Of a stretch of DNA of 64,000 nt, positions 1 to 64,000 are shown piece by piece. The translations under genes were made by a program, and so were the position numbers. Origin of the DNA: Halopseudomonas xinjiangensis (GTDB taxonomy: Bacteria; Pseudomonadota; Gammaproteobacteria; Pseudomonadales; Pseudomonadaceae); contig DRFO01000035.1 of NCBI GenBank assembly GCA_011050525.1, positions 1 to 64,000 of the forward strand. Reading direction: 5' to 3'. Each line of letters begins with the position of its first letter. Within the stretch, counting starts at the first letter, position 1. The notes beneath the pieces were generated by a model. That model was given only the letters and a program-made list of their open reading frames with translations, was not told the DNA's origin and did no database searches.

Positions 1-552
1 GAATCTGCTGAAAGCCGGCAATGAGCAAGTCGTTGCACAAGCTCCAGAGCAGGTCTGGGTGGCTGACATCACCTATCTGCCGACCCAAAATGGGTTTGTC
101 TATCTGAGCCTGATAACCGATGCGTATTCTCGTAAGATTGTGGGCCACCATGTTCACCCAAGCTTGCACACCAACTCGGTGATCCAGGCCATGGAGAAGG
201 CCCTCAGACGACGGAAGACGGATCAACCACTGATCCACCACTCGGACCGGGGCATCCAATATTGCTCAGAGGCTTACCAGCTTCTGCACAAGAAGCATGG
301 GGTTCGTTGCTCTATGACAGATGGATACGATTGTTACCAAAACGCTCTAGCGGAGCGTGTGAATGGGATACTGAAAACTGAGCTACTGTTGGTTCGGCCA
401 AAGAATTTGATGGAGGCATCTCGAATGGTAGACGAGTCAGTTCGGCTCTATAACACCAAGCGGCCCCATCTCTCGTTGCAATATGAAACACCCGATGCGG
501 TGCATCGGGTGTTTTGAAAGAATCAGGTGTAAACCTATTTCAGGACTAGACA
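1..552 (+). mobile_element. IS3-family insertion sequence, 3' part (transposase OrfB integrase core plus right end)
   Basis: ORF 59..517, open upstream to the window edge, has rve-type motifs: WVADITYLPT, YLSLITDAYSRKIVGHH, HHSDRGIQY, QNALAERVNGILKTE, YNTKRPHLSL. The downstream end TGTAAACCTATTTCAGGACTAGACA resembles an IS3-type terminal repeat. Confidence 0.85.
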
Positions 553-565
553 GCGACAGCAGTAC

Positions 566-1753
566 TCAGTGATACACCTCAAACAGGCCCGCAGCTCCCA
601 TTCCACCACCTACACACATGGTAACAACCACGTAACGGACACCGCGACGGCGTCCTTCCAGCAAGGCACTGCCAACCAACCGCGAACCGGTCATGCCGAA
701 CGGGTGGCCAAGCGATATGCCGCCGCCGTTGACGTTGAAGCACGCAGGGTCAATATCAAGTCGGTCTCGACAGTAAAGCGCCTGCACTGCAAAAGCTTCG
801 TTCAATTCCCACAGCCCGATATCTGAGACAGTCAAACCATGTTTCGCCAATAGCTTAGGCACCGCCGTCACCGGCCCGATACCCATTTCTTCCGGCGCGC
901 AGCCCGTTACCATGAATCCGCGGTACGCGCCCAAAGGTGTGAGACCTCGCTGTTCGGCCAGTCTGCTCTCCATGATCAGACAGGCAGAGGCGCCGTCCGA
1001 CAACTGGCTGGCATTACCCGCAGTGACAGTACCACCTTCCATCACCGGATTTAGACTGGCCAACCCTTCCGCTGTCGTTCCGTGACGAGGGCACTCATCT
1101 TCAGCAAACAGGAAATCCCTGTATGTTACTTCTTTGGAATCCCGATTAACCTGTTTCTGAGTTACCTGAATGGGCGCGATTTCATCTTTGAAGCGTCCGC
1201 CCTGCTGAGCGCTCAAAGCTTGCAGATGAGCCATCAAGGCAAACTCGTCCTGCTGCTCTCGGGTGATCCCATATTTGCGCGCCACAAACTCGGCTGTATC
1301 AATCATCGGCATATAGGCGTTGGGTGACACCGCGATCAGGGCATCATCCTTGTCCCTTACTGCCCATTCCAGGTAGGCCGGGGTCAGGGCGCTGACATTT
1401 TCCGAGCCGCCACCGACAACGATATCCATATGGTCGGTAATCACCTGCTTGGCTGCAATGGCGATAGCCATAAGACCTGAGGCACATTGCCGGTCCACCG
1501 TCGAGCCTCCGGCGGTATCTGCGAGCCCGGCACGCAGCGCAGCGGCCCGCGCCAGGTTTCGGCCCGCAGTACCTGCGCCCATTGCGGCACCGATTATCAC
1601 ATCCTCTACCTCGCCTGGCTCCACACCAGCACGCTTGACTGCATGTTCAATGGCATGGGCGGTCATGGTAGGTGACTTGATGTTGTTTAGCGCTCCCCGA
1701 TGGGCCTTGCCGATCGGTGTCCTCGCCGTAGAAACGATGACCGCTTCTCTCAT
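566..1753 (-). CDS. Acetyl-CoA acetyltransferase / thiolase
   Basis: [57 protein letters not shown] and [13 protein letters not shown] are thiolase signatures. Confidence 0.95.
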
Positions 1754-1791
1754 GTCTCATATCCTCAGTTATATAGATGCCCAGCAGCCGC

Positions 1792-4128
1792 TCAGGCTTT
1801 TGGCACACCAGGCATTTTCAAAAGGTTTTTTGCAAGAATGTCGCGCTGTACTTCATTCGTACCGGCATAGATCGATACTGGTCGAGCCATCATCAGCATC
1901 CAATGCAGATCGACCGTCAGGCCTGCTAGATCAAAGCTGCCCACTACCCCGCCATACTCCCCGGCGATCTCTACATTGAACTCGGTAATGCGCTGCAACA
2001 GTTCAGAGATATAGACTTTGAGAATGGAAGACTCAGGACCTGGCTCACCATCGTCACTGGCAATGTGGTCACACATCTGGCCATACAGCTGCCGGTAGTC
2101 CTGGAGGTCTGCCTGCAGCTGAGCAAAGCGATCCATCACGCCACGGTCTTCAGTCAGCTCTAGCGCCCGCAACATCCGCTCAGTCAGCGCCAGCGCGCTC
2201 CAGGCCATAGCGGAGCTACCAAGCCAGATGCGCTCATGACCAAGAAGGGATTTAGCTACCGACCACCCTTCATGCAACTTGCCCACCAGATTGCCGGCCG
2301 GCACCCTGACGTCATCGAAAAACACCTCACAGAATTCTTCTTCGGCAGCAATATTGCGGATCGGTCGTATGCTTATGCCTGGGGACTTGAGATCAATCAG
2401 CAGAAAACTGATTCCCTGCTGCTTCTTCTCGAACCGGCCAGTGCGCACCAGGGCAAAGACGTGCGTTGCATCGGTAGCATGGGTGGTCCAGATCTTCTGC
2501 CCATTAACGATGAACTCGTCGCCCTGCAAATCGGCGCGGGTTTTCAGGCTGGCCAGATCCGAGCCCGAGCCAGGCTCCGAATAGCCCTGGCTCCAGACAT
2601 CGGTACATTCGAGGATCCGCGGCATGTAGTACGCTTTCTGCTCATCGGTGCCCCAGGTCATCAATGTTGGACCCAGCTGGGTTTCACCGGTATCGATAAT
2701 CCGACCAACCCCTGCGCGTTCCATCTCCTGCTGGTAGATGAGCTGTCTGGCAAAGGACAGGCCCATGCCACCGTATGCCTTCGGCCAGGCCGGAGCGCGC
2801 AGACCGTTGTCGTTCAACAGCTTCAGCCAGTGGGTCATGTCATCGGCGCGCAGGCGCAGGAAAGGCCGTCTGTCATTCTGACGCAGGTGGGCGGGGTAGT
2901 TGTCATTGATCCATTGGCGCAAATACAACCTGAAACCGTCGTCCGACAGGGCATCCATATTCACGGGAGCAGGTGCAACGTCGGCGATCAAGGCAGGAGG
3001 CTCGTTCGGAGCGGCGACCGTGCCACTTTCGCTCTGAAAAAACCGCCGGTGCTCTCTGGCTCCACCCAGCCAAGCCGCAGCAAAAAGGGCCGCACGCAAG
3101 TAAAGGCCTACACCGGTTTCCTCGGAAAACCCCATTGCGCCGTGCATGTGCACAGACTGCAAGGCAACTTTTACCGCCGCGTCAGCACATCGCGCCTTGG
3201 CGCTACTCGCAGCAGCCAGCGTCTGCGGGGCAGTGGTGGATTGGCTGAAGCATGCAACGGCATGCTTCCAGGCTGCATTGCCGAGGCGACATTCGATGTC
3301 AAGATCCACGCAACGGTGCTGGATGCTCTGGAATGAAGCGATTGGTCGATCAAACTGGTGGCGCTGCCCAACAAAATCGAGCGTCTTGGCCAGGCAGCCG
3401 TTGGCATATCCGCACAGCTCGGCACTCAGAACAATGCATCCTGCCAGCAGCGCCTGTCCCAGCGTTTGCCGCGCTGCCTCACCTATCAGCAGGGGAGCAC
3501 TGCCGATCAGTTCAACCTGGTCAAAATAAACATGGGCCTGCGATCCTACACCAGCGCCAAAGCGCTCGATGCGCACACCAGCGCCGCTGGCATCAACCGC
3601 AACCAGCGCAATCTCGTCCCCTGTCTGCACCGATACCAGCAGGATACTGTCATCCTCGCACCCGGAGACAAAGCGTTTGACGCCACTGACGCGACCGTCC
3701 CTCAGGACTGTCTCCGGCAGACCGGGAGCGGTCTGGTTCTCCTGTTCCTGCCACGCCAATGTAACCAGCCGCTCTCCGCTGGCGAGCTGCCTGGCGATAT
3801 GCGTTACGGCGTCAGTCCGGATGCTGTCATTCAGTACTATTGAAGGCATGACGCAACAGGCTACAAATGGCTCCCCCAGCAGCTTGTTGCCCATGATTTC
3901 TGCCAGTACTGCAGCCTCTTCAAGCCCGAGACCGCTGCCGCCCAGCTCTTCATTCAGCAACACCGCCGTCCAGCCCAGGTCCGCCATGCTTGACCAGACC
4001 GCACGGTCAACAAGCCGTACCGGCTCATTCCCCAATGCAAGCCGCGCTACTGGCGACAGTCCGGAAAGAAAGCTGTCCGCTGACTCTTTCAGCATGACGG
4101 CGATAGAATCATCAATCATGGCATTCAT
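1792..4128 (-). CDS. Fused two-domain acyl-CoA dehydrogenase (FadE34-like architecture)
   Basis: The ~780 aa protein holds two ACAD modules; the C-terminal one has YSEPGSGSDLASLKTRA, GQKIWTTHATDA and YAGTNEVQRDILAKNLL. Start taken at the internal Met (4128) because the ORF start at 4152 lies only 9 nt from an operator-like motif. Confidence 0.92.
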   Translation of the reverse strand: MNAMIDDSIAVMLKESADSFLSGLSPVARLALGNEPVRLVDRAVWSSMADLGWTAVLLNEELGGSGLGLEEAAVLAEIMGNKLLGEPFVACCVMPSIVLNDSIRTDAVTHIARQLASGERLVTLAWQEQENQTAPGLPETVLRDGRVSGVKRFVSGCEDDSILLVSVQTGDEIALVAVDASGAGVRIERFGAGVGSQAHVYFDQVELIGSAPLLIGEAARQTLGQALLAGCIVLSAELCGYANGCLAKTLDFVGQRHQFDRPIASFQSIQHRCVDLDIECRLGNAAWKHAVACFSQSTTAPQTLAAASSAKARCADAAVKVALQSVHMHGAMGFSEETGVGLYLRAALFAAAWLGGAREHRRFFQSESGTVAAPNEPPALIADVAPAPVNMDALSDDGFRLYLRQWINDNYPAHLRQNDRRPFLRLRADDMTHWLKLLNDNGLRAPAWPKAYGGMGLSFARQLIYQQEMERAGVGRIIDTGETQLGPTLMTWGTDEQKAYYMPRILECTDVWSQGYSEPGSGSDLASLKTRADLQGDEFIVNGQKIWTTHATDATHVFALVRTGRFEKKQQGISFLLIDLKSPGISIRPIRNIAAEEEFCEVFFDDVRVPAGNLVGKLHEGWSVAKSLLGHERIWLGSSAMAWSALALTERMLRALELTEDRGVMDRFAQLQADLQDYRQLYGQMCDHIASDDGEPGPESSILKVYISELLQRITEFNVEIAGEYGGVVGSFDLAGLTVDLHWMLMMARPVSIYAGTNEVQRDILAKNLLKMPGVPKA

Positions 4129-4160
4129 ATCAAAGGTCCTATCATTCAACATATAGAAAA

Positions 4161-4180
4161 CTAACTATATATCAGCTATT
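4161..4180. promoter_or_regulatory. Operator-like motif CTAACTATATATCAGCTATT
   Basis: Matches CTRAC-N6-TCAGCT, found at other divergent promoters in the window; lies between divergent genes. Confidence 0.55.
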
Positions 4181-4258
4181 ATCTAAAAACGAGCCTGATG
4201 ACCAGAAAAGAAAGGTCCACCAGGCTCTTTTGCATTTGCCAACAGAAAGGAAACAACA

Positions 4259-4882
4259 ATGAAAAAACCACGCGGTCTGGAAAGTGGCCAACGCGCCGCG
4301 CTGCTGATCAGCGAATGCCAGCGTGCAGTCATTGATCCGGCGCTGACGATGTTTCCCGGCATTGCCGAACAAGTGCAGGAGCGCGGGATAACTGCCCGGA
4401 TCGCGCAACTTGCCAGCGCCATGCGCGATCAGGGACTACCTGTGATACACCTGCATGTAGCTCACCGCCCGGGCTATGTGGACCTGCCGTTGACGTCGGT
4501 AGTGGTCGCCCAGACCTCAAAGGCGGGCAGGATGATTCAGGGTTCGACTGACGTCGAGCCGGTACCGGAGCTTTCTCCCGCTCCCGGTGACATATTGCAT
4601 TCGCGCAGCTTCAGCCTGGTGTCCTTTCACGGAACGGACCTGGATACGATTCTGCGCAACATGAACGTACAAACCGTTATCCTGGCGGGCGTTTCCACTA
4701 ACGTCGCCATTTCAGGAACGGCGCTCTGCGCGTCCGACCTGGGTTACCAGGTGCTGGTGGCGGAAGACTGCATTGCTGGCGCAACGGAGGAGACTCACCA
4801 CTTCATCTGCAAGAACCTGCTCCCGCTGTACAGTACGCTGAGCGATTCGGAAACCCTGATTCAGGCGTTGCAGTCGAGCTGA
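4259..4882 (+). CDS. Isochorismatase-like cysteine hydrolase
   Basis: ALLISECQRAVID, VILAGVSTNVAISGTALCASDLGYQVLVAEDCIAG is an isochorismatase-family core. Confidence 0.85.
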   Translation: MKKPRGLESGQRAALLISECQRAVIDPALTMFPGIAEQVQERGITARIAQLASAMRDQGLPVIHLHVAHRPGYVDLPLTSVVVAQTSKAGRMIQGSTDVEPVPELSPAPGDILHSRSFSLVSFHGTDLDTILRNMNVQTVILAGVSTNVAISGTALCASDLGYQVLVAEDCIAGATEETHHFICKNLLPLYSTLSDSETLIQALQSS

Positions 4883-4895
4883 TTCGGAGAAGGCA

Positions 4896-4920
4896 GACGC
4901 TGCCCGAATGGGGCAGCGTC
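4896..4920. terminator. Hairpin between convergent genes
   Basis: Perfect 10-bp stem GACGCTGCCC-GAATG-GGGCAGCGTC; no U-tract. Confidence 0.5.
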
Positions 4921-4927
4921 GACCTCC

Positions 4928-6541
4928 TCAGCCCGCGACAAACAGCTCCCGCAATTTATGCTTGAGAATCTTGTTAAGCGCCTGATTACGCGGCAGTTGC
5001 TCCATGATCTCCAGCTGTTCGGGGATTTTCTGCCGCATGACTCCAGCGGCATGGAAAAAGGCGACCATTTCGTCAAAGCTCAGCGGTACCTCGCCTGGCA
5101 CGGGTTCGACTACCGCACAAACACGTTCGCCGCGCTGTGCATCCGGTAAGCCAATGACTGCTACGTTGGCGACCCGGGGATGGGAATACAACAGCTCCTC
5201 AATTTCACGAGCCGAAATATTTTCCCCCTTGCGAATAATCACATCCTTGAGTCGCCCGGTAAGCGCCAACCGTCCATCCGCGCGCAGCACGCCAAGATCT
5301 CCGGTACGAAAATATCCGTTCTGATCAAAGGCTTCCTCATTCAATGCGGTATCGGTATAACCCTTGAACACTCCCTTCCCGCGTAAGCGTATTTCTCCTT
5401 CCTGACCAGGTCTTGCGACATCGCCGTCCCTTTTCACGATAATCACTTCAACATCCTGCACCGGCATACCGTCGGTGTGTGCCAGCTGTTCGTCGCTGTC
5501 CTGCGGGGTGCCGGCTGAAACCAGCGGAACCTCGGTCATGCCGTAGTTGTGCGTCAGCCCGCAGCCCAATTCGCGCCGGATGGCAAAGTACAGGTCGGGG
5601 GGCTTGGGTGCGCCGCCCCCACATAACAACTTGAGTGCAGGCAGCAATGGCGTATCCGGCTGGCGACGCTGCTCCGCCAGCAGTGCTTCATAATGAGCAG
5701 TACTGCCACCAGTGGTGGTAACCCGGTAACGCCTGAAGGTGGCACAGGCTTCGGCTGGCACAAAGCGTTCCAGCAACACCGCACTCATGCCGCTGGCAAG
5801 CAACATGCAGGTATACATGGCTCCCCCGATATGCGCATAGGGGAACGCAACGGTGCCTACATCATCGGCAGCTACCGCCATCGCGATCGCCAGATTACGC
5901 CCTCCCGTCATCAGGGTTTCGTCAGTGTGTCTGGCCCCCTTGGGATCAGACGTCGTGCCAGAGGTGTAATAAACCCAACGTACGCTGCCCCCCTCCTGCG
6001 GCGGGGGTGGTAGCGTAGATGGCTTGCCCTGGGGCAGCTCACCCTCCATTACCAGCAACATCGGCGGCTCTTTTAGCTGGGCACAGACTCGGCCGGCTTC
6101 GGCAGGGTAATCGCGCCCGGAAGTAATACCGGGCACCAATAGGAATTCTGATCGGCTGCGGCCCAACACTAACGTCAGCTCGCGTTCGCCATACAGATGG
6201 ATAATCGGATTCTGCACACAGCCCAGGCGCGACAACGCCAAAGCCGTCATTACCGCAGTAACACCGGTGGGTAGCTGCCAGGTGACTACACTATCGGGAG
6301 CAATACCTGTAGCGAGAAAACCCGCGGCCAGACGTTCAGCAATATTGTGAGCCTGGGCAAAGGTCAGCTTCAGGCCGCGACCAGCGTCTATCAGCATGGT
6401 CGCCGAGGGGCTGCGCTGCACCCGATGCTCCAGCAGTTGCCAGAGGGTCGATGCCTGGAGCAGTTGTTCGTCAGGGCTTGGGTTGTCTACTGTCATCACG
6501 TTTTTAAGGCTACCAGGCAGACTTATGGGAGCCGCCATCAA
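4928..6541 (-). CDS. AMP-dependent acyl-CoA synthetase
   Basis: YYTSGTTSDPKGARHTDE, YGMTEVPLVSAG, GYFRTGDLGVLRADG, GRLKDVIIRKGENISAREIEELL. Confidence 0.93.
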   Translation of the reverse strand: MMAAPISLPGSLKNVMTVDNPSPDEQLLQASTLWQLLEHRVQRSPSATMLIDAGRGLKLTFAQAHNIAERLAAGFLATGIAPDSVVTWQLPTGVTAVMTALALSRLGCVQNPIIHLYGERELTLVLGRSRSEFLLVPGITSGRDYPAEAGRVCAQLKEPPMLLVMEGELPQGKPSTLPPPPQEGGSVRWVYYTSGTTSDPKGARHTDETLMTGGRNLAIAMAVAADDVGTVAFPYAHIGGAMYTCMLLASGMSAVLLERFVPAEACATFRRYRVTTTGGSTAHYEALLAEQRRQPDTPLLPALKLLCGGGAPKPPDLYFAIRRELGCGLTHNYGMTEVPLVSAGTPQDSDEQLAHTDGMPVQDVEVIIVKRDGDVARPGQEGEIRLRGKGVFKGYTDTALNEEAFDQNGYFRTGDLGVLRADGRLALTGRLKDVIIRKGENISAREIEELLYSHPRVANVAVIGLPDAQRGERVCAVVEPVPGEVPLSFDEMVAFFHAAGVMRQKIPEQLEIMEQLPRNQALNKILKHKLRELFVAG

Positions 6542-7304
6542 CGGGAATCAGGCAACCGGTGACATAGCCTGCCAGATCCGAGCACAGGTAGGCTGCCAGC
6601 GACGCTAGCTCCCGTGGCGAGCCTATTCGTCCGACCGGTACGCCTCTGGACAGGCGCGCGAGCAAATCGTCAGCCGCCAGGCCACGCGCCTGGGCCATAT
6701 GGCCAACCTGGTCCAGCATATGCTGGGTGCCAATCCACCCCGTCGCCAGGGTATTCACCGTGATGCCGTCCCGGGCAAACTCATCCGCCAGGGACTTGTT
6801 CAGCGTCACCACTCCGGCTCTGGCCGTATTGGCAGCCATGAGCTTCAGCCCTGCGGCCGGCTCTTTGGCGGCTGCAGTTCCAATGGTGAGAAGCCGCCCC
6901 CAACCCTGCTCGCGCATCGCCGGCAGGGTGGCACGCGCCAGATGCACGATGCTCATGACCAGACTGTTAAAAGCATTAACGAACTCGTCCGGATCACTGT
7001 CCAGAAAATCACAAGGCTCACCGCCGTGCACATTGGTAATGACAATATCTGGCGGAGCAAAGCAGTGCCTGGTGGCTTCGACGGCCAGAGCCACGCCTGC
7101 AGCACTGGTCAGGTCGGCGGTAACTCCTTCAGCAATGCCGCCCATGCGGCGTATGGCTTCCACGGTCTGCTCAACAGCATCGGCTCCGCGCGCAGCAACC
7201 ATTACCCGACATCCTTCCGCTGCCAGCACGTCACTGCATGCCCGGCCAATGCCCTTGCTGCCACCCGAGACAAAAGCAACCCTGTTTTCAATTCCCAGCT
7301 TCAC
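6510..7304 (-). CDS. SDR-family oxidoreductase
   Basis: VAFVSGGSKGIGRA, C-terminal CSDLAGYVTGCLIPVDGG; classical SDR. Confidence 0.9.
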   Translation of the reverse strand: MKLGIENRVAFVSGGSKGIGRACSDVLAAEGCRVMVAARGADAVEQTVEAIRRMGGIAEGVTADLTSAAGVALAVEATRHCFAPPDIVITNVHGGEPCDFLDSDPDEFVNAFNSLVMSIVHLARATLPAMREQGWGRLLTIGTAAAKEPAAGLKLMAANTARAGVVTLNKSLADEFARDGITVNTLATGWIGTQHMLDQVGHMAQARGLAADDLLARLSRGVPVGRIGSPRELASLAAYLCSDLAGYVTGCLIPVDGGSHKSAW

Positions 7305-7334
7305 CGTGATTGGCTTCCTTTGTTGCTCCGGCCG

Positions 7335-9848
7335 TCAGACAGAAACCTTGTCTCTTTGCCTGGCACTATTATTAACTGGCAGGTCGGCACTTTTGCCACT
7401 CCCAGACTCAACCCGGTCAGCATCTACCACAGCCGATATGTCTTCACCGGGCAAACGGTCCGCATCGGTTTTCAGCAAGAAGTGCGAGAGCGCGGGAATC
7501 AGGACCAGAGCGCCGATCATGTTCCACAGAAACATGAAGCTCAGGAGAATGCCCATATCTGCCTGGAATTTGATCGGCGACCAGATCCAGGGCAGTACGC
7601 CAGCTGCCATGGTGAGGCCCACCAGCGCGACGATCCGGCCAACGAAATCCAGCGATCCGGCATAGGATTCCGCCAGCGTCAAACCTTGGCGCTGCAAGCC
7701 CAACTGCACGCTGAGCAGATACAAAGCGTAATCGACGCCAACACCTACCCCTACCGCAATCACTGGCAACGTGGCTACCTTGATACCGATCCCCAGAACG
7801 TACATCAGTGCCTCACACAATACCGACGTAATGATCAGGGGAACCAGCGCAACGACCACCGCCCGCCAGCTACGGAAGGTGATGAGACACAGCAGCGCCA
7901 CTACACCATAGAGTACGAAATGCAGAATCCAGAAGCTTTGCCGGACCACTATATTGGTACTGGCTTCGATACCCGCGCTGCCCGCTGCAAGAAGGAATTG
8001 ACGATTTTCCGTACCGTACTGATCGGAGTACGCTTCTACGGCAGCAATAATTCCATCAAGCGTGTCTGCCTTGTGGTCAGTCAGGTAAGCAATGATTGGT
8101 GTTATTTCACATGACCGGTCTGCCAGTTCTGGCCGGTCGGTGGAGAACATGTTGAAAGCCTGCGTACGGTTACTGGTATTCCGGGGGATCGTAAGCCATT
8201 TGGGGTTTCCTTCAAACGCCCCGGACGACGCCAGGCGAATGCCATCGGCTGATGAGTAGGTAGTCTGCACTCCAGGCAACGAACGCAAATGCGAGCTGAG
8301 ACGGTCTGCCTCGACAACCGACGCGTACTGCGTACATTCTCCGGGCGGTGTTCTGAGCATCACCACGAACTGGTCGATCGACAACCCATAGTTGGCAGTG
8401 ACGAAAGAAACATCCTGGTTGTAACGGGACTCTGCACGCAGCTCTGGTGCACCCGGATTCAAATCTCCGAACTCAACATTGCGACCAACAATCAGGCCGA
8501 TACATAGCAGAACGAAGGCGCCGAGCACCGTCCAGGACGCCCGGCGGCGACTAGTGAGGCTGATCAACCCCAGACGAGCCATCAGTAATGGAGTACGCGC
8601 GGCGGCACGCTCCTCTGCCGATTGCATATTGCGGCTGGCAGCTTTCTGACTCACACCGATATAGGAAAGCGCTACCGGAATAAGGAATAGCTTGGTAAAG
8701 ATAAGCACAGCCACGCCGATGCTGGTAGTCAGCGCCATATCGCGGATCGAGGGAATGTCGATGATCATCAACACGGCAAAACCGACTATATTGACCAGCA
8801 GAGCGGTAAGCCCGGCGACGAACAGACGACGGAAGGTGTAACGCGCGGCTACGTACTTGTGGGTACCGCGTCCCACGTCCTGCATGATGCCGTTCATTTT
8901 CTGAGCGCCATGGGACAGACCTATGGCGAAGATCAGAAATGGCACCAGCATGGAATAGGGATCAAGCACATAGCCCATCACCTGCAACAGGCCGAGCAGC
9001 CAGACGACTCCGAGCAGCGCGATAAATACTAGCAGCACGGTACTGCGCAGGCAGCGAGTATAGGCGTACACCAGCAAGCCGGCGATGATCACCGAGAAGA
9101 TAAAGTAGAGCATGACGTCATACATGCCATTGATCAGATCGCCGACCAGTTTGGCGAATCCAATGATATGCACCTTTACATTTTCGGACTCCAGCGATCT
9201 GACCTTGCTTTCCAGCTCTGCGGAAAGCGCTTGATAGTCTAGCGGTTCGCCGGTACGGGGCGAGGTGTCCAGTAACGGCACGAAAATCATCGACGATTGC
9301 ATGTTGTTGGCAACATAGCTGCCGACGATTCCTGCACGATTGACGTTCTGTCGCAATTGTTGCATTGACTCGGGGGTCCCATCCCAGCGGTCCGGAACAA
9401 TCGGGCCGCCGCGATAACCCTCCTCGGTGACTTCGGTCCAGCGCAAGCTGGACGTCCACAAACTACGCATCCAGGCCTGATCGACGCCGGGCATCAAATA
9501 GATAATGTCGTTGATCTTCTGCAACGTCAGCAGATAGTCCTTCTCATAGATGGAACCATCGGTATTCTCCACCACTATCCGGAGGGAGTTGCCCATGCCA
9601 CGCAGGGAATCCCGATGCTGGAAATAGTTCTGTATATAGGGGTGAGACTGCGGAATCATTTTTTCGAAGCTGGCATTGACCGGCAACTTCAGTGCATTCC
9701 AGCCGAGAAAAGCGGTCAGCACTACGCAGATAAGAATCACCAGAATACGATGATTGAATACCATGCGCTCCAGCCAGTTCCCACTGTTCCTGTCGAACTG
9801 CGAAGGGTCCGATACCACTGGCATGTCGAGAGCAGTCTTGAAAGCCAT
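7335..9848 (-). CDS. RND-superfamily (MMPL-type) transporter
   Basis: 837 aa with multiple TM segments and two periplasmic loops; GVGVGVDYALYLLSVQLGLQRQG and LSHGAQKMNGIMQDV motifs. Confidence 0.9.
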   Translation of the reverse strand: MAFKTALDMPVVSDPSQFDRNSGNWLERMVFNHRILVILICVVLTAFLGWNALKLPVNASFEKMIPQSHPYIQNYFQHRDSLRGMGNSLRIVVENTDGSIYEKDYLLTLQKINDIIYLMPGVDQAWMRSLWTSSLRWTEVTEEGYRGGPIVPDRWDGTPESMQQLRQNVNRAGIVGSYVANNMQSSMIFVPLLDTSPRTGEPLDYQALSAELESKVRSLESENVKVHIIGFAKLVGDLINGMYDVMLYFIFSVIIAGLLVYAYTRCLRSTVLLVFIALLGVVWLLGLLQVMGYVLDPYSMLVPFLIFAIGLSHGAQKMNGIMQDVGRGTHKYVAARYTFRRLFVAGLTALLVNIVGFAVLMIIDIPSIRDMALTTSIGVAVLIFTKLFLIPVALSYIGVSQKAASRNMQSAEERAAARTPLLMARLGLISLTSRRRASWTVLGAFVLLCIGLIVGRNVEFGDLNPGAPELRAESRYNQDVSFVTANYGLSIDQFVVMLRTPPGECTQYASVVEADRLSSHLRSLPGVQTTYSSADGIRLASSGAFEGNPKWLTIPRNTSNRTQAFNMFSTDRPELADRSCEITPIIAYLTDHKADTLDGIIAAVEAYSDQYGTENRQFLLAAGSAGIEASTNIVVRQSFWILHFVLYGVVALLCLITFRSWRAVVVALVPLIITSVLCEALMYVLGIGIKVATLPVIAVGVGVGVDYALYLLSVQLGLQRQGLTLAESYAGSLDFVGRIVALVGLTMAAGVLPWIWSPIKFQADMGILLSFMFLWNMIGALVLIPALSHFLLKTDADRLPGEDISAVVDADRVESGSGKSADLPVNNSARQRDKVSV

Positions 9849-9885
9849 AATCGCCTCTGTAGTGGTTTTCCAGCTTGTTTTTATA

Positions 9886-10950
9886 TCAATTCAGGCTTAC
9901 TGGACGAATTCCGGAAAGGCCCACAGTCATCACAGATTCGTCTTGCAGGGCGGCAACACTTGAAAAACGGCCCGGCCGGGGCGGTTGGAGTACACTCGCT
10001 TCCCCATGAAAGTCGATCAGTACCAACCGGCCATCTATGCTCGCCATTACTACACGCTCGCCAGGTAATTCGGTGGCGTCAGTCAGCGCAGCCTGAATCC
10101 CGCTGGCAAGCTTTTCCCATGAGCGGCCCTGATCATCTGAAACATACAGCGTTCCACGTAACCCTCCGGCCAGAACATGCTGTCCGGTTGCCAGAACGGT
10201 GAAAAAACTCCCGGTATAGTCTGTATGCGCCTGAACGAAAAGTTGCTGCTCTGCATCCAGCCGGAACACAATGCCTCGCTCCGAGGCGATGAACACCTGA
10301 TTACCACTGCCGCTAATAGACATGAAGTGCAAAACTTCGGGGTTGTCCACCCGCTCCATCCAGGACTGCCAGGTTTTGCCGCCATCGCGGGTCGCTAGAA
10401 TGGTGCCGAAGGTACCTACCACAAATCCGTCGTTGCGGTTGGCAAACCAGACGTCCATCAAGGCCTGTTCAGGCCCATCCATATAATTCAGCCGGACGAC
10501 TTCCAGATAACTTTCAGCCATCTCGTCGCCATTCGCAGCCTGTTGTTCGAAATGCTTTTCCAGCAGCTCCGCAGCCAAACGACCATCAAGCTGCTTTACC
10601 CAGCTGTAACCGCCGTCTTCGCTGTGCAGTACTACCCCGTCATGTCCTACGATCCAGCCATGCTGATCATCGACAAAATGCAGTTCAAGTAGATCGGAAG
10701 ATACCGGGGACTCTATCTGTTTCCAGGTGACCCCTTCATCGTCCGAAATAACAATCAGTCCTCTGGCTCCTACCGCGACCAGCTCATCCCCTGCCGTACC
10801 CACACTCACCAGGTGTGCGCGCTCAAGATCTCTGACGACCGGCGCAGGAGTATCCAGAGGGTCTCGAAAATTGTCTGCAGACACTGGCATGCTCAGCAAC
10901 CCCAGCAAGGCAGTACCCAGTGAAAAAACTGTCCACCCGGATTTTATCAT
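9886..10950 (-). CDS. YCF48-related / HCF136-like beta-propeller protein with signal peptide
   Basis: Repeats such as VISDDEGVTWKQIESP, GVVLHSEDGGYSWVKQ, TILATRDGGKTWQSW, TLYVSDDQGRSWEKL; N-terminal signal peptide. Confidence 0.85.
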   Translation of the reverse strand: MIKSGWTVFSLGTALLGLLSMPVSADNFRDPLDTPAPVVRDLERAHLVSVGTAGDELVAVGARGLIVISDDEGVTWKQIESPVSSDLLELHFVDDQHGWIVGHDGVVLHSEDGGYSWVKQLDGRLAAELLEKHFEQQAANGDEMAESYLEVVRLNYMDGPEQALMDVWFANRNDGFVVGTFGTILATRDGGKTWQSWMERVDNPEVLHFMSISGSGNQVFIASERGIVFRLDAEQQLFVQAHTDYTGSFFTVLATGQHVLAGGLRGTLYVSDDQGRSWEKLASGIQAALTDATELPGERVVMASIDGRLVLIDFHGEASVLQPPRPGRFSSVAALQDESVMTVGLSGIRPVSLN

Positions 10951-10992
10951 GACGCGTTACTCCTGCAGCGCAGTGGTGGCCTTCCCTATCCG

Positions 10993-11017
10993 AAAAAAAA
11001 GGGGGTTGCCCCCCTTC
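10993..11017 (-). terminator. Rho-independent terminator downstream of the DUF1329 gene
   Basis: On the minus strand AGGGGGGCAACCCCCTTTTTTTT: GC hairpin plus T-run, between two co-directional genes. Confidence 0.75.
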
Positions 11018-11061
11018 AAGATTCATACACCTAACGGAACACCTTAACGTTCAGTAACCAC

Positions 11062-12441
11062 TCAGCGGAGCCCGGAGCCGGCCATCGCACTGGGAGTAAA
11101 GTGATTTGGCGGATAGCTGTCGACTCGGGCGAAACCAGTCATTCCCGGTGCACCCATCATCGAGCTGCTGGAATAGATGCCCTTGCTCATGTCATAAAGA
11201 AGGTACTGACCGTTACGATAAGCGGGTATTTCGTAGCGCTGGACTGAAGGCTGATACATCACATGGTGGACCTGATCTGCATGGTCAATGCCGTGGTAGC
11301 TCAGGATCATCCAGCTGTCTTCGTCGAGAAAGAACCGCTTGGTCTTTTGCACATGACGCTCCCCGTCCTTGAGAGTCCCCTCGACTTCCCAGATCCGCCG
11401 TAACTCCCACCGCATCAGATCGGGATTATGGTGCTTCGGTGTATTCAGTTCCTCGGGAGCTGCCGCCCAAGCCTTATATGAGTTGTACGGCATATACATT
11501 TCCTTGCGACCAATCAGCTTGAAATCATACTTATCCATCTTGCCATCAAAACCGTTGATCTCGTCAAATAGCAGAACCCCACCGCTCTGGGTACTGACCG
11601 TGTCATATTTAAACTCGGGCGCGAGTCTCACCCGGCGCTGCCCCGGCACATAGGACCAAGCCATGCCATCGCGCTCATGGGTATTCAAGAACGACCAGCG
11701 CATCTGCTTGACGCCATTTACCGATGCAGGGGCAATGGTGTTGGCGATCAGTGTCCAATACGGTTGATTGGCTGGAACCTGATCAATGCTGTTGTCCCAG
11801 TACAGGTTCTGATCCTCAATGTCCTGCACCGAAGTCAGTTGCATGCCACCGGAAGAATCGACCAGATAGGCCGCCTGGGTGCCTTGCGAGCGCACCTGAT
11901 CGAACTTCACGTTCGAATTCCACATCGCCTGGAAGCCATCTTTCGGAATCGGAAAAGGTACCTGAGCATGTGCATCTACCAAACCTGGAGCGTCACCTAC
12001 CAGTCTTGGATTCTTCACGCGCTCGATGGTGTTGTCATAAACCCATTGGGGAAAGCAGGCGGTACGGTGAGTGGGATAAACATCAACGCGGAAGGAATCA
12101 GGATAGCGACGAAACAAATCCTGCGTACCCACATCCAGCTTGTCCTGATGCTCGGCCATGTTCTCGGCAGTAATGCTGAACAGCGGCTGCTCGTCAGGGA
12201 AAAGGTCCGCGTAGGGAGAACCACCTCGCTCGCCTTCGATAGGCTGATAATTCGCCGGAGGGCTGCACGCTCCGCCTTCCCAGCTAGGAATAGTTCCTGC
12301 TTCGTTACCAGCTTGAATCGCGCCCAGGGGAGTCAAGCTGGTACCAAGCTGGCTGATTTCCTTCTCGGTCAACTGCGCCGTGGCGTGGCTGGCGAACAGG
12401 GTCGTGAAAGCGGCCAAGACGAATATTTTCTTGTTGTTCAT
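11062..12441 (-). CDS. DUF1329-family outer-membrane lipoprotein-sorting-like protein
   Basis: LTPLGAIQAGNEAGTIPSWEGG, WRYVPGQRRVR-type motif (WSYVPGQRRVRLAPEF), NSYKAW, RWELRRIWEVEGTLK. Likely start at MNNKKIF. Confidence 0.88.
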   Translation of the reverse strand: MNNKKIFVLAAFTTLFASHATAQLTEKEISQLGTSLTPLGAIQAGNEAGTIPSWEGGACSPPANYQPIEGERGGSPYADLFPDEQPLFSITAENMAEHQDKLDVGTQDLFRRYPDSFRVDVYPTHRTACFPQWVYDNTIERVKNPRLVGDAPGLVDAHAQVPFPIPKDGFQAMWNSNVKFDQVRSQGTQAAYLVDSSGGMQLTSVQDIEDQNLYWDNSIDQVPANQPYWTLIANTIAPASVNGVKQMRWSFLNTHERDGMAWSYVPGQRRVRLAPEFKYDTVSTQSGGVLLFDEINGFDGKMDKYDFKLIGRKEMYMPYNSYKAWAAAPEELNTPKHHNPDLMRWELRRIWEVEGTLKDGERHVQKTKRFFLDEDSWMILSYHGIDHADQVHHVMYQPSVQRYEIPAYRNGQYLLYDMSKGIYSSSSMMGAPGMTGFARVDSYPPNHFTPSAMAGSGLR

Positions 12442-12473
12442 CGATATATCCTCATTCGAGTAAATCACCCAGC

Positions 12474-14204
12474 TCAGTAGCTGACCTTGTAACTGAACGA
12501 AATCCAGCCGTGGTCATTCTGTACGGGGGAGCCTGTCGTATGGTCAGTACTTACATAGCCACTGGCGGGATTGACATCATAATCACCACGGGAATCAACC
12601 CAGCGCAACGTGAAGTTATGCTTGCCCTTGTATTTGGCGGCGACGCCGATGGTGTAACTGTAAACACCTTCGTTGGTGCCACCCAGAGTCGGGCTATTAC
12701 CATGAATACCGTAAGCTACGCTGGTGGGCATCGAGACGTCCCAGGCCGGGAACAGTTGTGGCCACTCCGGCGTAAAGCCGACCTGCATACCCCAGGCATC
12801 GCGCGTTACGCAGTTATCGCTATAAGCCGTGGTACAGCCAAAGCCGCGCGCGTTGTATCGATTGGGGTTCTCGGTGATCTTGTCCAGACGGTTGTAAGTC
12901 AGTTCGGCCTGCAGGATGCCGCCGGTCCATAAGGCGGTTCTCGGCAAAATGTAGATACCATTGACCAGGGCGTGGATCGAATTACCCCGTGCGCCTTCTA
13001 TTTCCGAGTACGTGGGCGCGACGTTATTAGCAGGAAGAACGGTAAAACCATTTACCGAGTTCAGCGCTGTGTCCTTGCGGTAAGACAATTCGGCGGCCAC
13101 GCTCACCGTGCCCAGGGTTTGCGCCAAACTCAAACCGTAGAGTTCGGTATCCCGGGCATAGCCCAGACGGATGGCATTTGGCAGGCCCGCGAATACGCCA
13201 GGGGCAACCTGGGCAATACCGACCTGGGTAAAACTCCAGGGCAGCTTTTCGTCAAACTTGCGGTAGTAAAGACCCGCCGTCCCGTTCAACCACCACGGGC
13301 TCCAACGCAAACTCACACCCCAGTCGCCCCGTTCCTTATCTGGCCCGAAGTCGTCACCATTAGGTATACCTCCGCCCAACGGAAAAATTGCAGGTGGCGC
13401 CCCCAGGTCAGAACGCGCACCGTCGGAACCGGCAAAATAGGTGCCGCCGGGCACCAGACGAAAGGGCTTCCAGTCGAGCAGATATTGTGCGGCCAGCGAC
13501 AGATCACTGGACAACTGGATTTGCGTGGAAATCTGCTTCAGTGGCAGGAACAACTCCTTCGCCTCAGCGCCCGGACTGGTCGCCGCCTTGATCGTATCCA
13601 CCGGACCTTGGGAGTAGGCGATGCTGTTGCCCAACGTATAGAGAGACTCGCCCCAATAGACGTTATGCTGACCAGCACGTACCGCAACGTTGGTGTTGCC
13701 AACGGAAAAACTGGTAAAAACGAAAGCATCCAGTATCTCCCCCGACAGCCCTCCGATGTACCGGTCAGTGTAGGAGTTGTAGCGATTATTTATGTAATTG
13801 CCGCTACCCACCAACGCAGGGTTGGGCTCCGCGCCACCTTGGTACACGTCGTCGTACCAGGCTGCCGCGCTGATACGAATGGCGTGGGCTCGGTTCCATA
13901 CCATGTCCAGCTCGGAGAGAAGGTCAACGCGGTTGGTAACCATGTCCCCACTCTCGAACTTGTTCTCGGTATCGTCGTAGAACGGCGAATTGAGGAAATC
14001 GGAGTTCTGATCTTCCACCCGCCAGCCGGCGTTGTAACGGAGGGTGTTGTCCCAGCGGACATCCAGGTCTGAATTGCCTGTAGGGATGGACACAGCCAGC
14101 GCATTGGTACTTAACGAGGAAACAAGCAATGCAATGGCGCTGGAAAGGTAGGTGCGCTTGAACGCCATACCCTTCAGACCTGAAACTCTTGTTTTTGTTT
14201 TCAC
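12474..14204 (-). CDS. DUF1302-family outer-membrane protein
   Basis: Signal peptide then DVRWDNTLRYNAGWRVEDQN, AGQHNVYWGESL, SYRKDTALNSV, WGMQVGFTPEWPQLFPAWD; beta-strand rich, ends in Tyr (ISFSYKVSY). Confidence 0.88.
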   Translation of the reverse strand: MKTKTRVSGLKGMAFKRTYLSSAIALLVSSLSTNALAVSIPTGNSDLDVRWDNTLRYNAGWRVEDQNSDFLNSPFYDDTENKFESGDMVTNRVDLLSELDMVWNRAHAIRISAAAWYDDVYQGGAEPNPALVGSGNYINNRYNSYTDRYIGGLSGEILDAFVFTSFSVGNTNVAVRAGQHNVYWGESLYTLGNSIAYSQGPVDTIKAATSPGAEAKELFLPLKQISTQIQLSSDLSLAAQYLLDWKPFRLVPGGTYFAGSDGARSDLGAPPAIFPLGGGIPNGDDFGPDKERGDWGVSLRWSPWWLNGTAGLYYRKFDEKLPWSFTQVGIAQVAPGVFAGLPNAIRLGYARDTELYGLSLAQTLGTVSVAAELSYRKDTALNSVNGFTVLPANNVAPTYSEIEGARGNSIHALVNGIYILPRTALWTGGILQAELTYNRLDKITENPNRYNARGFGCTTAYSDNCVTRDAWGMQVGFTPEWPQLFPAWDVSMPTSVAYGIHGNSPTLGGTNEGVYSYTIGVAAKYKGKHNFTLRWVDSRGDYDVNPASGYVSTDHTTGSPVQNDHGWISFSYKVSY

Positions 14205-14383
14205 TTGACCGCCTCTTATTATTGGATCGGTTTCTGAATTCAGTCCATGCCTCAGTTCCGAGTACTTCCATGAACTCTTGAACCAACGCCCTCACTTTTC
14301 GGGAGGTGCGCAGTAGCCAATTTGTCCCAGCTCCGCTAACAGAAGATGCCCGGCAGCAAGGCAAATATGCCCTGATCATTAAG

Positions 14384-14403
14384 CTAACATATAGTCAGCT
14401 ATT
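14384..14403. promoter_or_regulatory. Operator-like motif CTAACATATAGTCAGCTATT
   Basis: In context AGCTAACATATAGTCAGCT is a near-perfect dyad; recurs in the window. Confidence 0.65.
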
Positions 14404-14587
14404 GACAAAGTATTTTTGCTTATCCTTTGAATGACCATCAATAACCCTTTATTTTTCCGAATGTTATCCGTAAACGGATCACCTTAAAAATGATTAATAG
14501 CCCGTTTTATTTCTTCAACCCACCCTGTACAGACATTTTCAGAATCGTTCAGGGAAATACTCCCCGCCCCTAGCCTTTATCAACTAA

Positions 14588-14606
14588 CTGATATATCGTC
14601 AGCTAT
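14588..14606. promoter_or_regulatory. Operator-like motif CTGATATATCGTCAGCTAT
   Basis: Second copy of the dyad in the same divergent intergenic region, 72 nt before the ATG at 14678. Confidence 0.6.
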
Positions 14607-14677
14607 AGAAAGACAGACCCAGCACCAATCAGCCCCGGCTGCTTCGACGTCGGCGAGCATATAAACGGAGCCGCGCA

Positions 14678-16693
14678 ATGACTGAACACCAGTACAAAAG
14701 CCTTTTTACCCCTATCAGGTTGCGCAACCTGGAAATACCCAACCGTGTTGTCATGGCTCCCATGTCTACCAATCTGGGTAGCCTCGATGGTTACGTAACG
14801 CCTGAACAGGTCGCGTTTTACCGGGTCAGGGCCGAAGGCGGTACCGGGATGATCATCGTCGAGTTCTGTTGCGTGGATGGCGCCACCGGCCGATCCGAGC
14901 ACCGTCAGCTAACCTTGGAAAGCCCCGCCCAAGTGGCAGGGCATCAGCGCCTGGTAAAAGCCATCATCGACGCGGGATCCGTCGCATGTCTGCAACTTCA
15001 GCACGGCGGTCAGGCATCCAAGCGTGAGCTCGTCAGGGATGGCTTGCCGGTTGCCCCAAGCGATGTCCCAACACGCTCGGACCCGACCGTCCTGAAGGCC
15101 CGGGGCATGAGCGAGACTGAGATAGAAGAACTGATCGAGAGCTTCGGGCGCGCTGCGGAACTGGGCGTGCAAGCGGGTTATCAGGCCGTCGAACTGCACG
15201 GCGCGCACGGCTATCTACTTACCTGCTTTCTCACTCCATTCTGCAATCACCGCAACGATAGCTGGGGCGGCGATGAAGAGCGGCGGCTGAATTTTCCTCG
15301 CCGGGTTATCCAGCGCGTCCGGCAGGCCATCGGGGATCGACCGCTTATTTACCGATTGTCCGCCGACGAATTCACCACCGGCGGGCTGGATATAGACGAT
15401 ATGGTCCGTATCGCTCCGAAATTGGTCGAAGCCGGGCTCGATGCGCTGCATGTCTCGATGGGGCTGGGCTTTACCAGTTTTGACAAGGTTATCGAGCCCA
15501 TGTCTACCCCGGAAGGATGGCGGTTGCCTTACTCCCGCAGAATCCGCGAGGCAGTGACTGTTCCTGTGATCAGCGTCGGCCAGATTCGCTGGCCGGACAC
15601 CGCAGAACGCGCAATCGCCGAAGGCGATGCAGACCTGATCGCGCTGGGTCGCCCCTTACTTGCCGACCCGGCCTGGGCCGCGTGGGCAAAGACCGGACAG
15701 CCAGAAAAAATTCGTCCTTGTACCTCGTGCAACTATTGCGTTGCTGTCAGCTCGGGCCCGCATGGGGTCATCGGCTGCGCCGAGAACCCACGTACCGGGC
15801 ATGAACTCGACGTGTTTCCCGATGCCGGCTCGCTGCGGGGAGAGCGCGCGGTGGTCATCGGCGGCGGGCCTGGCGGAATGTCCGCCGCCCTGTTACTGCA
15901 GCAGGCCGGCTTTCGTACCGAACTGCACGAGAGCCGCGCAATGCTTGGCGGCGGCTTGATCGCCTCCGCGGCGCCTCCGTTCAAGGACAAGCTCACCTGG
16001 TATCAGGACTATCTCATTCGCCAACTGGCACAAAGCCCAGTGAAGGTTTACCTGAACAGCGTGGTCGATATCTCCAGCTTGCGCGACGACCCGCCAGCAA
16101 TCGTATTGCTGGGTACCGGCGCGCAGCCGGTTGCCCTGCCGATAAAGGGTATAGACAGTCCCTGCGTGATCGACGCGTACGAGCTACTGATGGGCGATAT
16201 CGATTGCCTGCCTGAACCGGACGACAGCCGCCCGACACTGGTCTACGGCGGTGGCGAGACTGGCTGTGAGACTGCGGAATTGTTGGCCGAAAAAGGCTAT
16301 TCAGTGGTTCTGGTCAGCCGCTCCCCGGCGTCCAAGCTGGCCCGCTCCGCGGAAATGATCTACCGCGGCGTACTAAAACAGCGGCTGATGGAAAATCCGG
16401 CGATTCGCATTATCGAGAATACCAGCCTGATGGAGATCAGCGCCGAAGGCAGCGTGACACTCAAGGACCACCACGGCACGCGCAGCGAACTACTGATAAG
16501 CCGGGCGCTAATAGCCCAGGGCCGGCGGCCTGACCACAGCCTGACCAACCAACTGATTGAAGCCGGAATTCCGTTCAGCGTGATTGGCGATTCACGCCGA
16601 GGCGGCAGAATTGGCGATGCAGTCCGGGATGCTTATCAGGCGGTGCTTGCAGTCTGTGCCAGCGCCAGCAAACAACCCTTAATGGCCTGTTGA
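14678..16693 (+). CDS. NADH:flavin oxidoreductase / 2,4-dienoyl-CoA reductase-like (OYE barrel plus FAD/NAD domain)
   Basis: LFTPIRLRNLEIPNRVVMAPM, GAHGYLLTCFLTPFCNHRNDSWGG, CTSCNYCV (Fe-S ligands), AVVIGGGPGGMSAALLLQQAG. Confidence 0.93.
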   Translation: MTEHQYKSLFTPIRLRNLEIPNRVVMAPMSTNLGSLDGYVTPEQVAFYRVRAEGGTGMIIVEFCCVDGATGRSEHRQLTLESPAQVAGHQRLVKAIIDAGSVACLQLQHGGQASKRELVRDGLPVAPSDVPTRSDPTVLKARGMSETEIEELIESFGRAAELGVQAGYQAVELHGAHGYLLTCFLTPFCNHRNDSWGGDEERRLNFPRRVIQRVRQAIGDRPLIYRLSADEFTTGGLDIDDMVRIAPKLVEAGLDALHVSMGLGFTSFDKVIEPMSTPEGWRLPYSRRIREAVTVPVISVGQIRWPDTAERAIAEGDADLIALGRPLLADPAWAAWAKTGQPEKIRPCTSCNYCVAVSSGPHGVIGCAENPRTGHELDVFPDAGSLRGERAVVIGGGPGGMSAALLLQQAGFRTELHESRAMLGGGLIASAAPPFKDKLTWYQDYLIRQLAQSPVKVYLNSVVDISSLRDDPPAIVLLGTGAQPVALPIKGIDSPCVIDAYELLMGDIDCLPEPDDSRPTLVYGGGETGCETAELLAEKGYSVVLVSRSPASKLARSAEMIYRGVLKQRLMENPAIRIIENTSLMEISAEGSVTLKDHHGTRSELLISRALIAQGRRPDHSLTNQLIEAGIPFSVIGDSRRGGRIGDAVRDAYQAVLAVCASASKQPLMAC

Positions 16694-16740
16694 TAACAGA
16701 CCTGAACACCTGCGCGCAGGTATAGCTTGAGGAACCAATC

Positions 16741-17943
16741 ATGGAACTTTACATGACCGCGGAAGATGAAGCTTTTCGCGACGAAGTCAGGGCATTCCTG
16801 CGGGAGAATCTCAACGAAGATGTCATACGCCGGTCGAATACCGGCATGCATCCGCCGAATGAGGATGACCGCCGCTGGTGGAACCGTATGCTGGCCGAAA
16901 AAGGCTGGGCGGCATCCCACTGGCCAGCGGAATATGGTGGCACTGGCTGGAGCCATGTCCAGCACCACATCTTCGAGCTGGAATGTCGGCTCGCCGGCGC
17001 CCCGGAACTGCGCTGGCAAGGCCTGCGGCTGATTGGACCGGTGCTGTATACCTTTGGTAGCGAGGCGCAGAAGTCGCGTTATCTGCCACCGATCCTCAAG
17101 GGTGAAGAAATGTGGGCGCAAGGGTTTTCCGAGCCAGGCGCCGGCTCCGATCTCGCCTCGCTGAAAACCTCGGCCGTGATCGACGGCGATGATTACATCA
17201 TCAACGGCCAGAAGCTGTGGACCACCGAGGGCCAGTACTGCGAACAGGGCTTTTTCCTGGTTCGCACCGAGAACAGTGATCGCCCGCAGAAGGGCATATC
17301 CATGATCATCATTGATATGAAGAGCCCGGGCGTCACCGTCCGGCAGATTCCGATGATCAATGGAGAAGGTTCTACCTGCGAAGTGTTCTTGGACAATGTC
17401 CGGGTTCCCCGCGAGAACCTGATCGGCGAACCCGGCAGCGCCTGGGTCTATGCGAAGTTTCTTCTGTCCAACGAACGAACATCGAGTGCGGACATCCACA
17501 AGGCGCGCGCTGACCTCGAGCGTATCCGCAACATCGCGGCCCATGAACTCAAGGATGGCAAGCCGTTGCTGGGGGATGCCGGTTTCCGCCGCAAACTGGC
17601 GGCTCTGCGTATTGAGGTGGACGCCCTGGAATGGTCGGTGCTGCGCGTCATGCACGAGGCGCCGAGCCGCCATCCGATTAGTGCCTGTGCCTCGGTACTG
17701 AAAATTCGCGGTTCGTCACTGCAGCAGAAACTGACCGAACTGATGGTGGAAGCGCTCGGCCAGCGTAGCCTGCGCGTGTATCGCCGCGACGAAGCCTATG
17801 CCCAGCCTGACGGCAACCCGCTATGGCCAGCCTACACGCCGGGCGTAACGGCTGATCTCATGTATCTGCGGTCCTGCACCATTTACGGCGGGGCCATGGA
17901 AGTCCAAAAAAATATCATTGCCAAACTGGCATTCGGATTCTGA
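16741..17943 (+). CDS. Acyl-CoA dehydrogenase (first of an adjacent pair)
   Basis: GFSEPGAGSDLASLKTSAVIDGDDYIINGQKLWTT, IYGGAMEVQKNIIAKLAFGF. Confidence 0.93.
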   Translation: MELYMTAEDEAFRDEVRAFLRENLNEDVIRRSNTGMHPPNEDDRRWWNRMLAEKGWAASHWPAEYGGTGWSHVQHHIFELECRLAGAPELRWQGLRLIGPVLYTFGSEAQKSRYLPPILKGEEMWAQGFSEPGAGSDLASLKTSAVIDGDDYIINGQKLWTTEGQYCEQGFFLVRTENSDRPQKGISMIIIDMKSPGVTVRQIPMINGEGSTCEVFLDNVRVPRENLIGEPGSAWVYAKFLLSNERTSSADIHKARADLERIRNIAAHELKDGKPLLGDAGFRRKLAALRIEVDALEWSVLRVMHEAPSRHPISACASVLKIRGSSLQQKLTELMVEALGQRSLRVYRRDEAYAQPDGNPLWPAYTPGVTADLMYLRSCTIYGGAMEVQKNIIAKLAFGF

Positions 17944-17945
17944 CC

Positions 17946-19109
17946 ATGAACTTTTCCCTGACAGATGAACAGAGAATGCTTGTCGAGAGCGCCGAGCGCT
18001 ATGGCCGCGACAAGTACACTTTCGAAGAACGCCGTCACATCGGCAGCAACCCCGAGGGCTTCAGCCGCCAGCACTGGAACCAGTTTGCCGAGATGGGCTG
18101 GCTGGCGTTGGCGATACCGGAGTCCTGTGGCGGCTTGGGCGGCACCGCAACCGATATTGCCATGTTGATGGAGCCGCTGGGCTCTGCACTCATCATCGAG
18201 CCGGTGGTGGATACGGCTATCCTCGCAGCCAGCCTGATCGGTGCCAGCCCCGACCCCGCGCAACGCGAGCAATGGCTTGGTCGGATCGCCACAGGCGAGC
18301 TGATTGTCGCCCTGGCTCACCAGGAGCAGGCGTCACGCAACGAGTATGACTTTCAGGTCCGGACCAGCGCCACCAGAACCGCCGACGGCTGGAGTCTGAG
18401 CGGTCAGAAACACCGCGTATTTCATGGCGCTGCCGCCAGCGTATTGCTGGTCAGCGCGCATCTGGAGGGAACAGCGGACCTCGGACTATTCATTGTTGAC
18501 AGCCACAGCGCCGGACTCTCGAGCGAGCATTACGAGCTGATCGACGGCAGCCGCGGCGCTGATATCCGCCTGAATGGCGTACAGGTGCCCGCCACCGCCC
18601 TGCTGATGAATGGTGGGCTGACCGAGCAAGCACTGGAACAGGCGTTGGATCAGGCCATCCTGGCCGGTTGCTCTGCGGCCATCGGTTCCATGGAAGCGGT
18701 TATGGCAATGACTGCCGACTACCTGAAAACCCGGGTTCAGTACGGCAAGCCCTTGGCCCAATTTCAGGCGTTGCAGCACCGCATGGCGGAGATGTTCGTG
18801 GAAACCGATCAGTCCAGAGCCATTTTGCACAGCGCCCTGGCGGCCGTCGAATCCACCGATGCCGGAGGCCGGCAGGCTGCCATCTCTGCGGCCAAATACC
18901 AGATATCCAAAGCGGCCTATTTTGTCGCCAGCCAAGGCATCCAGTTGCACGGTGGTATCGGCACGACCGAGGAGTACGCGGTTGGCCATCATTACAAGAT
19001 GGCCGTCATGTTCGACCAGCGCTTCGGCGACGCCAGTTTCCATCTCGATCGCTCCAGCCTAGGCATTGACCAGCTCGACCAGCCGTTGAAAGGAGCCCTG
19101 TATGCATGA
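17946..19109 (+). CDS. Acyl-CoA dehydrogenase (second of the pair)
   Basis: MNFSLTDEQRMLVESAERYGRDKYTFEERR, IQLHGGIGTTEEYAVGHHYKMAVMFD; starts 2 nt after the upstream ACAD stop. Confidence 0.92.
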   Translation: MNFSLTDEQRMLVESAERYGRDKYTFEERRHIGSNPEGFSRQHWNQFAEMGWLALAIPESCGGLGGTATDIAMLMEPLGSALIIEPVVDTAILAASLIGASPDPAQREQWLGRIATGELIVALAHQEQASRNEYDFQVRTSATRTADGWSLSGQKHRVFHGAAASVLLVSAHLEGTADLGLFIVDSHSAGLSSEHYELIDGSRGADIRLNGVQVPATALLMNGGLTEQALEQALDQAILAGCSAAIGSMEAVMAMTADYLKTRVQYGKPLAQFQALQHRMAEMFVETDQSRAILHSALAAVESTDAGGRQAAISAAKYQISKAAYFVASQGIQLHGGIGTTEEYAVGHHYKMAVMFDQRFGDASFHLDRSSLGIDQLDQPLKGALYA

Positions 19110-20658
19110 CCATCTGCCGCTATCCTTTGCCGACGACCTTGAGCAGCGGGCGCAGTTCTACAAGGATGAACCGGCCTATATACAGAGCGAACGCCGCATA
19201 ACCCATGGCCAGCTGCTGGCCCGAGGCCTCACCGCCAGCTCGGCGATGTACAACGCTGGCGTGCGTCATCAGGACCGGGTCGGCATACTGTCGATGAATT
19301 CCATTGAATTCGGCGAGATCATGGCGGCCACCCAATGGGCCGGGTTTATCCTCGCGCCGGTCAACTTTCGACTGGCCCCGGCAGAGATCGCCAGCATCAT
19401 TCGTGACGGCTCGCCCCGGCTGTTCATTTTTGAAGCCCAGTATCTGCCGGTGATGGAAGAGCTGCGCCACGAACTGCCGTCAGTGGAAACCTTTGTCTGT
19501 ATTGGTGGAGAAGCCGACTGGGCCATGAACTATGAGGCCTTTGTCGCCAACGGCGCTGACAGCGGTCCGCCGATCCGCTCCCGGGAGCAGGACATCTGCT
19601 GTCTGATCTACACCAGCGGTACCACCGGCAAACCCAAGGGCGTCATCTGGGGACACCGTGAATACCGCCAGTTGATACAGATGGATACCTGGCTGTGCGA
19701 CATGCAGCAGCCGGACGTCACGCTGATTGTCATGCCCATGTTTCATTTAGGCGGCATGGTCATAAGCCTGTCGCAGCACGTGCGCGGCGGTGCGGCCTTT
19801 CTGCAGCGCCAGTTCGAACCACTGGACGTGCTCAAGGCCATCGAGAAGGAAAAGCTCAGCATTCTATTGCTCGCACCGACGATGGTGCAGATGGTGCTGG
19901 ACCATCCCTATGTCGCCGAAGCGGACCTGTCGAGCGTGCGCACCATCATCTATTCCGCAGCGCCAATGTCCGTTCCGGTGCTCAAGCGGGCGATCACCAT
20001 CTTTCAGGGCTGCGGTTTCGTCAATTTGTTCGGTCAGAGCGAAATATGCATGTTCTGCCTGGCAACCGAGCATCACCGGCCAGACGGGGATGAGAAGGAT
20101 CGCAAACGGCTTGGATCGGTCGGCAAACCCTACCCCAATCTGCAGGCGAAAATCCTCGACGAGGACGGTAATGAATGCCCGGCCAATGTGCCCGGCGAAA
20201 TTGTCGCCCGCAGCGCCGCCATGTTCCGTGGCTACTGGAACAACCACCCCACCAGCATGGAAACCCTGCGTGACGGCTGGGTGCACACCGGCGACATGGG
20301 CAAGTTCGATGAGGACGGGTTCCTCTATCTGGTAGATCGCAAGAAAGACATGATCATTACCGGCGGTGAAAACGTGTATTCACGCGAGGTTGAGGAAGCC
20401 CTGCTGCAACATCCCGCAGTATCGGAATGCGCGGTGATAGGGATTCCTGATCCGAAGTGGGGCGAAAGCGTTTGCGCGATTATCACCTTCGCTCAAGGCA
20501 AGTCAGCCACAGACGAAGAGCTGATTATCCATACCCGCTCATTTATTGCCAGCTATAAAAAACCGAAAGCAATCGTTGTCGTTGAAGCGTTGCCCAAACT
20601 AGTCACCGGCAAGGTCAACAAAATCGAACTTCGACAGCGGTATGCGGTAGCGCGCTAG
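19102..20658 (+). CDS. Acyl-CoA synthetase (AMP-forming)
   Basis: IYTSGTTGKPKGVIWGH, VNLFGQSE, GWVHTGDMGKFDEDGFLYLVDRKKDMIITGGENVYSREVEEAL. Confidence 0.94.
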   Translation: MHDHLPLSFADDLEQRAQFYKDEPAYIQSERRITHGQLLARGLTASSAMYNAGVRHQDRVGILSMNSIEFGEIMAATQWAGFILAPVNFRLAPAEIASIIRDGSPRLFIFEAQYLPVMEELRHELPSVETFVCIGGEADWAMNYEAFVANGADSGPPIRSREQDICCLIYTSGTTGKPKGVIWGHREYRQLIQMDTWLCDMQQPDVTLIVMPMFHLGGMVISLSQHVRGGAAFLQRQFEPLDVLKAIEKEKLSILLLAPTMVQMVLDHPYVAEADLSSVRTIIYSAAPMSVPVLKRAITIFQGCGFVNLFGQSEICMFCLATEHHRPDGDEKDRKRLGSVGKPYPNLQAKILDEDGNECPANVPGEIVARSAAMFRGYWNNHPTSMETLRDGWVHTGDMGKFDEDGFLYLVDRKKDMIITGGENVYSREVEEALLQHPAVSECAVIGIPDPKWGESVCAIITFAQGKSATDEELIIHTRSFIASYKKPKAIVVVEALPKLVTGKVNKIELRQRYAVAR

Positions 20659-20711
20659 CACACCCAACCGCAAAAGCCCGCCAGTGATAAAAAAATAAAA
20701 GGAGGAGCCCC

Positions 20712-21716
20712 ATGCTTAATCTGTCCATGAAACCTACCGGTTGGTTTCAGATCGGCTGGAGCCAGGAAATACCCTCCGGCTCGGTCAAACCGCTCAAGTA
20801 TTTCGGCCACGACCTGGTCGCCTTTCGTAGTGACGACGGGGAACTGGCGGTACTGGACGCCCACTGTCACCATCTGGGCGCCCACCTTGGTCATGGTGGC
20901 AAGGTAAAAGGCGATTGCGTTGCCTGTCCCTATCATGGCTGGCAATGGAATACACGAGGCGAAAACGCGCTGATTCCCTATCAGGACCAGCCGGTGCGCA
21001 AAAAGCTGCGCAAATGGGACATCGTGGAGCAGCACGGAATCATTTTCATGTGGCACGACCCAGCGGGCGGCCCTCCGCGCGAAGGATGGTTGCCTGATGT
21101 ATTCGACCACCCGGAAAAACCGGCCAACCCCGGCGATTACTACCCCTGTTACCCCGACGCCGTGGTTTTTGCTCCGAACGAGCGTATTCATCCGCAGCTG
21201 ATGACTGAAAACGCTGCGGACACTATGCATTTCCGCTTCGCTCACAATGCGCCGGAGGACCCGGTGCTACTGTCGTTCGATACCGACGGCCCAATCTGGG
21301 AAGCGAAAACCGGCTTTCGTTCCAAGGCTACCAAGGAAGTCGCCATGGTCCTCTATGCGCGCAATGCGGGCGTGGGTCTGAACATGTCGATCTTCGACCA
21401 CCCGGTACTGGCACGGCGGCTGGTTCTGACCTGCACCCCTGTGGATGACGATACCTCGGATCTGCGAGTCAGTTATTTCTTCCAGAGGGATGCACGTTCA
21501 CCCGAGGTGATGCCGGAGCATGTACGCGAGATGGCGCGGCAAACCCGAACACTGTTCGAAGAGGACGCCGTCATCTGGCGACACCAGAAGTTCGTTCAAC
21601 GTCCAATCTTTGCCAAAGCCGACGTGGCGGGTTATTCCGCGCTGCGTAACTGGTGCGCTCAGTTCTATGAGGCGACAGGAGTACCCCAGGGCCCGATGAA
21701 AGTGCTCGACGCCTGA
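20712..21716 (+). CDS. Rieske non-heme iron oxygenase, KshA-like
   Basis: Rieske ligands CHH...CPYH (HCHHLGAHLGHGGKVKGDCVACPYHGWQW); mononuclear Fe motif ENAADTMHFRFAH (E-x3-D-x2-H-x4-H). Shine-Dalgarno GGAGGAG upstream. Confidence 0.92.
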   Translation: MLNLSMKPTGWFQIGWSQEIPSGSVKPLKYFGHDLVAFRSDDGELAVLDAHCHHLGAHLGHGGKVKGDCVACPYHGWQWNTRGENALIPYQDQPVRKKLRKWDIVEQHGIIFMWHDPAGGPPREGWLPDVFDHPEKPANPGDYYPCYPDAVVFAPNERIHPQLMTENAADTMHFRFAHNAPEDPVLLSFDTDGPIWEAKTGFRSKATKEVAMVLYARNAGVGLNMSIFDHPVLARRLVLTCTPVDDDTSDLRVSYFFQRDARSPEVMPEHVREMARQTRTLFEEDAVIWRHQKFVQRPIFAKADVAGYSALRNWCAQFYEATGVPQGPMKVLDA

Positions 21717-21748
21717 ATCCATCCAATCGTCTCTATGAGGAACCTTCC

Positions 21749-22069
21749 ATGCCATCGATCATTTTCATAGAACATCAGGGCAACGAACACCGGGTCGACG
21801 TCTCTCCTGGCATCTCGTTAATGCAGGCCGCGGTGGATAACGCCCTACCGGGCATTCTCGGAGATTGCGGGGGCAACTGTGCCTGCGCCACCTGCCACGG
21901 CTACATCGCCCCCGACTGGGTACCCCTGCTCGAGCCGGCTGACGCCGACGAGACGGTGATGCTCGGTTGCGCCGTTGAGCCACGGGAAAACAGCCGCCTG
22001 CTATGCAAAATCATTGCCAGCGAACAGCTCGAGGGGCTGGTCGTTCACCTTCCCGTAAGCCAGCTTTAG
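21749..22069 (+). CDS. 2Fe-2S ferredoxin
   Basis: ILGDCGGNCACATCHGYI plus downstream MLGCAVEP: adrenodoxin-type cluster ligands. Confidence 0.93.
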   Translation: MPSIIFIEHQGNEHRVDVSPGISLMQAAVDNALPGILGDCGGNCACATCHGYIAPDWVPLLEPADADETVMLGCAVEPRENSRLLCKIIASEQLEGLVVHLPVSQL

Positions 22070-22079
22070 GATAGCCGTC

Positions 22080-24308
22080 GTGAACCTTTTCCTGACTGAT
22101 GAGCAAAAAATGTTGGCAGATAGCGTCGCACGGCTATTCGCCAAGGAATCTTCCACGCTCCGAGTAAGAGCGGCGGAATCAACCGGCTTCGATCCCGGGT
22201 TGTGGGACAGCCTGGTAGCGATGGGCATCCCTCTGCTGCGCTTGCCCGAAGAGGCCGGAGGCAGTGGCGCCGGACTGCTTGAAGCGGTGCTAATAACCGA
22301 ACAGGCTGGACGCCATCTGGCTTCAGTGCCCCTGGCCGAAGCCCTGCCAGTTGCCGGACTACTGGCGCAACTGGATACCACCGCGGCGGCAGACCTGCTC
22401 GAACGTATTCGCGACGGTGCGCTGGTCACCCTCGCTCCGTTGCCCCAAAGCGGCGATCAACCGGTATGCCTCCCGGCGCTGGGCGTTGCCGAAGCAGTAT
22501 TGCTACTTGACGGCAAACAGCTATTTTCCGTCAATGCCCGACACGCCATCCATCAGGCGGACAATCTTGGGTCGGACTGCCTCGCCATCGTTCAGCCCGG
22601 ACAACTGGAGCAGGTCACCAGCCGCGAACTTGTCGCATCCGGCGACAGCTGCTACCAGCTTTTCCAGGCCGCAATCGAAGAATGGAAATTGCTCAAGGCC
22701 GCCATGCTCTATGGTCTTGCAGAGCGCGCAATACAGATGGCGGCGGAGTATTCGCGCGAGCGGATACAGTTCGGCCGCCCTATCGGCGGCTACCAGGGCA
22801 TCGCCCACCCATTGGCCGACGCGATTACCGACATGGACGGTACCAGGCTGCTAACCTGGCATGCAGTGTCCGCAATATCCAAAGGGGACAACGATGCCGC
22901 AGCGCTGGTTTCCATGGCCTGGTGGTGGGCGACCCAGGCCGCGCCCCGCGCCACGGCTACCGCGTTGCGTACTTTTGGCGGCTATGGCGTATCAGTGGAA
23001 TACGATATTCAGCTGTACTACCGACGTGCCAGAGCCTGGTCACTGCTGCGCGGCGACCCCCAAACCGAACTCGACCAGATCGGCAGACGCCTATGGTCTA
23101 CCGGCACCTCTTATCCGTTACCCAACGCGGGTGAAACGGATCTGGAATTTGGCTGCGGTGCCGACGCAGAGAGCTTTGCTGACGAGGCGCGCGCCTTCTT
23201 CAGCAGCCATCTTACCGAGGAACTCCAGTCCCACGCCCACCACTCAGTAGACGGTTATCACGCCGGCTTCAATCGCCAGTTGGCCGAGGCCGGCCTGCTT
23301 TACCCGCACTGGCCAGAGGCGTTTGGCGGACGCGGCAAGTCACCCTTCGACATGGCCGCGCTGCAGGAAGTATTCGAGGAGTTCAACTGGCAGCGCATTA
23401 CCGCACCCATTACCAATCAGGTCGCGCAAATCACCATGCGCTTTGCCAGTGAGGCGCTCAAGGAAGAGGTACTACCGCGGTTCGGCAGCGGCGAAGCCCT
23501 TGCCTGCCTGGGCTTCAGCGAGCCCACCTGCGGCTCCGACGTGTTTGCCGCAAGAACCCGTGCCGAGGTCACCGAAACTGGCGATTGGCTAATCAATGGG
23601 CAGAAGATATTTACCACAGCGGGCAACCTGGCCGACTACATTTTCCTGCTGGTGCGTACTGATCCCGATGCGCCCAAGCATGCCGGCCTGACGCTGTTTC
23701 TGGCACCCATGAACATGCCCGGCATCGACGTACACCCGGTGCATACACTGCAGGATGAGCGGACCAACATTACCTATCTCAGCGACGTGCGGCTCAGCGA
23801 TCACTACCGTATCGGCGAGGTCAATCAGGGCGTTGCCGTCATGGCCGCGACCCTGGAGCTGGAACATGGCGGCGACCAGTACCGCATCAGCTACAGCAAC
23901 ATGCTCCGCCATGCCCTGCAATGGGCTCGTACGACCAGACGGGGTGACCGTAGCAGGCTGGATGACGATGAGGTGCGCCGACGTCTGGCGCGTGTAGCGA
24001 CCCATACCACCATCGCCCGCAGCCTCTGCTATCGCGCCATCTGGGGAGTAATGCATCAGGTGCCTGGCCGCGCTGCTTTCGGGCCGATGTCCAAGGTGTT
24101 TTCTACGGAATACTACCGTCGCGACGCCAGTGATCTCATGGAACTGTTCGCTCCGCAGTCGCTGCTGCAGAACCAGAACGATGAACTGGAGCTGATCGAG
24201 CTGGGCTATCGCCAGTCAATCGGCATGACCATCTACGGGGGCACCAGCGAAATCCAGCGTAGCCTGATAGCAGAGCAGGCGCTCGGTATGCCGAAGTCAC
24301 GCAGCTGA
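22080..24308 (+). CDS. Fused two-domain acyl-CoA dehydrogenase (second example)
   Basis: 742 aa; N-terminal ACAD domain (MNLFLTDEQKMLADSVARLF) and C-terminal ACAD domain (GFSEPTCGSDVFAARTRAEV, INGQKIFTTAGN, IYGGTSEIQRSLIAEQALGMPKS). Confidence 0.92.
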   Translation: MNLFLTDEQKMLADSVARLFAKESSTLRVRAAESTGFDPGLWDSLVAMGIPLLRLPEEAGGSGAGLLEAVLITEQAGRHLASVPLAEALPVAGLLAQLDTTAAADLLERIRDGALVTLAPLPQSGDQPVCLPALGVAEAVLLLDGKQLFSVNARHAIHQADNLGSDCLAIVQPGQLEQVTSRELVASGDSCYQLFQAAIEEWKLLKAAMLYGLAERAIQMAAEYSRERIQFGRPIGGYQGIAHPLADAITDMDGTRLLTWHAVSAISKGDNDAAALVSMAWWWATQAAPRATATALRTFGGYGVSVEYDIQLYYRRARAWSLLRGDPQTELDQIGRRLWSTGTSYPLPNAGETDLEFGCGADAESFADEARAFFSSHLTEELQSHAHHSVDGYHAGFNRQLAEAGLLYPHWPEAFGGRGKSPFDMAALQEVFEEFNWQRITAPITNQVAQITMRFASEALKEEVLPRFGSGEALACLGFSEPTCGSDVFAARTRAEVTETGDWLINGQKIFTTAGNLADYIFLLVRTDPDAPKHAGLTLFLAPMNMPGIDVHPVHTLQDERTNITYLSDVRLSDHYRIGEVNQGVAVMAATLELEHGGDQYRISYSNMLRHALQWARTTRRGDRSRLDDDEVRRRLARVATHTTIARSLCYRAIWGVMHQVPGRAAFGPMSKVFSTEYYRRDASDLMELFAPQSLLQNQNDELELIELGYRQSIGMTIYGGTSEIQRSLIAEQALGMPKSRS

Positions 24309-24314
24309 AAAAAA

Positions 24315-24341
24315 GGCGGGCCAGTCTGTAGCTGGTCCGCC
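24315..24341 (-). terminator. Rho-independent terminator for the minus-strand crotonase gene
   Basis: GGCGGGCCAG-N7-CTGGTCCGCC followed on the minus strand by a T-run (plus-strand GAAAAAAA). Confidence 0.7.
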
Positions 24342-24366
24342 GTGTCATCCAACCCGAGCTTCGTAA

Positions 24367-25146
24367 TCAGCGACCGCGGAACTCCGGGGTACGCTTGTTC
24401 ATGAACGCGTTGACCGCTTCCTTGTGGTCATCGGTCAGGTAAAGCGCTGCCTGATTGTCCATCTCGTAGGCCAGGGCCTGGTCCAGCGTGTCCATACCGC
24501 GTGCCAGGGCTGAGCGTACCAGTGCGACTGATAGCGGGGCATGAGCAGTAAACTGGGCTGCCAGCTCCAACGCCCTTTCCAGTAACTGGTCGGTATTGGC
24601 TACCTGCTCGTCGACAATACCCAGCTGCAATGCCTCGTCAATTTCGGTAACCGCAGCCGAATAGAATAGGCGCCGCGCTTGGGCCAGACCGATGCGCCGC
24701 GGCAGACTCCAGAGCAGCCCCAGATCCGGCACCAGGCTCACCTTGGCGAATGAAGATACGAACTTGGCGTTCGGTGTCGCAATCAGGTAGTCAGCCGCGC
24801 AGGCTAGCGAAAATCCCGCCCCGGCAGCATAACCTTCCACCGCAGCGATGACCGGTTTGTTGCCCTTGACCATGGCACTAACCACACGATGACCCAAGAC
24901 CATGCGACCACGGCCAACCGGCAGCGGTCGCTCGGCCGTCATACCGGAGACATCACCACCCGAGCAGAAATGCCCGTTGCCGCCGCGCAGAATTACGGCA
25001 CGGCAACTATCGTCTTCATTCAGACGCTCCAGGCAGTCAGCCAGCACAAACAGCATATCCCTCGACAGCGCATTGCGCGTCTTCGGGTTGTTTAGCGTCA
25101 ATACCGCAACGGCATCGTGCCGCTGCTCGAGAACCAGATCACTCAT
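24367..25146 (-). CDS. Enoyl-CoA hydratase/isomerase (crotonase)
   Basis: NPKTRNALSRDML, ILRGGNGHFCSGGDVSGM, AAVEGYAAGAGFSLACAADYLIATPNAKF. Confidence 0.92.
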   Translation of the reverse strand: MSDLVLEQRHDAVAVLTLNNPKTRNALSRDMLFVLADCLERLNEDDSCRAVILRGGNGHFCSGGDVSGMTAERPLPVGRGRMVLGHRVVSAMVKGNKPVIAAVEGYAAGAGFSLACAADYLIATPNAKFVSSFAKVSLVPDLGLLWSLPRRIGLAQARRLFYSAAVTEIDEALQLGIVDEQVANTDQLLERALELAAQFTAHAPLSVALVRSALARGMDTLDQALAYEMDNQAALYLTDDHKEAVNAFMNKRTPEFRGR

Positions 25147-26051
25147 GTTGTGTCTCCATCAGCCAGCAAGCTCTTCAGCAAAGCTGTCAGCTCCTGGGGT
25201 TGATCAATCATCATGTGGTGGTAGGCATCGGGCATTACGACGGGGCCCTTGCCAAAGGGCAACAGGGCTACAGTCTCCCTGGCATGAGATGCACTTATCA
25301 CTGCGCTGCCTTCGGCGTAAACCACGTGCACAGGGCGTCGCACCCGTGGCAACAATTCACGAGCGGGAATTTCATGATTGATACCCGCCGGTATCAGGGG
25401 ATCGAACTTCCAGCACCAGCCTTCGCTTTCCTCACGTAGCGAGTGCCGGGCAATATGCTCCAGGACCGCAGGCTCGAAACGGGGCTGCTCCGGCACCAAC
25501 CGATAGCGGCCCATGGCCGTTGCCAGATCGGGATAGTAACGCCGGACCGATTTGCCAGGGTCGTTCGGCGGAGTCTCCTCGGGGAAATAAATGTAGCTGT
25601 CGAGGTTGATCAGCCGTTTGAACAGTTGCGGATGATCAGCACAGGCCTTGAGCAACCGCACGCCGCCATAACTATGGCCGATCGCCGTTACCGGCCCGAG
25701 CTCCATCGCCTCGATCAGGCCGGTAATATCTGCGGCGGCATACTGAAAGGGGTAGCTCCCACGGTGATCACTGTCACCCATGCCGGACAGATCCAGAGCA
25801 ATGACGCGATAATCCTCCGCCAGATAAGGCGCAATGCCGTCCCACCAATGGGCATGCCCGCGAAAACCGTGAACCAGCAACACCACAGGCTTGTCATTGG
25901 CCTCAAGGTTCCACCCGAGGTAATGCAGCTGCACGCCATGTACCGTCACATGGCGAGAAACCCCGGGGCGCTGCAGGGCCTGACTAAAGGCAACGGCGGC
26001 CCGGCTATCCAGCCCTCCCTCCGCCACTGCTATTGGCAGCTTGGTAGCCAT
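25143..26051 (-). CDS. Alpha/beta hydrolase
   Basis: VVLLVHGFRGHAHWWDGIAPYLAEDYRVIALDLSGMGDS, AIGHSYGG. Start taken at MATKLPIAV. Confidence 0.88.
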   Translation of the reverse strand: MATKLPIAVAEGGLDSRAAVAFSQALQRPGVSRHVTVHGVQLHYLGWNLEANDKPVVLLVHGFRGHAHWWDGIAPYLAEDYRVIALDLSGMGDSDHRGSYPFQYAAADITGLIEAMELGPVTAIGHSYGGVRLLKACADHPQLFKRLINLDSYIYFPEETPPNDPGKSVRRYYPDLATAMGRYRLVPEQPRFEPAVLEHIARHSLREESEGWCWKFDPLIPAGINHEIPARELLPRVRRPVHVVYAEGSAVISASHARETVALLPFGKGPVVMPDAYHHMMIDQPQELTALLKSLLADGDTT

Positions 26052-26052
26052 C

Positions 26053-26844
26053 TTACTTGTTGAAAACCGGCTTGCGCTTTTCGCGGAAAGCGGCGATGGC
26101 TTCAAGGTGGTCGCCACTGGCAGAGGACACGTTTTCATACGCCATCCCCACGTCCATCATGCTGGCTGCCATCTGGCGCAGCGGCACGTTGATAGTGGCC
26201 TTGCTCCAGCGCAGAGACTGAACGGGCATGGCGGCCAGCTTGTCCACGTAGGCATCCACATAGGCATTCAGCTCTTCGGCCGGCAAGGCCTTGTTTATCA
26301 TGCCCATGTTTTCAGCTTCTTTTGCCGAGAACTTCTCACCGGTCAACAGGTAATGCTTGGCACGGGCATAGCCCATCAGGAACGGCCAGATTAGCTGACC
26401 GCCATCACCTGTGGTCAGGCCAACGTTGTTGTGGGGGTCGCCAAAGCGCGCGTTCTCGGCGGCGAAAATCATGTCGCAGAAAACGGCAACGGTAGCACCC
26501 AGGCCGATGGCGTCACCATTGACCTTGGCAACGATGATCTTGTCGCATTCGAGCATGCCATTGACGATCCGCTTGGCTTCACGCACACAGCGATAGAATT
26601 CCTTGGGGTTGTCATGCAGCCACTGCATGTACTCGATGTCACCGCCTGCACTGAATGCCCGACCTTCACCGCTGATCACGATGATATCGCTCTCCTTGTC
26701 CTCAACCAGGTCATAGAACAGCCATGACAGTTCCGTATGGGATTCACCGGCAAAGCTGTTCAGCTTTTCCGGCTGGTTGAACGTCACATAGAGAATGCGA
26801 TCGCGACGTTCGAATTTCAAAGTCTTGTATTCAGAAAGCTTCAT
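26053..26844 (-). CDS. Enoyl-CoA hydratase/isomerase
   Basis: MKLSEYKTLKFERRDRILYVTFNQPEKLNSF, VISGEGRAFSAGGDIEYM; start refined from the ORF start at 26940. Confidence 0.92.
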   Translation of the reverse strand: MKLSEYKTLKFERRDRILYVTFNQPEKLNSFAGESHTELSWLFYDLVEDKESDIIVISGEGRAFSAGGDIEYMQWLHDNPKEFYRCVREAKRIVNGMLECDKIIVAKVNGDAIGLGATVAVFCDMIFAAENARFGDPHNNVGLTTGDGGQLIWPFLMGYARAKHYLLTGEKFSAKEAENMGMINKALPAEELNAYVDAYVDKLAAMPVQSLRWSKATINVPLRQMAASMMDVGMAYENVSSASGDHLEAIAAFREKRKPVFNK

Positions 26845-26889
26845 TTGTTGTTCTCCAAGATTTAACCGGCAGATCATTTTTCCGAAAAA

Positions 26890-26908
26890 AGCTGACATCC
26901 CATCAGTT
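26890..26908. promoter_or_regulatory. Operator-like motif AGCTGACATCCCATCAGTT (weaker match)
   Basis: CTGAC-N6-TCAGTT in the divergent intergenic region. Confidence 0.45.
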
Positions 26909-27033
26909 TTTTGTAAAATGTATAGGAGCCGAACCGTCATGGCAAGTACTTAAGCAAACAGGCATGCGTTTGCAGCCAGAACGGTCAGTACTTTCCCTGC
27001 GGCATCCCGTTGCTGCTGATTTGGAGATTTGAT

Positions 27034-28110
27034 ATGCGGATATTTGCAGCAACCTCGCGCTACGTGCAGGGGCCCGGTGTGCTCGACGCGCTGGGTAAAC
27101 ATTCGATGGTGCTCGGCAACAAGGCATTTATCATTACTGATGCCGATATGGCGCGTCTGCTGGGCGACCGGGTGCTCGCCAGCTACCAGGCTGCCGACAT
27201 GATGGCCATGCTGGAGGTCTTTCCAGGGGAAGTGACCCATGCGGCAATGGCCCAGCTAGCCGACAAGGCCAAGGCCGCAGGCAGCGACCTGATCGTCGGC
27301 CTGGGAGGTGGCAAAGCGCTGGACACTGCCAAGGGCGTCGCCCTGAAGCTAGAGGCAGCCTGCGTCAGTGTGCCGACTATTGCCTCCAATGACGGTCCGG
27401 CTAGCGGCGCCATCGCGGTTTACGATGAGCATCACATCATGCAGGACATCCTGCATCTGCCACGCAACCCGGAACTGGTACTGGTTGACAGCCAGGTGAT
27501 AGCCAACGCACCAGTGCGCTTTCTGCGTGCAGGTATCGGTGACGCCATATCCAAAAAATTTGAAGCTGAGGCCTGCCACGCCGCTGGCGCGATGACGCTA
27601 CTTGGCACCCCGGCATCGCAAATCGGGCTCATGGCCGCTGACGCCTGCTACAAGATCATCCGGCAACACGCGGTGGAAGGCCTCAGGGCGACTGAAGAGA
27701 ATGAGGTCAACAACGCCCTGGAAGATCTGCTGGAAGCGGTGGTGTTGCTCAGCACGGTCAGCTTCGAGAATGGTGGCTTGTCTCTTTCTCACGCCCTGGC
27801 AAGGGGCTTCTCCTATCTGGAGCGAGCCCGGGGCACGCTGCATGGCGATCATGTTGCCTATGGCTTGGTGGTTCAGTTGATCATGGAAAAGCGCTCGACG
27901 GCGTTCATTCAGGAGCTTCTCGGGTTTTACCAACAGATCAGCCTGCCCGCTCGACTGCATGACTTCGGTCTCACCAACCCCACAGCGGATGAAGTTCGCA
28001 GCCTCGCCGAAAACTCGATGGTAAGCCCCAGCGCGGCACGCTTTGCACCGGCGGTAGATGCGGATCAGTTGGAACGGGCCATTTGCCAGGTCGAAGCGCT
28101 GACAATATAA
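27034..28110 (+). CDS. Iron-containing alcohol dehydrogenase, glycerol-dehydrogenase (GldA)-like
   Basis: LIVGLGGGKALDTAKGVA, PTIASNDGPASGAIAVYD, GDHVAYGLVVQLIME; start at MRIFAATSRY with an upstream GGAG. Confidence 0.9.
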   Translation: MRIFAATSRYVQGPGVLDALGKHSMVLGNKAFIITDADMARLLGDRVLASYQAADMMAMLEVFPGEVTHAAMAQLADKAKAAGSDLIVGLGGGKALDTAKGVALKLEAACVSVPTIASNDGPASGAIAVYDEHHIMQDILHLPRNPELVLVDSQVIANAPVRFLRAGIGDAISKKFEAEACHAAGAMTLLGTPASQIGLMAADACYKIIRQHAVEGLRATEENEVNNALEDLLEAVVLLSTVSFENGGLSLSHALARGFSYLERARGTLHGDHVAYGLVVQLIMEKRSTAFIQELLGFYQQISLPARLHDFGLTNPTADEVRSLAENSMVSPSAARFAPAVDADQLERAICQVEALTI

Positions 28111-28115
28111 AAAGG

Positions 28116-28139
28116 AAAGGGGAGCACAAGCTCCCCTTT
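28116..28139 (+). terminator. Terminator-like hairpin
   Basis: AAAGGGGAGC-ACAA-GCTCCCCTTT, just after the GldA-like stop. Confidence 0.65.
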
Positions 28140-28176
28140 CGCTGTTTGGCAGCGGATACCCACTAGCCATACTAAT

Positions 28177-28983
28177 TCAGGAATATTTCTCCAGCAAAGG
28201 CACCATGCCGGGGGACGGCTTCATCTTGCCGGGGTTGTAAAACGGCGAGAATACTTTTAGTAGACGCTTGCGGCTGCCTTGGCGGATCTTGTTTAAAGCA
28301 GTCTTCTGTCGCTCCTGCGAGGCAGCGCGCTCTTCCTCGCTCATGCCTTCCCGATCAACGCTCATCAGGTAGTTGGCGACTCGCATGGTATGGGTACCGA
28401 TGTGCTTCGCCGCGTAGGCGAAAACCCAGACACGGTACAGATAGGCAAAAGGTCCTTTGCCATAAAGAGTGGAATAAGCCTGAAAACAAACCTCGCGATG
28501 CTCGAACTCTTCGGCTAGATGCCACTTCCATAAATCAACTGCAGACTCATCAGCGCCTTCCAGGTACTCGTCTAGCTCTTCGAAAAATACCTGGCTTGAG
28601 GCAGAACCCATCGCCTCGAATCCTTCGCAATATGCCACATTGAAGCGCAACGATTTCGATGCGAGGAACCGCTCGTAGTCCGCCTTGTAGGGAGCTTCAA
28701 TCTCCTGCATGCCGGCATAGCCGGATTCGTAGAGCCGGTTATTGAAAGCCAGATGTTGTTTGCAGTGCTGTACTTCCTGCTTGTTGAAAATCTCAATGTC
28801 TTCCCGCAAGCGAGGATTCTTGTCACCTAACGCTTCCTTGACGCGCATCATCACCTTGACGAGATAAGGTTCGATATGAGCAGGTACGGTGGAAAACGCA
28901 TTGTAGAACTGGGCAAACTCCGTGACGGGAGCCCAGTGCGGCCTGATTGTCGAGAAATCAAAACCTGGACGACGAACTTTCAT
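28177..28983 (-). CDS. Predicted metal-dependent hydrolase (PF10118-like)
   Basis: MKVRRPGFDFSTIRPHWAP, IFNKQEVQHCKQHLAFN, HLAEEFEHREVCFQAY; His/Glu-rich helical protein; start refined. Confidence 0.75.
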   Translation of the reverse strand: MKVRRPGFDFSTIRPHWAPVTEFAQFYNAFSTVPAHIEPYLVKVMMRVKEALGDKNPRLREDIEIFNKQEVQHCKQHLAFNNRLYESGYAGMQEIEAPYKADYERFLASKSLRFNVAYCEGFEAMGSASSQVFFEELDEYLEGADESAVDLWKWHLAEEFEHREVCFQAYSTLYGKGPFAYLYRVWVFAYAAKHIGTHTMRVANYLMSVDREGMSEEERAASQERQKTALNKIRQGSRKRLLKVFSPFYNPGKMKPSPGMVPLLEKYS

Positions 28984-29056
28984 CGCGGTACTCCTCTTGT
29001 TATATGGCCTGACACCGCTGGGCAAAGGGGGGTGCGGAAAACTGTCGCCAGGCAAA

Positions 29057-29073
29057 AATGACTGTGTGTCATT
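29057..29073. promoter_or_regulatory. Palindrome AATGAC-TGTGT-GTCATT upstream of the metal-dependent hydrolase gene
   Basis: Perfect 6-bp inverted half-sites in the upstream region. Confidence 0.4.
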
Positions 29074-29193
29074 TATAATCTTATGGAAAAGCGCCGTCAA
29101 CGGGCAGGAAAGATCTTGATATATTCTTTTCCCGCACGATGCTGACGTGTTATTACCTTCTGGTCGGTCCGCTGCGGCGGCTTCTGCCTGATG

Positions 29194-30327
29194 TCAGGCA
29201 GCACGCCACTCGCGCACCGCGTCGACAAACAGCTGAGGAACCTCCAGCGCCGGGAAATGCCCGCCCTCTGCCAGCTCCTGCCACCCGGTCACATTGTAAA
29301 CCAGCTCTAGCCGGCTCCGCGGTGGCGCCGGTGACAAGGCGTCCCCAGTGGTAGCGGCAAAGGTGGTTGGCGTCTCACAACGAGTGCCTGCCGGCAGAAT
29401 GCCGAAACCGTCCTTTACCACACCGGGGTAGAAACGCACGGCACTGGCAAAGCTGTCGTTCATCAGATAGATCGCCAGATTGGTAATCAGCTCATCCATG
29501 CTGAAAACCTGCTCGAAAGGCCGGCTGCGCAGATCAGCCCAGTCGTGGAAGCGCTCGATGATCCAGGCCGTCTGCCCCAGCGGATTGTCCGCCGTGGCCA
29601 GAATAATCGAGTGCGGTTTGAACATCTGCACCGATGCATAACCGCTGTATACCCGTTGCGCGCCGTCGCATTTGGCCTGCCAGGCGGTCTCTGCCTCATT
29701 CTGTGGCGGAGTCATTGAGCGAAAACCCAGCATGTTCAGGTGGATGGCTTCAACATTCTGCGCATGATCGAGGCCCAGCCAAGAGGTAACGATGGCGCCC
29801 CAATCCCCCCCTTGTGCAGAGTACCGCTCGTATCCCAGCACCTCCGTCATCAGCCTGTTCCACAGGCCAGCGGTCTGGCGCTGGGTCATGACGCCCTGAG
29901 GCTTGCCGCTAAAGCCGAAACCCGGGAGGCTGGGGACGACGAGATCAAAGGCCTGATCCTTGCTGCCGCCATGTCGCGACGGAAAGGCCAGCAGGTCGAT
30001 CACTTTCCAGAACTCGAAATACGATCCCGGCCAACCGTGGGTCAGCAGCAAGGGCCGCTTGCCTTCGGACTCTCCCCGTACGTGAACGTAATGAACGGGA
30101 AAACCATCGACCTCGGCAACAAACTGCGGATAGCGATTCAACGTATCCATGCAAGCTTGCCAGTCAAACTGCCTGGTCCAGTACTGCTGCAGCTCGGCCA
30201 TGAAGGCAGGGTCACAGCCCATGGCCCAGCCTGTTCCTTCGGGTGCAGAGGGCAACCGACAGGCAGCGATCCTGTCCATCAGCTGCTTGATTTCGGCGGC
30301 ACTCCAGTCGACTTTGAACTCTTTCAT
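29194..30327 (-). CDS. Epoxide hydrolase (EHN-type alpha/beta hydrolase)
   Basis: LLLTHGWPGSYFEFWKVIDLL, LVVPSLPGFGFSGKP, QGGDWGAIVTSWLG, GGHFPALEVPQLFVDAVREW. Confidence 0.92.
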   Translation of the reverse strand: MKEFKVDWSAAEIKQLMDRIAACRLPSAPEGTGWAMGCDPAFMAELQQYWTRQFDWQACMDTLNRYPQFVAEVDGFPVHYVHVRGESEGKRPLLLTHGWPGSYFEFWKVIDLLAFPSRHGGSKDQAFDLVVPSLPGFGFSGKPQGVMTQRQTAGLWNRLMTEVLGYERYSAQGGDWGAIVTSWLGLDHAQNVEAIHLNMLGFRSMTPPQNEAETAWQAKCDGAQRVYSGYASVQMFKPHSIILATADNPLGQTAWIIERFHDWADLRSRPFEQVFSMDELITNLAIYLMNDSFASAVRFYPGVVKDGFGILPAGTRCETPTTFAATTGDALSPAPPRSRLELVYNVTGWQELAEGGHFPALEVPQLFVDAVREWRAA

Positions 30328-30362
30328 TGTTATGTCCCCATCATTGTGGCCGTTTTCATTTA

Positions 30363-30503
30363 GGGAGCCTCTTGAAAACGTAGCGAGCGAAGGTCAGGCA
30401 AGGCGAGATTGAGCGAAAAGGCGCAGTTTACATGCTGTAAATGAGCATTTTTCGCGAAATTTCAACGCAGCATGGCCGAGCGCAGTAGTTTTTCAGAGGT
30501 TCC
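30363..30503 (+). repeat. 141-bp MITE-like element, copy 1
   Basis: GGGAGCCTCTTGAAAAC...GTTTTTCAGAGGTTCC, flanked by TTA (30360-30362) and TTA (30504-30506). An inverted copy is at 35828-35968. Confidence 0.85.
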
Positions 30504-30530
30504 TTAGCGTATATAAAAGCTGAAAACTTG

Positions 30531-31415
30531 TCAGGACCAGCTCCAGTCCGGATCACGCTTTTCAAGATAGGCGCTGCGTGCTTCAGCGGAATCCCGGTAG
30601 CGGGTTACGCGACTGGTGTAGTCCTGCTCGATACGGTACCCCTCACGCACTGACAGATCCTCGACCCGGACCAGCGACTCCTTGCCCAGCCGCAGCCCGA
30701 TGGGGCTGTTCCTGGCGATACTGGCAGCCAGCTCATGCGCCGTCTCCAGCAGCCTGTCAGGCGCGACAACCGCCTCCACTGCGCCTAGGCGGTAAAATTC
30801 CTGGGCGGTTTCGGGTTCACCGGTAAAGAACATCTTGCGAGTCTTGAAGGGTCCCACTAAACGTTGCAGATGGCGTGCACCACCCAGCACGCCGGCTTTG
30901 ATTTCCGGCACGGAGAAGGTGACGTGGTCTGCGGCGATGATCATGTCGCAGCAGGCCGCGAGAACCAGACCAGCGCCTATGGCCCGACCATTGACGGCGG
31001 CAATTACCGGCAACGGGCAATCCATGATTGCCCAGAAACAATCACGTATTACCGCACCGGGGTCCAGCAGGTCGACAGTCGTATCCTCTTCCACCAGTTC
31101 GCGGGCGTGGCGGCGTGCAGAGTCCTTCAAATCGATGCCGCCGCAGAAAATCCGCTCGCCCGCGGCAGTAAACACGATCACGCTGGCTTCAGTGGAGCGC
31201 GCCAGATTGTTGAAGGTGGCTGTCAACTCGCGAATGGCGACCGAATCCAGCGCATTGACCGGGGCACGATCGAGGGTCACCGTGGCAATACGATTGCTGA
31301 TCGAGACGTGCACATGGCGCATCACGGTGTCCAATTTACTGGTACTCATTCTGGTGTCTCCAACAGGCCATGGCGGCCTTGTTTGTTGTTGAACGGGGCT
31401 GGCTTGGTTGCACAA
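30531..31415 (-). CDS. Enoyl-CoA hydratase/isomerase
   Basis: FTAAGERIFCGGIDLKDSARRH, AAVNGRAIGAGLVLAACCDMIIAADHVTFSVPEIKAGVLGG; probable start at MSTSKLDTVMRHVH. Confidence 0.9.
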   Translation of the reverse strand: MCNQASPVQQQTRPPWPVGDTRMSTSKLDTVMRHVHVSISNRIATVTLDRAPVNALDSVAIRELTATFNNLARSTEASVIVFTAAGERIFCGGIDLKDSARRHARELVEEDTTVDLLDPGAVIRDCFWAIMDCPLPVIAAVNGRAIGAGLVLAACCDMIIAADHVTFSVPEIKAGVLGGARHLQRLVGPFKTRKMFFTGEPETAQEFYRLGAVEAVVAPDRLLETAHELAASIARNSPIGLRLGKESLVRVEDLSVREGYRIEQDYTSRVTRYRDSAEARSAYLEKRDPDWSWS

Positions 31416-31419
31416 TGTG

Positions 31420-32571
31420 TTATAGCGTTTCTGCCGTACCCAGGATCATGCTGGCCTGACTCGACAGCGTGCCGCCATTAGCATGCGCCAGCGCCAGCCG
31501 TGCGCCAGCGACCTGACGGTCGCCCCCTTGATTTCTCAGCTGTACGCATGACTCGGCGATGGTGAACAGGCCATACATCCCTGGATGGCAGCAAGACAGC
31601 CCGCCGCCATTGGTATTCACCGGCAAGCCGCCACCGGGCCCGATATTGCCGCCAGAAACAAAGGCACCACCTTCACCTTTTTCGCAGAAACCGAGGTCTT
31701 CGAGAAACAGAATGGTGTTAATGGTGAAGGCATCATAAAGCTGCACCACGTCAATATCCTTCGGGCTCACTCCGGCCAGATCATAGGCCCGCTGACCTGA
31801 CTCCCTCGCAGCCGTTACCGTCAGGTCCCCGGCCTGGTCAACCCCCGAATACCAGGTGGCCGCCGCCGCACCGAGCACGTACACCGGATCCCTGACCAGA
31901 TCAGCGGCCCGGTCAGCACGGGTTAGCACAATCGCCGCAGCACCATCGGTGACCAGGCAGCAATCGCTTACGCTGAGCGGATCGGAGACCATGCGCGACC
32001 TCAGGCAGTCCTCGATGGTCAGATCGTCACGCTTGAACGCATCCGGATTGAGCTTGGCCCAATTACGGGCCGCTACCGCCACCTCCGCCAGATGTTCGCG
32101 TGTGGTGCCGTACTGATACATGTGTCGTGCTGCGGCCAGGGCATAGGAGGAAAGCGGTGTCAGCGGTCGGTAGGGCCGTTCATAGGGCGAAGGCAAACGC
32201 ATCGACATCAGGCCGCCGGAAGCGGTTCTCTGATTGCTGCCATACATGATCAAGGCCGTATCGCAATAACCGGCCTCGAGCATCAGGGTTGCGGTAATGA
32301 CGTGGGAGTGAAAAGCGGAGCCGCCGGTGCGGTTGTTTTCGGTAAATCGCGGCTGGATACCGAGGTACTCCGCAGCACTGAGTCCCGACAGGGCATCGTC
32401 AGGTGTACACACAAATAGCGCATCAACGTCGGCCAGCTTCAGATTGGCGTCAGCCAGCGCCAGCACCGCCGCCTGCCCGGCCAGATCCAGTGATCGCATA
32501 CCGGGAGATGCACCCATGCCGTAGGTTGCCGCTCCGACTACCGCCGCTTTGCCACGTGGAAAACGTTCCAT
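31420..32571 (-). CDS. Thiolase-superfamily / SCP2-thiolase-like protein (lipid-transfer type)
   Basis: AAVVGAATYGMGASPGM, DVVQLYDAFTINTILFLEDLGFCEKGEGGAFV, LPVNTNGGGLSCCHPGMYG. Confidence 0.88.
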   Translation of the reverse strand: MERFPRGKAAVVGAATYGMGASPGMRSLDLAGQAAVLALADANLKLADVDALFVCTPDDALSGLSAAEYLGIQPRFTENNRTGGSAFHSHVITATLMLEAGYCDTALIMYGSNQRTASGGLMSMRLPSPYERPYRPLTPLSSYALAAARHMYQYGTTREHLAEVAVAARNWAKLNPDAFKRDDLTIEDCLRSRMVSDPLSVSDCCLVTDGAAAIVLTRADRAADLVRDPVYVLGAAAATWYSGVDQAGDLTVTAARESGQRAYDLAGVSPKDIDVVQLYDAFTINTILFLEDLGFCEKGEGGAFVSGGNIGPGGGLPVNTNGGGLSCCHPGMYGLFTIAESCVQLRNQGGDRQVAGARLALAHANGGTLSSQASMILGTAETL

Positions 32572-32645
32572 AGTCCTACTCCAGCGTTAGGTACTCGTCA
32601 GTTCGCCAGGCGCTCCGGTGAGCTACTGGACTTCGAAGCAAAAAC

Positions 32646-32663
32646 TAACATACTATCAGCTTC
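32646..32663. promoter_or_regulatory. Operator-like motif CTAACATACTATCAGCTT
   Basis: CTAAC-N6-TCAGCT between divergent genes. Confidence 0.6.
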
Positions 32664-32751
32664 ATGGTAACCCACCGGGTGATCTTTATCAGCGACCGCC
32701 AAACCCCTTCGAGGCGCGGCCGCGTCATTGCCGACTGTTTAAGGAAGCCCC

Positions 32752-33642
32752 ATGCCGACGTACCCAGACACCCTGCAAGGGAATGCAGCACCAGAATTGC
32801 CAGACTGGTTCAGCCGGGCCATGGACGAGCCAGGACAATCACGATTTTTCGACACCGACGAGAATCGTCTGCACTACCTCGGCTGGAACCTCGAGGACGA
32901 GCACAAACCCATCCTGCTGTTTATCCACGGCTTCCGCGGGCATGCCCACTGGTGGGACTTTATCGCACCATCTTTCGTCAGCCAGTTCCGGGTGGTGGCT
33001 CTGGACCTTTCAGGCATGGGCGATAGCGGGCACCGTGAGGTCTATGATGCCGTCGCTCCCGCCCGGGATATTCTGGCGCTGATCAAGCATCTTGGGAGCA
33101 CCCCGGTTATTGCCGTCGGCCATAGCTACGGCGGCTCAAGACTGCTGCGCGCCTGCTCCGAAAGACCGGAGCTGTTTCAACGCCTGATCATCATCGACAG
33201 CTTCGTGCTTTTTGAAGGCGAACCCTTCCCACCCGAGCCAGCGACAATCCGTGGCAATCGCGTGTATCCCGACCTGTCGACGGGCACGCAACGGTTCCGC
33301 CTGATGCCAGATCAGCCCATCACCCATGACTACCTGCTCGAGCATGTTGCCAGACATTCGCTGCGGCCCTGCCATGGCGGCTATCGCTGGAAGTTCGATC
33401 CGACTCTTCCGGTTGGGGGTACGCGGGAGGCTGATGGCGAAAGCCTGCTGCGCAGCATTCGCTGCCGAGTCGATTACGTCAGGGCCGAGAATAGCGTGGT
33501 AGCCAGTCAGGAGAGGGCGACGCGGATTGTCGCCTATCTGGCCGATGGGCATGGGCCAATCGTTGTTCCGGAAGGCCACCACCATTTGATGTTCGACCAG
33601 CCACTGACACTCATCAGCGTGCTCAGAGCCCTGCTGGCCTGA
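32752..33642 (+). CDS. Alpha/beta hydrolase
   Basis: ILLFIHGFRGHAHWWDFIAPSFVSQFRVVALDLSGMGDSGHRE, AVGHSYGGSRLL; clear paralogue of the 25143..26051 protein. Confidence 0.9.
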   Translation: MPTYPDTLQGNAAPELPDWFSRAMDEPGQSRFFDTDENRLHYLGWNLEDEHKPILLFIHGFRGHAHWWDFIAPSFVSQFRVVALDLSGMGDSGHREVYDAVAPARDILALIKHLGSTPVIAVGHSYGGSRLLRACSERPELFQRLIIIDSFVLFEGEPFPPEPATIRGNRVYPDLSTGTQRFRLMPDQPITHDYLLEHVARHSLRPCHGGYRWKFDPTLPVGGTREADGESLLRSIRCRVDYVRAENSVVASQERATRIVAYLADGHGPIVVPEGHHHLMFDQPLTLISVLRALLA

Positions 33643-33673
33643 GCCTCCGACAACCCCTTGACGAGATCCGGGA

Positions 33674-34531
33674 ATGATTGATTACCAAGCGCTTCTGAAC
33701 CTGCAGATTCCAGACACCCTGCACAGCTATACCAACAAGGACTGCCTTCTTTACGCTTTGAGCCTCGGCTATGGCGACACTCCTCTGGCAGACAGCCAGT
33801 TGCGGTTCGTATTTGAGAAGGGTCTGCGCGCCGTACCCAGCATGGGCGTGATTCTCGCGCACCCCGGCTACTGGCCGCGCACCATGGACACCGGTCTGGA
33901 CTGGGTGAGAATCGTGCACGCTGAACAGGGCCTGACCCTGCACAAACCGTTGCCCGCCCAAGCCAGCGTGATTGGCAAATCGCGCATTGTGGATATCGTC
34001 GACAAGGGCGCGGATAAAGGCGCGCTGATCACCTATGAAAGACGCATCCTGGAACTCGACAGCTGCGAGCCGCTATGCACCATCACCCAGACCATGATCG
34101 CGCGCGGCGATGGCGGCTTTGGTGGCCCACAGAAAGCCAGTGCCAAGCCCCCTTCTCCGCCCGACCGCGCCCCTGATCACGTCGTCGACCTGACAACGCC
34201 CGCGGACATGGCGCTGCTCTACCGCCTTAATGGTGACTGGAATCCACTGCACGCCGATCCCGACGTCGCTCGCCAGGCGGGATTCGACAGGCCCATTCTG
34301 CATGGCCTGGCAACCTGGGGCGTGGCCGTGCGCGCGATCATGCAGGCGGTCTGTGATTATGACAATACCCGGATCGCCTCCATCTTCGGGCGCTTCACTG
34401 CACCGGCTTATCCCGGTGAAACCTTTCGCGTGAACATATGGACCCAGGGCAACGAGGTGTTTTTCAGAGTCGCTGCGCTGGAACGCGAGGTAATCGTCAT
34501 CAATAACGGCAGGGTTGAACTCACAGGCTGA
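33674..34531 (+). CDS. MaoC-like (R)-hydratase, double hotdog
   Basis: YALSLGYGDTPLADSQLRFVFEKGLRAVPSMGVIL, YRLNGDWNPLHADPDVARQAGFDRPILHGLATWGVAVRAI. Confidence 0.92.
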   Translation: MIDYQALLNLQIPDTLHSYTNKDCLLYALSLGYGDTPLADSQLRFVFEKGLRAVPSMGVILAHPGYWPRTMDTGLDWVRIVHAEQGLTLHKPLPAQASVIGKSRIVDIVDKGADKGALITYERRILELDSCEPLCTITQTMIARGDGGFGGPQKASAKPPSPPDRAPDHVVDLTTPADMALLYRLNGDWNPLHADPDVARQAGFDRPILHGLATWGVAVRAIMQAVCDYDNTRIASIFGRFTAPAYPGETFRVNIWTQGNEVFFRVAALEREVIVINNGRVELTG

Positions 34532-34580
34532 GCGACCCCATTCAAGGACGAAGTGAGTTGTGTCACTGGTAAAATGACTG

Positions 34581-34610
34581 GCTAATCAGGCAGATGGCTG
34601 CCTGATTAGC
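34581..34610. terminator. Bidirectional terminator-like hairpin
   Basis: Perfect 13-bp stem GCTAATCAGGCAG-ATGG-CTGCCTGATTAGC between convergent genes. Confidence 0.65.
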
Positions 34611-34615
34611 GCAGG

Positions 34616-35797
34616 TCACTGCCCACTGGACAGCAGAACCGCACCCGCCAGAGGTCCGCCGCCGTTGGCGGCTACCGCCAGCTTCGGGTTACCAGGTACC
34701 TGGCGGGCGCCGCCTTCTCCTCGCAATTGAACAACCGCTTCATGCACGTGGCCAAGGCCGTGCAAACGTCCCGCTGACAACTGACCGCCATGGGTAGACA
34801 GTGGTAACTCACCGTCCAGCGCAATCCGCTGCCCGCCTTCAACGAAGCTGGCCGCCTCGCCACGACCGCAGAAACCCAGCCCTTCCAGCCATAGCAGGCT
34901 AAGAAAACTGAAGCCATCATACAGCTCGGCCAGGTCGACATCCGCCGGCTTGTAGTCGGTCCTGCTCCATAACCGCTTGCCCGCCGATTCGGCAATGTAG
35001 CGTGTCATGTCCGGCATTTGATCCCAGCTATCACGGCCAGTTAGCGGTCCGCAGACGGATTCGACGTGCACCGGTCTGGATTTCAGATCGGGAACAGTAT
35101 CTTTATGTGACACGATGATTACCGTCGAGCCATCCACTGGCACATCGCAGTCATACAGGCAAAGGGGCGTGGAAATCATGCGCGAATCGAGATATTGCTC
35201 CATAGTCAGCGGCTCGCGATAGATGGCATTCGGGTTGAGACCTGCATTGCGCCGCGCGTTAATGGCTACCGCCCCAAGCTGTTCGCGGGTTGCACCAAAC
35301 TCGTGGAAATAGCGGCTCGCAACCATGCCTATCCAGTTGGCCGGCGCTGCCGCCTGGAAAGGCACCTGGAACTCGCCAAAACCCGATATGCGTCCTTGGT
35401 TGCCTATATTGCTGGAGCGTACTCCCAGCGCCAGGGCGGTTGACTCGACCATGGTGCGGTAGCAAATCACGTGCCGCGCCTGGCCCGACGCTACGGCCAT
35501 GCAGGCGTTGATCAGGGCCCCCATCTGGGTCGCCTCGTTACCGGCGCAATACCAGTTGAGCTCGAGCGCCAGCGATTCCTTGACCTGGCTGATAGACACT
35601 GGCGAAAAAGCCGGCATGTCAGCACGGTAGCCGGGCCAACTGGCCACACCGTCTATCTCGCTACGATCCAGCCCAGCGTCGTCAAGCGCCGCCAATATCG
35701 CCTCAAGTGTGAGGTCCAGCCCGCCTCGGCCAAGGCGTCGCCCAACCTGGGACTGCCCAACTCCGGAAATAACCGCGTCCCGCTCGCCAACTACCAT
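34616..35797 (-). CDS. Thiolase-superfamily / SCP2-thiolase-like protein
   Basis: AVISGVGQSQVGRRLGRGGLDLTLEAILAALDDAGL, DLAELYDGFSFLSLLWLEGLGFCGRGEAASFV, LPLSTHGGQLSAGRLHGLGHVHEAVVQLRGEGG. Confidence 0.9.
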   Translation of the reverse strand: MVVGERDAVISGVGQSQVGRRLGRGGLDLTLEAILAALDDAGLDRSEIDGVASWPGYRADMPAFSPVSISQVKESLALELNWYCAGNEATQMGALINACMAVASGQARHVICYRTMVESTALALGVRSSNIGNQGRISGFGEFQVPFQAAAPANWIGMVASRYFHEFGATREQLGAVAINARRNAGLNPNAIYREPLTMEQYLDSRMISTPLCLYDCDVPVDGSTVIIVSHKDTVPDLKSRPVHVESVCGPLTGRDSWDQMPDMTRYIAESAGKRLWSRTDYKPADVDLAELYDGFSFLSLLWLEGLGFCGRGEAASFVEGGQRIALDGELPLSTHGGQLSAGRLHGLGHVHEAVVQLRGEGGARQVPGNPKLAVAANGGGPLAGAVLLSSGQ

Positions 35798-35827
35798 GCA
35801 TACACCTCGTGATGTCCTGTTAACTTA

Positions 35828-35968
35828 GGGATCCTCTGCAAAACTACTGCGCTCGGCCATGCTGCGTTGAAATCTCGCAAAAAATGCTCATTTACGACGA
35901 GTAAACTCCGCTTTTTCGCTCAATTTCGCCTTGCCTGGCCTTCGCTCGCTACGTTTTTCAGAGATTCC
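35828..35968 (-). repeat. 141-bp MITE-like element, copy 2 (inverted relative to copy 1)
   Basis: The reverse complement GGAATCTCTGAAAAACGTAGCGAGCGAAGGCCAGGCAAGGCGAAATTGAGCG... aligns along its length with 30363-30503; same 141-bp length. Confidence 0.85.
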
Positions 35969-36199
35969 TAGTCCTCACAAAAGATCGGCACTACCCGCCT
36001 GTGCATTATCCTGCCCAGAAAAGGTTGGGAAAGCAGAGCTCGGTATTGACCTGTTTGTCACAGTGCGGCAGACTTCAATAAATGTCAATCAGTCAGTTTT
36101 TAGCTTTTAAAAAGCAAACTGTACATTCATAATGAAAGCTGGATCGCTGCGTGATGGAATGGTTTTCAGCAAACAAAAACAACACCGAGGATACAACAC

Positions 36200-37831
36200 A
36201 TGAGCAAGAGTGACATCCAGTGGAGTACCGGCGAGGAGGACACGATCAATGCTGTCCTGCGCCGGGCTGTCGCCCAGCATGGCGATAAACAGTACATGGA
36301 CTTCCTGGGAGCGACCTGCAGCTACCAGGACATGGATACCGCTGCCTGCCGCCTGGCCAATGGCTTGAGCCAACTCGGCATCAGTAAGGGTCAGACCGTT
36401 GTCACTCTTCTTGATAACTCGGCAGATGCCGTCTTCCTATGGCTTGCCATCAACAAGCTCGGTGCCATCAGCGTTCCGGTCAACACCGCACTCAAGGGTG
36501 ATTTCCTCCGTCATCAGGTGTCCGATGCCGATGCGACCATCATCATTGCGGAAAGTGATTATGCCGAGCGGGTTACCGCCATTGCCGACAAGCTACCCAA
36601 ACTTCAAACCCTGGTGTATCGCAATGAGCGCCCGGCCGTGGAGCTGCACGGAGAGCAGCGCATGCTGCCCTGGAGCGAAATTCTCAGCAGCGACTCGTCC
36701 GACCAGGACGTAGACGTGGCACCGTCAGATCTGGCGATGCTGATTTACACCGGCGGTACTACAGGCCCGTCAAAGGGCTGCATGATCAGTCATAATTATG
36801 CATGCAGCCTTGCCCGTCAGATGCTGATCATTACCAACCGCAATGAAGACACCATCACCTGGACCTCCCTGCCGCTCTTTCACTTCAACGCAGTAGCCAC
36901 CACATGCCTTGCCAACATGATGGTCGGCGCCCAGGTAGCGATCTATCCACGGTTCTCGGTCTCCAATTTCTGGCCTGAAATCGAACGCACCGGTGCCAAC
37001 GAAACCCAGTTACTGGCATCCATGATGCCGATGCTGGCCAGCGCACCGGACAATGACGCCATGAAGCGCTGTTATGGGCAGCTCAAGGCAGTATGGGGCG
37101 CACCTTTCCCCGAGTCAGTGCAAGAGGCCTGGAAAACGCGCTTTGGCGCTGAGCATACCGTCTGCGGCGGTTTCGGACTGAGCGAATGCTCTCTGCCCAG
37201 TATTCTGCCCTTTGGCACCTTACAGAAGCCCGGCAGTTCAGGCCTGCGCAACACCGAATTCTTTGATGTGCGTATCGTTGACGACAACGATAAGGAGTTG
37301 CCTGCCAATACGCCCGGCGAGATCATCATCCGACCGCGCAAGCCGCATGTGATGTTCGAGGGCTACTGGCGCCGCCCCGAAGATACGCTCAAGGTCATGC
37401 GCAACATGTGGTTCCACACCGGTGATATTGGTAAGTTTGACGAGGACGACTATTTCTACTTTGTCGACCGTAAAAAGGATTACCTGCGCCGTCGCGGCGA
37501 GAACATATCCAGTTTCGAAGTTGAACACGCCTTTCTACAGCATGATGCGGTGGATGAAGTAGCCGCCCATGCGGTGTTGTCCGATCTCGGCGAAGACGAG
37601 CTGAAAGTAACCATAACGCTGAAGGAAGGAATGCAGATCGGTGAAGAGGCGTTATGCCGTTGGTCAGCAGACCATATGCCCTACTACGCCGTTCCCCGTT
37701 ACATCGAGTTCCGCAGCGCCCTGCCGAAAAGCCCACTCGGCCGGGTTTACAAATTCGAGCTGCGTGACGACGGCGTGACCCTGAGTACCTGGGACCGTGA
37801 AAAGGCTGGCTTCACACTAGCCAAGCGCTGA
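36200..37831 (+). CDS. AMP-dependent acyl-CoA synthetase
   Basis: LIYTGGTTGPSKGCMISHNYACSLARQM, MWFHTGDIGKFDEDDYFYFVDRKKDYLRRRGENISSFEVEHAFLQ. Confidence 0.93.
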   Translation: MSKSDIQWSTGEEDTINAVLRRAVAQHGDKQYMDFLGATCSYQDMDTAACRLANGLSQLGISKGQTVVTLLDNSADAVFLWLAINKLGAISVPVNTALKGDFLRHQVSDADATIIIAESDYAERVTAIADKLPKLQTLVYRNERPAVELHGEQRMLPWSEILSSDSSDQDVDVAPSDLAMLIYTGGTTGPSKGCMISHNYACSLARQMLIITNRNEDTITWTSLPLFHFNAVATTCLANMMVGAQVAIYPRFSVSNFWPEIERTGANETQLLASMMPMLASAPDNDAMKRCYGQLKAVWGAPFPESVQEAWKTRFGAEHTVCGGFGLSECSLPSILPFGTLQKPGSSGLRNTEFFDVRIVDDNDKELPANTPGEIIIRPRKPHVMFEGYWRRPEDTLKVMRNMWFHTGDIGKFDEDDYFYFVDRKKDYLRRRGENISSFEVEHAFLQHDAVDEVAAHAVLSDLGEDELKVTITLKEGMQIGEEALCRWSADHMPYYAVPRYIEFRSALPKSPLGRVYKFELRDDGVTLSTWDREKAGFTLAKR

Positions 37832-37841
37832 GGATCAGGGC

Positions 37842-38705
37842 ATGTCTACCAATGGCTCGGTACTGCGTTACTTTGAAGGTAGCTCCGGCAATCGTCTGGC
37901 GGCAGATCAGGAAGGCCCGGCTGATGGCCAGCCGGTCCTGCTGCTGCACGGCGGCGGCCAGACCCGGCATTCGTGGGCCAGAGCGAGGCAGGCACTGGCC
38001 AGGGCCGGATATCTGGCCATTGCCGTGGATGCGCGCGGGCATGGGGAGTCCGATTGGATTGAGAACGGCAATTACCGTCTGGACTCCCAGGTGGGTGATC
38101 TGAAATCGATCATCGCCACGCTGGACAACAGGCCAGCCCTGGTAGGCGCCTCAATGGGCGGCGTTAACTCCCTCATTGCCTGCGGCGCACAACCTGACAT
38201 CGCCTCCTTGCTGATTATGGTCGATGTAACCCCCCGCCTTGAAGCACAAGGCATAGAACGCATCAAGGATTTCATGCTGGGCAATCCCGACGGATTCGCT
38301 TCCCTTGACGAGGCAGCTGAAGCCGTCGCGACTTACAATTCCACTCACTCCCGCGCAGGCAGCAGGGACGGGCTGCGCAAGAACTTGCGCCTGGGCGAAG
38401 ACGGGCGCTGGCGCTGGCATTGGGATCCGCAGTTCATGCTGGGCGACTTCCGCACGACGGTCCAGGAAATCAGTCAGCGAATGTTTGATGCGGCGGAAAA
38501 CGTTGCTGTCCCCACGTTGCTGATCCGCGGTCAGCAAAGTGACGTCGTAAGCCCCGAGGGCGTGGCCGAAATGCGCAAACTAATGCCAAAGATGGAATTT
38601 ACCGACGTTCAGGGAGCCGGTCATATGGTCGCTGGAGACCGCAACGATGTGTTTAATGGCGCCATGCTGGATTTCATGAAGCGTCACCTACCTGCTCTCG
38701 CCTAG
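37842..38705 (+). CDS. Alpha/beta hydrolase
   Basis: PVLLLHGGGQTRHSWARARQALARAGYLAIAVDARGHGESDW, VGASMGGVNSLIA, GAGHMVAGDRNDVFN. Confidence 0.9.
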   Translation: MSTNGSVLRYFEGSSGNRLAADQEGPADGQPVLLLHGGGQTRHSWARARQALARAGYLAIAVDARGHGESDWIENGNYRLDSQVGDLKSIIATLDNRPALVGASMGGVNSLIACGAQPDIASLLIMVDVTPRLEAQGIERIKDFMLGNPDGFASLDEAAEAVATYNSTHSRAGSRDGLRKNLRLGEDGRWRWHWDPQFMLGDFRTTVQEISQRMFDAAENVAVPTLLIRGQQSDVVSPEGVAEMRKLMPKMEFTDVQGAGHMVAGDRNDVFNGAMLDFMKRHLPALA

Positions 38706-38752
38706 CGTCTCTCTGCCAAACCGAAGTGATCAACTGGCGCAAGCAGAACCCG

Positions 38753-39562
38753 CTAGTAAAGCGAAGGTGAAATGCCGCCGTCCACGTGCATATTGGTGCC
38801 GTTGATAAAGTCGGACCGGGGACTTGCCAACATCGCCACCGCATAGGCGATGTCCTCAACCTCCCCCACCTTGGCGACGGTCTGACCGGCACCCTTGAGA
38901 ACGTATGCCTCAGCTCTGGCGAGATCGTTGTCCCAGCCACGCTTGGTGGCGAAATTGGCCAGAAAGGTATTCAGCCCTGCGGTTCGGATCATGCCAGGGG
39001 AAATGGCATTGCTGGTGACCCCCGTTCCGCTCAGCGCCTTGGACAGGCTCAGCGACATGTTCAGCATGGCCGCTTTGGCTGCCGCATAGTCAGGCTGGGC
39101 CGACGTAGGGGTAATCGCCGCAGCGGTGCTGATATTGATCACCCGGCCCCAGCCCCGCTCCCGCATGGCCGGCACCAGAGCCTGAACCAGGCACATGGCG
39201 GCCAACACATTTGCCTGATAGGTCTCCAGCCAGGTGTCGGTGCCGGTGAAGAACCACCCCGGATCGGCAGTCTCGGGGCTACCACCAGCGTTGTTGACCA
39301 GGATATCGATGCCACCAGAAACCTCCAGTACAGTTTCCGCAACCTGGTCAACCCCAGCCCGGTTTGCAAGGTCACCGCAGACCACTGCGCAACGGCCCCC
39401 CTGCTGACGTATTTTCGCAGCCACGCCCTGGGCACGTTCGATGTTACGTCCATGTACCACCACCATCGCGCCTTCCGCTGCCAGCATACTGGCAATACCC
39501 ACACCGATTCCGGCGCTACTTCCGGTGACCAGCGCGGTCTTGCCTTCCAGTCGCAATTCCAT
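38753..39562 (-). CDS. SDR-family oxidoreductase
   Basis: TALVTGSSAGIGVGIASML, LVNNAGGSPET, PDYAAAKAAMLNMSLSLSKALSG. Confidence 0.92.
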   Translation of the reverse strand: MELRLEGKTALVTGSSAGIGVGIASMLAAEGAMVVVHGRNIERAQGVAAKIRQQGGRCAVVCGDLANRAGVDQVAETVLEVSGGIDILVNNAGGSPETADPGWFFTGTDTWLETYQANVLAAMCLVQALVPAMRERGWGRVINISTAAAITPTSAQPDYAAAKAAMLNMSLSLSKALSGTGVTSNAISPGMIRTAGLNTFLANFATKRGWDNDLARAEAYVLKGAGQTVAKVGEVEDIAYAVAMLASPRSDFINGTNMHVDGGISPSLY

Positions 39563-39580
39563 ATCAAAGCTCCCGCCTGA

Positions 39581-40045
39581 TTATGCCCTCACCGGCTGCT
39601 GGTCCAGCGAGTGCAAGGGTCTCACGTACTTGAACGTTCCCGAGGCCGTCGCCAGCAACTCGCCCGCTTCGTTGCGGATCTCGCCATCGCAAAAGGCCAG
39701 GCTTCTGGTGGAGGCCCGCACGATACCTGTGGCGCGCAGAAGATCTCCCTCCTTGCCACCCGGTTTCATGAAGTTGCATTTCAGTTCTACCGTCACACAA
39801 TGGCGCCCATCCCTTGACGTACTGCAGGCCATTACGACGTCCAGCAGCATCATTATCAGGCCGCCGTGGGCACTCTGGCCTCCATTCATATGGCAGGCTT
39901 CGAGCCGCAGATCAATGCCAGCGCCCTGCTCGTCGAAGCTGGGCACCCCATAGACCTTCAGGTGATCCATCAGCGGGTCGAGACCTTCGTCCGGCTTGAG
40001 ACTGGCAAGAAAGGCAGGCCGCTCTGGGCTGTTCGATTTGTTCAT
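39581..40045 (-). CDS. PaaI-type hotdog thioesterase
   Basis: CHMNGGQSAHGGLIMMLLDVVMACSTSRDG, VTVELKCNFMKPGGKEGDLLRATGIVRASTRSLAFCDGEI. Confidence 0.88.
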   Translation of the reverse strand: MNKSNSPERPAFLASLKPDEGLDPLMDHLKVYGVPSFDEQGAGIDLRLEACHMNGGQSAHGGLIMMLLDVVMACSTSRDGRHCVTVELKCNFMKPGGKEGDLLRATGIVRASTRSLAFCDGEIRNEAGELLATASGTFKYVRPLHSLDQQPVRA

Positions 40046-40050
40046 TACCG

Positions 40051-41382
40051 TTATCCTGCTACCGAGGCGTTGTCGATACTGTTGGCCGCCTGGTCGAGCA
40101 CGTCCACTGCCGGTGGCACTGGCGAGAAGTTGGGGTAACGTCCCATGGTCAGCAGCAAACAGGCGCTGACGGCGAAGCTGATGGTGCAGAAGATCAGCAT
40201 GGAGGCGTAGGACCCGCTGGTGTCATACATCACGGCGAAGAGTATCGGCGCCAGCGTACTGCCAATACTGATGAACCCCATATGCAACGCGAACACGCGA
40301 CTGTAATCACGCATGCCGAAATAACGCGCCATCATGAATGCGGCAATGTCCATTTCTGCACCAGCGCCGACACCAATCAGCATGGCGGCCAGCATCAGCG
40401 AGGGTATATGGGTTTCGACCGAGAAAAAGATGACGCAGCCGATTGCTGGCAGGAACATCACCAGAAAAGCCACGCCCGGAGCCCATAGACGATCAATCAG
40501 ATAGCCAACCAGCACGCGCCCGATAACCAACGAGATACCATACACACTGAAGGTGGCAGCGGCCTCAGCGGCGCTAAGTCCATTGTCGCGCATCATCGGC
40601 ACAGCGTTGGTCAGCATGCCGATCATGGCAATGACGAAAAAAACCAACGCGAAATTGCACAGCCAGAATTTTCTCGAACGAAATACCTCAGGCAGGACCA
40701 TGCCCGGAAGCGCCTTTGCCTTTGCCGCATCTGAGTCCAACGTACGCGAATGCCCGACCGGGCCGGATGAAGTCAGCCAGAATAGAGACATCGGAAATGT
40801 CAGCGCCAGGGGTAGGATAGCCAACACCCAGAAGCCGGCTCGCCAGCCCCACAACTCCATGGCCCAGGTCAGCAGTGGCGGCATTACCAGGCCTGACAAG
40901 CCTGTACCGCAGAGAATAATAGCCAGCGCCAAGCCGCGGTTTTTATCGAACCAGAGATTGACGAAATGAGTCCAGGTGACCTGCAGTGTTCCCAGTCCGG
41001 CAAAGGCCAGCATCGCATAACCCGCGTAAAGCTGGATAATCGACCCGGTATTCAGCGTCATCACCACATAACCTATCGGCAGGGTAATCAGCGACACCAG
41101 AGCGACGGGGCGCAATCCGTAACGCTTGTTCAGCCAGCCAGTGAACTGGATGGCTATGACTGAACTGGCAAACAGAAATGCAATGGATGACTGAACTTCC
41201 CCCCGGGACCAGCCAAAGGCTTCTTGCATGGGTACCACCATGGTGCCGAAGGCATACAGGGGAGCCACGCTGACCGAGGTGCCTATGCCAATCAGGGCGA
41301 GCACGAGTACCCGCCAGCCCTGCTGAAACTCTGCCAGATCAATGGCCAAGGAGATTTTGGCCTTGACAGCTATTTTGGACAT
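40051..41382 (-). CDS. MFS transporter
   Basis: 12-TM pattern; LYAFGTMVVPMQEAFGWSRGEVQSSIAFLFASS, RYFGMRDYSRVFALHMGFISIGSTLAPILFAVMYDTSG. Confidence 0.9.
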   Translation of the reverse strand: MSKIAVKAKISLAIDLAEFQQGWRVLVLALIGIGTSVSVAPLYAFGTMVVPMQEAFGWSRGEVQSSIAFLFASSVIAIQFTGWLNKRYGLRPVALVSLITLPIGYVVMTLNTGSIIQLYAGYAMLAFAGLGTLQVTWTHFVNLWFDKNRGLALAIILCGTGLSGLVMPPLLTWAMELWGWRAGFWVLAILPLALTFPMSLFWLTSSGPVGHSRTLDSDAAKAKALPGMVLPEVFRSRKFWLCNFALVFFVIAMIGMLTNAVPMMRDNGLSAAEAAATFSVYGISLVIGRVLVGYLIDRLWAPGVAFLVMFLPAIGCVIFFSVETHIPSLMLAAMLIGVGAGAEMDIAAFMMARYFGMRDYSRVFALHMGFISIGSTLAPILFAVMYDTSGSYASMLIFCTISFAVSACLLLTMGRYPNFSPVPPAVDVLDQAANSIDNASVAG

Positions 41383-41445
41383 AACATTACCCCGTCATTT
41401 TTATTTCTACTTAGATGTATTTTTAACCTTTCGCCAAACAAATAA

Positions 41446-41464
41446 CAAACGTTATGTCAGCTAT
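41446..41464. promoter_or_regulatory. Operator-like motif CAAACGTTATGTCAGCTAT
   Basis: Near-match CAAAC-N6-TCAGCT, in the divergent MFS/crotonase intergenic region. Confidence 0.5.
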
Positions 41465-41711
41465 TTTAGCTGTGCCTGTCAATCAATCTTGTTTGCCCCC
41501 AATTGCCTGGACAGGACCAATCGAACCACGCAATATAGAAAATAAGGCTCCCCTTAGCGAAGGCAAGGCTTCAGAACACAACATACATATCGATACGGCG
41601 ATCCGTTATCTGCCTTATAAATGTCATTATGTTATTTATACTGAAACCAGCAGTTGCTAATACACAGCGTCAGCGCGAGATACCGGCACCCTGACGTTCG
41701 CACGGATACCC

Positions 41712-42491
41712 ATGATGACCAGTGAAGTGTTGTACGAGGAGATTGACGGCTGCATCGCCCTGATCACCTTGAACCGTCCAGAAAAGCGCAATGCGATCAA
41801 TGTCAGCGTGTCGCGTACCCTGGCGGCCCATGTCGAGAATACCGAAAACAATCGGGCAATCCGGGTGGTCGTCCTCAATGGCGCTGGAGCCACAGCCTTT
41901 TCCGCTGGCGCTGACCTTGACGACATCGCTGCGGGTATCGGCGAACAGATTGCCGACCATGCAGCCGGCATGGGTGGTCTTATCCATGCCCAGCGCCGCA
42001 AGCCGTGGATCGCTGCCGTACGCGGTATGGCGCTGGGCGGTGGCGCCGAGCTGGCACTGGCCTGCGACATGATCATCGCCGGGCAGAACGCCAGTTTCTG
42101 CCTGCCGGAGGTCAAACGCGGCATGATTGCCGGCGCTGCCGGGGCTTATCGTCTGGCCCGACGCATTGCCCCGGCCATAGCCATGGAGCTGTTGCTGACC
42201 GGCAATCGGCTTGGCGCGGATCGGGCCGCCACGCTGGGCCTGGTCAACCGCGTCGTGGTGGATGATGAGGTGCTTGGCCAGGCCCTTGTACTGGCCCGCC
42301 AGATAGCCGATAACGCGCCGCTGGCCGTCAGTGAAACCCTGCTCATCGCTCGTCAGGCTCTCGACTTCGCCGAGCCGGAGCTGCGTGCTCAAAGCACCGC
42401 AGCCAGCCAGCGGCTGGCACAGTCGGAGGACATGCAGATCGGCATACGGGCATTTCAAGAGAAGCGCAAACCCGAGTGGAGCGGGCGCTAA
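41712..42491 (+). CDS. Enoyl-CoA hydratase/isomerase
   Basis: LITLNRPEKRNAINVSVSRTL, VVLNGAGATAFSAGADLDDIAAG, AAVRGMALGGGAELALACDMIIAGQNASFCLPEVKRG. Confidence 0.93.
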   Translation: MMTSEVLYEEIDGCIALITLNRPEKRNAINVSVSRTLAAHVENTENNRAIRVVVLNGAGATAFSAGADLDDIAAGIGEQIADHAAGMGGLIHAQRRKPWIAAVRGMALGGGAELALACDMIIAGQNASFCLPEVKRGMIAGAAGAYRLARRIAPAIAMELLLTGNRLGADRAATLGLVNRVVVDDEVLGQALVLARQIADNAPLAVSETLLIARQALDFAEPELRAQSTAASQRLAQSEDMQIGIRAFQEKRKPEWSGR

Positions 42492-42510
42492 CGTTTTTTT
42501 CTCCACCGTA

Positions 42511-44154
42511 TCAGCGCTTCTCGAACATGACGCCAGCCTTGATCCTGTCCCAGGTGCTGGCCGTTACCCCCTCATCACGCAAGTTGTACTTGAGAATGCG
42601 ACCAACCGGGCTGCGCGGCAGCTCGCGACGAAATTCGATGAAACGTGGCACAGCATAATAGGGCACACGCTCTATCGCCCAGCGACATAGCTCTTCCTCG
42701 ATAATCTGGGCGTCCGGACGAAGAACCGCCGTAACCTTGACCTCATCCTCCGACAGTTCGGAAAACACCGCATGCACCGCGACCTCTGCAATCGCCGGGT
42801 GCTCAGCGAAGGTCTTTTCCATCTCGTAACTGGAAATATTTTCACCCCCGCGGCGTAGATAATCCTTCTTCCGGTCGAGGAAAAAGAAAAAGCCGTCTTC
42901 ATCGATCTTGCCAATGTCGTCCGTATGGAACCACATGTTGCGCATGACCCTCAGTGTATCTGCCGGGCGGTTCCAGTAGCCTTCGAACATCACATGCGGT
43001 TTGAGCGGACGGACTATGAGTTCACCGGGGGTGCCATATGGCAGTTCGACATCGTTGTCGTCTACCACACGTATATCGAAGGAATCACAGCGCCGACCGG
43101 CGCAGTTGGGTTTGTCCGGCTCCCCGAAGGGCAGCATGGTGACGATGGCGCATTCGGTCAGCCCAAAGCCGGCACCGCCCACCGTGTGCCTGACGCCGAA
43201 ACGATCACGCCAGCGCTGCTGCAGCTCCGGCGGGAAGGGCGCGCTGTATACCTTGTTCAGTTGGCCGTAACAGCGCTCCATCGTCTCGTTGTCCGGGGCA
43301 TCAGCCAACAGGGGCGCTATGGAAGCAAGCAGATTGGCTTCATTGGCCCCACTGCGTTCAATGTCCGGCCAAAAGCCGGATACGGAAAAACGCGGGTAGA
43401 TAACCACCCGCGCCCCGATCATCAGATTGCACAGCACGGTGGTTACCGTGGCATTGAGGTGAAAAAGCGGCAGCGGCGTCCAGGTAATGGAGTCACGGCT
43501 GCGGCCGTGGCAGACGATGATCTGCCGGGCTTCGTTGCAAGCGTAATTGTGGCTGATCATGCAGCCCTTGGATGGCCCCGTGGTGCCGCCAGTGTAGATG
43601 AGCATAGCCAGGTCACCGGCGGCGACAGGGACCTGCGGATCGCTGGTGTCTTCGCTGCGAACGTCCTCCAGCGGGACCAGCAGCTTGTCGCCCAGGCTAT
43701 CCTCGGGTGCGGCGCCGCGATGCACGATGTGGCGAAGGTCCGGCAACTGCTCGGCGATAAGACCGATACGCTCTGCGTAGGCGGTTTCCGCGATTACCAC
43801 CACGGCTTTGGCATCGGCGAGCTGGTGACGCAGGAATTCTCCCTTGAATGCGGTATTGACCGGCACGCTGATGGCACCCAACTTGTTCAGGGCAAACCAG
43901 AGCAGCACCGCATCGGCGTTGTTGTCGAGAATGGTGACGACGGTCTGCCCCTTGACCACGCCCAACCGGGCCAGACCGTTGGCCAGGCGGCATGACTCAC
44001 GCTGAATGTCAGCGAAACTGTGAATCTCACCCAACACGTCGAGGAATGGCTGGTCGCCGAAATCGCGTGCTGCGCGACGTACTACGTCGTTGATGGTATC
44101 GGATTCGCCGAGGCTCCAGCCTGGCAGCGCCTGGTCATTCAGTGGAAGATTCAT
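42511..44154 (-). CDS. AMP-dependent acyl-CoA synthetase, paralogue of 36200..37831
   Basis: LIYTGGTTGPSKGCMISHNYACNEARQI, MWFHTDDIGKIDEDGFFFFLDRKKDYLRRGGENISSYEMEKTF; extended similarity to 36200..37831. Confidence 0.93.
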   Translation of the reverse strand: MNLPLNDQALPGWSLGESDTINDVVRRAARDFGDQPFLDVLGEIHSFADIQRESCRLANGLARLGVVKGQTVVTILDNNADAVLLWFALNKLGAISVPVNTAFKGEFLRHQLADAKAVVVIAETAYAERIGLIAEQLPDLRHIVHRGAAPEDSLGDKLLVPLEDVRSEDTSDPQVPVAAGDLAMLIYTGGTTGPSKGCMISHNYACNEARQIIVCHGRSRDSITWTPLPLFHLNATVTTVLCNLMIGARVVIYPRFSVSGFWPDIERSGANEANLLASIAPLLADAPDNETMERCYGQLNKVYSAPFPPELQQRWRDRFGVRHTVGGAGFGLTECAIVTMLPFGEPDKPNCAGRRCDSFDIRVVDDNDVELPYGTPGELIVRPLKPHVMFEGYWNRPADTLRVMRNMWFHTDDIGKIDEDGFFFFLDRKKDYLRRGGENISSYEMEKTFAEHPAIAEVAVHAVFSELSEDEVKVTAVLRPDAQIIEEELCRWAIERVPYYAVPRFIEFRRELPRSPVGRILKYNLRDEGVTASTWDRIKAGVMFEKR

Positions 44155-44993
44155 GCCTGCGGCTCCTGTTGAAGGGTAAAATTGCCTTGAAGGCGCTGCC
44201 AGCGCTTCTGAGCTGTGGCAAGCGTGCCTCCGTGACTGAGAATGAAAAACTGGCCGTTGCGCATCCCTTCGATCGCTTTCCGGGCGACATCGTCCGCGGA
44301 GACGGTCGCCTGAACGGCCGATTTTTGTGTGCCCTGGTAGAACTCTTGGGCGGGAGCCGAGGGTGGAGCGGCAGTACAGACAGAATGATCCATGCCAGGA
44401 CGGGTCAGCCCCGTTTGCACCATGCCTGGACAGAGCACCGATACGCTGATGTTCGCCCCCAAGGCATTAAGCTCCAGCTCCAGTGACTCGGAGAGGGCTA
44501 TCAACGCCGCTTTCGACGCTGCGTAAGGTGCAAGATACGGTAAGGCCACCAAGCCGCCCATCGAGGCGGTATTGATCACATGGCCATCGGGCTGCCCAAG
44601 CATCAATGGGATAAAACTGTGGATACCATGAATCACTCCCATCAGGTTCACATCGAGCACGCGCCGCCAGTTGGCCAGATCATGCTCCCAGCTCTCACGG
44701 GGTAGGTCGCCGGCAATCCCGGCGTTGTTGCACAGCACATCCACGCGACCAAAATGCTCGATACTGCGCCGGGCAAGCGCGTCGACCGAGGCCGCATCGG
44801 CCACATCCACTGCCACCCCCAATACCGCAAAACCCTTGTCGCTCAGGCTATGCGCTGCTTCTGTCAACGCCGGACTCGGCAGATCTGCCAGCACCACTCG
44901 CATTCCTTCCCGGCAAAATGCCCCGGCCATGGCGAGACCAAGGCCGCTGGCGGCCCCCGTCACTACTGCTGTTTTACCCATCAGATGCTGCAT
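44151..44993 (-). CDS. SDR-family oxidoreductase
   Basis: TAVVTGAASGLGLAMAGAFCREGMRVVLADL, LCNNAGIAGDL, YAASKAALIALSESLELELNALG. Confidence 0.92.
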   Translation of the reverse strand: MQHLMGKTAVVTGAASGLGLAMAGAFCREGMRVVLADLPSPALTEAAHSLSDKGFAVLGVAVDVADAASVDALARRSIEHFGRVDVLCNNAGIAGDLPRESWEHDLANWRRVLDVNLMGVIHGIHSFIPLMLGQPDGHVINTASMGGLVALPYLAPYAASKAALIALSESLELELNALGANISVSVLCPGMVQTGLTRPGMDHSVCTAAPPSAPAQEFYQGTQKSAVQATVSADDVARKAIEGMRNGQFFILSHGGTLATAQKRWQRLQGNFTLQQEPQA

Positions 44994-45032
44994 CGCGAAT
45001 ACTCCTGATACCGCCGTTGCGGCATGTCGGGG

Positions 45033-45806
45033 TCAACGGGTCGGTACGGTGCCGCCGTCGACACAGAGGGTCTGGCCGGTAATGAAGCCCGATCCGTCGC
45101 TGGCAAGAAAAACCATGAACGGTGCCAGATCCCGCTCGGCATCACCCAGTTTTCCGCCCATTGGAATCACCCGGCTCAGTAGTTCGTCATGGGTCGCCAG
45201 TTCGTCGGCGCTCATCTTTGCCCTGTGGGTGTCATACATGGGCGTCCACATCATCGGCGCTACGGCGTTGACGGTAATCCGATGTTTGGCCCACTCCTGG
45301 GCAAGGGTGCGGGTCCAGGCCAGGACCGCGCCCTTGGAAGCGGCATAATGAGCCGCGTTCGGCATGCCATTGATGCCAGCGGCCGAGCCGAAGTTGATGA
45401 TCCTGCCGCCCTGTTCGCACAGATACGGGAAGGCTGCCTGGTTGGTATGCAGAGTGCCACGGACATTGACGTCGAAAATCAGGTCCCAGTCCGCCTGGCC
45501 GATGGCTTCCGCCGGCGCGGTGCGTTCAACGCCAGCGATATTGGCCAGCACATCAAGCCCGCCCAGCCAGTCACAGGCCTGGGCAAACACCGTGCGGACC
45601 TGATCCGCATCGGCGATATTGCAGGACAGATACCGTGCGTGACCGGGGTACCGGGCATTGATGGCAGCGACCACTGCCGCGCCTTCATCATCCAGCACAT
45701 CCAGTGCAACCACTCGGGCACCTGCGGCTGCATAGGCACGGGCAACGACGGCGCCGATGCCACGTGCACCGCCGGTAACGATGATATTCTTGCCAGCAAG
45801 CTGCAT
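45033..45806 (-). CDS. SDR-family oxidoreductase
   Basis: MQLAGKNIIVTGGARGIGAVVARAYAAAGARVVALDV, HYAASKGAVLAWTRTLAQEWAKHRITVNAVAP; start refined from 46403. Confidence 0.92.
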   Translation of the reverse strand: MQLAGKNIIVTGGARGIGAVVARAYAAAGARVVALDVLDDEGAAVVAAINARYPGHARYLSCNIADADQVRTVFAQACDWLGGLDVLANIAGVERTAPAEAIGQADWDLIFDVNVRGTLHTNQAAFPYLCEQGGRIINFGSAAGINGMPNAAHYAASKGAVLAWTRTLAQEWAKHRITVNAVAPMMWTPMYDTHRAKMSADELATHDELLSRVIPMGGKLGDAERDLAPFMVFLASDGSGFITGQTLCVDGGTVPTR

Positions 45807-45853
45807 AGCGATAACCTCTTGAATTGTTGTGGTTGAGGTTGTCAAAACCCGCC

Positions 45854-46612
45854 TCAGGGCATCCCGCCGTCCACCTTGATCAGCGACCCGGTGGTATAGC
45901 TGGAGTAAGGGCTGGCCAGATACAGGGCAGTGGTGATGATTTCTTCCGGCCGGCCTGGCCGGCCCAGCGCACTGACGCACTTCTCGCGCATCTCCTCGGT
46001 CCAGGCCTTGGAGATATCGGTCAGAAAGGGGCCGGCCGATATCGTATTGACCCGCACCCTGGGCCCGTACTCCTGCGCCAGGCCGACGCTCATGGCATTC
46101 AGCGCGGCCTTCGCCCCGGCGTAGGGCACTATCATGGGCGAGGGGCGAAGACCGCCGGTGCTGCTGATATTGATGATTGAGCCGCCCTCGCCCTGCGCCA
46201 TGCGCTGGGCAATGATCGACGCCAGACGGAACGGGCCCTTGAAGTTGAGCCCGACGACCTTGTCGAACAGTTCCTCGGTCACCTGATGGCTCGGTACCGC
46301 CGGTGACATCCCGGCGTTGTTCACCAAAACATCGACCCGGCCAAATTCGGCGTAGGCCACTTCTGCCAGGCGCTCTACTTCTTCCCACTTGCCGGCATGA
46401 CACGCAACGGCCAGGGCTCGCCGGCCCAGGGCGCGCATTTCCGCGGCTACCGCTTCGCAGGCCTCCAGCTTGCGGCTGGCGATAATCACATCGGCTCCAT
46501 GGGCGGCGAACGCTCGGACCATCTGGTAACCCAATCCACGACTGCCGCCGGTAACCAGCACCACCTTGCCGGTCAGATCAAACAGCGTTTCCTGGTTAAA
46601 CGCATCGCTCAT
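45854..46612 (-). CDS. SDR-family oxidoreductase
   Basis: MSDAFNQETLFDLTGKVVLVTGGSRGLGYQMVRAFAAHGADVIIASR, VPYAGAKAALNAMSVGLAQEYGPRVRVNTISAGPFLTD; start refined from 46957. Confidence 0.92.
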   Translation of the reverse strand: MSDAFNQETLFDLTGKVVLVTGGSRGLGYQMVRAFAAHGADVIIASRKLEACEAVAAEMRALGRRALAVACHAGKWEEVERLAEVAYAEFGRVDVLVNNAGMSPAVPSHQVTEELFDKVVGLNFKGPFRLASIIAQRMAQGEGGSIINISSTGGLRPSPMIVPYAGAKAALNAMSVGLAQEYGPRVRVNTISAGPFLTDISKAWTEEMREKCVSALGRPGRPEEIITTALYLASPYSSYTTGSLIKVDGGMP

Positions 46613-47927
46613 CACAGTTCTCCAATAGCTGGTCATCAAGAATGTGGGCGTAGCGCGTACGGGCCGCAGCGATTTTTGGCGGCAGATGTTCACTGGGAAA
46701 CAGGCCTTCAGCCGGCCGGTGATGGCGTAGCAGTTCCTTGGCCACAGTCGCCCGGTGTACCTCGGTCGGACCGTCTGCGAGGCCAAAGGTCGGCACGTTG
46801 ATCCACATGTAGGCCAGCGGCGTTTCAAAGGTTGCGCCCAGCGAGCCATGCATGTGCAGCGCCCGCTGGACAATGTCGTGGTACACCTTCGCCATACCCA
46901 CCTTGACCATCGCAATGTGCCCACGAGCCTGGCGCGGATCGCCATGGCTCCGATCAATGATCCAGGCGGTCTTGATCACCAGCAGACGGAACTGCTCGAG
47001 CTCTATCTGGCTATCGGCGATCATGGCTTGCACCGTGCCCAGATCTGCCAGTCTGGTTCCCTGGGTGTACCGGCTCAGAGCCCTCTCGCACATCATGTCC
47101 AGAGCCCGCTGACATTGGCCAACGATGCGCATGGCGTGGTGCACTCGCCCGCCACCGAGACGCGCCTGGGCGACGGCGAATCCGCCGCCAGGCTCACCCA
47201 ACATATGATCGAGGGGTACGCGCACATCGTTGTAACGAAGATAACCCTCGGTGGCCTCGTCCATCTCCAGTCGCTCACCCATGTGCGGCACATTGCGGAT
47301 GATTTCCAGCCCAGGCGAGCCCTTCGGCACGATGAACATCGACATGCGCTTCTGGATCGGTGCATCCGGGTCGGTTACCGCCAGCACCAGCAGGAATTCG
47401 GCGTAACGCGCATTGGATGAATACCACTTCTCGCCACTGATAACCCAGTGGTCGCCATCGCGCCGGGCCTGCGTGGTAAATACCCGCGGATCAGCCCCTC
47501 CCTGCGGCTCGGTCATGGAAAAACAGGAGACGATGTCACCATCGAGCAGTGGTTGCAGGTATCGGTCCTTCTGGTCCTGGGTGCCGAACATGGCGAGGAT
47601 CTCGGCATTGCCGGTATCCGGCGCCGCGGTCCCGAACACGGTTGGCGCCCAGAGCGAACGACCCAGGCGCTCGTTCATCAGCGCCAGAGCCACCTGGCCA
47701 TAGCCCTCGCCGCCCAGTTCGGGCCCCAGATGGCAGGCCCACAAACCCTGGCTCTTAACCTCTGCCTGCAGCGGTTTGAGAATGGCACGGGAAGCGCTGT
47801 GGCGGGTGTCGTAGACCACGCTGACGGATGGATACAGCACATCCAGCGGCTCCACTTCCTCAATCAGGAAGCGATCAATCCAGTCCAGCTTGGCCTTAAA
47901 CTCGGGGTCAGTTGAAAAGTCCCACAT
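46596..47927 (-). CDS. Acyl-CoA dehydrogenase (ACAD10/11- or LvaC-like)
   Basis: CFSMTEPQGGADPRVFTTQARRDGDHWVISGEKWYSSNARYAEFLLV, HMHGSLGATFETPLAYMW, DGPTEVHRATVAKELL. Start at MWDFSTDPEF with GGAG upstream. Confidence 0.92.
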   Translation of the reverse strand: MWDFSTDPEFKAKLDWIDRFLIEEVEPLDVLYPSVSVVYDTRHSASRAILKPLQAEVKSQGLWACHLGPELGGEGYGQVALALMNERLGRSLWAPTVFGTAAPDTGNAEILAMFGTQDQKDRYLQPLLDGDIVSCFSMTEPQGGADPRVFTTQARRDGDHWVISGEKWYSSNARYAEFLLVLAVTDPDAPIQKRMSMFIVPKGSPGLEIIRNVPHMGERLEMDEATEGYLRYNDVRVPLDHMLGEPGGGFAVAQARLGGGRVHHAMRIVGQCQRALDMMCERALSRYTQGTRLADLGTVQAMIADSQIELEQFRLLVIKTAWIIDRSHGDPRQARGHIAMVKVGMAKVYHDIVQRALHMHGSLGATFETPLAYMWINVPTFGLADGPTEVHRATVAKELLRHHRPAEGLFPSEHLPPKIAAARTRYAHILDDQLLENCDERCV

Positions 47928-47964
47928 CTTGTCATTCTCCATCAAGGTGTCAGAAATTGCCGGC

Positions 47965-49035
47965 TCATGCGCTGGCAATCAGCTGTCTGGCCTTGGCCAT
48001 CAGCCAGATCGCGTAGTTGTGCAGGTAAAGGCCCATTTCCTTCGGCGCCTTGCCGGCGAGGGATCGTGCATAGGTGCCCTCCAGCAGACAGGCAAGCTTG
48101 TAGCAGGCAAGTACAAAGAACCACGGCATGGAGCTCATGTCCCGGCCGCTCAGCTCGCCGTACAGGGAAATCAGTTCGGCACGCGTCATGAAGCCATCCC
48201 AGGGCTGGACTATCGGCCCGCCGCTGGCTCCTCCCTCGCTCGGGTCACCCGGTTCACGCCAGGAGGTCAGTACCCAGGCAAGATCCAGTAAGGGGTCTCC
48301 GAGCGTGGAAAGCTCCCAGTCGATCAGCCCGGAGATGCGCGGGGATTCGAGGGAGAACATGACATTGGGCCATTGAAAATCACCGTGAATGATGCCGATG
48401 CGACCATCCGCCGGGACGTTGTCAGTCAGCCACCGGCCGGTTTCATCCATATACGGCAGAGGAGCTTCGGCGGCGTAACCGGGAACGTCGCGATATCCAT
48501 CCAATTGCGAGCGCCAGCGCTCTACCTGCCGCGCGTGCCAGTTGACTGGTTTGCCGAAATCGTCGAGGCCGGCGGCCTGATGATCGACCGCCGCCAGCGC
48601 CGCGGCAGCCCGAACAAACTCCTCGCCCATACGGTGGCGCCAGCTTGAATCCGTTGCGCAGCGGCCCTGAAGCGACCCGGCGGGGGAAAATCCCTCGAGC
48701 GGTTCCATCAGGAAAAAATTCACGCCGATCACCGACAGGTCATCGCAGAGACCGAGCAAGGCGGGATGCGGCACGTCACTTCCAGCCAGAGCACCCAAGA
48801 CGCGGGCCTCGCGCAACATGGTCTGGTTGCTGGTAGGCCGCAGGTGGCGGGGTGGGCGGCGCAGCACGAAGCGCTGATCGCCCCGCTGCAATAAGAACAG
48901 ATTATTCTGCGAACCACCGGTCAACTGCTCTACGCCAGTAACCGGGCCGTTTCCAGGCAGCGAACCCGCCATCAGCCAGTCATTCAGTGCAGGCCAGTCG
49001 AGCAGCCCGTCAAAGGAGGGAAGATCCTGGGTCAT
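47965..49035 (-). CDS. APH/ACAD10-type acyl-CoA kinase-like phosphotransferase
   Basis: QLTGGSQNNLFLLQRGDQRFVLRRPP, IGIIHGDFQWPNVMFSLESPRISGLIDWELSTLGDPLLDLAWVL (HGDxxxxN and DWE motifs). Confidence 0.9.
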   Translation of the reverse strand: MTQDLPSFDGLLDWPALNDWLMAGSLPGNGPVTGVEQLTGGSQNNLFLLQRGDQRFVLRRPPRHLRPTSNQTMLREARVLGALAGSDVPHPALLGLCDDLSVIGVNFFLMEPLEGFSPAGSLQGRCATDSSWRHRMGEEFVRAAAALAAVDHQAAGLDDFGKPVNWHARQVERWRSQLDGYRDVPGYAAEAPLPYMDETGRWLTDNVPADGRIGIIHGDFQWPNVMFSLESPRISGLIDWELSTLGDPLLDLAWVLTSWREPGDPSEGGASGGPIVQPWDGFMTRAELISLYGELSGRDMSSMPWFFVLACYKLACLLEGTYARSLAGKAPKEMGLYLHNYAIWLMAKARQLIASA

Positions 49036-49121
49036 TGTCTGTCTCTCTTGTTCTGTGCATAAAGTTCAGATCACGTCGTGACCGCTCAACCACATGCCGG
49101 AGAGACACCCAGGGACTCATG

Positions 49122-49667
49122 TCATGAATGGTCTCCCTTCGGCGAAGCCCCGGGATTATCCGGATAGCGTTCCAGATTCCGCCGTACCTGGCGCAGCACC
49201 TCCAGGGCCTGAAGCAATACCGGCGCCTCAAGACCATGGGCGACATGCTCGGTCCATTCGGCACTCTCCCGATTGACCTGCTCGTAGACGCGCCGGCCCT
49301 TTGCGGTCGCCAGCAACTGCCGGGAGCGTTTGTGGTGCGGATTGTCCGCGTACACCACGTAGCCTTCGCCAACTATCAGGTCCGCTGTCTTCTGAATGGC
49401 CTGCCGGGTGTAACCGAGACTCCGGGCAATACGCGCCACCGTAGGGGGCTCAAGGGCCAATACAACCGAAGCCAGCACAATGGCCTGCGTGGAGTTACCC
49501 AGTACCGACGGCTTACGGGAACTCATTACCCGGCCATGCAGCCGCAGTATCTCGTCCACCAGCTCGGCGATACGTGCCCCCGCCTCGCTGTGTACCGAGC
49601 GATCAAAGGTCGGCAATAAGCCAGCATCTTCAGACTGCATGCTCACAATATGACACCTACTTTCCAT
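49122..49667 (-). CDS. MarR-family transcriptional regulator
   Basis: VLALEPPTVARIARSLGYTRQAIQKTADLIVGEGYVVYADNPHHKRSRQLLATAKGRRVYEQV is a winged-HTH. True start may be internal (MQSEDAG). Confidence 0.88.
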   Translation of the reverse strand: MESRCHIVSMQSEDAGLLPTFDRSVHSEAGARIAELVDEILRLHGRVMSSRKPSVLGNSTQAIVLASVVLALEPPTVARIARSLGYTRQAIQKTADLIVGEGYVVYADNPHHKRSRQLLATAKGRRVYEQVNRESAEWTEHVAHGLEAPVLLQALEVLRQVRRNLERYPDNPGASPKGDHS

Positions 49668-49668
49668 T

Positions 49669-49686
49669 ATGACAACCAGTTGTCAT
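49669..49686. promoter_or_regulatory. Perfect palindrome ATGACAAC-CA-GTTGTCAT
   Basis: 8-bp perfect half-sites immediately upstream of the MarR gene; candidate autoregulatory operator. Confidence 0.65.
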
Positions 49687-49814
49687 TTATTTTTTGATAA
49701 ACCCACCTGCCCTGAACGGCAGTTCGATCAGTTTAGCGTGGCCGCAAATCAAGCACACTGCACCACCACAGCAAAAACACTATACAAAACATAACTGACT
49801 AATCATTATTTATT

Positions 49815-49831
49815 GTCAGGACTTTCCTGAC
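49815..49831. promoter_or_regulatory. Palindrome GTCAGGA-CTT-TCCTGAC
   Basis: Perfect 7-bp inverted repeat 46 nt upstream of the SnoaL-like ORF start. Confidence 0.45.
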
Positions 49832-49876
49832 CCGCTATGAACCATCGTCACGGCAACAGCTACTGGAGGCCAGAAA

Positions 49877-50335
49877 ATGAATGAAATGGACAGCCAAGCC
49901 CACGAAGCAATTCGCAATACGCTGGCCACCTATAACTGGTGCGGAGATAACGGTGACTACGAAGGATATCTTGCCACCTTTGCGCTCAATGGAGTGCTCG
50001 ATCTCAAGAACATTGGCACCTACGACGGCCGGGAGTCCATCCGTGAAGGCGTAACTCGGGCCTTCGGAGCCAGTCCAGCGCAGCTGGAAAGGCGCCGCAA
50101 GGCTGGCGGCCGCTTCTCGCATCATGTTTCCAGTATTCGGATAGAACTAACCAGCTCCACCGAGGCACGTTGCTGGTCTTACTTCGCTGTGGCAGGCCCC
50201 AGCGGGTGGGATCACTGGGGCCGGTATACCGACCGGCTGGCGCTGATTGAAGGGCGCTGGCTATTCACCTACCGCCGGGTCAGCGTTGATGGTCGTTCGC
50301 CCGGGGCGGTCTTGTACGACCCAAACTCACAATAG
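49877..50335 (+). CDS. SnoaL/NTF2-like protein
   Basis: IRNTLATYNWCGDNGDYEGYLATFALNGVLDLKNIGTYDGRESIREGVTRAF, HHVSSIRIELTSSTEARCWSYFAV, DRLALIEGRWLFTYRRVSVDG. Confidence 0.85.
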   Translation: MNEMDSQAHEAIRNTLATYNWCGDNGDYEGYLATFALNGVLDLKNIGTYDGRESIREGVTRAFGASPAQLERRRKAGGRFSHHVSSIRIELTSSTEARCWSYFAVAGPSGWDHWGRYTDRLALIEGRWLFTYRRVSVDGRSPGAVLYDPNSQ

Positions 50336-50352
50336 AAAATAGGAGAATGACC

Positions 50353-51432
50353 ATGCCCTTGCGTGTAATCGTTTGTTATACGGGCGGTGTCGGAAGCGAA
50401 GTGGCACGCCTGGTATTGCAGAACCCCGCCTTTGAGCTGGTTGGTGTGCTGGTGCACAGCAGCGAAAAGGAAGGCAAGGATGTCGGCGACATCATCGGTA
50501 TCGGACCGGTCGGGCTGAAGGCAACCCGGGATGTGGACGCACTGCTGGCCTTGCAGGCTGATGTCGCTGCCTGGCATGGCCTGACCTGGCAGCCGGAAGT
50601 GGTGGCCAGATTCTTGCGCGCCGGTACGGGTGTCTATTCGAGTATCGGCGGATGGCATCTGCCTAGCGCACCCGAATACCACTTGCTGCAGAGTGCCGCC
50701 GAAGAAGGTGGAGCCGCGCTCATGGCCGGTGGCAATATTCCCGGTCTGATAAGCGATGTGTTACCGCTCTTCTGTACGGGTTACTCCACCAACATCCGCA
50801 TGATCAAAGCCTTCCAGAGAAACTTTGTGCCCCACTACCCCTCGGCGGTTCAGCTGAGTCAGTTTGTTGGCATTGGCCAGCCGGTGCCGGACTCTACATT
50901 CGACCCCCAGGCTGAACTACCTGAAGCCGACAAACTCTGGATGTGGGGCATTGCCCAGTCCGCCCGCATCGTCGCGCAGGGGCTCGGCATACCAATGGAT
51001 GACCTGCGGCTGACTAACAAGGAATATGGCCGCTCTCCGCAGGACATGGTCTTGCAGCCAAGCGGATTGAAAGTCGCCAAAGGCACCGCCGCCGGTGTGC
51101 GCTGGACCTTTACCGCCTTCTCCCAAGGCGAACCTTTCTACCAGTTGATCAATGAACAGACCACCCGGCTCGATATCGGTAGTGACTGGCGGGAAACGGA
51201 AGATACCCCGAACTGGCGCGTTGTCATTGAAGGGTCGCCGAGTATCCGATGCGAATTCAGTTTGCTCGCCGATCACAGCGGCCCGGACGATGTCGCCTCG
51301 CTGAACGCGGCCCGAGCAGTGAATTTCCTGCCCAGAATCGCCGCAGCAGCCCCCGGCTGGCATACCGTACTGGATGTGCCCGCCCCCATCGGCAGCCTGG
51401 CGACGCAGATCCCTGAAAGGAAAATACAATGA
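50353..51432 (+). CDS. DapB-like / diaminopentanoate-dehydrogenase-like NAD(P)-dependent oxidoreductase
   Basis: MPLRVIVCYTGGVGSEVARLVLQNPAFELVGVLVHSSEKEGKDVGDIIGIGPVGLKATRDVDALLAL; Rossmann start, DapB-like N-domain; AGGAG 7 nt upstream of ATG 50353. Confidence 0.8.
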   Translation: MPLRVIVCYTGGVGSEVARLVLQNPAFELVGVLVHSSEKEGKDVGDIIGIGPVGLKATRDVDALLALQADVAAWHGLTWQPEVVARFLRAGTGVYSSIGGWHLPSAPEYHLLQSAAEEGGAALMAGGNIPGLISDVLPLFCTGYSTNIRMIKAFQRNFVPHYPSAVQLSQFVGIGQPVPDSTFDPQAELPEADKLWMWGIAQSARIVAQGLGIPMDDLRLTNKEYGRSPQDMVLQPSGLKVAKGTAAGVRWTFTAFSQGEPFYQLINEQTTRLDIGSDWRETEDTPNWRVVIEGSPSIRCEFSLLADHSGPDDVASLNAARAVNFLPRIAAAAPGWHTVLDVPAPIGSLATQIPERKIQ

Positions 51433-52262
51433 AAATTTTACGCCACAAGGCTGACCTGGATGCTGAACTGACGGCACTGAGAGCTCAGAACAAATCCATT
51501 GGCTGGGTCGGCACCAGCGGAGCCTTGCATGAGGGACACCTATCACTGCTGCGCCATGCCGGTTCTGAGAACGACGCAGTGATTATGTTCTGGACTGGCG
51601 ACATGGCGTTTCCCTGGGCGGGGATTTCCAATCCATCCTATCCCCGCGACTATGAAAAAGATGCCGCCATGGCCGCAAGCGCCGGAGCGAAGCTGCTCTA
51701 CATTCCAAGGGGCGAAGAGATATATCCCCAGCCTCCCATTGTCACGGTCACAACGCCGGCCTTGCATCGCCCAGGCCTGACGGCACCGCAACATCTAGAC
51801 ATGGTGGCGCTGTTCATGAGCAAATTTCTCAGCATGGTTGGCGGTTGCACCTGTTACATGGGCGAAAAGGACTGGCAACAGTTGGTGATGATGCGCCAGG
51901 TAGCCAGCGACCTGTCACTTCCGGTGACGCGTTTTGTCATCACTCCGACCGTGCGCGACGCAGATGGTGTTCCCCTGTCGAGCCGCAACATAAAGCTGAC
52001 ACCGGAAAACCGTATAGCCGCCGCAATAGTTCCCCAGGCTCTGGAAGCCGCGGCCAGAGCCATCGCCGAAGGCGAAAGGGATCCAAACAGAGTCAGAGAG
52101 ATCATAGTCGAACGCATAGAAGGCCAGGCACTGCTGGTTTACGCCCATGTGGTCAGCGAAACACTCCAGGATATCAATCCGCTGCGCGGGCCAATCCGGC
52201 TGATGGCCTGCGCACGATTTGGCGAGGTGGAGATTCTCGACAACCTGGGCGTTAACATCTGA
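51429..52262 (+). CDS. PanC-like (pantoate--beta-alanine ligase family) enzyme, divergent paralogue
   Basis: GALHEGHLSLL (HxGH), CYMGEKDWQQLVMMRQV, PTVRDADGVPLSSRNIKLTPENR. Start overlaps the upstream stop (ATGA). Confidence 0.9.
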   Translation: MKILRHKADLDAELTALRAQNKSIGWVGTSGALHEGHLSLLRHAGSENDAVIMFWTGDMAFPWAGISNPSYPRDYEKDAAMAASAGAKLLYIPRGEEIYPQPPIVTVTTPALHRPGLTAPQHLDMVALFMSKFLSMVGGCTCYMGEKDWQQLVMMRQVASDLSLPVTRFVITPTVRDADGVPLSSRNIKLTPENRIAAAIVPQALEAAARAIAEGERDPNRVREIIVERIEGQALLVYAHVVSETLQDINPLRGPIRLMACARFGEVEILDNLGVNI

Positions 52263-52302
52263 CCCGCCAGCAGTCGCAGCGTGACAGGTTGTTCCTTACC
52301 CT

Positions 52303-53085
52303 TCAGATTCCTGCAGCCATGTAGCCACCATCGACCGGCAGCACTATGCCGGTAACAAAGGAGGCTGCAGGGCTGCACAGGAACATGATGCCGGCGGCAA
52401 TTTCCTCCGGACGCCCCCAGCGCCCCATTGGCGACCTGGCCATGACACGGCCGTTGCGCTCCTTATCCTGTTGCATTGCCTTGGTCATGGGGGTATCAAT
52501 CCAGCCAGGCGCTACAGCATTTACCCGGATACCCTCGGCAGCCCAGGCCAGAGCCAGGCTTTTGGTCAACTGCACTACCCCACCCTTGCTGGCGGAATAA
52601 GCTGGCGCGGTCGGACTGCCGAAAAAGCTCATGACAGAAGCCAGGTTCACGATACAGCCCTGGCTGGCTGCCAGCAGCGCCTGGGTCGCATAGCACATCC
52701 GCATGGTGCCAACGAGGTTTACTTCAAGGGTTTTCACGAACCCTTCCTCAGTGAACTCGCTTGTCCCGCGACCGACACCCGCTGCATTGACCAGCACATC
52801 CAATCTCTCAAGCCGCCCCAGGCAACTGCTCACGGCATCGGCATCCGCTACATCCAGCACAGCAAAGCGAGCCTCCTTGAGGGCCTGATCAGCGCTGCAA
52901 GCCTCGATTTCCTGTTGGGATATGCCCGTAGCCAGCACATTGCAGCCGGATTTCAATAACTCGATGACAACAGCACGCCCGATACCGCTAGTACCGCCTA
53001 CAACCAGCCCGTATTTACCAATCAGATCAATATTCACATCGATTTCCTCTTCCGCACCAGGCTCGTCACGCAGCATAAATAACAT
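52303..53085 (-). CDS. SDR-family oxidoreductase
   Basis: IGKYGLVVGGTSGIGRAVVIELLKSGCNVLATG, LVNAAGVGRG, PAYSASKGGVVQLTKSLALAWAAEGIRVNAVAPGWIDTPM. Start uncertain (53085, 53073 or a GTG at 53037). Confidence 0.9.
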   Translation of the reverse strand: MLFMLRDEPGAEEEIDVNIDLIGKYGLVVGGTSGIGRAVVIELLKSGCNVLATGISQQEIEACSADQALKEARFAVLDVADADAVSSCLGRLERLDVLVNAAGVGRGTSEFTEEGFVKTLEVNLVGTMRMCYATQALLAASQGCIVNLASVMSFFGSPTAPAYSASKGGVVQLTKSLALAWAAEGIRVNAVAPGWIDTPMTKAMQQDKERNGRVMARSPMGRWGRPEEIAAGIMFLCSPAASFVTGIVLPVDGGYMAAGI

Positions 53086-53201
53086 ACTTTCATTTATAGT
53101 TTACTTCCATTAACGCTATGGAACTAAACGGTCGATTGGAGCCTTCTCAAGTGACGGCAATCGCTTCATGTTTATGGCAGCAATGCTTGACTCCGCCATA
53201 A

Positions 53202-53220
53202 AGCTAACATATCGTCAGCT
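53202..53220. promoter_or_regulatory. Operator-like motif AGCTAACATATCGTCAGCT
   Basis: Near-perfect dyad, 32 nt upstream of ATG 53253; recurs elsewhere in the window. Confidence 0.65.
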
Positions 53221-53252
53221 CTACAAACCTAACACAGCGAATTGAGGCCCTT

Positions 53253-54443
53253 ATGAAAACCGTCGATTACCCTATCTATGATGTCGACCGTCATTTCTAC
53301 GAGCCGCCGGAAGCTTTCCTGCGCCACTTACCCAAGGAATTTCGTAAAGACTTTCAATACGTGCAGGTCAACGGTCGTACCAAGCTGGCGGTCGGCGGAG
53401 TCCTGAGCGATTACATCCCCAATCCGACCTTTGACGTGGTTGCCGCCCCTGGCGCCCATGAGGACTGGTATCGCGGAAAAAACCCGGAAGGCCTGTCCCT
53501 GCGCGAGATCGGCGGCGAGCCAGTTCCCGGCGACCCAGCCTTTTTCAGCGGCGAGGCCCACCTGAAAGTCATGGACGAACAAGGTATCCACGCCGGACTC
53601 TTTCTGCCTACCCTGGCCTCGGTTATCGAAGAAAGGCTGGAGCACAAGCCAGAAGCTATCGCAGCCCTGTTTGGTGCGGTGAACCGCTGGCTGGTGGAAG
53701 ACTGCGGGCTCGCGCGGGATGATCGCCTGTTCCCGGTACCCATGGTCAATCTGTTCGATGTAGACAAGGCGGTCGAGGAGCTTGATTTTCTCATCAAGTC
53801 CGGCGCCCGCGTGGTTGGCATCCGTCCTGCGCCGGTAATCGGCCTGAAAGGAGGTCGCTCTTTCGGTTTCCCTGAATTTGATCCCTTCTGGGCACGTGTC
53901 AGTGAGGCGAACATTTTTGTGGTTCTGCACGTCTCGGATTCAGGCTATGACAAGATCAACCGCTGGTGGACTGCTGGTGGCGAGGGTGAATTCCGGCCCT
54001 TTGAGAAAAACCCCTTCGCCGAAGTTCTAGACTGGATGGGAAGAGCCATTTCCGACTCCCTTACTGCTCTGATCTGTCATGGCGTGTTCGACCGCTTCCC
54101 GAATATTCGGGTCGCGTCACTCGAAAATGGTTCTGATTGGCTTGAACCTCTACTGCTCCGGCTGGCGCTGAACTTCAAAAAGATGCCGAACGCGTTCAAA
54201 CAGGATCCGGTTGAGACATTCAAGAAGCACGTCTTCGTTTCTCCTTTTTACGAAGACCCGGTCGCCAGACTCATCGAGCTGATTGGGGTGGAGCGCATTC
54301 TTTTCGGCAGCGACTGGCCGCATCCAGAAGGTCTGAAAACTCCTCTGGATTTCTTCAAGGACATCAATCATCTGAACGATGCGCAGATCAAACGGATCAT
54401 GCATACCAACATGAAAGGTCTCATTGAGGGTGCTCGCGACTGA
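53253..54443 (+). CDS. Amidohydrolase family 2 (ACMSD-like metal-dependent hydrolase)
   Basis: YPIYDVDRHFYEPPEAF, GLFLPTLASVIEERL, LICHGVFDRFPNIRVASLENGSDWLEPLL, RILFGSDWPHPEGLKTPLDFF. Confidence 0.92.
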   Translation: MKTVDYPIYDVDRHFYEPPEAFLRHLPKEFRKDFQYVQVNGRTKLAVGGVLSDYIPNPTFDVVAAPGAHEDWYRGKNPEGLSLREIGGEPVPGDPAFFSGEAHLKVMDEQGIHAGLFLPTLASVIEERLEHKPEAIAALFGAVNRWLVEDCGLARDDRLFPVPMVNLFDVDKAVEELDFLIKSGARVVGIRPAPVIGLKGGRSFGFPEFDPFWARVSEANIFVVLHVSDSGYDKINRWWTAGGEGEFRPFEKNPFAEVLDWMGRAISDSLTALICHGVFDRFPNIRVASLENGSDWLEPLLLRLALNFKKMPNAFKQDPVETFKKHVFVSPFYEDPVARLIELIGVERILFGSDWPHPEGLKTPLDFFKDINHLNDAQIKRIMHTNMKGLIEGARD

Positions 54444-54466
54444 TTGCATCAACCTGATCAATCCTT

Positions 54467-54506
54467 AACAGGTACGGGAACAAGCTGCCCCTACCTGTTT
54501 TTTTTT
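54467..54506 (+). terminator. Rho-independent terminator
   Basis: AACAGGTACGGG...CCCCTACCTGTTTTTTTTT: stem plus T-run after the amidohydrolase. Confidence 0.8.
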
Positions 54507-54549
54507 GCCCATTCATGCCTCCATCTGACGAGGCGATGGAGAGATTTTC

Positions 54550-55338
54550 ATGGCCGACGATTCGCTCCTTTTGATGGAAATTCGCGATTCTATTGCCTGG
54601 GTTACCTTCAACCGACCAGGCGCACTGAACGCTCTGAATGTAGAACTTGCTGGATTATTCCTTGCGGCATGCAAAACCATTTCCAAAAGCAGCACCATCC
54701 GCGCTGTAGTGCTTCAGGGCAACGGACGCGCATTCATGGCAGGAGGCGATATTGGCATGATGGCGGCTACGCCGGAGAGAGTGATTTCCGACCTGATAGA
54801 GCCTATGCATGAGGCACTGGCGCTCTTGGCAGAGATTGACGCTCCCGTGCTCGCCTCTGTAAAAGGTGCGGTTGCCGGGGCGGGAGTAAGCATGATGCTG
54901 GCCGCCGATCTGACGATAGCGAGTGAAACCACCAGAATCAACACGGCTTATTCCCGAATTGGAGCAAGCGGAGACTTGGGCATAACCTGGACGTTACCGC
55001 GCGTCGTTGGGCTTGGCAGGGCAATGGATCTTATGCTCAGACCCAGAACCCTTGATGCAACTGAGGCCCTGGCGCTCGGCATGGTCGGCTCAGTCGTCTC
55101 CGAGAAGGACCTGCAAAAGAGCACTGTCGATGTCGCGACCCAACTGGCCGCTGGCCCGGTAAAAGCGTTTGGTCATATTCGTCGTTTGCTCAGACAGGGC
55201 ATGACGCAAAGCTTTAATAGACAACTGGTTATGGAAGCCGCCGCGTTCAATGAGTGCCTGGCTAGTGAAGAAATGATAACGGCATTGAACGCTTTTCTGG
55301 AGAAGAAGCCTCGCCAGGTGCATGACGCAGACGGGTGA
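54550..55338 (+). CDS. Enoyl-CoA hydratase/isomerase
   Basis: VTFNRPGALNALNVELAGLF, VVLQGNGRAFMAGGDIGMM, ASVKGAVAGAGVSMMLAADLTIASETTRINTAYSRIGASGDLG. Confidence 0.93.
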   Translation: MADDSLLLMEIRDSIAWVTFNRPGALNALNVELAGLFLAACKTISKSSTIRAVVLQGNGRAFMAGGDIGMMAATPERVISDLIEPMHEALALLAEIDAPVLASVKGAVAGAGVSMMLAADLTIASETTRINTAYSRIGASGDLGITWTLPRVVGLGRAMDLMLRPRTLDATEALALGMVGSVVSEKDLQKSTVDVATQLAAGPVKAFGHIRRLLRQGMTQSFNRQLVMEAAAFNECLASEEMITALNAFLEKKPRQVHDADG

Positions 55339-55452
55339 TTATTAGTAAAACCCTGGACTCAAGAGCGCCAACACGGCGAGCTCGCTTTGGGGAAAACCAT
55401 TTTGAAGCCCTACTCAACGATGAGTGATTAGCGCTTCACTGACATCACATCC

Positions 55453-55590
55453 GTGAACCATATAGGTCTCTGAGGTTCACGATGGCGCGTCACACTGGCG
55501 GGTAGTCATGGAAAACCCCGCAGCTGTAACCGCACCAGCACTTCACGCTCTCATCTGCCCAACCGCAAGCCTGGAGACCGGCGACAGCTG
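55453..55590 (+). ncRNA. Probable cobalamin riboswitch (aptamer), antisense to the 3' end of fdsD
   Basis: Conserved-core-like CCCCGCAGCTGTAAC (55516-55530) and B12-box-like AAGCCTGGAGACCGGC (55567-55582). AGGTCTC (55464-55470) can pair with the GAGACC of the B12 box, as in known aptamers. Confidence 0.6.
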
Positions 55591-55764
55591 TTCTCCGTCT
55601 TCAGCAGCGTAGGCAACAAGCTGCTCTTTCATGCTGCGCGCCCAGAATTTCTTCAGATGCCCCGCCACCACTGTCGCCGCTTGGTGTTCGTCGCCGTGGT
55701 GGAGGTTATTGGCACTGATCTGGTTGACCATCTTGATCAGGTTCTGCAACTGCTGGTCACTCAC
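55543..55764 (-). CDS. fdsD: NAD-dependent formate dehydrogenase delta subunit
   Basis: MSDQQLQNLIKMVNQISANNLHHGDEHQAATVVAGHLKKFWARSMKEQLVAYAAEDGEQLSPVSRLAVGQMR; directly follows fdsA. Confidence 0.85.
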   Translation of the reverse strand: MSDQQLQNLIKMVNQISANNLHHGDEHQAATVVAGHLKKFWARSMKEQLVAYAAEDGEQLSPVSRLAVGQMRA

Positions 55765-58655
55765 GACAGATTCTCCTGAGCGGGTGCGCTATCGACAGGC
55801 TGTTTCAGATAGTGCTGCTGACGCTTGTCAGACGCCTGGAACGCTTCCTGCCATTTCGAAGGCTGAGACACCTTTTCGACCTGGACAGCCGTCACCTTGT
55901 ACTCCGGACAGTTGGTTGCCCAGTCGGAGTTATCCGTCGTGATCACGTTGGCGCCGCTGCCAGGATGGTGGAACGTCGTAAACACCACGCCCGGCAACAT
56001 CCGATCGCTTATCTTTGCCCGCAACACGGTCTGTCCAGCGCGACTGGAAATACCTAGCCAATCGCCTTCGTGTACGCCGCGCAATTCGGCATCGCTGGGG
56101 TGGAGTTCCAGCACGTCTTCCTCATGCCAGAGCTTATTGTCGGTGCGACGGGTTTGAGCGCCGACGTTGTACTGGCTGAGTATGCGCCCGGTGGTCAGTA
56201 GCAGCGGGAAGCGCCGGTTGGTGCGCTCCTCGGTTGCCAGATATTCGGTGACGGCGAAATTGCCCTTGCCGATGGGGAAGTCAACCATGTGCATGGTGGG
56301 TGTACCGTCCGGGAAGGAATCGTTGCACGGCCACTGAATGCTGCCCATTTCTTCCAGTCTGTCGTAGCTGAGTCCGGTAAAGGTCGGCGTCAGCAAGGCG
56401 ATTTCATCCATGATTTCGGAAGGATGGTTGTAATGCATGGGGTAGCCCAAGGCGTTGGCCAGGTCTACGGTTACTTCCCAGTCTTCCTTGCCGGCTACCG
56501 GCGGCATCACCTTGCGCACGCGATTGATTCGGCGCTCGGCGTTGGTAAAGGTGCCGTTCTTTTCCAGAAAGGTGGAGCCCGGCAGCAATACGTGGGCGAA
56601 CTTGGCCGTTTCATTAAGGAAGATGTCCTGCACGATCAGGCAGTCCAGCGACCTCAGTGCGGCTTCGACATGATGCGTGTTGGGATCGGACTGGGCAATG
56701 TCCTCCCCCTGCACATACATCGCCTTGAATGTGCCGGCGATGGCCGCATCGAACATGTTGGGGATACGCAGGCCGGGCTCATTGTCCAGCTTGACGCCCC
56801 AGACCTTCTCGAACTTGCTGCGGATCGCGTCGTCCGCCACGTGCTGATAGCCCGGCAGTTCATGGGGGAAGGAGCCCATGTCGCACGAGCCCTGAACGTT
56901 GTTCTGACCCCGCAGAGGATTCACGCCCACGCCTTCTCGGCCGATGTTGCCGGTGGACATGGCCAGGTTGGCAATGCCCATGACCATCGTCGAGCCCTGG
57001 CTGTGTTCGGTAACGCCCAGCCCGTAATAGATCGCACCATTGCCAGCGGTGGCATATTCGCGGGCCGCGCGGCGAACATCTGCGGCGGGAACGCCAGTCA
57101 CCGCTTCCATGGCTTCGGGTGAGTTGCGCTGTTCGCTGATAAATTCGCGCCAGGTGTTATAGGCCTTCACGTCACAGCGGCTGTCGATAAAGGCCTTGTC
57201 TTCCAGACCTTCGGTGACGACTACATGGGCCAGCGAGTTGATCAGCGCCACGTTGGTGCCTGGGCGCAGCGGCAGGTGCATGGTTTCGCCGGCGTGTGGC
57301 GTTTTCAGCAGGTCGATTCGCCGCGGGTCTGCCACGATCAGCTTGGCGCCCTGGCGTAGACGCTTGCGCATCATGCTGGCGAATACCGGGTGCGCGTCGG
57401 TAGGGTTGGCGCCAATCACCAGGATGGTGTCAGCCTTCATCACTGAATCGAAGGTCTGGGTACCTGCGGATTCGCCCATGGTGGTCTTCAGACCATAGCC
57501 TGTGGGGGAATGGCAGACGCGGGCGCAGGTGTCGGTATTGTTATTGCCAAATGCCGCGCGAATAAGCTTCTGTACCAGGTAGGTTTCTTCATTGGTACAG
57601 CGCGAAGACGTGATACCGCCGATGCTCTCGCGTCCGTGCTTGGCCTGGATCTCCTTCAGGCGCCGCGCAGAAAAGGCGATGGCTTCCTCCCAGGAGACCG
57701 CGCGCCAGGGCTGATCGATGGTCTCGCGAATCATCGGCTCCTTGATGCGATCCTTGTGCGTGGCATAGCCGAACGCAAAGCGTCCCTTGACGCAGGAGTG
57801 GCCCTGGTTAGCATCGCCACCTTTATAGGGCACCATGCGTATCAGTTGATCGCCCTTCATTTCGGCCTTGAAGGAACAGCCGACACCGCAATAGGCGCAG
57901 GTGGTGACCACACTGTGTTCAGGCTGACCGGCTTCGATTACGCTCTTTTCCATCAGGGTCGAAGTCGGGCAGGCCTGCACACAGGCGCCGCAGGAGACGC
58001 ATTCCGACGCCATGAAACCATCGTCCTGACTGGCGGCCACCTTGGAGTCAAAGCCGCGGCCATCGATAGTCAGGGCAAAGGTACCCTGGACCTCTTCACA
58101 GGCCCGCACACAGCGCGAGCAGACGATGCACTTGCTGGGGTCGAAACTGAAATAGGGGTTGGAGTCGTCGGTTTTTGCGTGCAGGTGGTTTTCACCGTCA
58201 AAGCCATAGCGCACTTCCCGCAGACCCACCGCGCCTGCCACATCCTGCAACTCGCAGTTACCGTTGGCCGGACAGGTCAGACAATCCAGCGGGTGGTCGG
58301 AAATGTAAAGCTCCATGATGTTGCGGCGTAGCTTGCCGAGTTTGCCGTTCTGCGTCGTTACGCTCATGCCCTCGGCGGCGGGTGTGGTGCAAGAGGCCGG
58401 GTAACCCCGACGGCCTTCGATCTGCACCGCGCAGAGACGACAGGAGCCAAAGGCTTCCAGGTTGTCGGAGGCGCACAGCTTGGGAATATTGATACCTGCA
58501 AGCGCAGCAGCGCGCAGTACCGAGGTGCCTTCCGGCACACTGATCTCCACGCCGTCGATGCTCAGCGAGACCAGAGTTTCAGACAAGCGTGCGGGGGTGC
58601 CGTAGTCCCTGTCTGGATCAAGGGCAACCTTACCGGGTTCGAAATAATGCACCAT
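55761..58655 (-). CDS. fdsA: NAD-dependent formate dehydrogenase alpha (molybdopterin) subunit
   Basis: VSLSIDGVEISVPEGTSVLRAAALAGINIPKLC, CAYCGVGCSFKAEMKGD, RVCHSPTGYGLKTTMGESAGTQTFDSV, GVNPLRGQNNVQGSCDMG. Start refined to MVHYFEPGKV. Confidence 0.95.
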   Translation of the reverse strand: MVHYFEPGKVALDPDRDYGTPARLSETLVSLSIDGVEISVPEGTSVLRAAALAGINIPKLCASDNLEAFGSCRLCAVQIEGRRGYPASCTTPAAEGMSVTTQNGKLGKLRRNIMELYISDHPLDCLTCPANGNCELQDVAGAVGLREVRYGFDGENHLHAKTDDSNPYFSFDPSKCIVCSRCVRACEEVQGTFALTIDGRGFDSKVAASQDDGFMASECVSCGACVQACPTSTLMEKSVIEAGQPEHSVVTTCAYCGVGCSFKAEMKGDQLIRMVPYKGGDANQGHSCVKGRFAFGYATHKDRIKEPMIRETIDQPWRAVSWEEAIAFSARRLKEIQAKHGRESIGGITSSRCTNEETYLVQKLIRAAFGNNNTDTCARVCHSPTGYGLKTTMGESAGTQTFDSVMKADTILVIGANPTDAHPVFASMMRKRLRQGAKLIVADPRRIDLLKTPHAGETMHLPLRPGTNVALINSLAHVVVTEGLEDKAFIDSRCDVKAYNTWREFISEQRNSPEAMEAVTGVPAADVRRAAREYATAGNGAIYYGLGVTEHSQGSTMVMGIANLAMSTGNIGREGVGVNPLRGQNNVQGSCDMGSFPHELPGYQHVADDAIRSKFEKVWGVKLDNEPGLRIPNMFDAAIAGTFKAMYVQGEDIAQSDPNTHHVEAALRSLDCLIVQDIFLNETAKFAHVLLPGSTFLEKNGTFTNAERRINRVRKVMPPVAGKEDWEVTVDLANALGYPMHYNHPSEIMDEIALLTPTFTGLSYDRLEEMGSIQWPCNDSFPDGTPTMHMVDFPIGKGNFAVTEYLATEERTNRRFPLLLTTGRILSQYNVGAQTRRTDNKLWHEEDVLELHPSDAELRGVHEGDWLGISSRAGQTVLRAKISDRMLPGVVFTTFHHPGSGANVITTDNSDWATNCPEYKVTAVQVEKVSQPSKWQEAFQASDKRQQHYLKQPVDSAPAQENLS

Positions 58656-58672
58656 ATCGTGCCTCCACTCTG

Positions 58673-60223
58673 TCAGGCTTGCAGATCTTCGGGAAAGTGC
58701 TTCATGACGCTCTGGACCGGGAACGGCGTCATGCCGCCCATAGCACACAAAGAACCATCAACCATGGTCTCGCACAGCTCGGTGAGCAGCTCGAGATTAG
58801 CCTCGCGGTTTTCACCGGCGCGAATCCGGTCTATCACTTCGACGCCCCGTACCGCGCCGATTCGGCAGGGAGTGCATTTGCCACAGGATTCAACGGTGCA
58901 GAATTCCATGGCAAAGCGGGCCTGCTCGCCCATATCGACCGTGTCATCGAACATCACCACACCGCCGTGACCCACCACGCCACCGAAGGCTGCATAGGCT
59001 TCGTAATCTATCGGCGTATCCCATTGGCTGGCTGGCAGGTAGGCACCCAGCGGGCCGCCTACCTGCACAGCGCGAACTGGCCGACCACTGAAGGTGCCGC
59101 CGCCAAAGCTTTCCATCAGCTCGTTCAGCGTAATGCCGAAGGCGAGCTCGATCAGCCCGCCGCGCCGGACGTTACCCGCCAGCTGCAGCGCCAGCGTACC
59201 CCTGGAACGGCCCATCCCGTATTCGGCATAAGCGGCGCCGCCCTGGTCAAGAATGAACGGGATGGCCGCCAGGGAAAGAACGTTATTAACCACCGTAGGC
59301 TTGCCGAACAAACCCTGGATCGCCGGAAGCGGCGGCTTGGCGCGCACCATGCCGCGCTTGCCTTCGAGACTGTCCAGCAAGGAAGTCTCTTCGCCACAGA
59401 TGTAAGCGCCAGCAGCGAGGCGCACCTCAAGATCGAAATGACGGCCACTCCTGGCTACGTTCGCACCCAGAAAACCAGCTGCATAGGCGCGCTCCAGCGC
59501 CAGCTTGAACAGGCGATGGGCCACTGGATATTCGGACCGCAGATAGACATAACCCTGACTGGCACCAACCGCCAGCCCAGCGATAGTCATACCCTCGATC
59601 AGCATATAAGGATCACATTCCATCACCAGACGGTCAGCGAAGGTCCCCGAATCGCCTTCATCAGCGTTGCAGACGATGTATTTCTGACCCTGCGGCTCAT
59701 CCAGCACCGTCTGCCATTTGATGCCGGTGGGGAACGCCGCCCCGCCACGTCCACGCAGACCAGACCCTTTCACCTCATTTACAATCGCCTGTGGCGCGAG
59801 CGCGAGCGCTTTTTTCAGCCCGCGGAAGCCCCGGTGGGCCTGGTAATCATCCAGCGACAAGGGATCGGTGATACCAATGCGGGAGAAGGTCAATCGCTGC
59901 TGTTTTTGCAGATAAGGAATCGCGTCGGTGAGCCCTTGCGCCAGGGGGTGCGCCAGCGGATGCGGATGCCCGCCCTCGAGCAAGCCGGCCTCGACCAGCG
60001 AGCGGACGTCTTCTGGCTCCACCGGACCGTAGGCCATGCGTCCATCGGCAGTGTCAATTTCGACCAGCGGCTCAAGCCAGAACAACCCGCGCGAACCATT
60101 ACGGACAATTTCCAACTCGGTGCCCAGACCAGCGGCCTCGCTGCTCAGAGCCGCGACGACCTGATCGGCGCCCATTGCCAGAGCAGTGGTATCGCAGGGA
60201 ACGTACAGTTTCACCGCCATCAT
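58673..60223 (-). CDS. fdsB: NAD-dependent formate dehydrogenase beta (FMN/NAD-binding) subunit
   Basis: GLRGRGGAAFPTGIKWQTVLDEPQGQKYIVCNADEGDSGTFADR, AYICGEETSLLDSLEGKRGMVRAKPP, ESCGKCTPCRIGAVRG. Confidence 0.95.
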   Translation of the reverse strand: MMAVKLYVPCDTTALAMGADQVVAALSSEAAGLGTELEIVRNGSRGLFWLEPLVEIDTADGRMAYGPVEPEDVRSLVEAGLLEGGHPHPLAHPLAQGLTDAIPYLQKQQRLTFSRIGITDPLSLDDYQAHRGFRGLKKALALAPQAIVNEVKGSGLRGRGGAAFPTGIKWQTVLDEPQGQKYIVCNADEGDSGTFADRLVMECDPYMLIEGMTIAGLAVGASQGYVYLRSEYPVAHRLFKLALERAYAAGFLGANVARSGRHFDLEVRLAAGAYICGEETSLLDSLEGKRGMVRAKPPLPAIQGLFGKPTVVNNVLSLAAIPFILDQGGAAYAEYGMGRSRGTLALQLAGNVRRGGLIELAFGITLNELMESFGGGTFSGRPVRAVQVGGPLGAYLPASQWDTPIDYEAYAAFGGVVGHGGVVMFDDTVDMGEQARFAMEFCTVESCGKCTPCRIGAVRGVEVIDRIRAGENREANLELLTELCETMVDGSLCAMGGMTPFPVQSVMKHFPEDLQA

Positions 60224-60762
60224 TTCAGCTCCAGTGTAGAGGTGGTCAAGCGGTCAACCAGACGGTCGAACTTGGCTGGCGTCATACGGCCATGGATATC
60301 GTCGCCCACGCGAATGGAGGGTGCACAGGCACAATTGCCCAGACAATAAACCGGCTCGAGGGTTAACTCGTTATCCCGGCTGGTCTGATGGTAGTCCACC
60401 CCCAGGCTGGCCTTGATGTGGCTTTCCAGTTGCCGCCCGCCCATCGCCTGACAGGCTTCGGCACGGCATACATGCAGCACATTGCTACCCACAGGATGCG
60501 AGCGAAAATGATGATAAAAGGTAATCACTCCATGCACTTCCGCCCGGGTCTGGCGCAACGCCTCGGCGATAATGGGTACGGCGGCGTCAGGGATATAGCC
60601 AAAGCGGTCCTGAATGGCGTGCAATATCGGCAGCATCGCCCCCGGGATGTGCTTGAGCGCGTCGACTTCCAGCTGGATCGAAGCTGGCGTCCATTCATCG
60701 AAGCAGGCTTTCCCGCTAGCACGTCCTGATTGAGTATTTTGCTGTAACATATGCATAACCAT
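60220..60762 (-). CDS. fdsG: NAD-dependent formate dehydrogenase gamma (2Fe-2S, NuoE-like) subunit
   Basis: GAMLPILHAIQDRFGYIPDAAVPIIAEALRQTRAEVHGVITFYHHFR, CRAEACQAMGG, YCLGNCACAPSIRVGDDIHGRM. Confidence 0.95.
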   Translation of the reverse strand: MVMHMLQQNTQSGRASGKACFDEWTPASIQLEVDALKHIPGAMLPILHAIQDRFGYIPDAAVPIIAEALRQTRAEVHGVITFYHHFRSHPVGSNVLHVCRAEACQAMGGRQLESHIKASLGVDYHQTSRDNELTLEPVYCLGNCACAPSIRVGDDIHGRMTPAKFDRLVDRLTTSTLELK

Positions 60763-60839
60763 TCTTATTAAAATTCAAGTTTGATAGGCTGTAGCCCTGA
60801 AAATATCACTAAGCCTTCCCACAACAAATAAGAAACAAA

Positions 60840-61910
60840 ATGCCTAACAAGAACCTCAGCATCTCATCAGCATGGATATTCAGAAGCGAGAGCGGTGAAA
60901 TCTTCGACCCGGTAATGTTTCCCTTGCTCAAGGGCATCCATGACTCGGGAAAGCTCACCAAAGCCGCTGCCGAGGTCGGACTTTCCTATCGCCACGCCTG
61001 GAATCTCCTCAATCGCTGGGCCGATTTCTTCGGGCTGCCCCTGGTGGTGATGCGCAAGGGGCACGGCACTACCCTGTCCAAGCTTGGCGAAAAGATCATG
61101 TGGGCCGAGCATCGCGTCACCGCCCGCCTGGGCCCGCAGATCGACAGTATGGCGTCCGAGCTCAACGAGCATTTACAGCAGCTCCTTGCTGGTGCACATC
61201 CCGTTCTGCGATTGCATGCAAGCCACGGGTATGCTGTCGCCCTGTTATCCCAGTTTTCCCATCGCCTCGAAATAAACATTCAGTACTGCAGTCCGAAGGA
61301 CGCCTTGCTTTCACTCAAACGAGGCGATTCGGACATTGCCAGCTTCCACCTCCCGACCTCTCCTGAGCTGGCAAGACGGTCACTTGCTTACTATCAAGAG
61401 CTGCTCCAGGGCGACGACCTGCGGGTGATTCGCTTTGTTACCCGGCAACAGGGCCTGATCATTCGCGGCGGTGGCGCTTCAACCATTACCGGTCTGAAAG
61501 ACCTCACCCGCACGGATCACCGCTTCATCAATCGCAACGGTCATTCCGGTACTAGAATTCTGTTCAACATGCTGCTCGAAAAAGAAGGCATTGCCGAAAA
61601 CCAGATTCCCGGCTTCGAACGCGAGGAATACACCCATTCGGCCGTTGCCGCCCATGTTGCGGCCGGCATGGCCGACGCCGGGTTTGGCGTCGAGGCCGCG
61701 GCTCGCCAGTTCGGGCTGGACTTCATTCCGCTGGCCACCGAGCGCTACCTGATGGTCTGTCGGGAGGGTCGGCTTGCCCAGCACAACACCGAACAACTGC
61801 TGACCCTGATGCGCTCCCCCGAATTCGCCGCTGAAATCAACAAGCTGCCCGGCTATTCGCCCGAGTACTGCGGCACCGTCTGCACGATCGCCGAACTGAA
61901 TCCCGACTAA
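60840..61910 (+). CDS. ModE-type HTH regulator with a periplasmic-binding-protein-like C-terminal domain
   Basis: LLKGIHDSGKLTKAAAEVGLSYRHAWNLLNRWADFFGLPLVVMRKGHGTTLSKLGEKIMWAEHRV (ModE-like wHTH); C-terminal SubI/PBP-like region. Divergent from fdsG. Confidence 0.88.
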   Translation: MPNKNLSISSAWIFRSESGEIFDPVMFPLLKGIHDSGKLTKAAAEVGLSYRHAWNLLNRWADFFGLPLVVMRKGHGTTLSKLGEKIMWAEHRVTARLGPQIDSMASELNEHLQQLLAGAHPVLRLHASHGYAVALLSQFSHRLEINIQYCSPKDALLSLKRGDSDIASFHLPTSPELARRSLAYYQELLQGDDLRVIRFVTRQQGLIIRGGGASTITGLKDLTRTDHRFINRNGHSGTRILFNMLLEKEGIAENQIPGFEREEYTHSAVAAHVAAGMADAGFGVEAAARQFGLDFIPLATERYLMVCREGRLAQHNTEQLLTLMRSPEFAAEINKLPGYSPEYCGTVCTIAELNPD

Positions 61911-61917
61911 CCGAGCG

Positions 61918-61949
61918 GTCGGCCGCCTTTCTGAAAGAAGGCAGCCGAC
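61918..61949. terminator. Bidirectional terminator-like hairpin
   Basis: GTCGGCCGCCTT-TCTGAAAG-AAGGCAGCCGAC between convergent genes. Confidence 0.6.
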
Positions 61950-61960
61950 GCCGTGGTGCG

Positions 61961-63622
61961 TTAATAAAACAGTGGCAGCGTCTTTTGCAGCGTAAACCAG
62001 ATGCCCAGCGCCAGCGGCACGCCCACTGCAATCCAGGCTGCGATGGTAACTGGCCGCGTAGCTGGGTCCGGAGCCCATTCCAGCGAAACAGAGCCGCTCG
62101 CGGTCTTGTCATGACTGACGTTCTGCTCTTTCTTCAGCTGCGCTTCAGTCATGAAATGTCTGTCTGCAACCGGGCGCACCAACGCGTTGCAGATAAAGCC
62201 GAGAATCAGCAGGCCCGCCAGAATGTATAAAGTGATGTCGTAAGCGGCGGCGCGCTCGACGCCGATACTCAACTGATATTCCCGCAGGTAGTTGACCAGT
62301 ACCGGACCGACAATACCTGCGGCAGCCCAGGCAGTAAGCAAACGGCCATGAATCGCGCCGACCATCTGGGTGCCGAACATGTCAGCCAGGTAAGCCGGCA
62401 CAGTGGAGAACCCGCCGCCGTACATGGACAGAATAATGCCGAACGCCAGCACGAACAGCGCCAGACTGCCCCACTCCGCCAATAAAGGAACGGAGGCGTA
62501 AAGCGCGAACCCCAGTCCAAAAAACACGAAATAGGTACCTTTGCGGCCGATGTAATCCGAAATCGAGGCCCAGAAGAATCTGCCGCCGATATTGAACAGG
62601 CTCAGCAAGCCTGTGAAGCCCGCCGCAATCGCGGCAATCTGGCCCAGCTGAACAGCGTTGAGTTCATTGTAGGAAAGCGAATTTCCAAGCAACTGGCCGG
62701 CAAATACTTCCTGCAGGAGAGGCGAAGCCATGCCGATAATACCGATGCCGGCAGACACGTTAAGGCATAGTGCTGCCCAGATCAGGGCAAACTGAGGTGT
62801 TTTCCAGGCAACGCTCACGTGTACGTGGCGATGGGTGATCATCTTGTTGCCTGCCTTGGACTCAGGCTGTTTCCAGCCGGCAGGCTTCCAGCCAGTGGGC
62901 GGTATACGGTAAGTCAGCGCACCACCGACCATGAATACAAAGTAGATAAGCGCCATGACCACCAGCGTCTGCCATGCACCCACGCCATCCGGCCCGGCAA
63001 AGTAGCTCATCAAGCCTGCCGCCAGCGGAGCGCCGATCATGGCCCCACCACCGAAACCCATGATCGCCATGCCGGTCGCCATGCCCCGCTTGTCTGGAAA
63101 CCATTTGATCAATGTCGATACAGGGGAGATGTAGCCGAGACCGAGACCGATACCACCGATCACACCAGCGCCTAGCCACAAGAGCCAGATCTGGTGACTG
63201 TAGATACCGAACGCCGAGATAAGCAACCCACCGCACCAGAAAACAGCGGAGACCAGGCCAGCTTTGCGCGGGCCCGCATGCTCAAGCCAGCCACCGAGCG
63301 CGGCAGCGGCGCAGCCCAGAAATACGAAAAAGAGAGTGTAGATCCAACCCATCATTGAGATAGGCCAATCGCAATCGGTAGCCGTCATCGCTGCGAAAAA
63401 GCCCATATCCGGGTTGCATGCAAGCGGCGCATCGATGCCGACTGCCTGGGAAAGCGGCAACCAGAAAACCGAAAATCCGTAGGCCATGCCAATACAGAGA
63501 TGAATAGCCAAGGCAGCCGGTGGAACCAGCCAGCGGTTGAAACCTGGCTCGGCGATAATGCGTTCCTTGGATAGAAACGCCGCTTGCGGCAGGTCGCCTT
63601 CGAGCGCGATAGCATCACTCAT
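61961..63622 (-). CDS. MFS transporter of the oxalate/formate antiporter (OFA) type
   Basis: LCIGMAYGFSVFWLPLSQAVG, GGIGLGLGYISPVSTLIKWFPDKRGMATGMAIMGFGGGAMIGAPLAAGLM, SDYIGRKGTYFVFFGLGF. Confidence 0.92.
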   Translation of the reverse strand: MSDAIALEGDLPQAAFLSKERIIAEPGFNRWLVPPAALAIHLCIGMAYGFSVFWLPLSQAVGIDAPLACNPDMGFFAAMTATDCDWPISMMGWIYTLFFVFLGCAAAALGGWLEHAGPRKAGLVSAVFWCGGLLISAFGIYSHQIWLLWLGAGVIGGIGLGLGYISPVSTLIKWFPDKRGMATGMAIMGFGGGAMIGAPLAAGLMSYFAGPDGVGAWQTLVVMALIYFVFMVGGALTYRIPPTGWKPAGWKQPESKAGNKMITHRHVHVSVAWKTPQFALIWAALCLNVSAGIGIIGMASPLLQEVFAGQLLGNSLSYNELNAVQLGQIAAIAAGFTGLLSLFNIGGRFFWASISDYIGRKGTYFVFFGLGFALYASVPLLAEWGSLALFVLAFGIILSMYGGGFSTVPAYLADMFGTQMVGAIHGRLLTAWAAAGIVGPVLVNYLREYQLSIGVERAAAYDITLYILAGLLILGFICNALVRPVADRHFMTEAQLKKEQNVSHDKTASGSVSLEWAPDPATRPVTIAAWIAVGVPLALGIWFTLQKTLPLFY

Positions 63623-64000
63623 AATGAACTCTCTTTTTTGTGTTTGTTATCTAGATAGGCATATGAGTGCATAGGTAAAACTGCAATACCCGCCTAGGTC
63701 CATCAATAAGCATTGAAATTAATGTGGCAGGGAAACACAACTAGCCAAAGGTATTATGATTTTATTTGCATAGGTTAAGGCTCCCAGCCCCCGAGCGGAC
63801 CTACGGAGCAATCGAAATTCAGGAAGGTGGTTATGGGATCGGGAAGGAAGGCGGTCAACAACCATGACGCGATTAAGCGCTCGCACCTTATCTTCTGCAC
63901 GCGGGGGTCAATCTCGCATTTGTCAGGGCGCGGGGCTATATAGTCGGGGAGCACTGCGATGCGGCACGTGCAGCAGGTTCAGGCCGTGCTGTCTGGCCCA

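Follow-up and report, generated by a model that had tools for sequence, protein, structure and literature searches.

A PanC-like protein with altered acid-pocket residues is encoded beside a glutamate-less DapB-like oxidoreductase in a catabolic gene block of Halopseudomonas

Introduction

PanC, a drug target, is regarded as having one function, in the synthesis of vitamin B5 (pantothenate). In the literature we searched, no PanC paralogue with another substrate was described, and nothing relevant was found on the combination of DapB-like, PanC-like and SnoaL genes. Alanine mutants of H44, H47, N69, Q72, K160 and Q164 in M. tuberculosis PanC each reduce activity (PMC5772511).

Native amine dehydrogenases use an ammonia-activating glutamate, E102 in AmDH4 and E108 in CfusAmDH (PMC9325545). 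When these enzymes were surveyed, members without this Glu, mainly from group G5, were inactive as amine dehydrogenases (PMC11164908). The amine dehydrogenase literature places such Glu-less DAP_DH_C proteins in a separate group whose activity is divergent. In the levulinate (lva) pathway, LvaA and LvaC convert 4-hydroxyacyl-CoA via a phospho intermediate (PMC11342911).

Here we describe a locus of Halopseudomonas xinjiangensis in which relatives of these proteins are encoded close together. The analysis covered a 64,000-nucleotide stretch of contig DRFO01000035.1, hereafter the window.

Results

Three co-directional genes form a compact module

The sister sequence used for comparison is from Pseudomonas sp. 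WN033, which marker analysis puts in Halopseudomonas (PMC11855360). The module consists of the following features.

49877..50335, plus strand: SnoaL_4 / NTF2-fold protein, 152 aa (Pfam PF13577, 5.9e-18; 87.5% identity in WN033)
50353..51432, plus strand: DapB/DAP_DH_C-superfamily NAD(P)-dependent oxidoreductase (PF19328 DAP_DH_C, 4.6e-10; PF01113 DapB_N, 1.7e-07)
51429..51432, plus strand: 4-nt ATGA in which the DapB-like stop and the PanC-like start overlap, seen in the sequence and not kept in WN033
51429..52262, plus strand: PanC-family ligase-like protein, 277 aa (PF02569 Pantoate_ligase, 1.3e-53)

The order and strand of the three open reading frames and the 4-nt overlap were all verified in the sequence, in agreement with the preliminary description of the locus. 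The SnoaL_4 protein is a putative small isomerase or dehydratase. The DapB-like protein would have 359 aa from a start at 50353 and 361 aa from one at 50347. A Shine-Dalgarno-like AGGAGA at 50341-50346 abuts ATG 50347 and lies 6 nt ahead of ATG 50353, and the sister protein in WN033 begins at the Met that matches 50353. Because of this spacing (6 nt, against none to 50347) and the sister start, ATG 50353 is most likely the true start.

The ATGA overlap had also been taken to imply translational coupling. However, it is absent in WN033, the sole relative, where the PanC-like gene starts 52 nt past the DapB-like stop and has its own ribosome-binding site. Given this gap of ~50 nt in WN033, the two genomes do not share strict translational coupling.

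The PanC-like protein keeps the adenylation residues and loses pantoate-pocket residues

The PanC-like protein has the same fold as PanC (PF02569, TIGR00018; 3inn, M. tuberculosis 1n2b/1n2h) and all of the ATP/adenylate residues. Its AlphaFold2 model (pLDDT 85.5) best matched 3inn in the PDB (TM 0.84-0.87, Foldseek probability 1.00, 37% identity). We used M. tuberculosis PanC numbering, which we take to map onto the PanC-like motifs. When compared with 46 canonical PanCs, the PanC-like protein keeps the equivalents of H44, H47, K160, D161, Q164, S196, S197 and R198. Four residues that are invariant in these 46 proteins are replaced in both genomes: M40 by S, N69 by D/E, Q72 by F and R132 by A/D. 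In PanC structures, M40 and R132 line the pantoate site. In a second alignment the N69 and Q72 columns were shifted by one residue (G and A/S), and again neither Asn nor Gln was present. The canonical motifs PTMG, FVNPxQF and RPGH correspond to GTSG, a TG(D/E)Mx motif and (A/D)PQH. Relative to canonical PanC the loop length is altered, and the TIGR00018 equivalog score of 153.9 bits falls under the family cutoff of 212.75.

These data suggest that the PanC-like protein probably retains ATP activation and has changed its acid substrate. The preliminary description had treated the protein as a ligase that joins an acid to an amine. ATP-driven ligation is plausible because the adenylation machinery is kept.

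In a maximum-likelihood tree, the PanC-like pair fell outside all 46 canonical PanCs with support of 100/100, on a stem of 4.0 + 1.5, or ~5.5 substitutions/site. Its 33% identity to the resident panC, together with this far-outside position, ruled out that it is a recent duplicate of that gene.

Conservation of the adenylation residues is by itself no proof of ligase activity. The PanC-like protein could instead make no product, as a pseudoenzyme or as an ATP-binding regulator or partner of the DapB-like protein. Consistent with this alternative, four otherwise invariant acid-pocket residues are lost, and the model has an insecure loop at residues 62-70, its sole region with pLDDT <50, which adjoins the altered loop. 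A pseudoenzyme would, however, be expected to have lost some of its adenylation residues, yet HxGH, KD, Q164 and SSR are all kept, and the gene has a dN/dS of 0.10. We consider loss of catalysis unlikely.

The DapB-like protein lacks the glutamate of amine dehydrogenases

By sequence, the DapB-like protein falls in the same superfamily as 2,4-diaminopentanoate dehydrogenase and the native amine dehydrogenases. It shares the two-domain DapB_N + DAP_DH_C organization of these enzymes and has 25-33% identity to family relatives; its NF040740 score is 81.9 bits, far under the cutoff of 400. The structure model was poor (pLDDT 55.6). Unlike AmDH4 and CfusAmDH, the protein has Gly in place of the catalytic Glu at P3 and in this respect resembles the Glu-less group G5 enzymes. 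E102 of AmDH4 (6g1m) aligns with G101 (361-aa numbering), and WN033 has Gly here too. The Glu was absent in alignments to AmDH4 6g1m and to A2. Three relatives (L061, L063 and L065) retain an EEM motif, and therefore the alignment is able to detect the catalytic Glu.

The preliminary description had assigned the DapB-like protein to imine or amine substrates. This argument fails because the catalytic Glu is replaced by Gly and Glu-less members of the family are inactive. A wider amine route would have the DapB-like protein make or use an amine or imine, with the PanC-like protein forming an amide with the amine. Membership in the 2,4-diaminopentanoate/native amine dehydrogenase superfamily and the coupling of acid to amine by PanC enzymes both favor such a route. 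However, the ammonia-activating position is Gly in both genomes, published tests found Glu-less members inactive, and the annotated part of the surrounding block contained neither a transaminase-like gene nor any other amine gene. We regard an amine route as quite unlikely.

The module is an add-on to a CoA-based catabolic block

The module lies in a 16.5-kb block that is common to the window and WN033. Similarity ends at both sides and the flanks are unrelated, suggesting that the block is mobile or differentially lost. Its main features outside the module are listed here.

38760..55312, no strand assigned: collinear block common to the window and Pseudomonas sp. WN033 (blastn, ~86% DNA identity)
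42511..44154, minus strand: AMP-forming acyl-CoA ligase (PF00501, 7.1e-66)
46596..47978, minus strand: acyl-CoA dehydrogenase of the ACAD11/LvaC kind, its ORF overlapping the kinase ORF (ACAD11, ~1e-69)
47965..49035, minus strand: APH-fold kinase resembling LvaA and the ACAD10-11 kinase domain (PF01636; ACAD11 kinase domain, 9.6e-34)
52303..53085, minus strand: SDR oxidoreductase, convergent with the module (PF13561)
53253..54443, plus strand: Amidohydro_2 protein (PF04909; 96% identity in WN033)

In addition to the acyl-CoA ligase, the Amidohydro_2 protein and the APH kinase adjoining the acyl-CoA dehydrogenase, the block encodes at least four SDRs, two enoyl-CoA hydratases, a thioesterase and an MFS transporter. 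No other Amidohydro_2 protein was found in 249 phylum genomes at E 1e-90. Just outside the block, at 55761-60762, an NAD-dependent formate dehydrogenase-like set can be recognized by sequence (large molybdopterin-type, NuoF-like and NuoE-like). Next, at 60840-61910, comes a regulator that resembles LysR/ModE and carries a substrate-binding domain.

Among solved structures, the products of this gene pair (46596-49035) are most similar to the corresponding kinase and dehydrogenase portions of ACAD11 and to bacterial relatives. This homology suggests a putative phosphorylation of 4-hydroxyacyl-CoA followed by phosphate elimination. Because the pair resembles LvaA/LvaC, we propose that the pathway of the block probably passes through 4-hydroxyacyl-CoAs. 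The adjacent APH-fold kinase and ACAD11-like dehydrogenase, the acyl-CoA ligase and the SDRs are shared with the lva pathway and with ACAD10/ACAD11, but the block adds the SnoaL, DapB-like, PanC-like and Amidohydro_2 genes and extra SDR/ECH genes.

Halopseudomonas G008, G016 and G024 have ACAD-APH-SDR cassettes in which the ACAD (59-60% identity) and APH (44%) genes are adjacent as in the block; the SDR has 54% identity in two of the three. The clusters around these cassettes differ from the block in their genes; that of G024 includes a CoA-transferase III, a ferredoxin-reductase-type protein and DUF1329. The DapB-like/PanC-like module is absent from all three clusters. The module is thus an add-on to a CoA-based pathway.

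A CoA-hungry pathway might be served by an accessory enzyme that boosts CoA supply, with the PanC-like protein still making pantothenate or a close analogue. The protein is a PanC family member in a CoA-using pathway, and pantoate is a 4-hydroxy acid. These points are opposed by the lost pantoate-pocket residues, by the TIGR00018 score under its cutoff, and by the canonical PanC that the host genome (44 contigs, 3.97 Mb) encodes elsewhere. Canonical PanC also differs from the PanC-like protein in setting, the latter sitting in a catabolic cluster apart from the normal panC. A role in CoA supply appears very unlikely.

A MarR gene and a largely conserved palindrome lie upstream

A divergent regulator and palindromes had been noted upstream of the module, and both were found there.

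49122..49667, minus strand: MarR-family regulator (MarR_2), divergent from the module (PF12802, 3.2e-08; 93% identity in WN033)
49669..49686, no strand assigned: inverted repeat ATGACAAC-CA-GTTGTCAT, perfect and operator-like, immediately ahead of the annotated start of the MarR gene

The inverted repeat has perfect 8-bp arms. The pattern TGACAAN4TTGTCA occurs once in 64 kb, at this site, with none expected by chance. The repeat is largely kept in WN033, where it reads ATGACAAC-TA-ATTGTCAT. A second palindrome between the divergent genes, GTCAGGA-CTT-TCCTGAC at 49815-49831, is not kept in WN033. The MarR gene may start at an internal ATG at 49640 and not at 49667 (window 49640-49667). On the minus strand, a sequence resembling a promoter (49675-49647) overlaps both the 49669-49686 palindrome and the annotated MarR start.

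The module is restricted to two genomes and is under purifying selection

The DapB-like and PanC-like genes occur only in the same 2 of 37 Halopseudomonas genomes. Scanning the whole collection with the DapB-like protein, an approach that reaches close relatives only, returned one close relative, WN033 (89%), and besides it one 28% Nocardioides homologue. No PanC-like gene lies near that homologue in its 13.8 kb. When 394 order and 369 class genomes were searched for close relatives of the PanC-like protein, none was found above E 1e-42 besides the window itself. The 17 best matches in 399 phylum genomes (35-42%) were all canonical at the pocket residues.

The DNA of the three genes had no match among plasmids, and plasmid protein searches found only distant DapB-like relatives (26-31%); among the matches listed, PanC proteins had 38-40% identity and were mostly annotated panC. 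IMG/VR contained no DapB-like protein and six PanC relatives (26-36%), which were used solely to deepen the structure alignment. In the collections searched, the DapB-like/PanC-like pair was not found beyond the two Halopseudomonas genomes.

Conserved synteny of the pair, which the preliminary description had proposed as a check, holds in these two genomes. It does not extend to distant DapB-like relatives: at seven loci in six gammaproteobacterial class genomes, no PanC gene was present in the flanking sequence retrieved, which in some cases is short. Co-occurrence across genomes therefore survives within one genus only. In the Nocardioides MAG (L033 4200-5788), the 28% DapB-like protein lacks the catalytic Glu, and its gene and a SnoaL-like gene point away from each other. 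The SnoaL/DapB-like neighborhood may recur more widely than the link to PanC.

Between the window genome and WN033, dN/dS was 0.15 for SnoaL, 0.11 for the DapB-like and 0.10 for the PanC-like gene. By this measure all three are clearly under purifying selection, and values of ~0.1 (0.10-0.15) indicate that all three are maintained as working proteins. The neighboring kinase (0.05), dehydrogenase (0.06) and amidohydrolase (0.03) have lower values, so constraint on the module is weaker. Because the module is known from two genomes only, its conserved residues are hard to separate from shared ancestry, and conservation within the module is weak evidence.

The genes are co-directional, co-inherited and under purifying selection within a CoA-based catabolic cluster, which supports the earlier view that they form one unit. 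That they are chance neighbors in a horizontally acquired block, serving unrelated steps, is the least likely alternative: only two related genomes carry them, similarity breaks off abruptly at either end of the block and the ATGA overlap is not conserved, but the intergenic gaps are short, the strand is shared, a single regulator is divergent, and both genes occur together in 2/37 genomes.

Discussion

We lean towards reading the locus as an accessory, MarR-regulated catabolic module that pairs a non-amine oxidoreductase with a neofunctionalized PanC that activates an acid by ATP. This reading is supported by the separate canonical panC, the 2/37 co-occurrence, the low dN/dS, the loss of pocket residues from a confidently modeled PanC fold, the outlying tree position, the missing amine-dehydrogenase Glu, the catabolic neighbors with their LvaA/LvaC-like pair and the operator-like palindrome. 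Anatomy, co-inheritance, selection, and residue gains and losses are observed; from here we infer direction, substrate, acceptor and regulation.

In the proposed scheme, the two divergent units are probably both kept off by the MarR protein and come on once the substrate, or its CoA ester, is present. The SnoaL-like protein would isomerize or dehydrate a pathway intermediate. The DapB-like protein would act as an NAD(P)-dependent oxidoreductase on a carbonyl or hydroxy intermediate, not on an amine, and would supply the acid to the PanC-like protein. The latter would bind ATP in the canonical way, convert a non-pantoate acid into its acyl-adenylate, and pass the acyl group to a nucleophile, which may be an amine or another group.

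A more specific proposal, which we hold tentatively and rate a little short of even, is that the PanC-like protein founds a new functional PanC subfamily. Its members would use a non-pantoate acid and, with a Glu-less DapB-like oxidoreductase, carry out an undescribed catabolic ATP-driven acyl-adenylate or amide step.

An altered PanC and a Glu-less DapB-like protein among the regulated degradation genes of two related, marine-type Halopseudomonas suggest that the breakdown of some compound includes a coupling step driven by ATP. If this is true, a natural PanC variant whose acid pocket is remodeled while its adenylation site is intact would show how the ligase fold shifts its specificity. It would also caution against labeling every PF02569 protein panC, and would offer a possible role for DAP_DH_C proteins that lack the amine-dehydrogenase Glu.

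Follow-up and report, generated by a model that had tools for sequence, protein, structure and literature searches.

The window, a stretch of 64,000 nucleotides from a Halopseudomonas xinjiangensis contig, encodes a PanC-like ligase, hereafter PanCL, within a set of genes that is also found in other genomes. The genes of this set and the adjoining SDR are as follows.

49877-50335 (+), SnoaL-like protein, the first gene of the set
50347-51432 (+), AmDHL, an oxidoreductase with DapB_N and DAP_DH_C domains and a native amine-dehydrogenase fold in which the catalytic Glu is replaced by Gly; overlaps PanCL by 4 bases
51429-52262 (+), PanCL, PanC-like ligase
52303-53085 (-), SDR lying between the PanCL and amidohydrolase genes, with 88% identity to its counterpart in Pseudomonas sp. 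WN033
53253-54443 (+), amidohydrolase (PF04909)
14678-16693 (+), old-yellow-enzyme-type NADH:flavin oxidoreductase

The SnoaL-like protein, AmDHL, and PanCL are encoded in this order on the same strand; 11 bases separate the first two genes, and the last two overlap such that the ATG of PanCL covers part of the AmDHL stop codon. The same overlap occurs in a Polaromonas metagenome-assembled genome (MAG), and in WN033 a gap of about 50 bases separates the two genes and the start codon of PanCL is GTG. The Polaromonas locus encodes homologs of the SnoaL-like protein (60% identical), AmDHL (61%), the old-yellow-enzyme-type reductase (63%), and the amidohydrolase (69%) in a different order. The wider window contains DUF1302/DUF1329 and MMPL proteins, a KshA-type Rieske oxygenase, acyl-CoA dehydrogenases, CoA ligases, MaoC, thiolase/lipid-transfer proteins, SDRs, and enoyl-CoA hydratases, in agreement with the CoA-catabolic neighborhood described in a first-pass annotation of this DNA. 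A Massilia plasmid carries a related cluster that has MarR, APH, acyl-CoA dehydrogenase, lipid-transfer, amidohydrolase, and DUF1329 genes in common with the window, and no homologs of the SnoaL-like protein, AmDHL, or PanCL were found in the plasmid stretch compared. PanCL therefore looks like an add-on to a pathway whose substrate may be an alicyclic, terpenoid, or steroid-type compound. Other genes of the window merit mention in their own right. A 278-residue open reading frame at 41670-42506 (-), without a Pfam match, adjoins a CoA ligase and is 70% conserved in WN033. The proteins encoded at 1792-4152 (-; 786 residues) and 22080-24308 (+; 742 residues) each appear to be a fusion of two acyl-CoA dehydrogenase units, and the latter has a full-length relative (45%) on a plasmid of Sphingobium sp. 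TomTYG65.

The PanCL open reading frame encodes 277 amino acids and is preceded by the sequence aggaaa. The Pfam model PF02569 covers residues 2-273 at 182 bits, which confirms the assignment of this frame to the PanC family; the NCBIfam equivalog model for pantothenate synthetase, TIGR00018, scores it at 153.9 bits, below the cut-off of 212.75 bits. The solved structures closest to PanCL in sequence are pantothenate synthetases. An AlphaFold model (three sequences) adopts the PanC fold, and a fold search with this model returned pantothenate synthetases for all of the 50 best listed matches. The model has a pLDDT of 64, with values below 50 at residues 58-72 and 98-123, and at the pocket its confidence is too low for docking.

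We compared the motifs of PanCL with those of 43 other members of the PanC family and, in a second alignment, with those of 81 from Pseudomonadota, and placed the numbering of Mycobacterium tuberculosis PanC on PanCL using motif spacing (His44/47, Asn69/Gln72, and Lys160/Gln164). The motifs that bear on the two halves of the active site are listed below.

51528-51539 (+), HEGH, residues 34-37, ATP site, kept; equivalents of His44 and His47, present in 81/81 relatives
51591-51611 (+), WTGDMAF replacing FVNPxQF, residues 55-61, with loss of Asn69 and Gln72 (alignment with 43, then 81 relatives)
51861-51884 (+), GEKDWQQL, residues 145-152, ATP site, kept; equivalents of Lys160 and Gln164 retained
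51975-51989 (+), LSSRN, residues 183-187, ATP site, kept (alignment with 43, then 81 relatives)

The ATP half of the site is intact. Residues H34, H37, K147, D148, Q151, S184, S185, and R186, the equivalents of the ATP-site residues His44, His47, Lys160, Asp161, Gln164, Ser196, Ser197, and Arg198, are identical in all three PanCL sequences and in all 81 others, and the GALHEGH, GEKDWQQL, and LSSRN motifs first read in the frame are all present. The pantoate half is rebuilt. Asn69 is replaced by Gly and Gln72 by Ala or Ser in all three PanCL sequences; both residues are present in every one of the 81 other family members, none of which carries the changes. Pro38 and Met40, each retained in 80 of the 81, are Gly and Ser in PanCL. 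The PTMG-to-GTSG and FVNPxQF-to-WTGDMAF replacements proposed in the first-pass annotation, the latter with loss of the Asn and Gln, are thus borne out, and the usual motifs are present in the aligned PanC of Escherichia coli, Yersinia, Salmonella, Brucella, and Thermotoga. The PanCL clade also has Phe for Val142, Met for Val143, and Met for Phe157; we take these three positions, together with Pro38, to line the pocket. A further proposed change, in an HFRGV segment, needs correction: the segment is altered (APQHLDMV), but its Arg is not generally conserved and the true motif is RPGHFxGV, of which PanCL retains the His and has Ala, Asp, or Glu for the Arg position, Leu for Phe, and Met for Gly. 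In M. tuberculosis PanC, substitution of Ala for Asn69 or Gln72 lowers activity about 1000-fold and both residues are needed for formation of pantoyl-adenylate (PMC5772511), and two conserved Gln residues of PanC bind the hydroxyl and carbonyl of pantoate (PMC7770189). Given that the ATP half is intact and the residues that grip pantoate are replaced, PanCL probably activates a different acid.

A second PF02569 match in the host genome, on contig C15 (58774-59601; 353 bits), is a canonical panC, which supplies the additional copy that the first-pass annotation had proposed to look for. It lies directly downstream of an open reading frame that we take from its sequence to be panB-like, itself preceded by a presumably folK-like one. 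A canonical panC is also present in WN033 (taken as genome G113 on the basis of matching contig coordinates) and in the Polaromonas MAG (G934). PanCL is thus not the only or main pantothenate synthetase gene of its genome, the canonical panB-panC pair lying elsewhere, and the PanCL cluster contains neither panB nor panD, as was noted at first reading. These observations bear on the idea that PanCL is an ordinary, horizontally acquired second panC that still makes pantothenate. The full-length PF02569 match, the retention of all ATP residues, and the presence of only pantothenate synthetases among the 50 best listed fold matches speak for this idea; however, two residues that never vary in the 81 other family members, and that M. 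tuberculosis PanC requires, are replaced in three orthologs, the equivalog score falls short, every host has a canonical panC, and the cluster lacks the other pantothenate genes. We therefore consider it very unlikely. Second copies of panC do occur in other Pseudomonadaceae: L095 and L028 (genomes G071 and G079) branch inside the panC of family f45, which suggests horizontal transfer.

Orthologs of PanCL in Pseudomonas sp. WN033 (88% identity) and the Polaromonas MAG (66% identity) are changed at the same positions. In our phylogenetic tree the three sequences form one clade with full support (100/100) on a stem of 2.31 changes per site, and with midpoint rooting this clade falls outside all sampled Pseudomonadota PanC; the length of the stem does not permit its source within the family to be placed. 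Searches of overlapping genome sets from the family (about 200 genomes), the phylum (399), the class (369), and the Polaromonas family (281) gave no further members, the next-best scores being about 193 bits compared with 567-599 bits for PanCL. A contig scan, which uses exact peptide patterns and may therefore miss distant members, recovered only WN033 and Polaromonas, and a plasmid search gave just PanC of the canonical type, at identities no higher than about 40%. PanCL is very rare, with three genomes found, and our literature search found no PanC paralog of this kind. Comparison of the window with WN033 yields a dN/dS of about 0.09 for PanCL, indicative of purifying selection, and the neighboring genes are also constrained. 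The long stem, together with the loss from AmDHL of its family's catalytic residue, might be taken to mean that PanCL is a decaying or catalytically dead copy, retained by chance or in a structural or regulatory role. We regard this as highly improbable because dN/dS is low, the ATP residues are all intact, and orthologs from two genera, at 66% identity, have the new pocket residues in common; this conservation and the low dN/dS instead argue for a new function over decay.

AmDHL, the partner of PanCL, aligns along its length with the native amine dehydrogenase AmDH4 (6g1m; E = 4e-15) and, like the native amine dehydrogenases and 2,4-diaminopentanoate dehydrogenase, contains DapB_N and DAP_DH_C domains. 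In contrast to AmDH4, the catalytic Glu (Glu102) is a Gly in AmDHL, within a Gly-Gly-Trp sequence common to all three homologs. Mutation of this Glu nearly abolishes the activity of AmDH4 (PMC9325545), and AmDHL resembles a set of Glu-less homologs, "G5," that were inactive in amination tests (PMC11164908). AmDHL, lacking the ammonia-activating Glu, is therefore not an obvious supplier of amine, and a scheme in which it makes an amine that PanCL converts to an amide is weakened and not established. No close relatives of AmDHL were found in 399 Pseudomonadota genomes (next match 105 bits compared with 764), and its distant plasmid homologs have unrelated gene neighborhoods in which no PanC-like gene is annotated. 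With Gly-Gly-Trp at the catalytic position in three genomes, AmDHL is a further candidate for a novel activity.

Based on these data, PanCL is a new functional variant of the known PanC family, and we judge it probable that it is a PanC-fold former of acyl-adenylates with a pocket rebuilt for an acid other than pantoate, acting in a co-conserved catabolic set. The conserved ATP site makes it likely that PanCL would form acyl-AMP from an acid and ATP; the pocket strongly supports an acid other than pantoate, and this acid may, more tentatively, be an intermediate of the catabolic pathway. The original proposal that PanCL adenylates a different carboxylic acid is thus well supported, by inference. 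Neither of the sequence findings named at first reading as counting against it turned up: the genome has a separate panC, and the changes at Asn69 and Gln72 are absent from the 81 other family members compared. The roughly 1000-fold cost of losing either residue in M. tuberculosis PanC, the conservation in two genera, and the low dN/dS also support it. The accompanying proposal of amide formation stands less firmly, its possible amine-supplying partner having lost the catalytic Glu: transfer of the acyl group to an amine, the ancestral second step, is moderately supported, and the group may instead pass to another acceptor. One version of the latter, in which no amide forms and the acyl-adenylate goes to AmDHL for reduction, to CoA, or to a hydroxyl, would fit the tight coupling to AmDHL (in two of the three genomes the genes overlap by 4 bases), the loss of the amine-forming Glu, and the CoA-thioester gene context; however, we know of no PanC-fold enzyme that passes an acyl-adenylate to any of these, nor of a DapB-fold oxidoreductase that reduces acyl-adenylates, and we consider this version unlikely. 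Returning to the preferred reading, PanCL would work with the NAD(P)-dependent AmDHL, the SnoaL-like protein, the old-yellow-enzyme-type reductase, and the amidohydrolase, attached to a pathway that breaks down, through CoA thioesters, a compound of alicyclic, terpenoid, or steroid-like type. We lean toward the view that PanCL represents a non-pantothenate branch of PanC for catabolism, paired with AmDHL, the two jointly carrying out an undescribed acid-activation step.

PanC is generally treated as a family with a single reaction. The enzyme attracts interest as an antibacterial target (PMC7770189). The PanCL gene would probably be labeled panC by automatic annotation, and pantothenate prototrophy should not be inferred from a PF02569 match alone. 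If our interpretation is correct, PanCL shows that the PanC family can be repurposed, could serve as a natural starting point when a compact ligase is to be re-engineered, and hints at an undescribed step of acid activation in catabolism.

Among known systems, PanCL is most readily compared with PanC itself (PF02569, TIGR00018, EC 6.3.2.1; nearest structure 3inn from Brucella, with 1n2h and 1mop from M. tuberculosis), with which it is about 33-40% identical over the whole length and shares the HxGH, EKDxQQ, and SSRN ATP motifs, the length, and the fold. Unlike PanC, it has replacements at Pro38, Met40, Asn69, Gln72, Val142, Val143, and Phe157, a catabolic context, and a score below the equivalog cut-off. 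An 8-Mb Pseudomonadota genome (G232; L102:1405-2313 (-) and L103-L105) has a pair of full panC genes, a set of decayed PanC fragments, and a gene for a divergent PanC-like protein (L102). L102, like PanCL, is a PanC-family paralog alongside canonical panC; however, it is 26% identical to PanCL, retains the equivalents of Asn69 and Gln72, and adjoins a gene for a pentapeptide-repeat-like protein.
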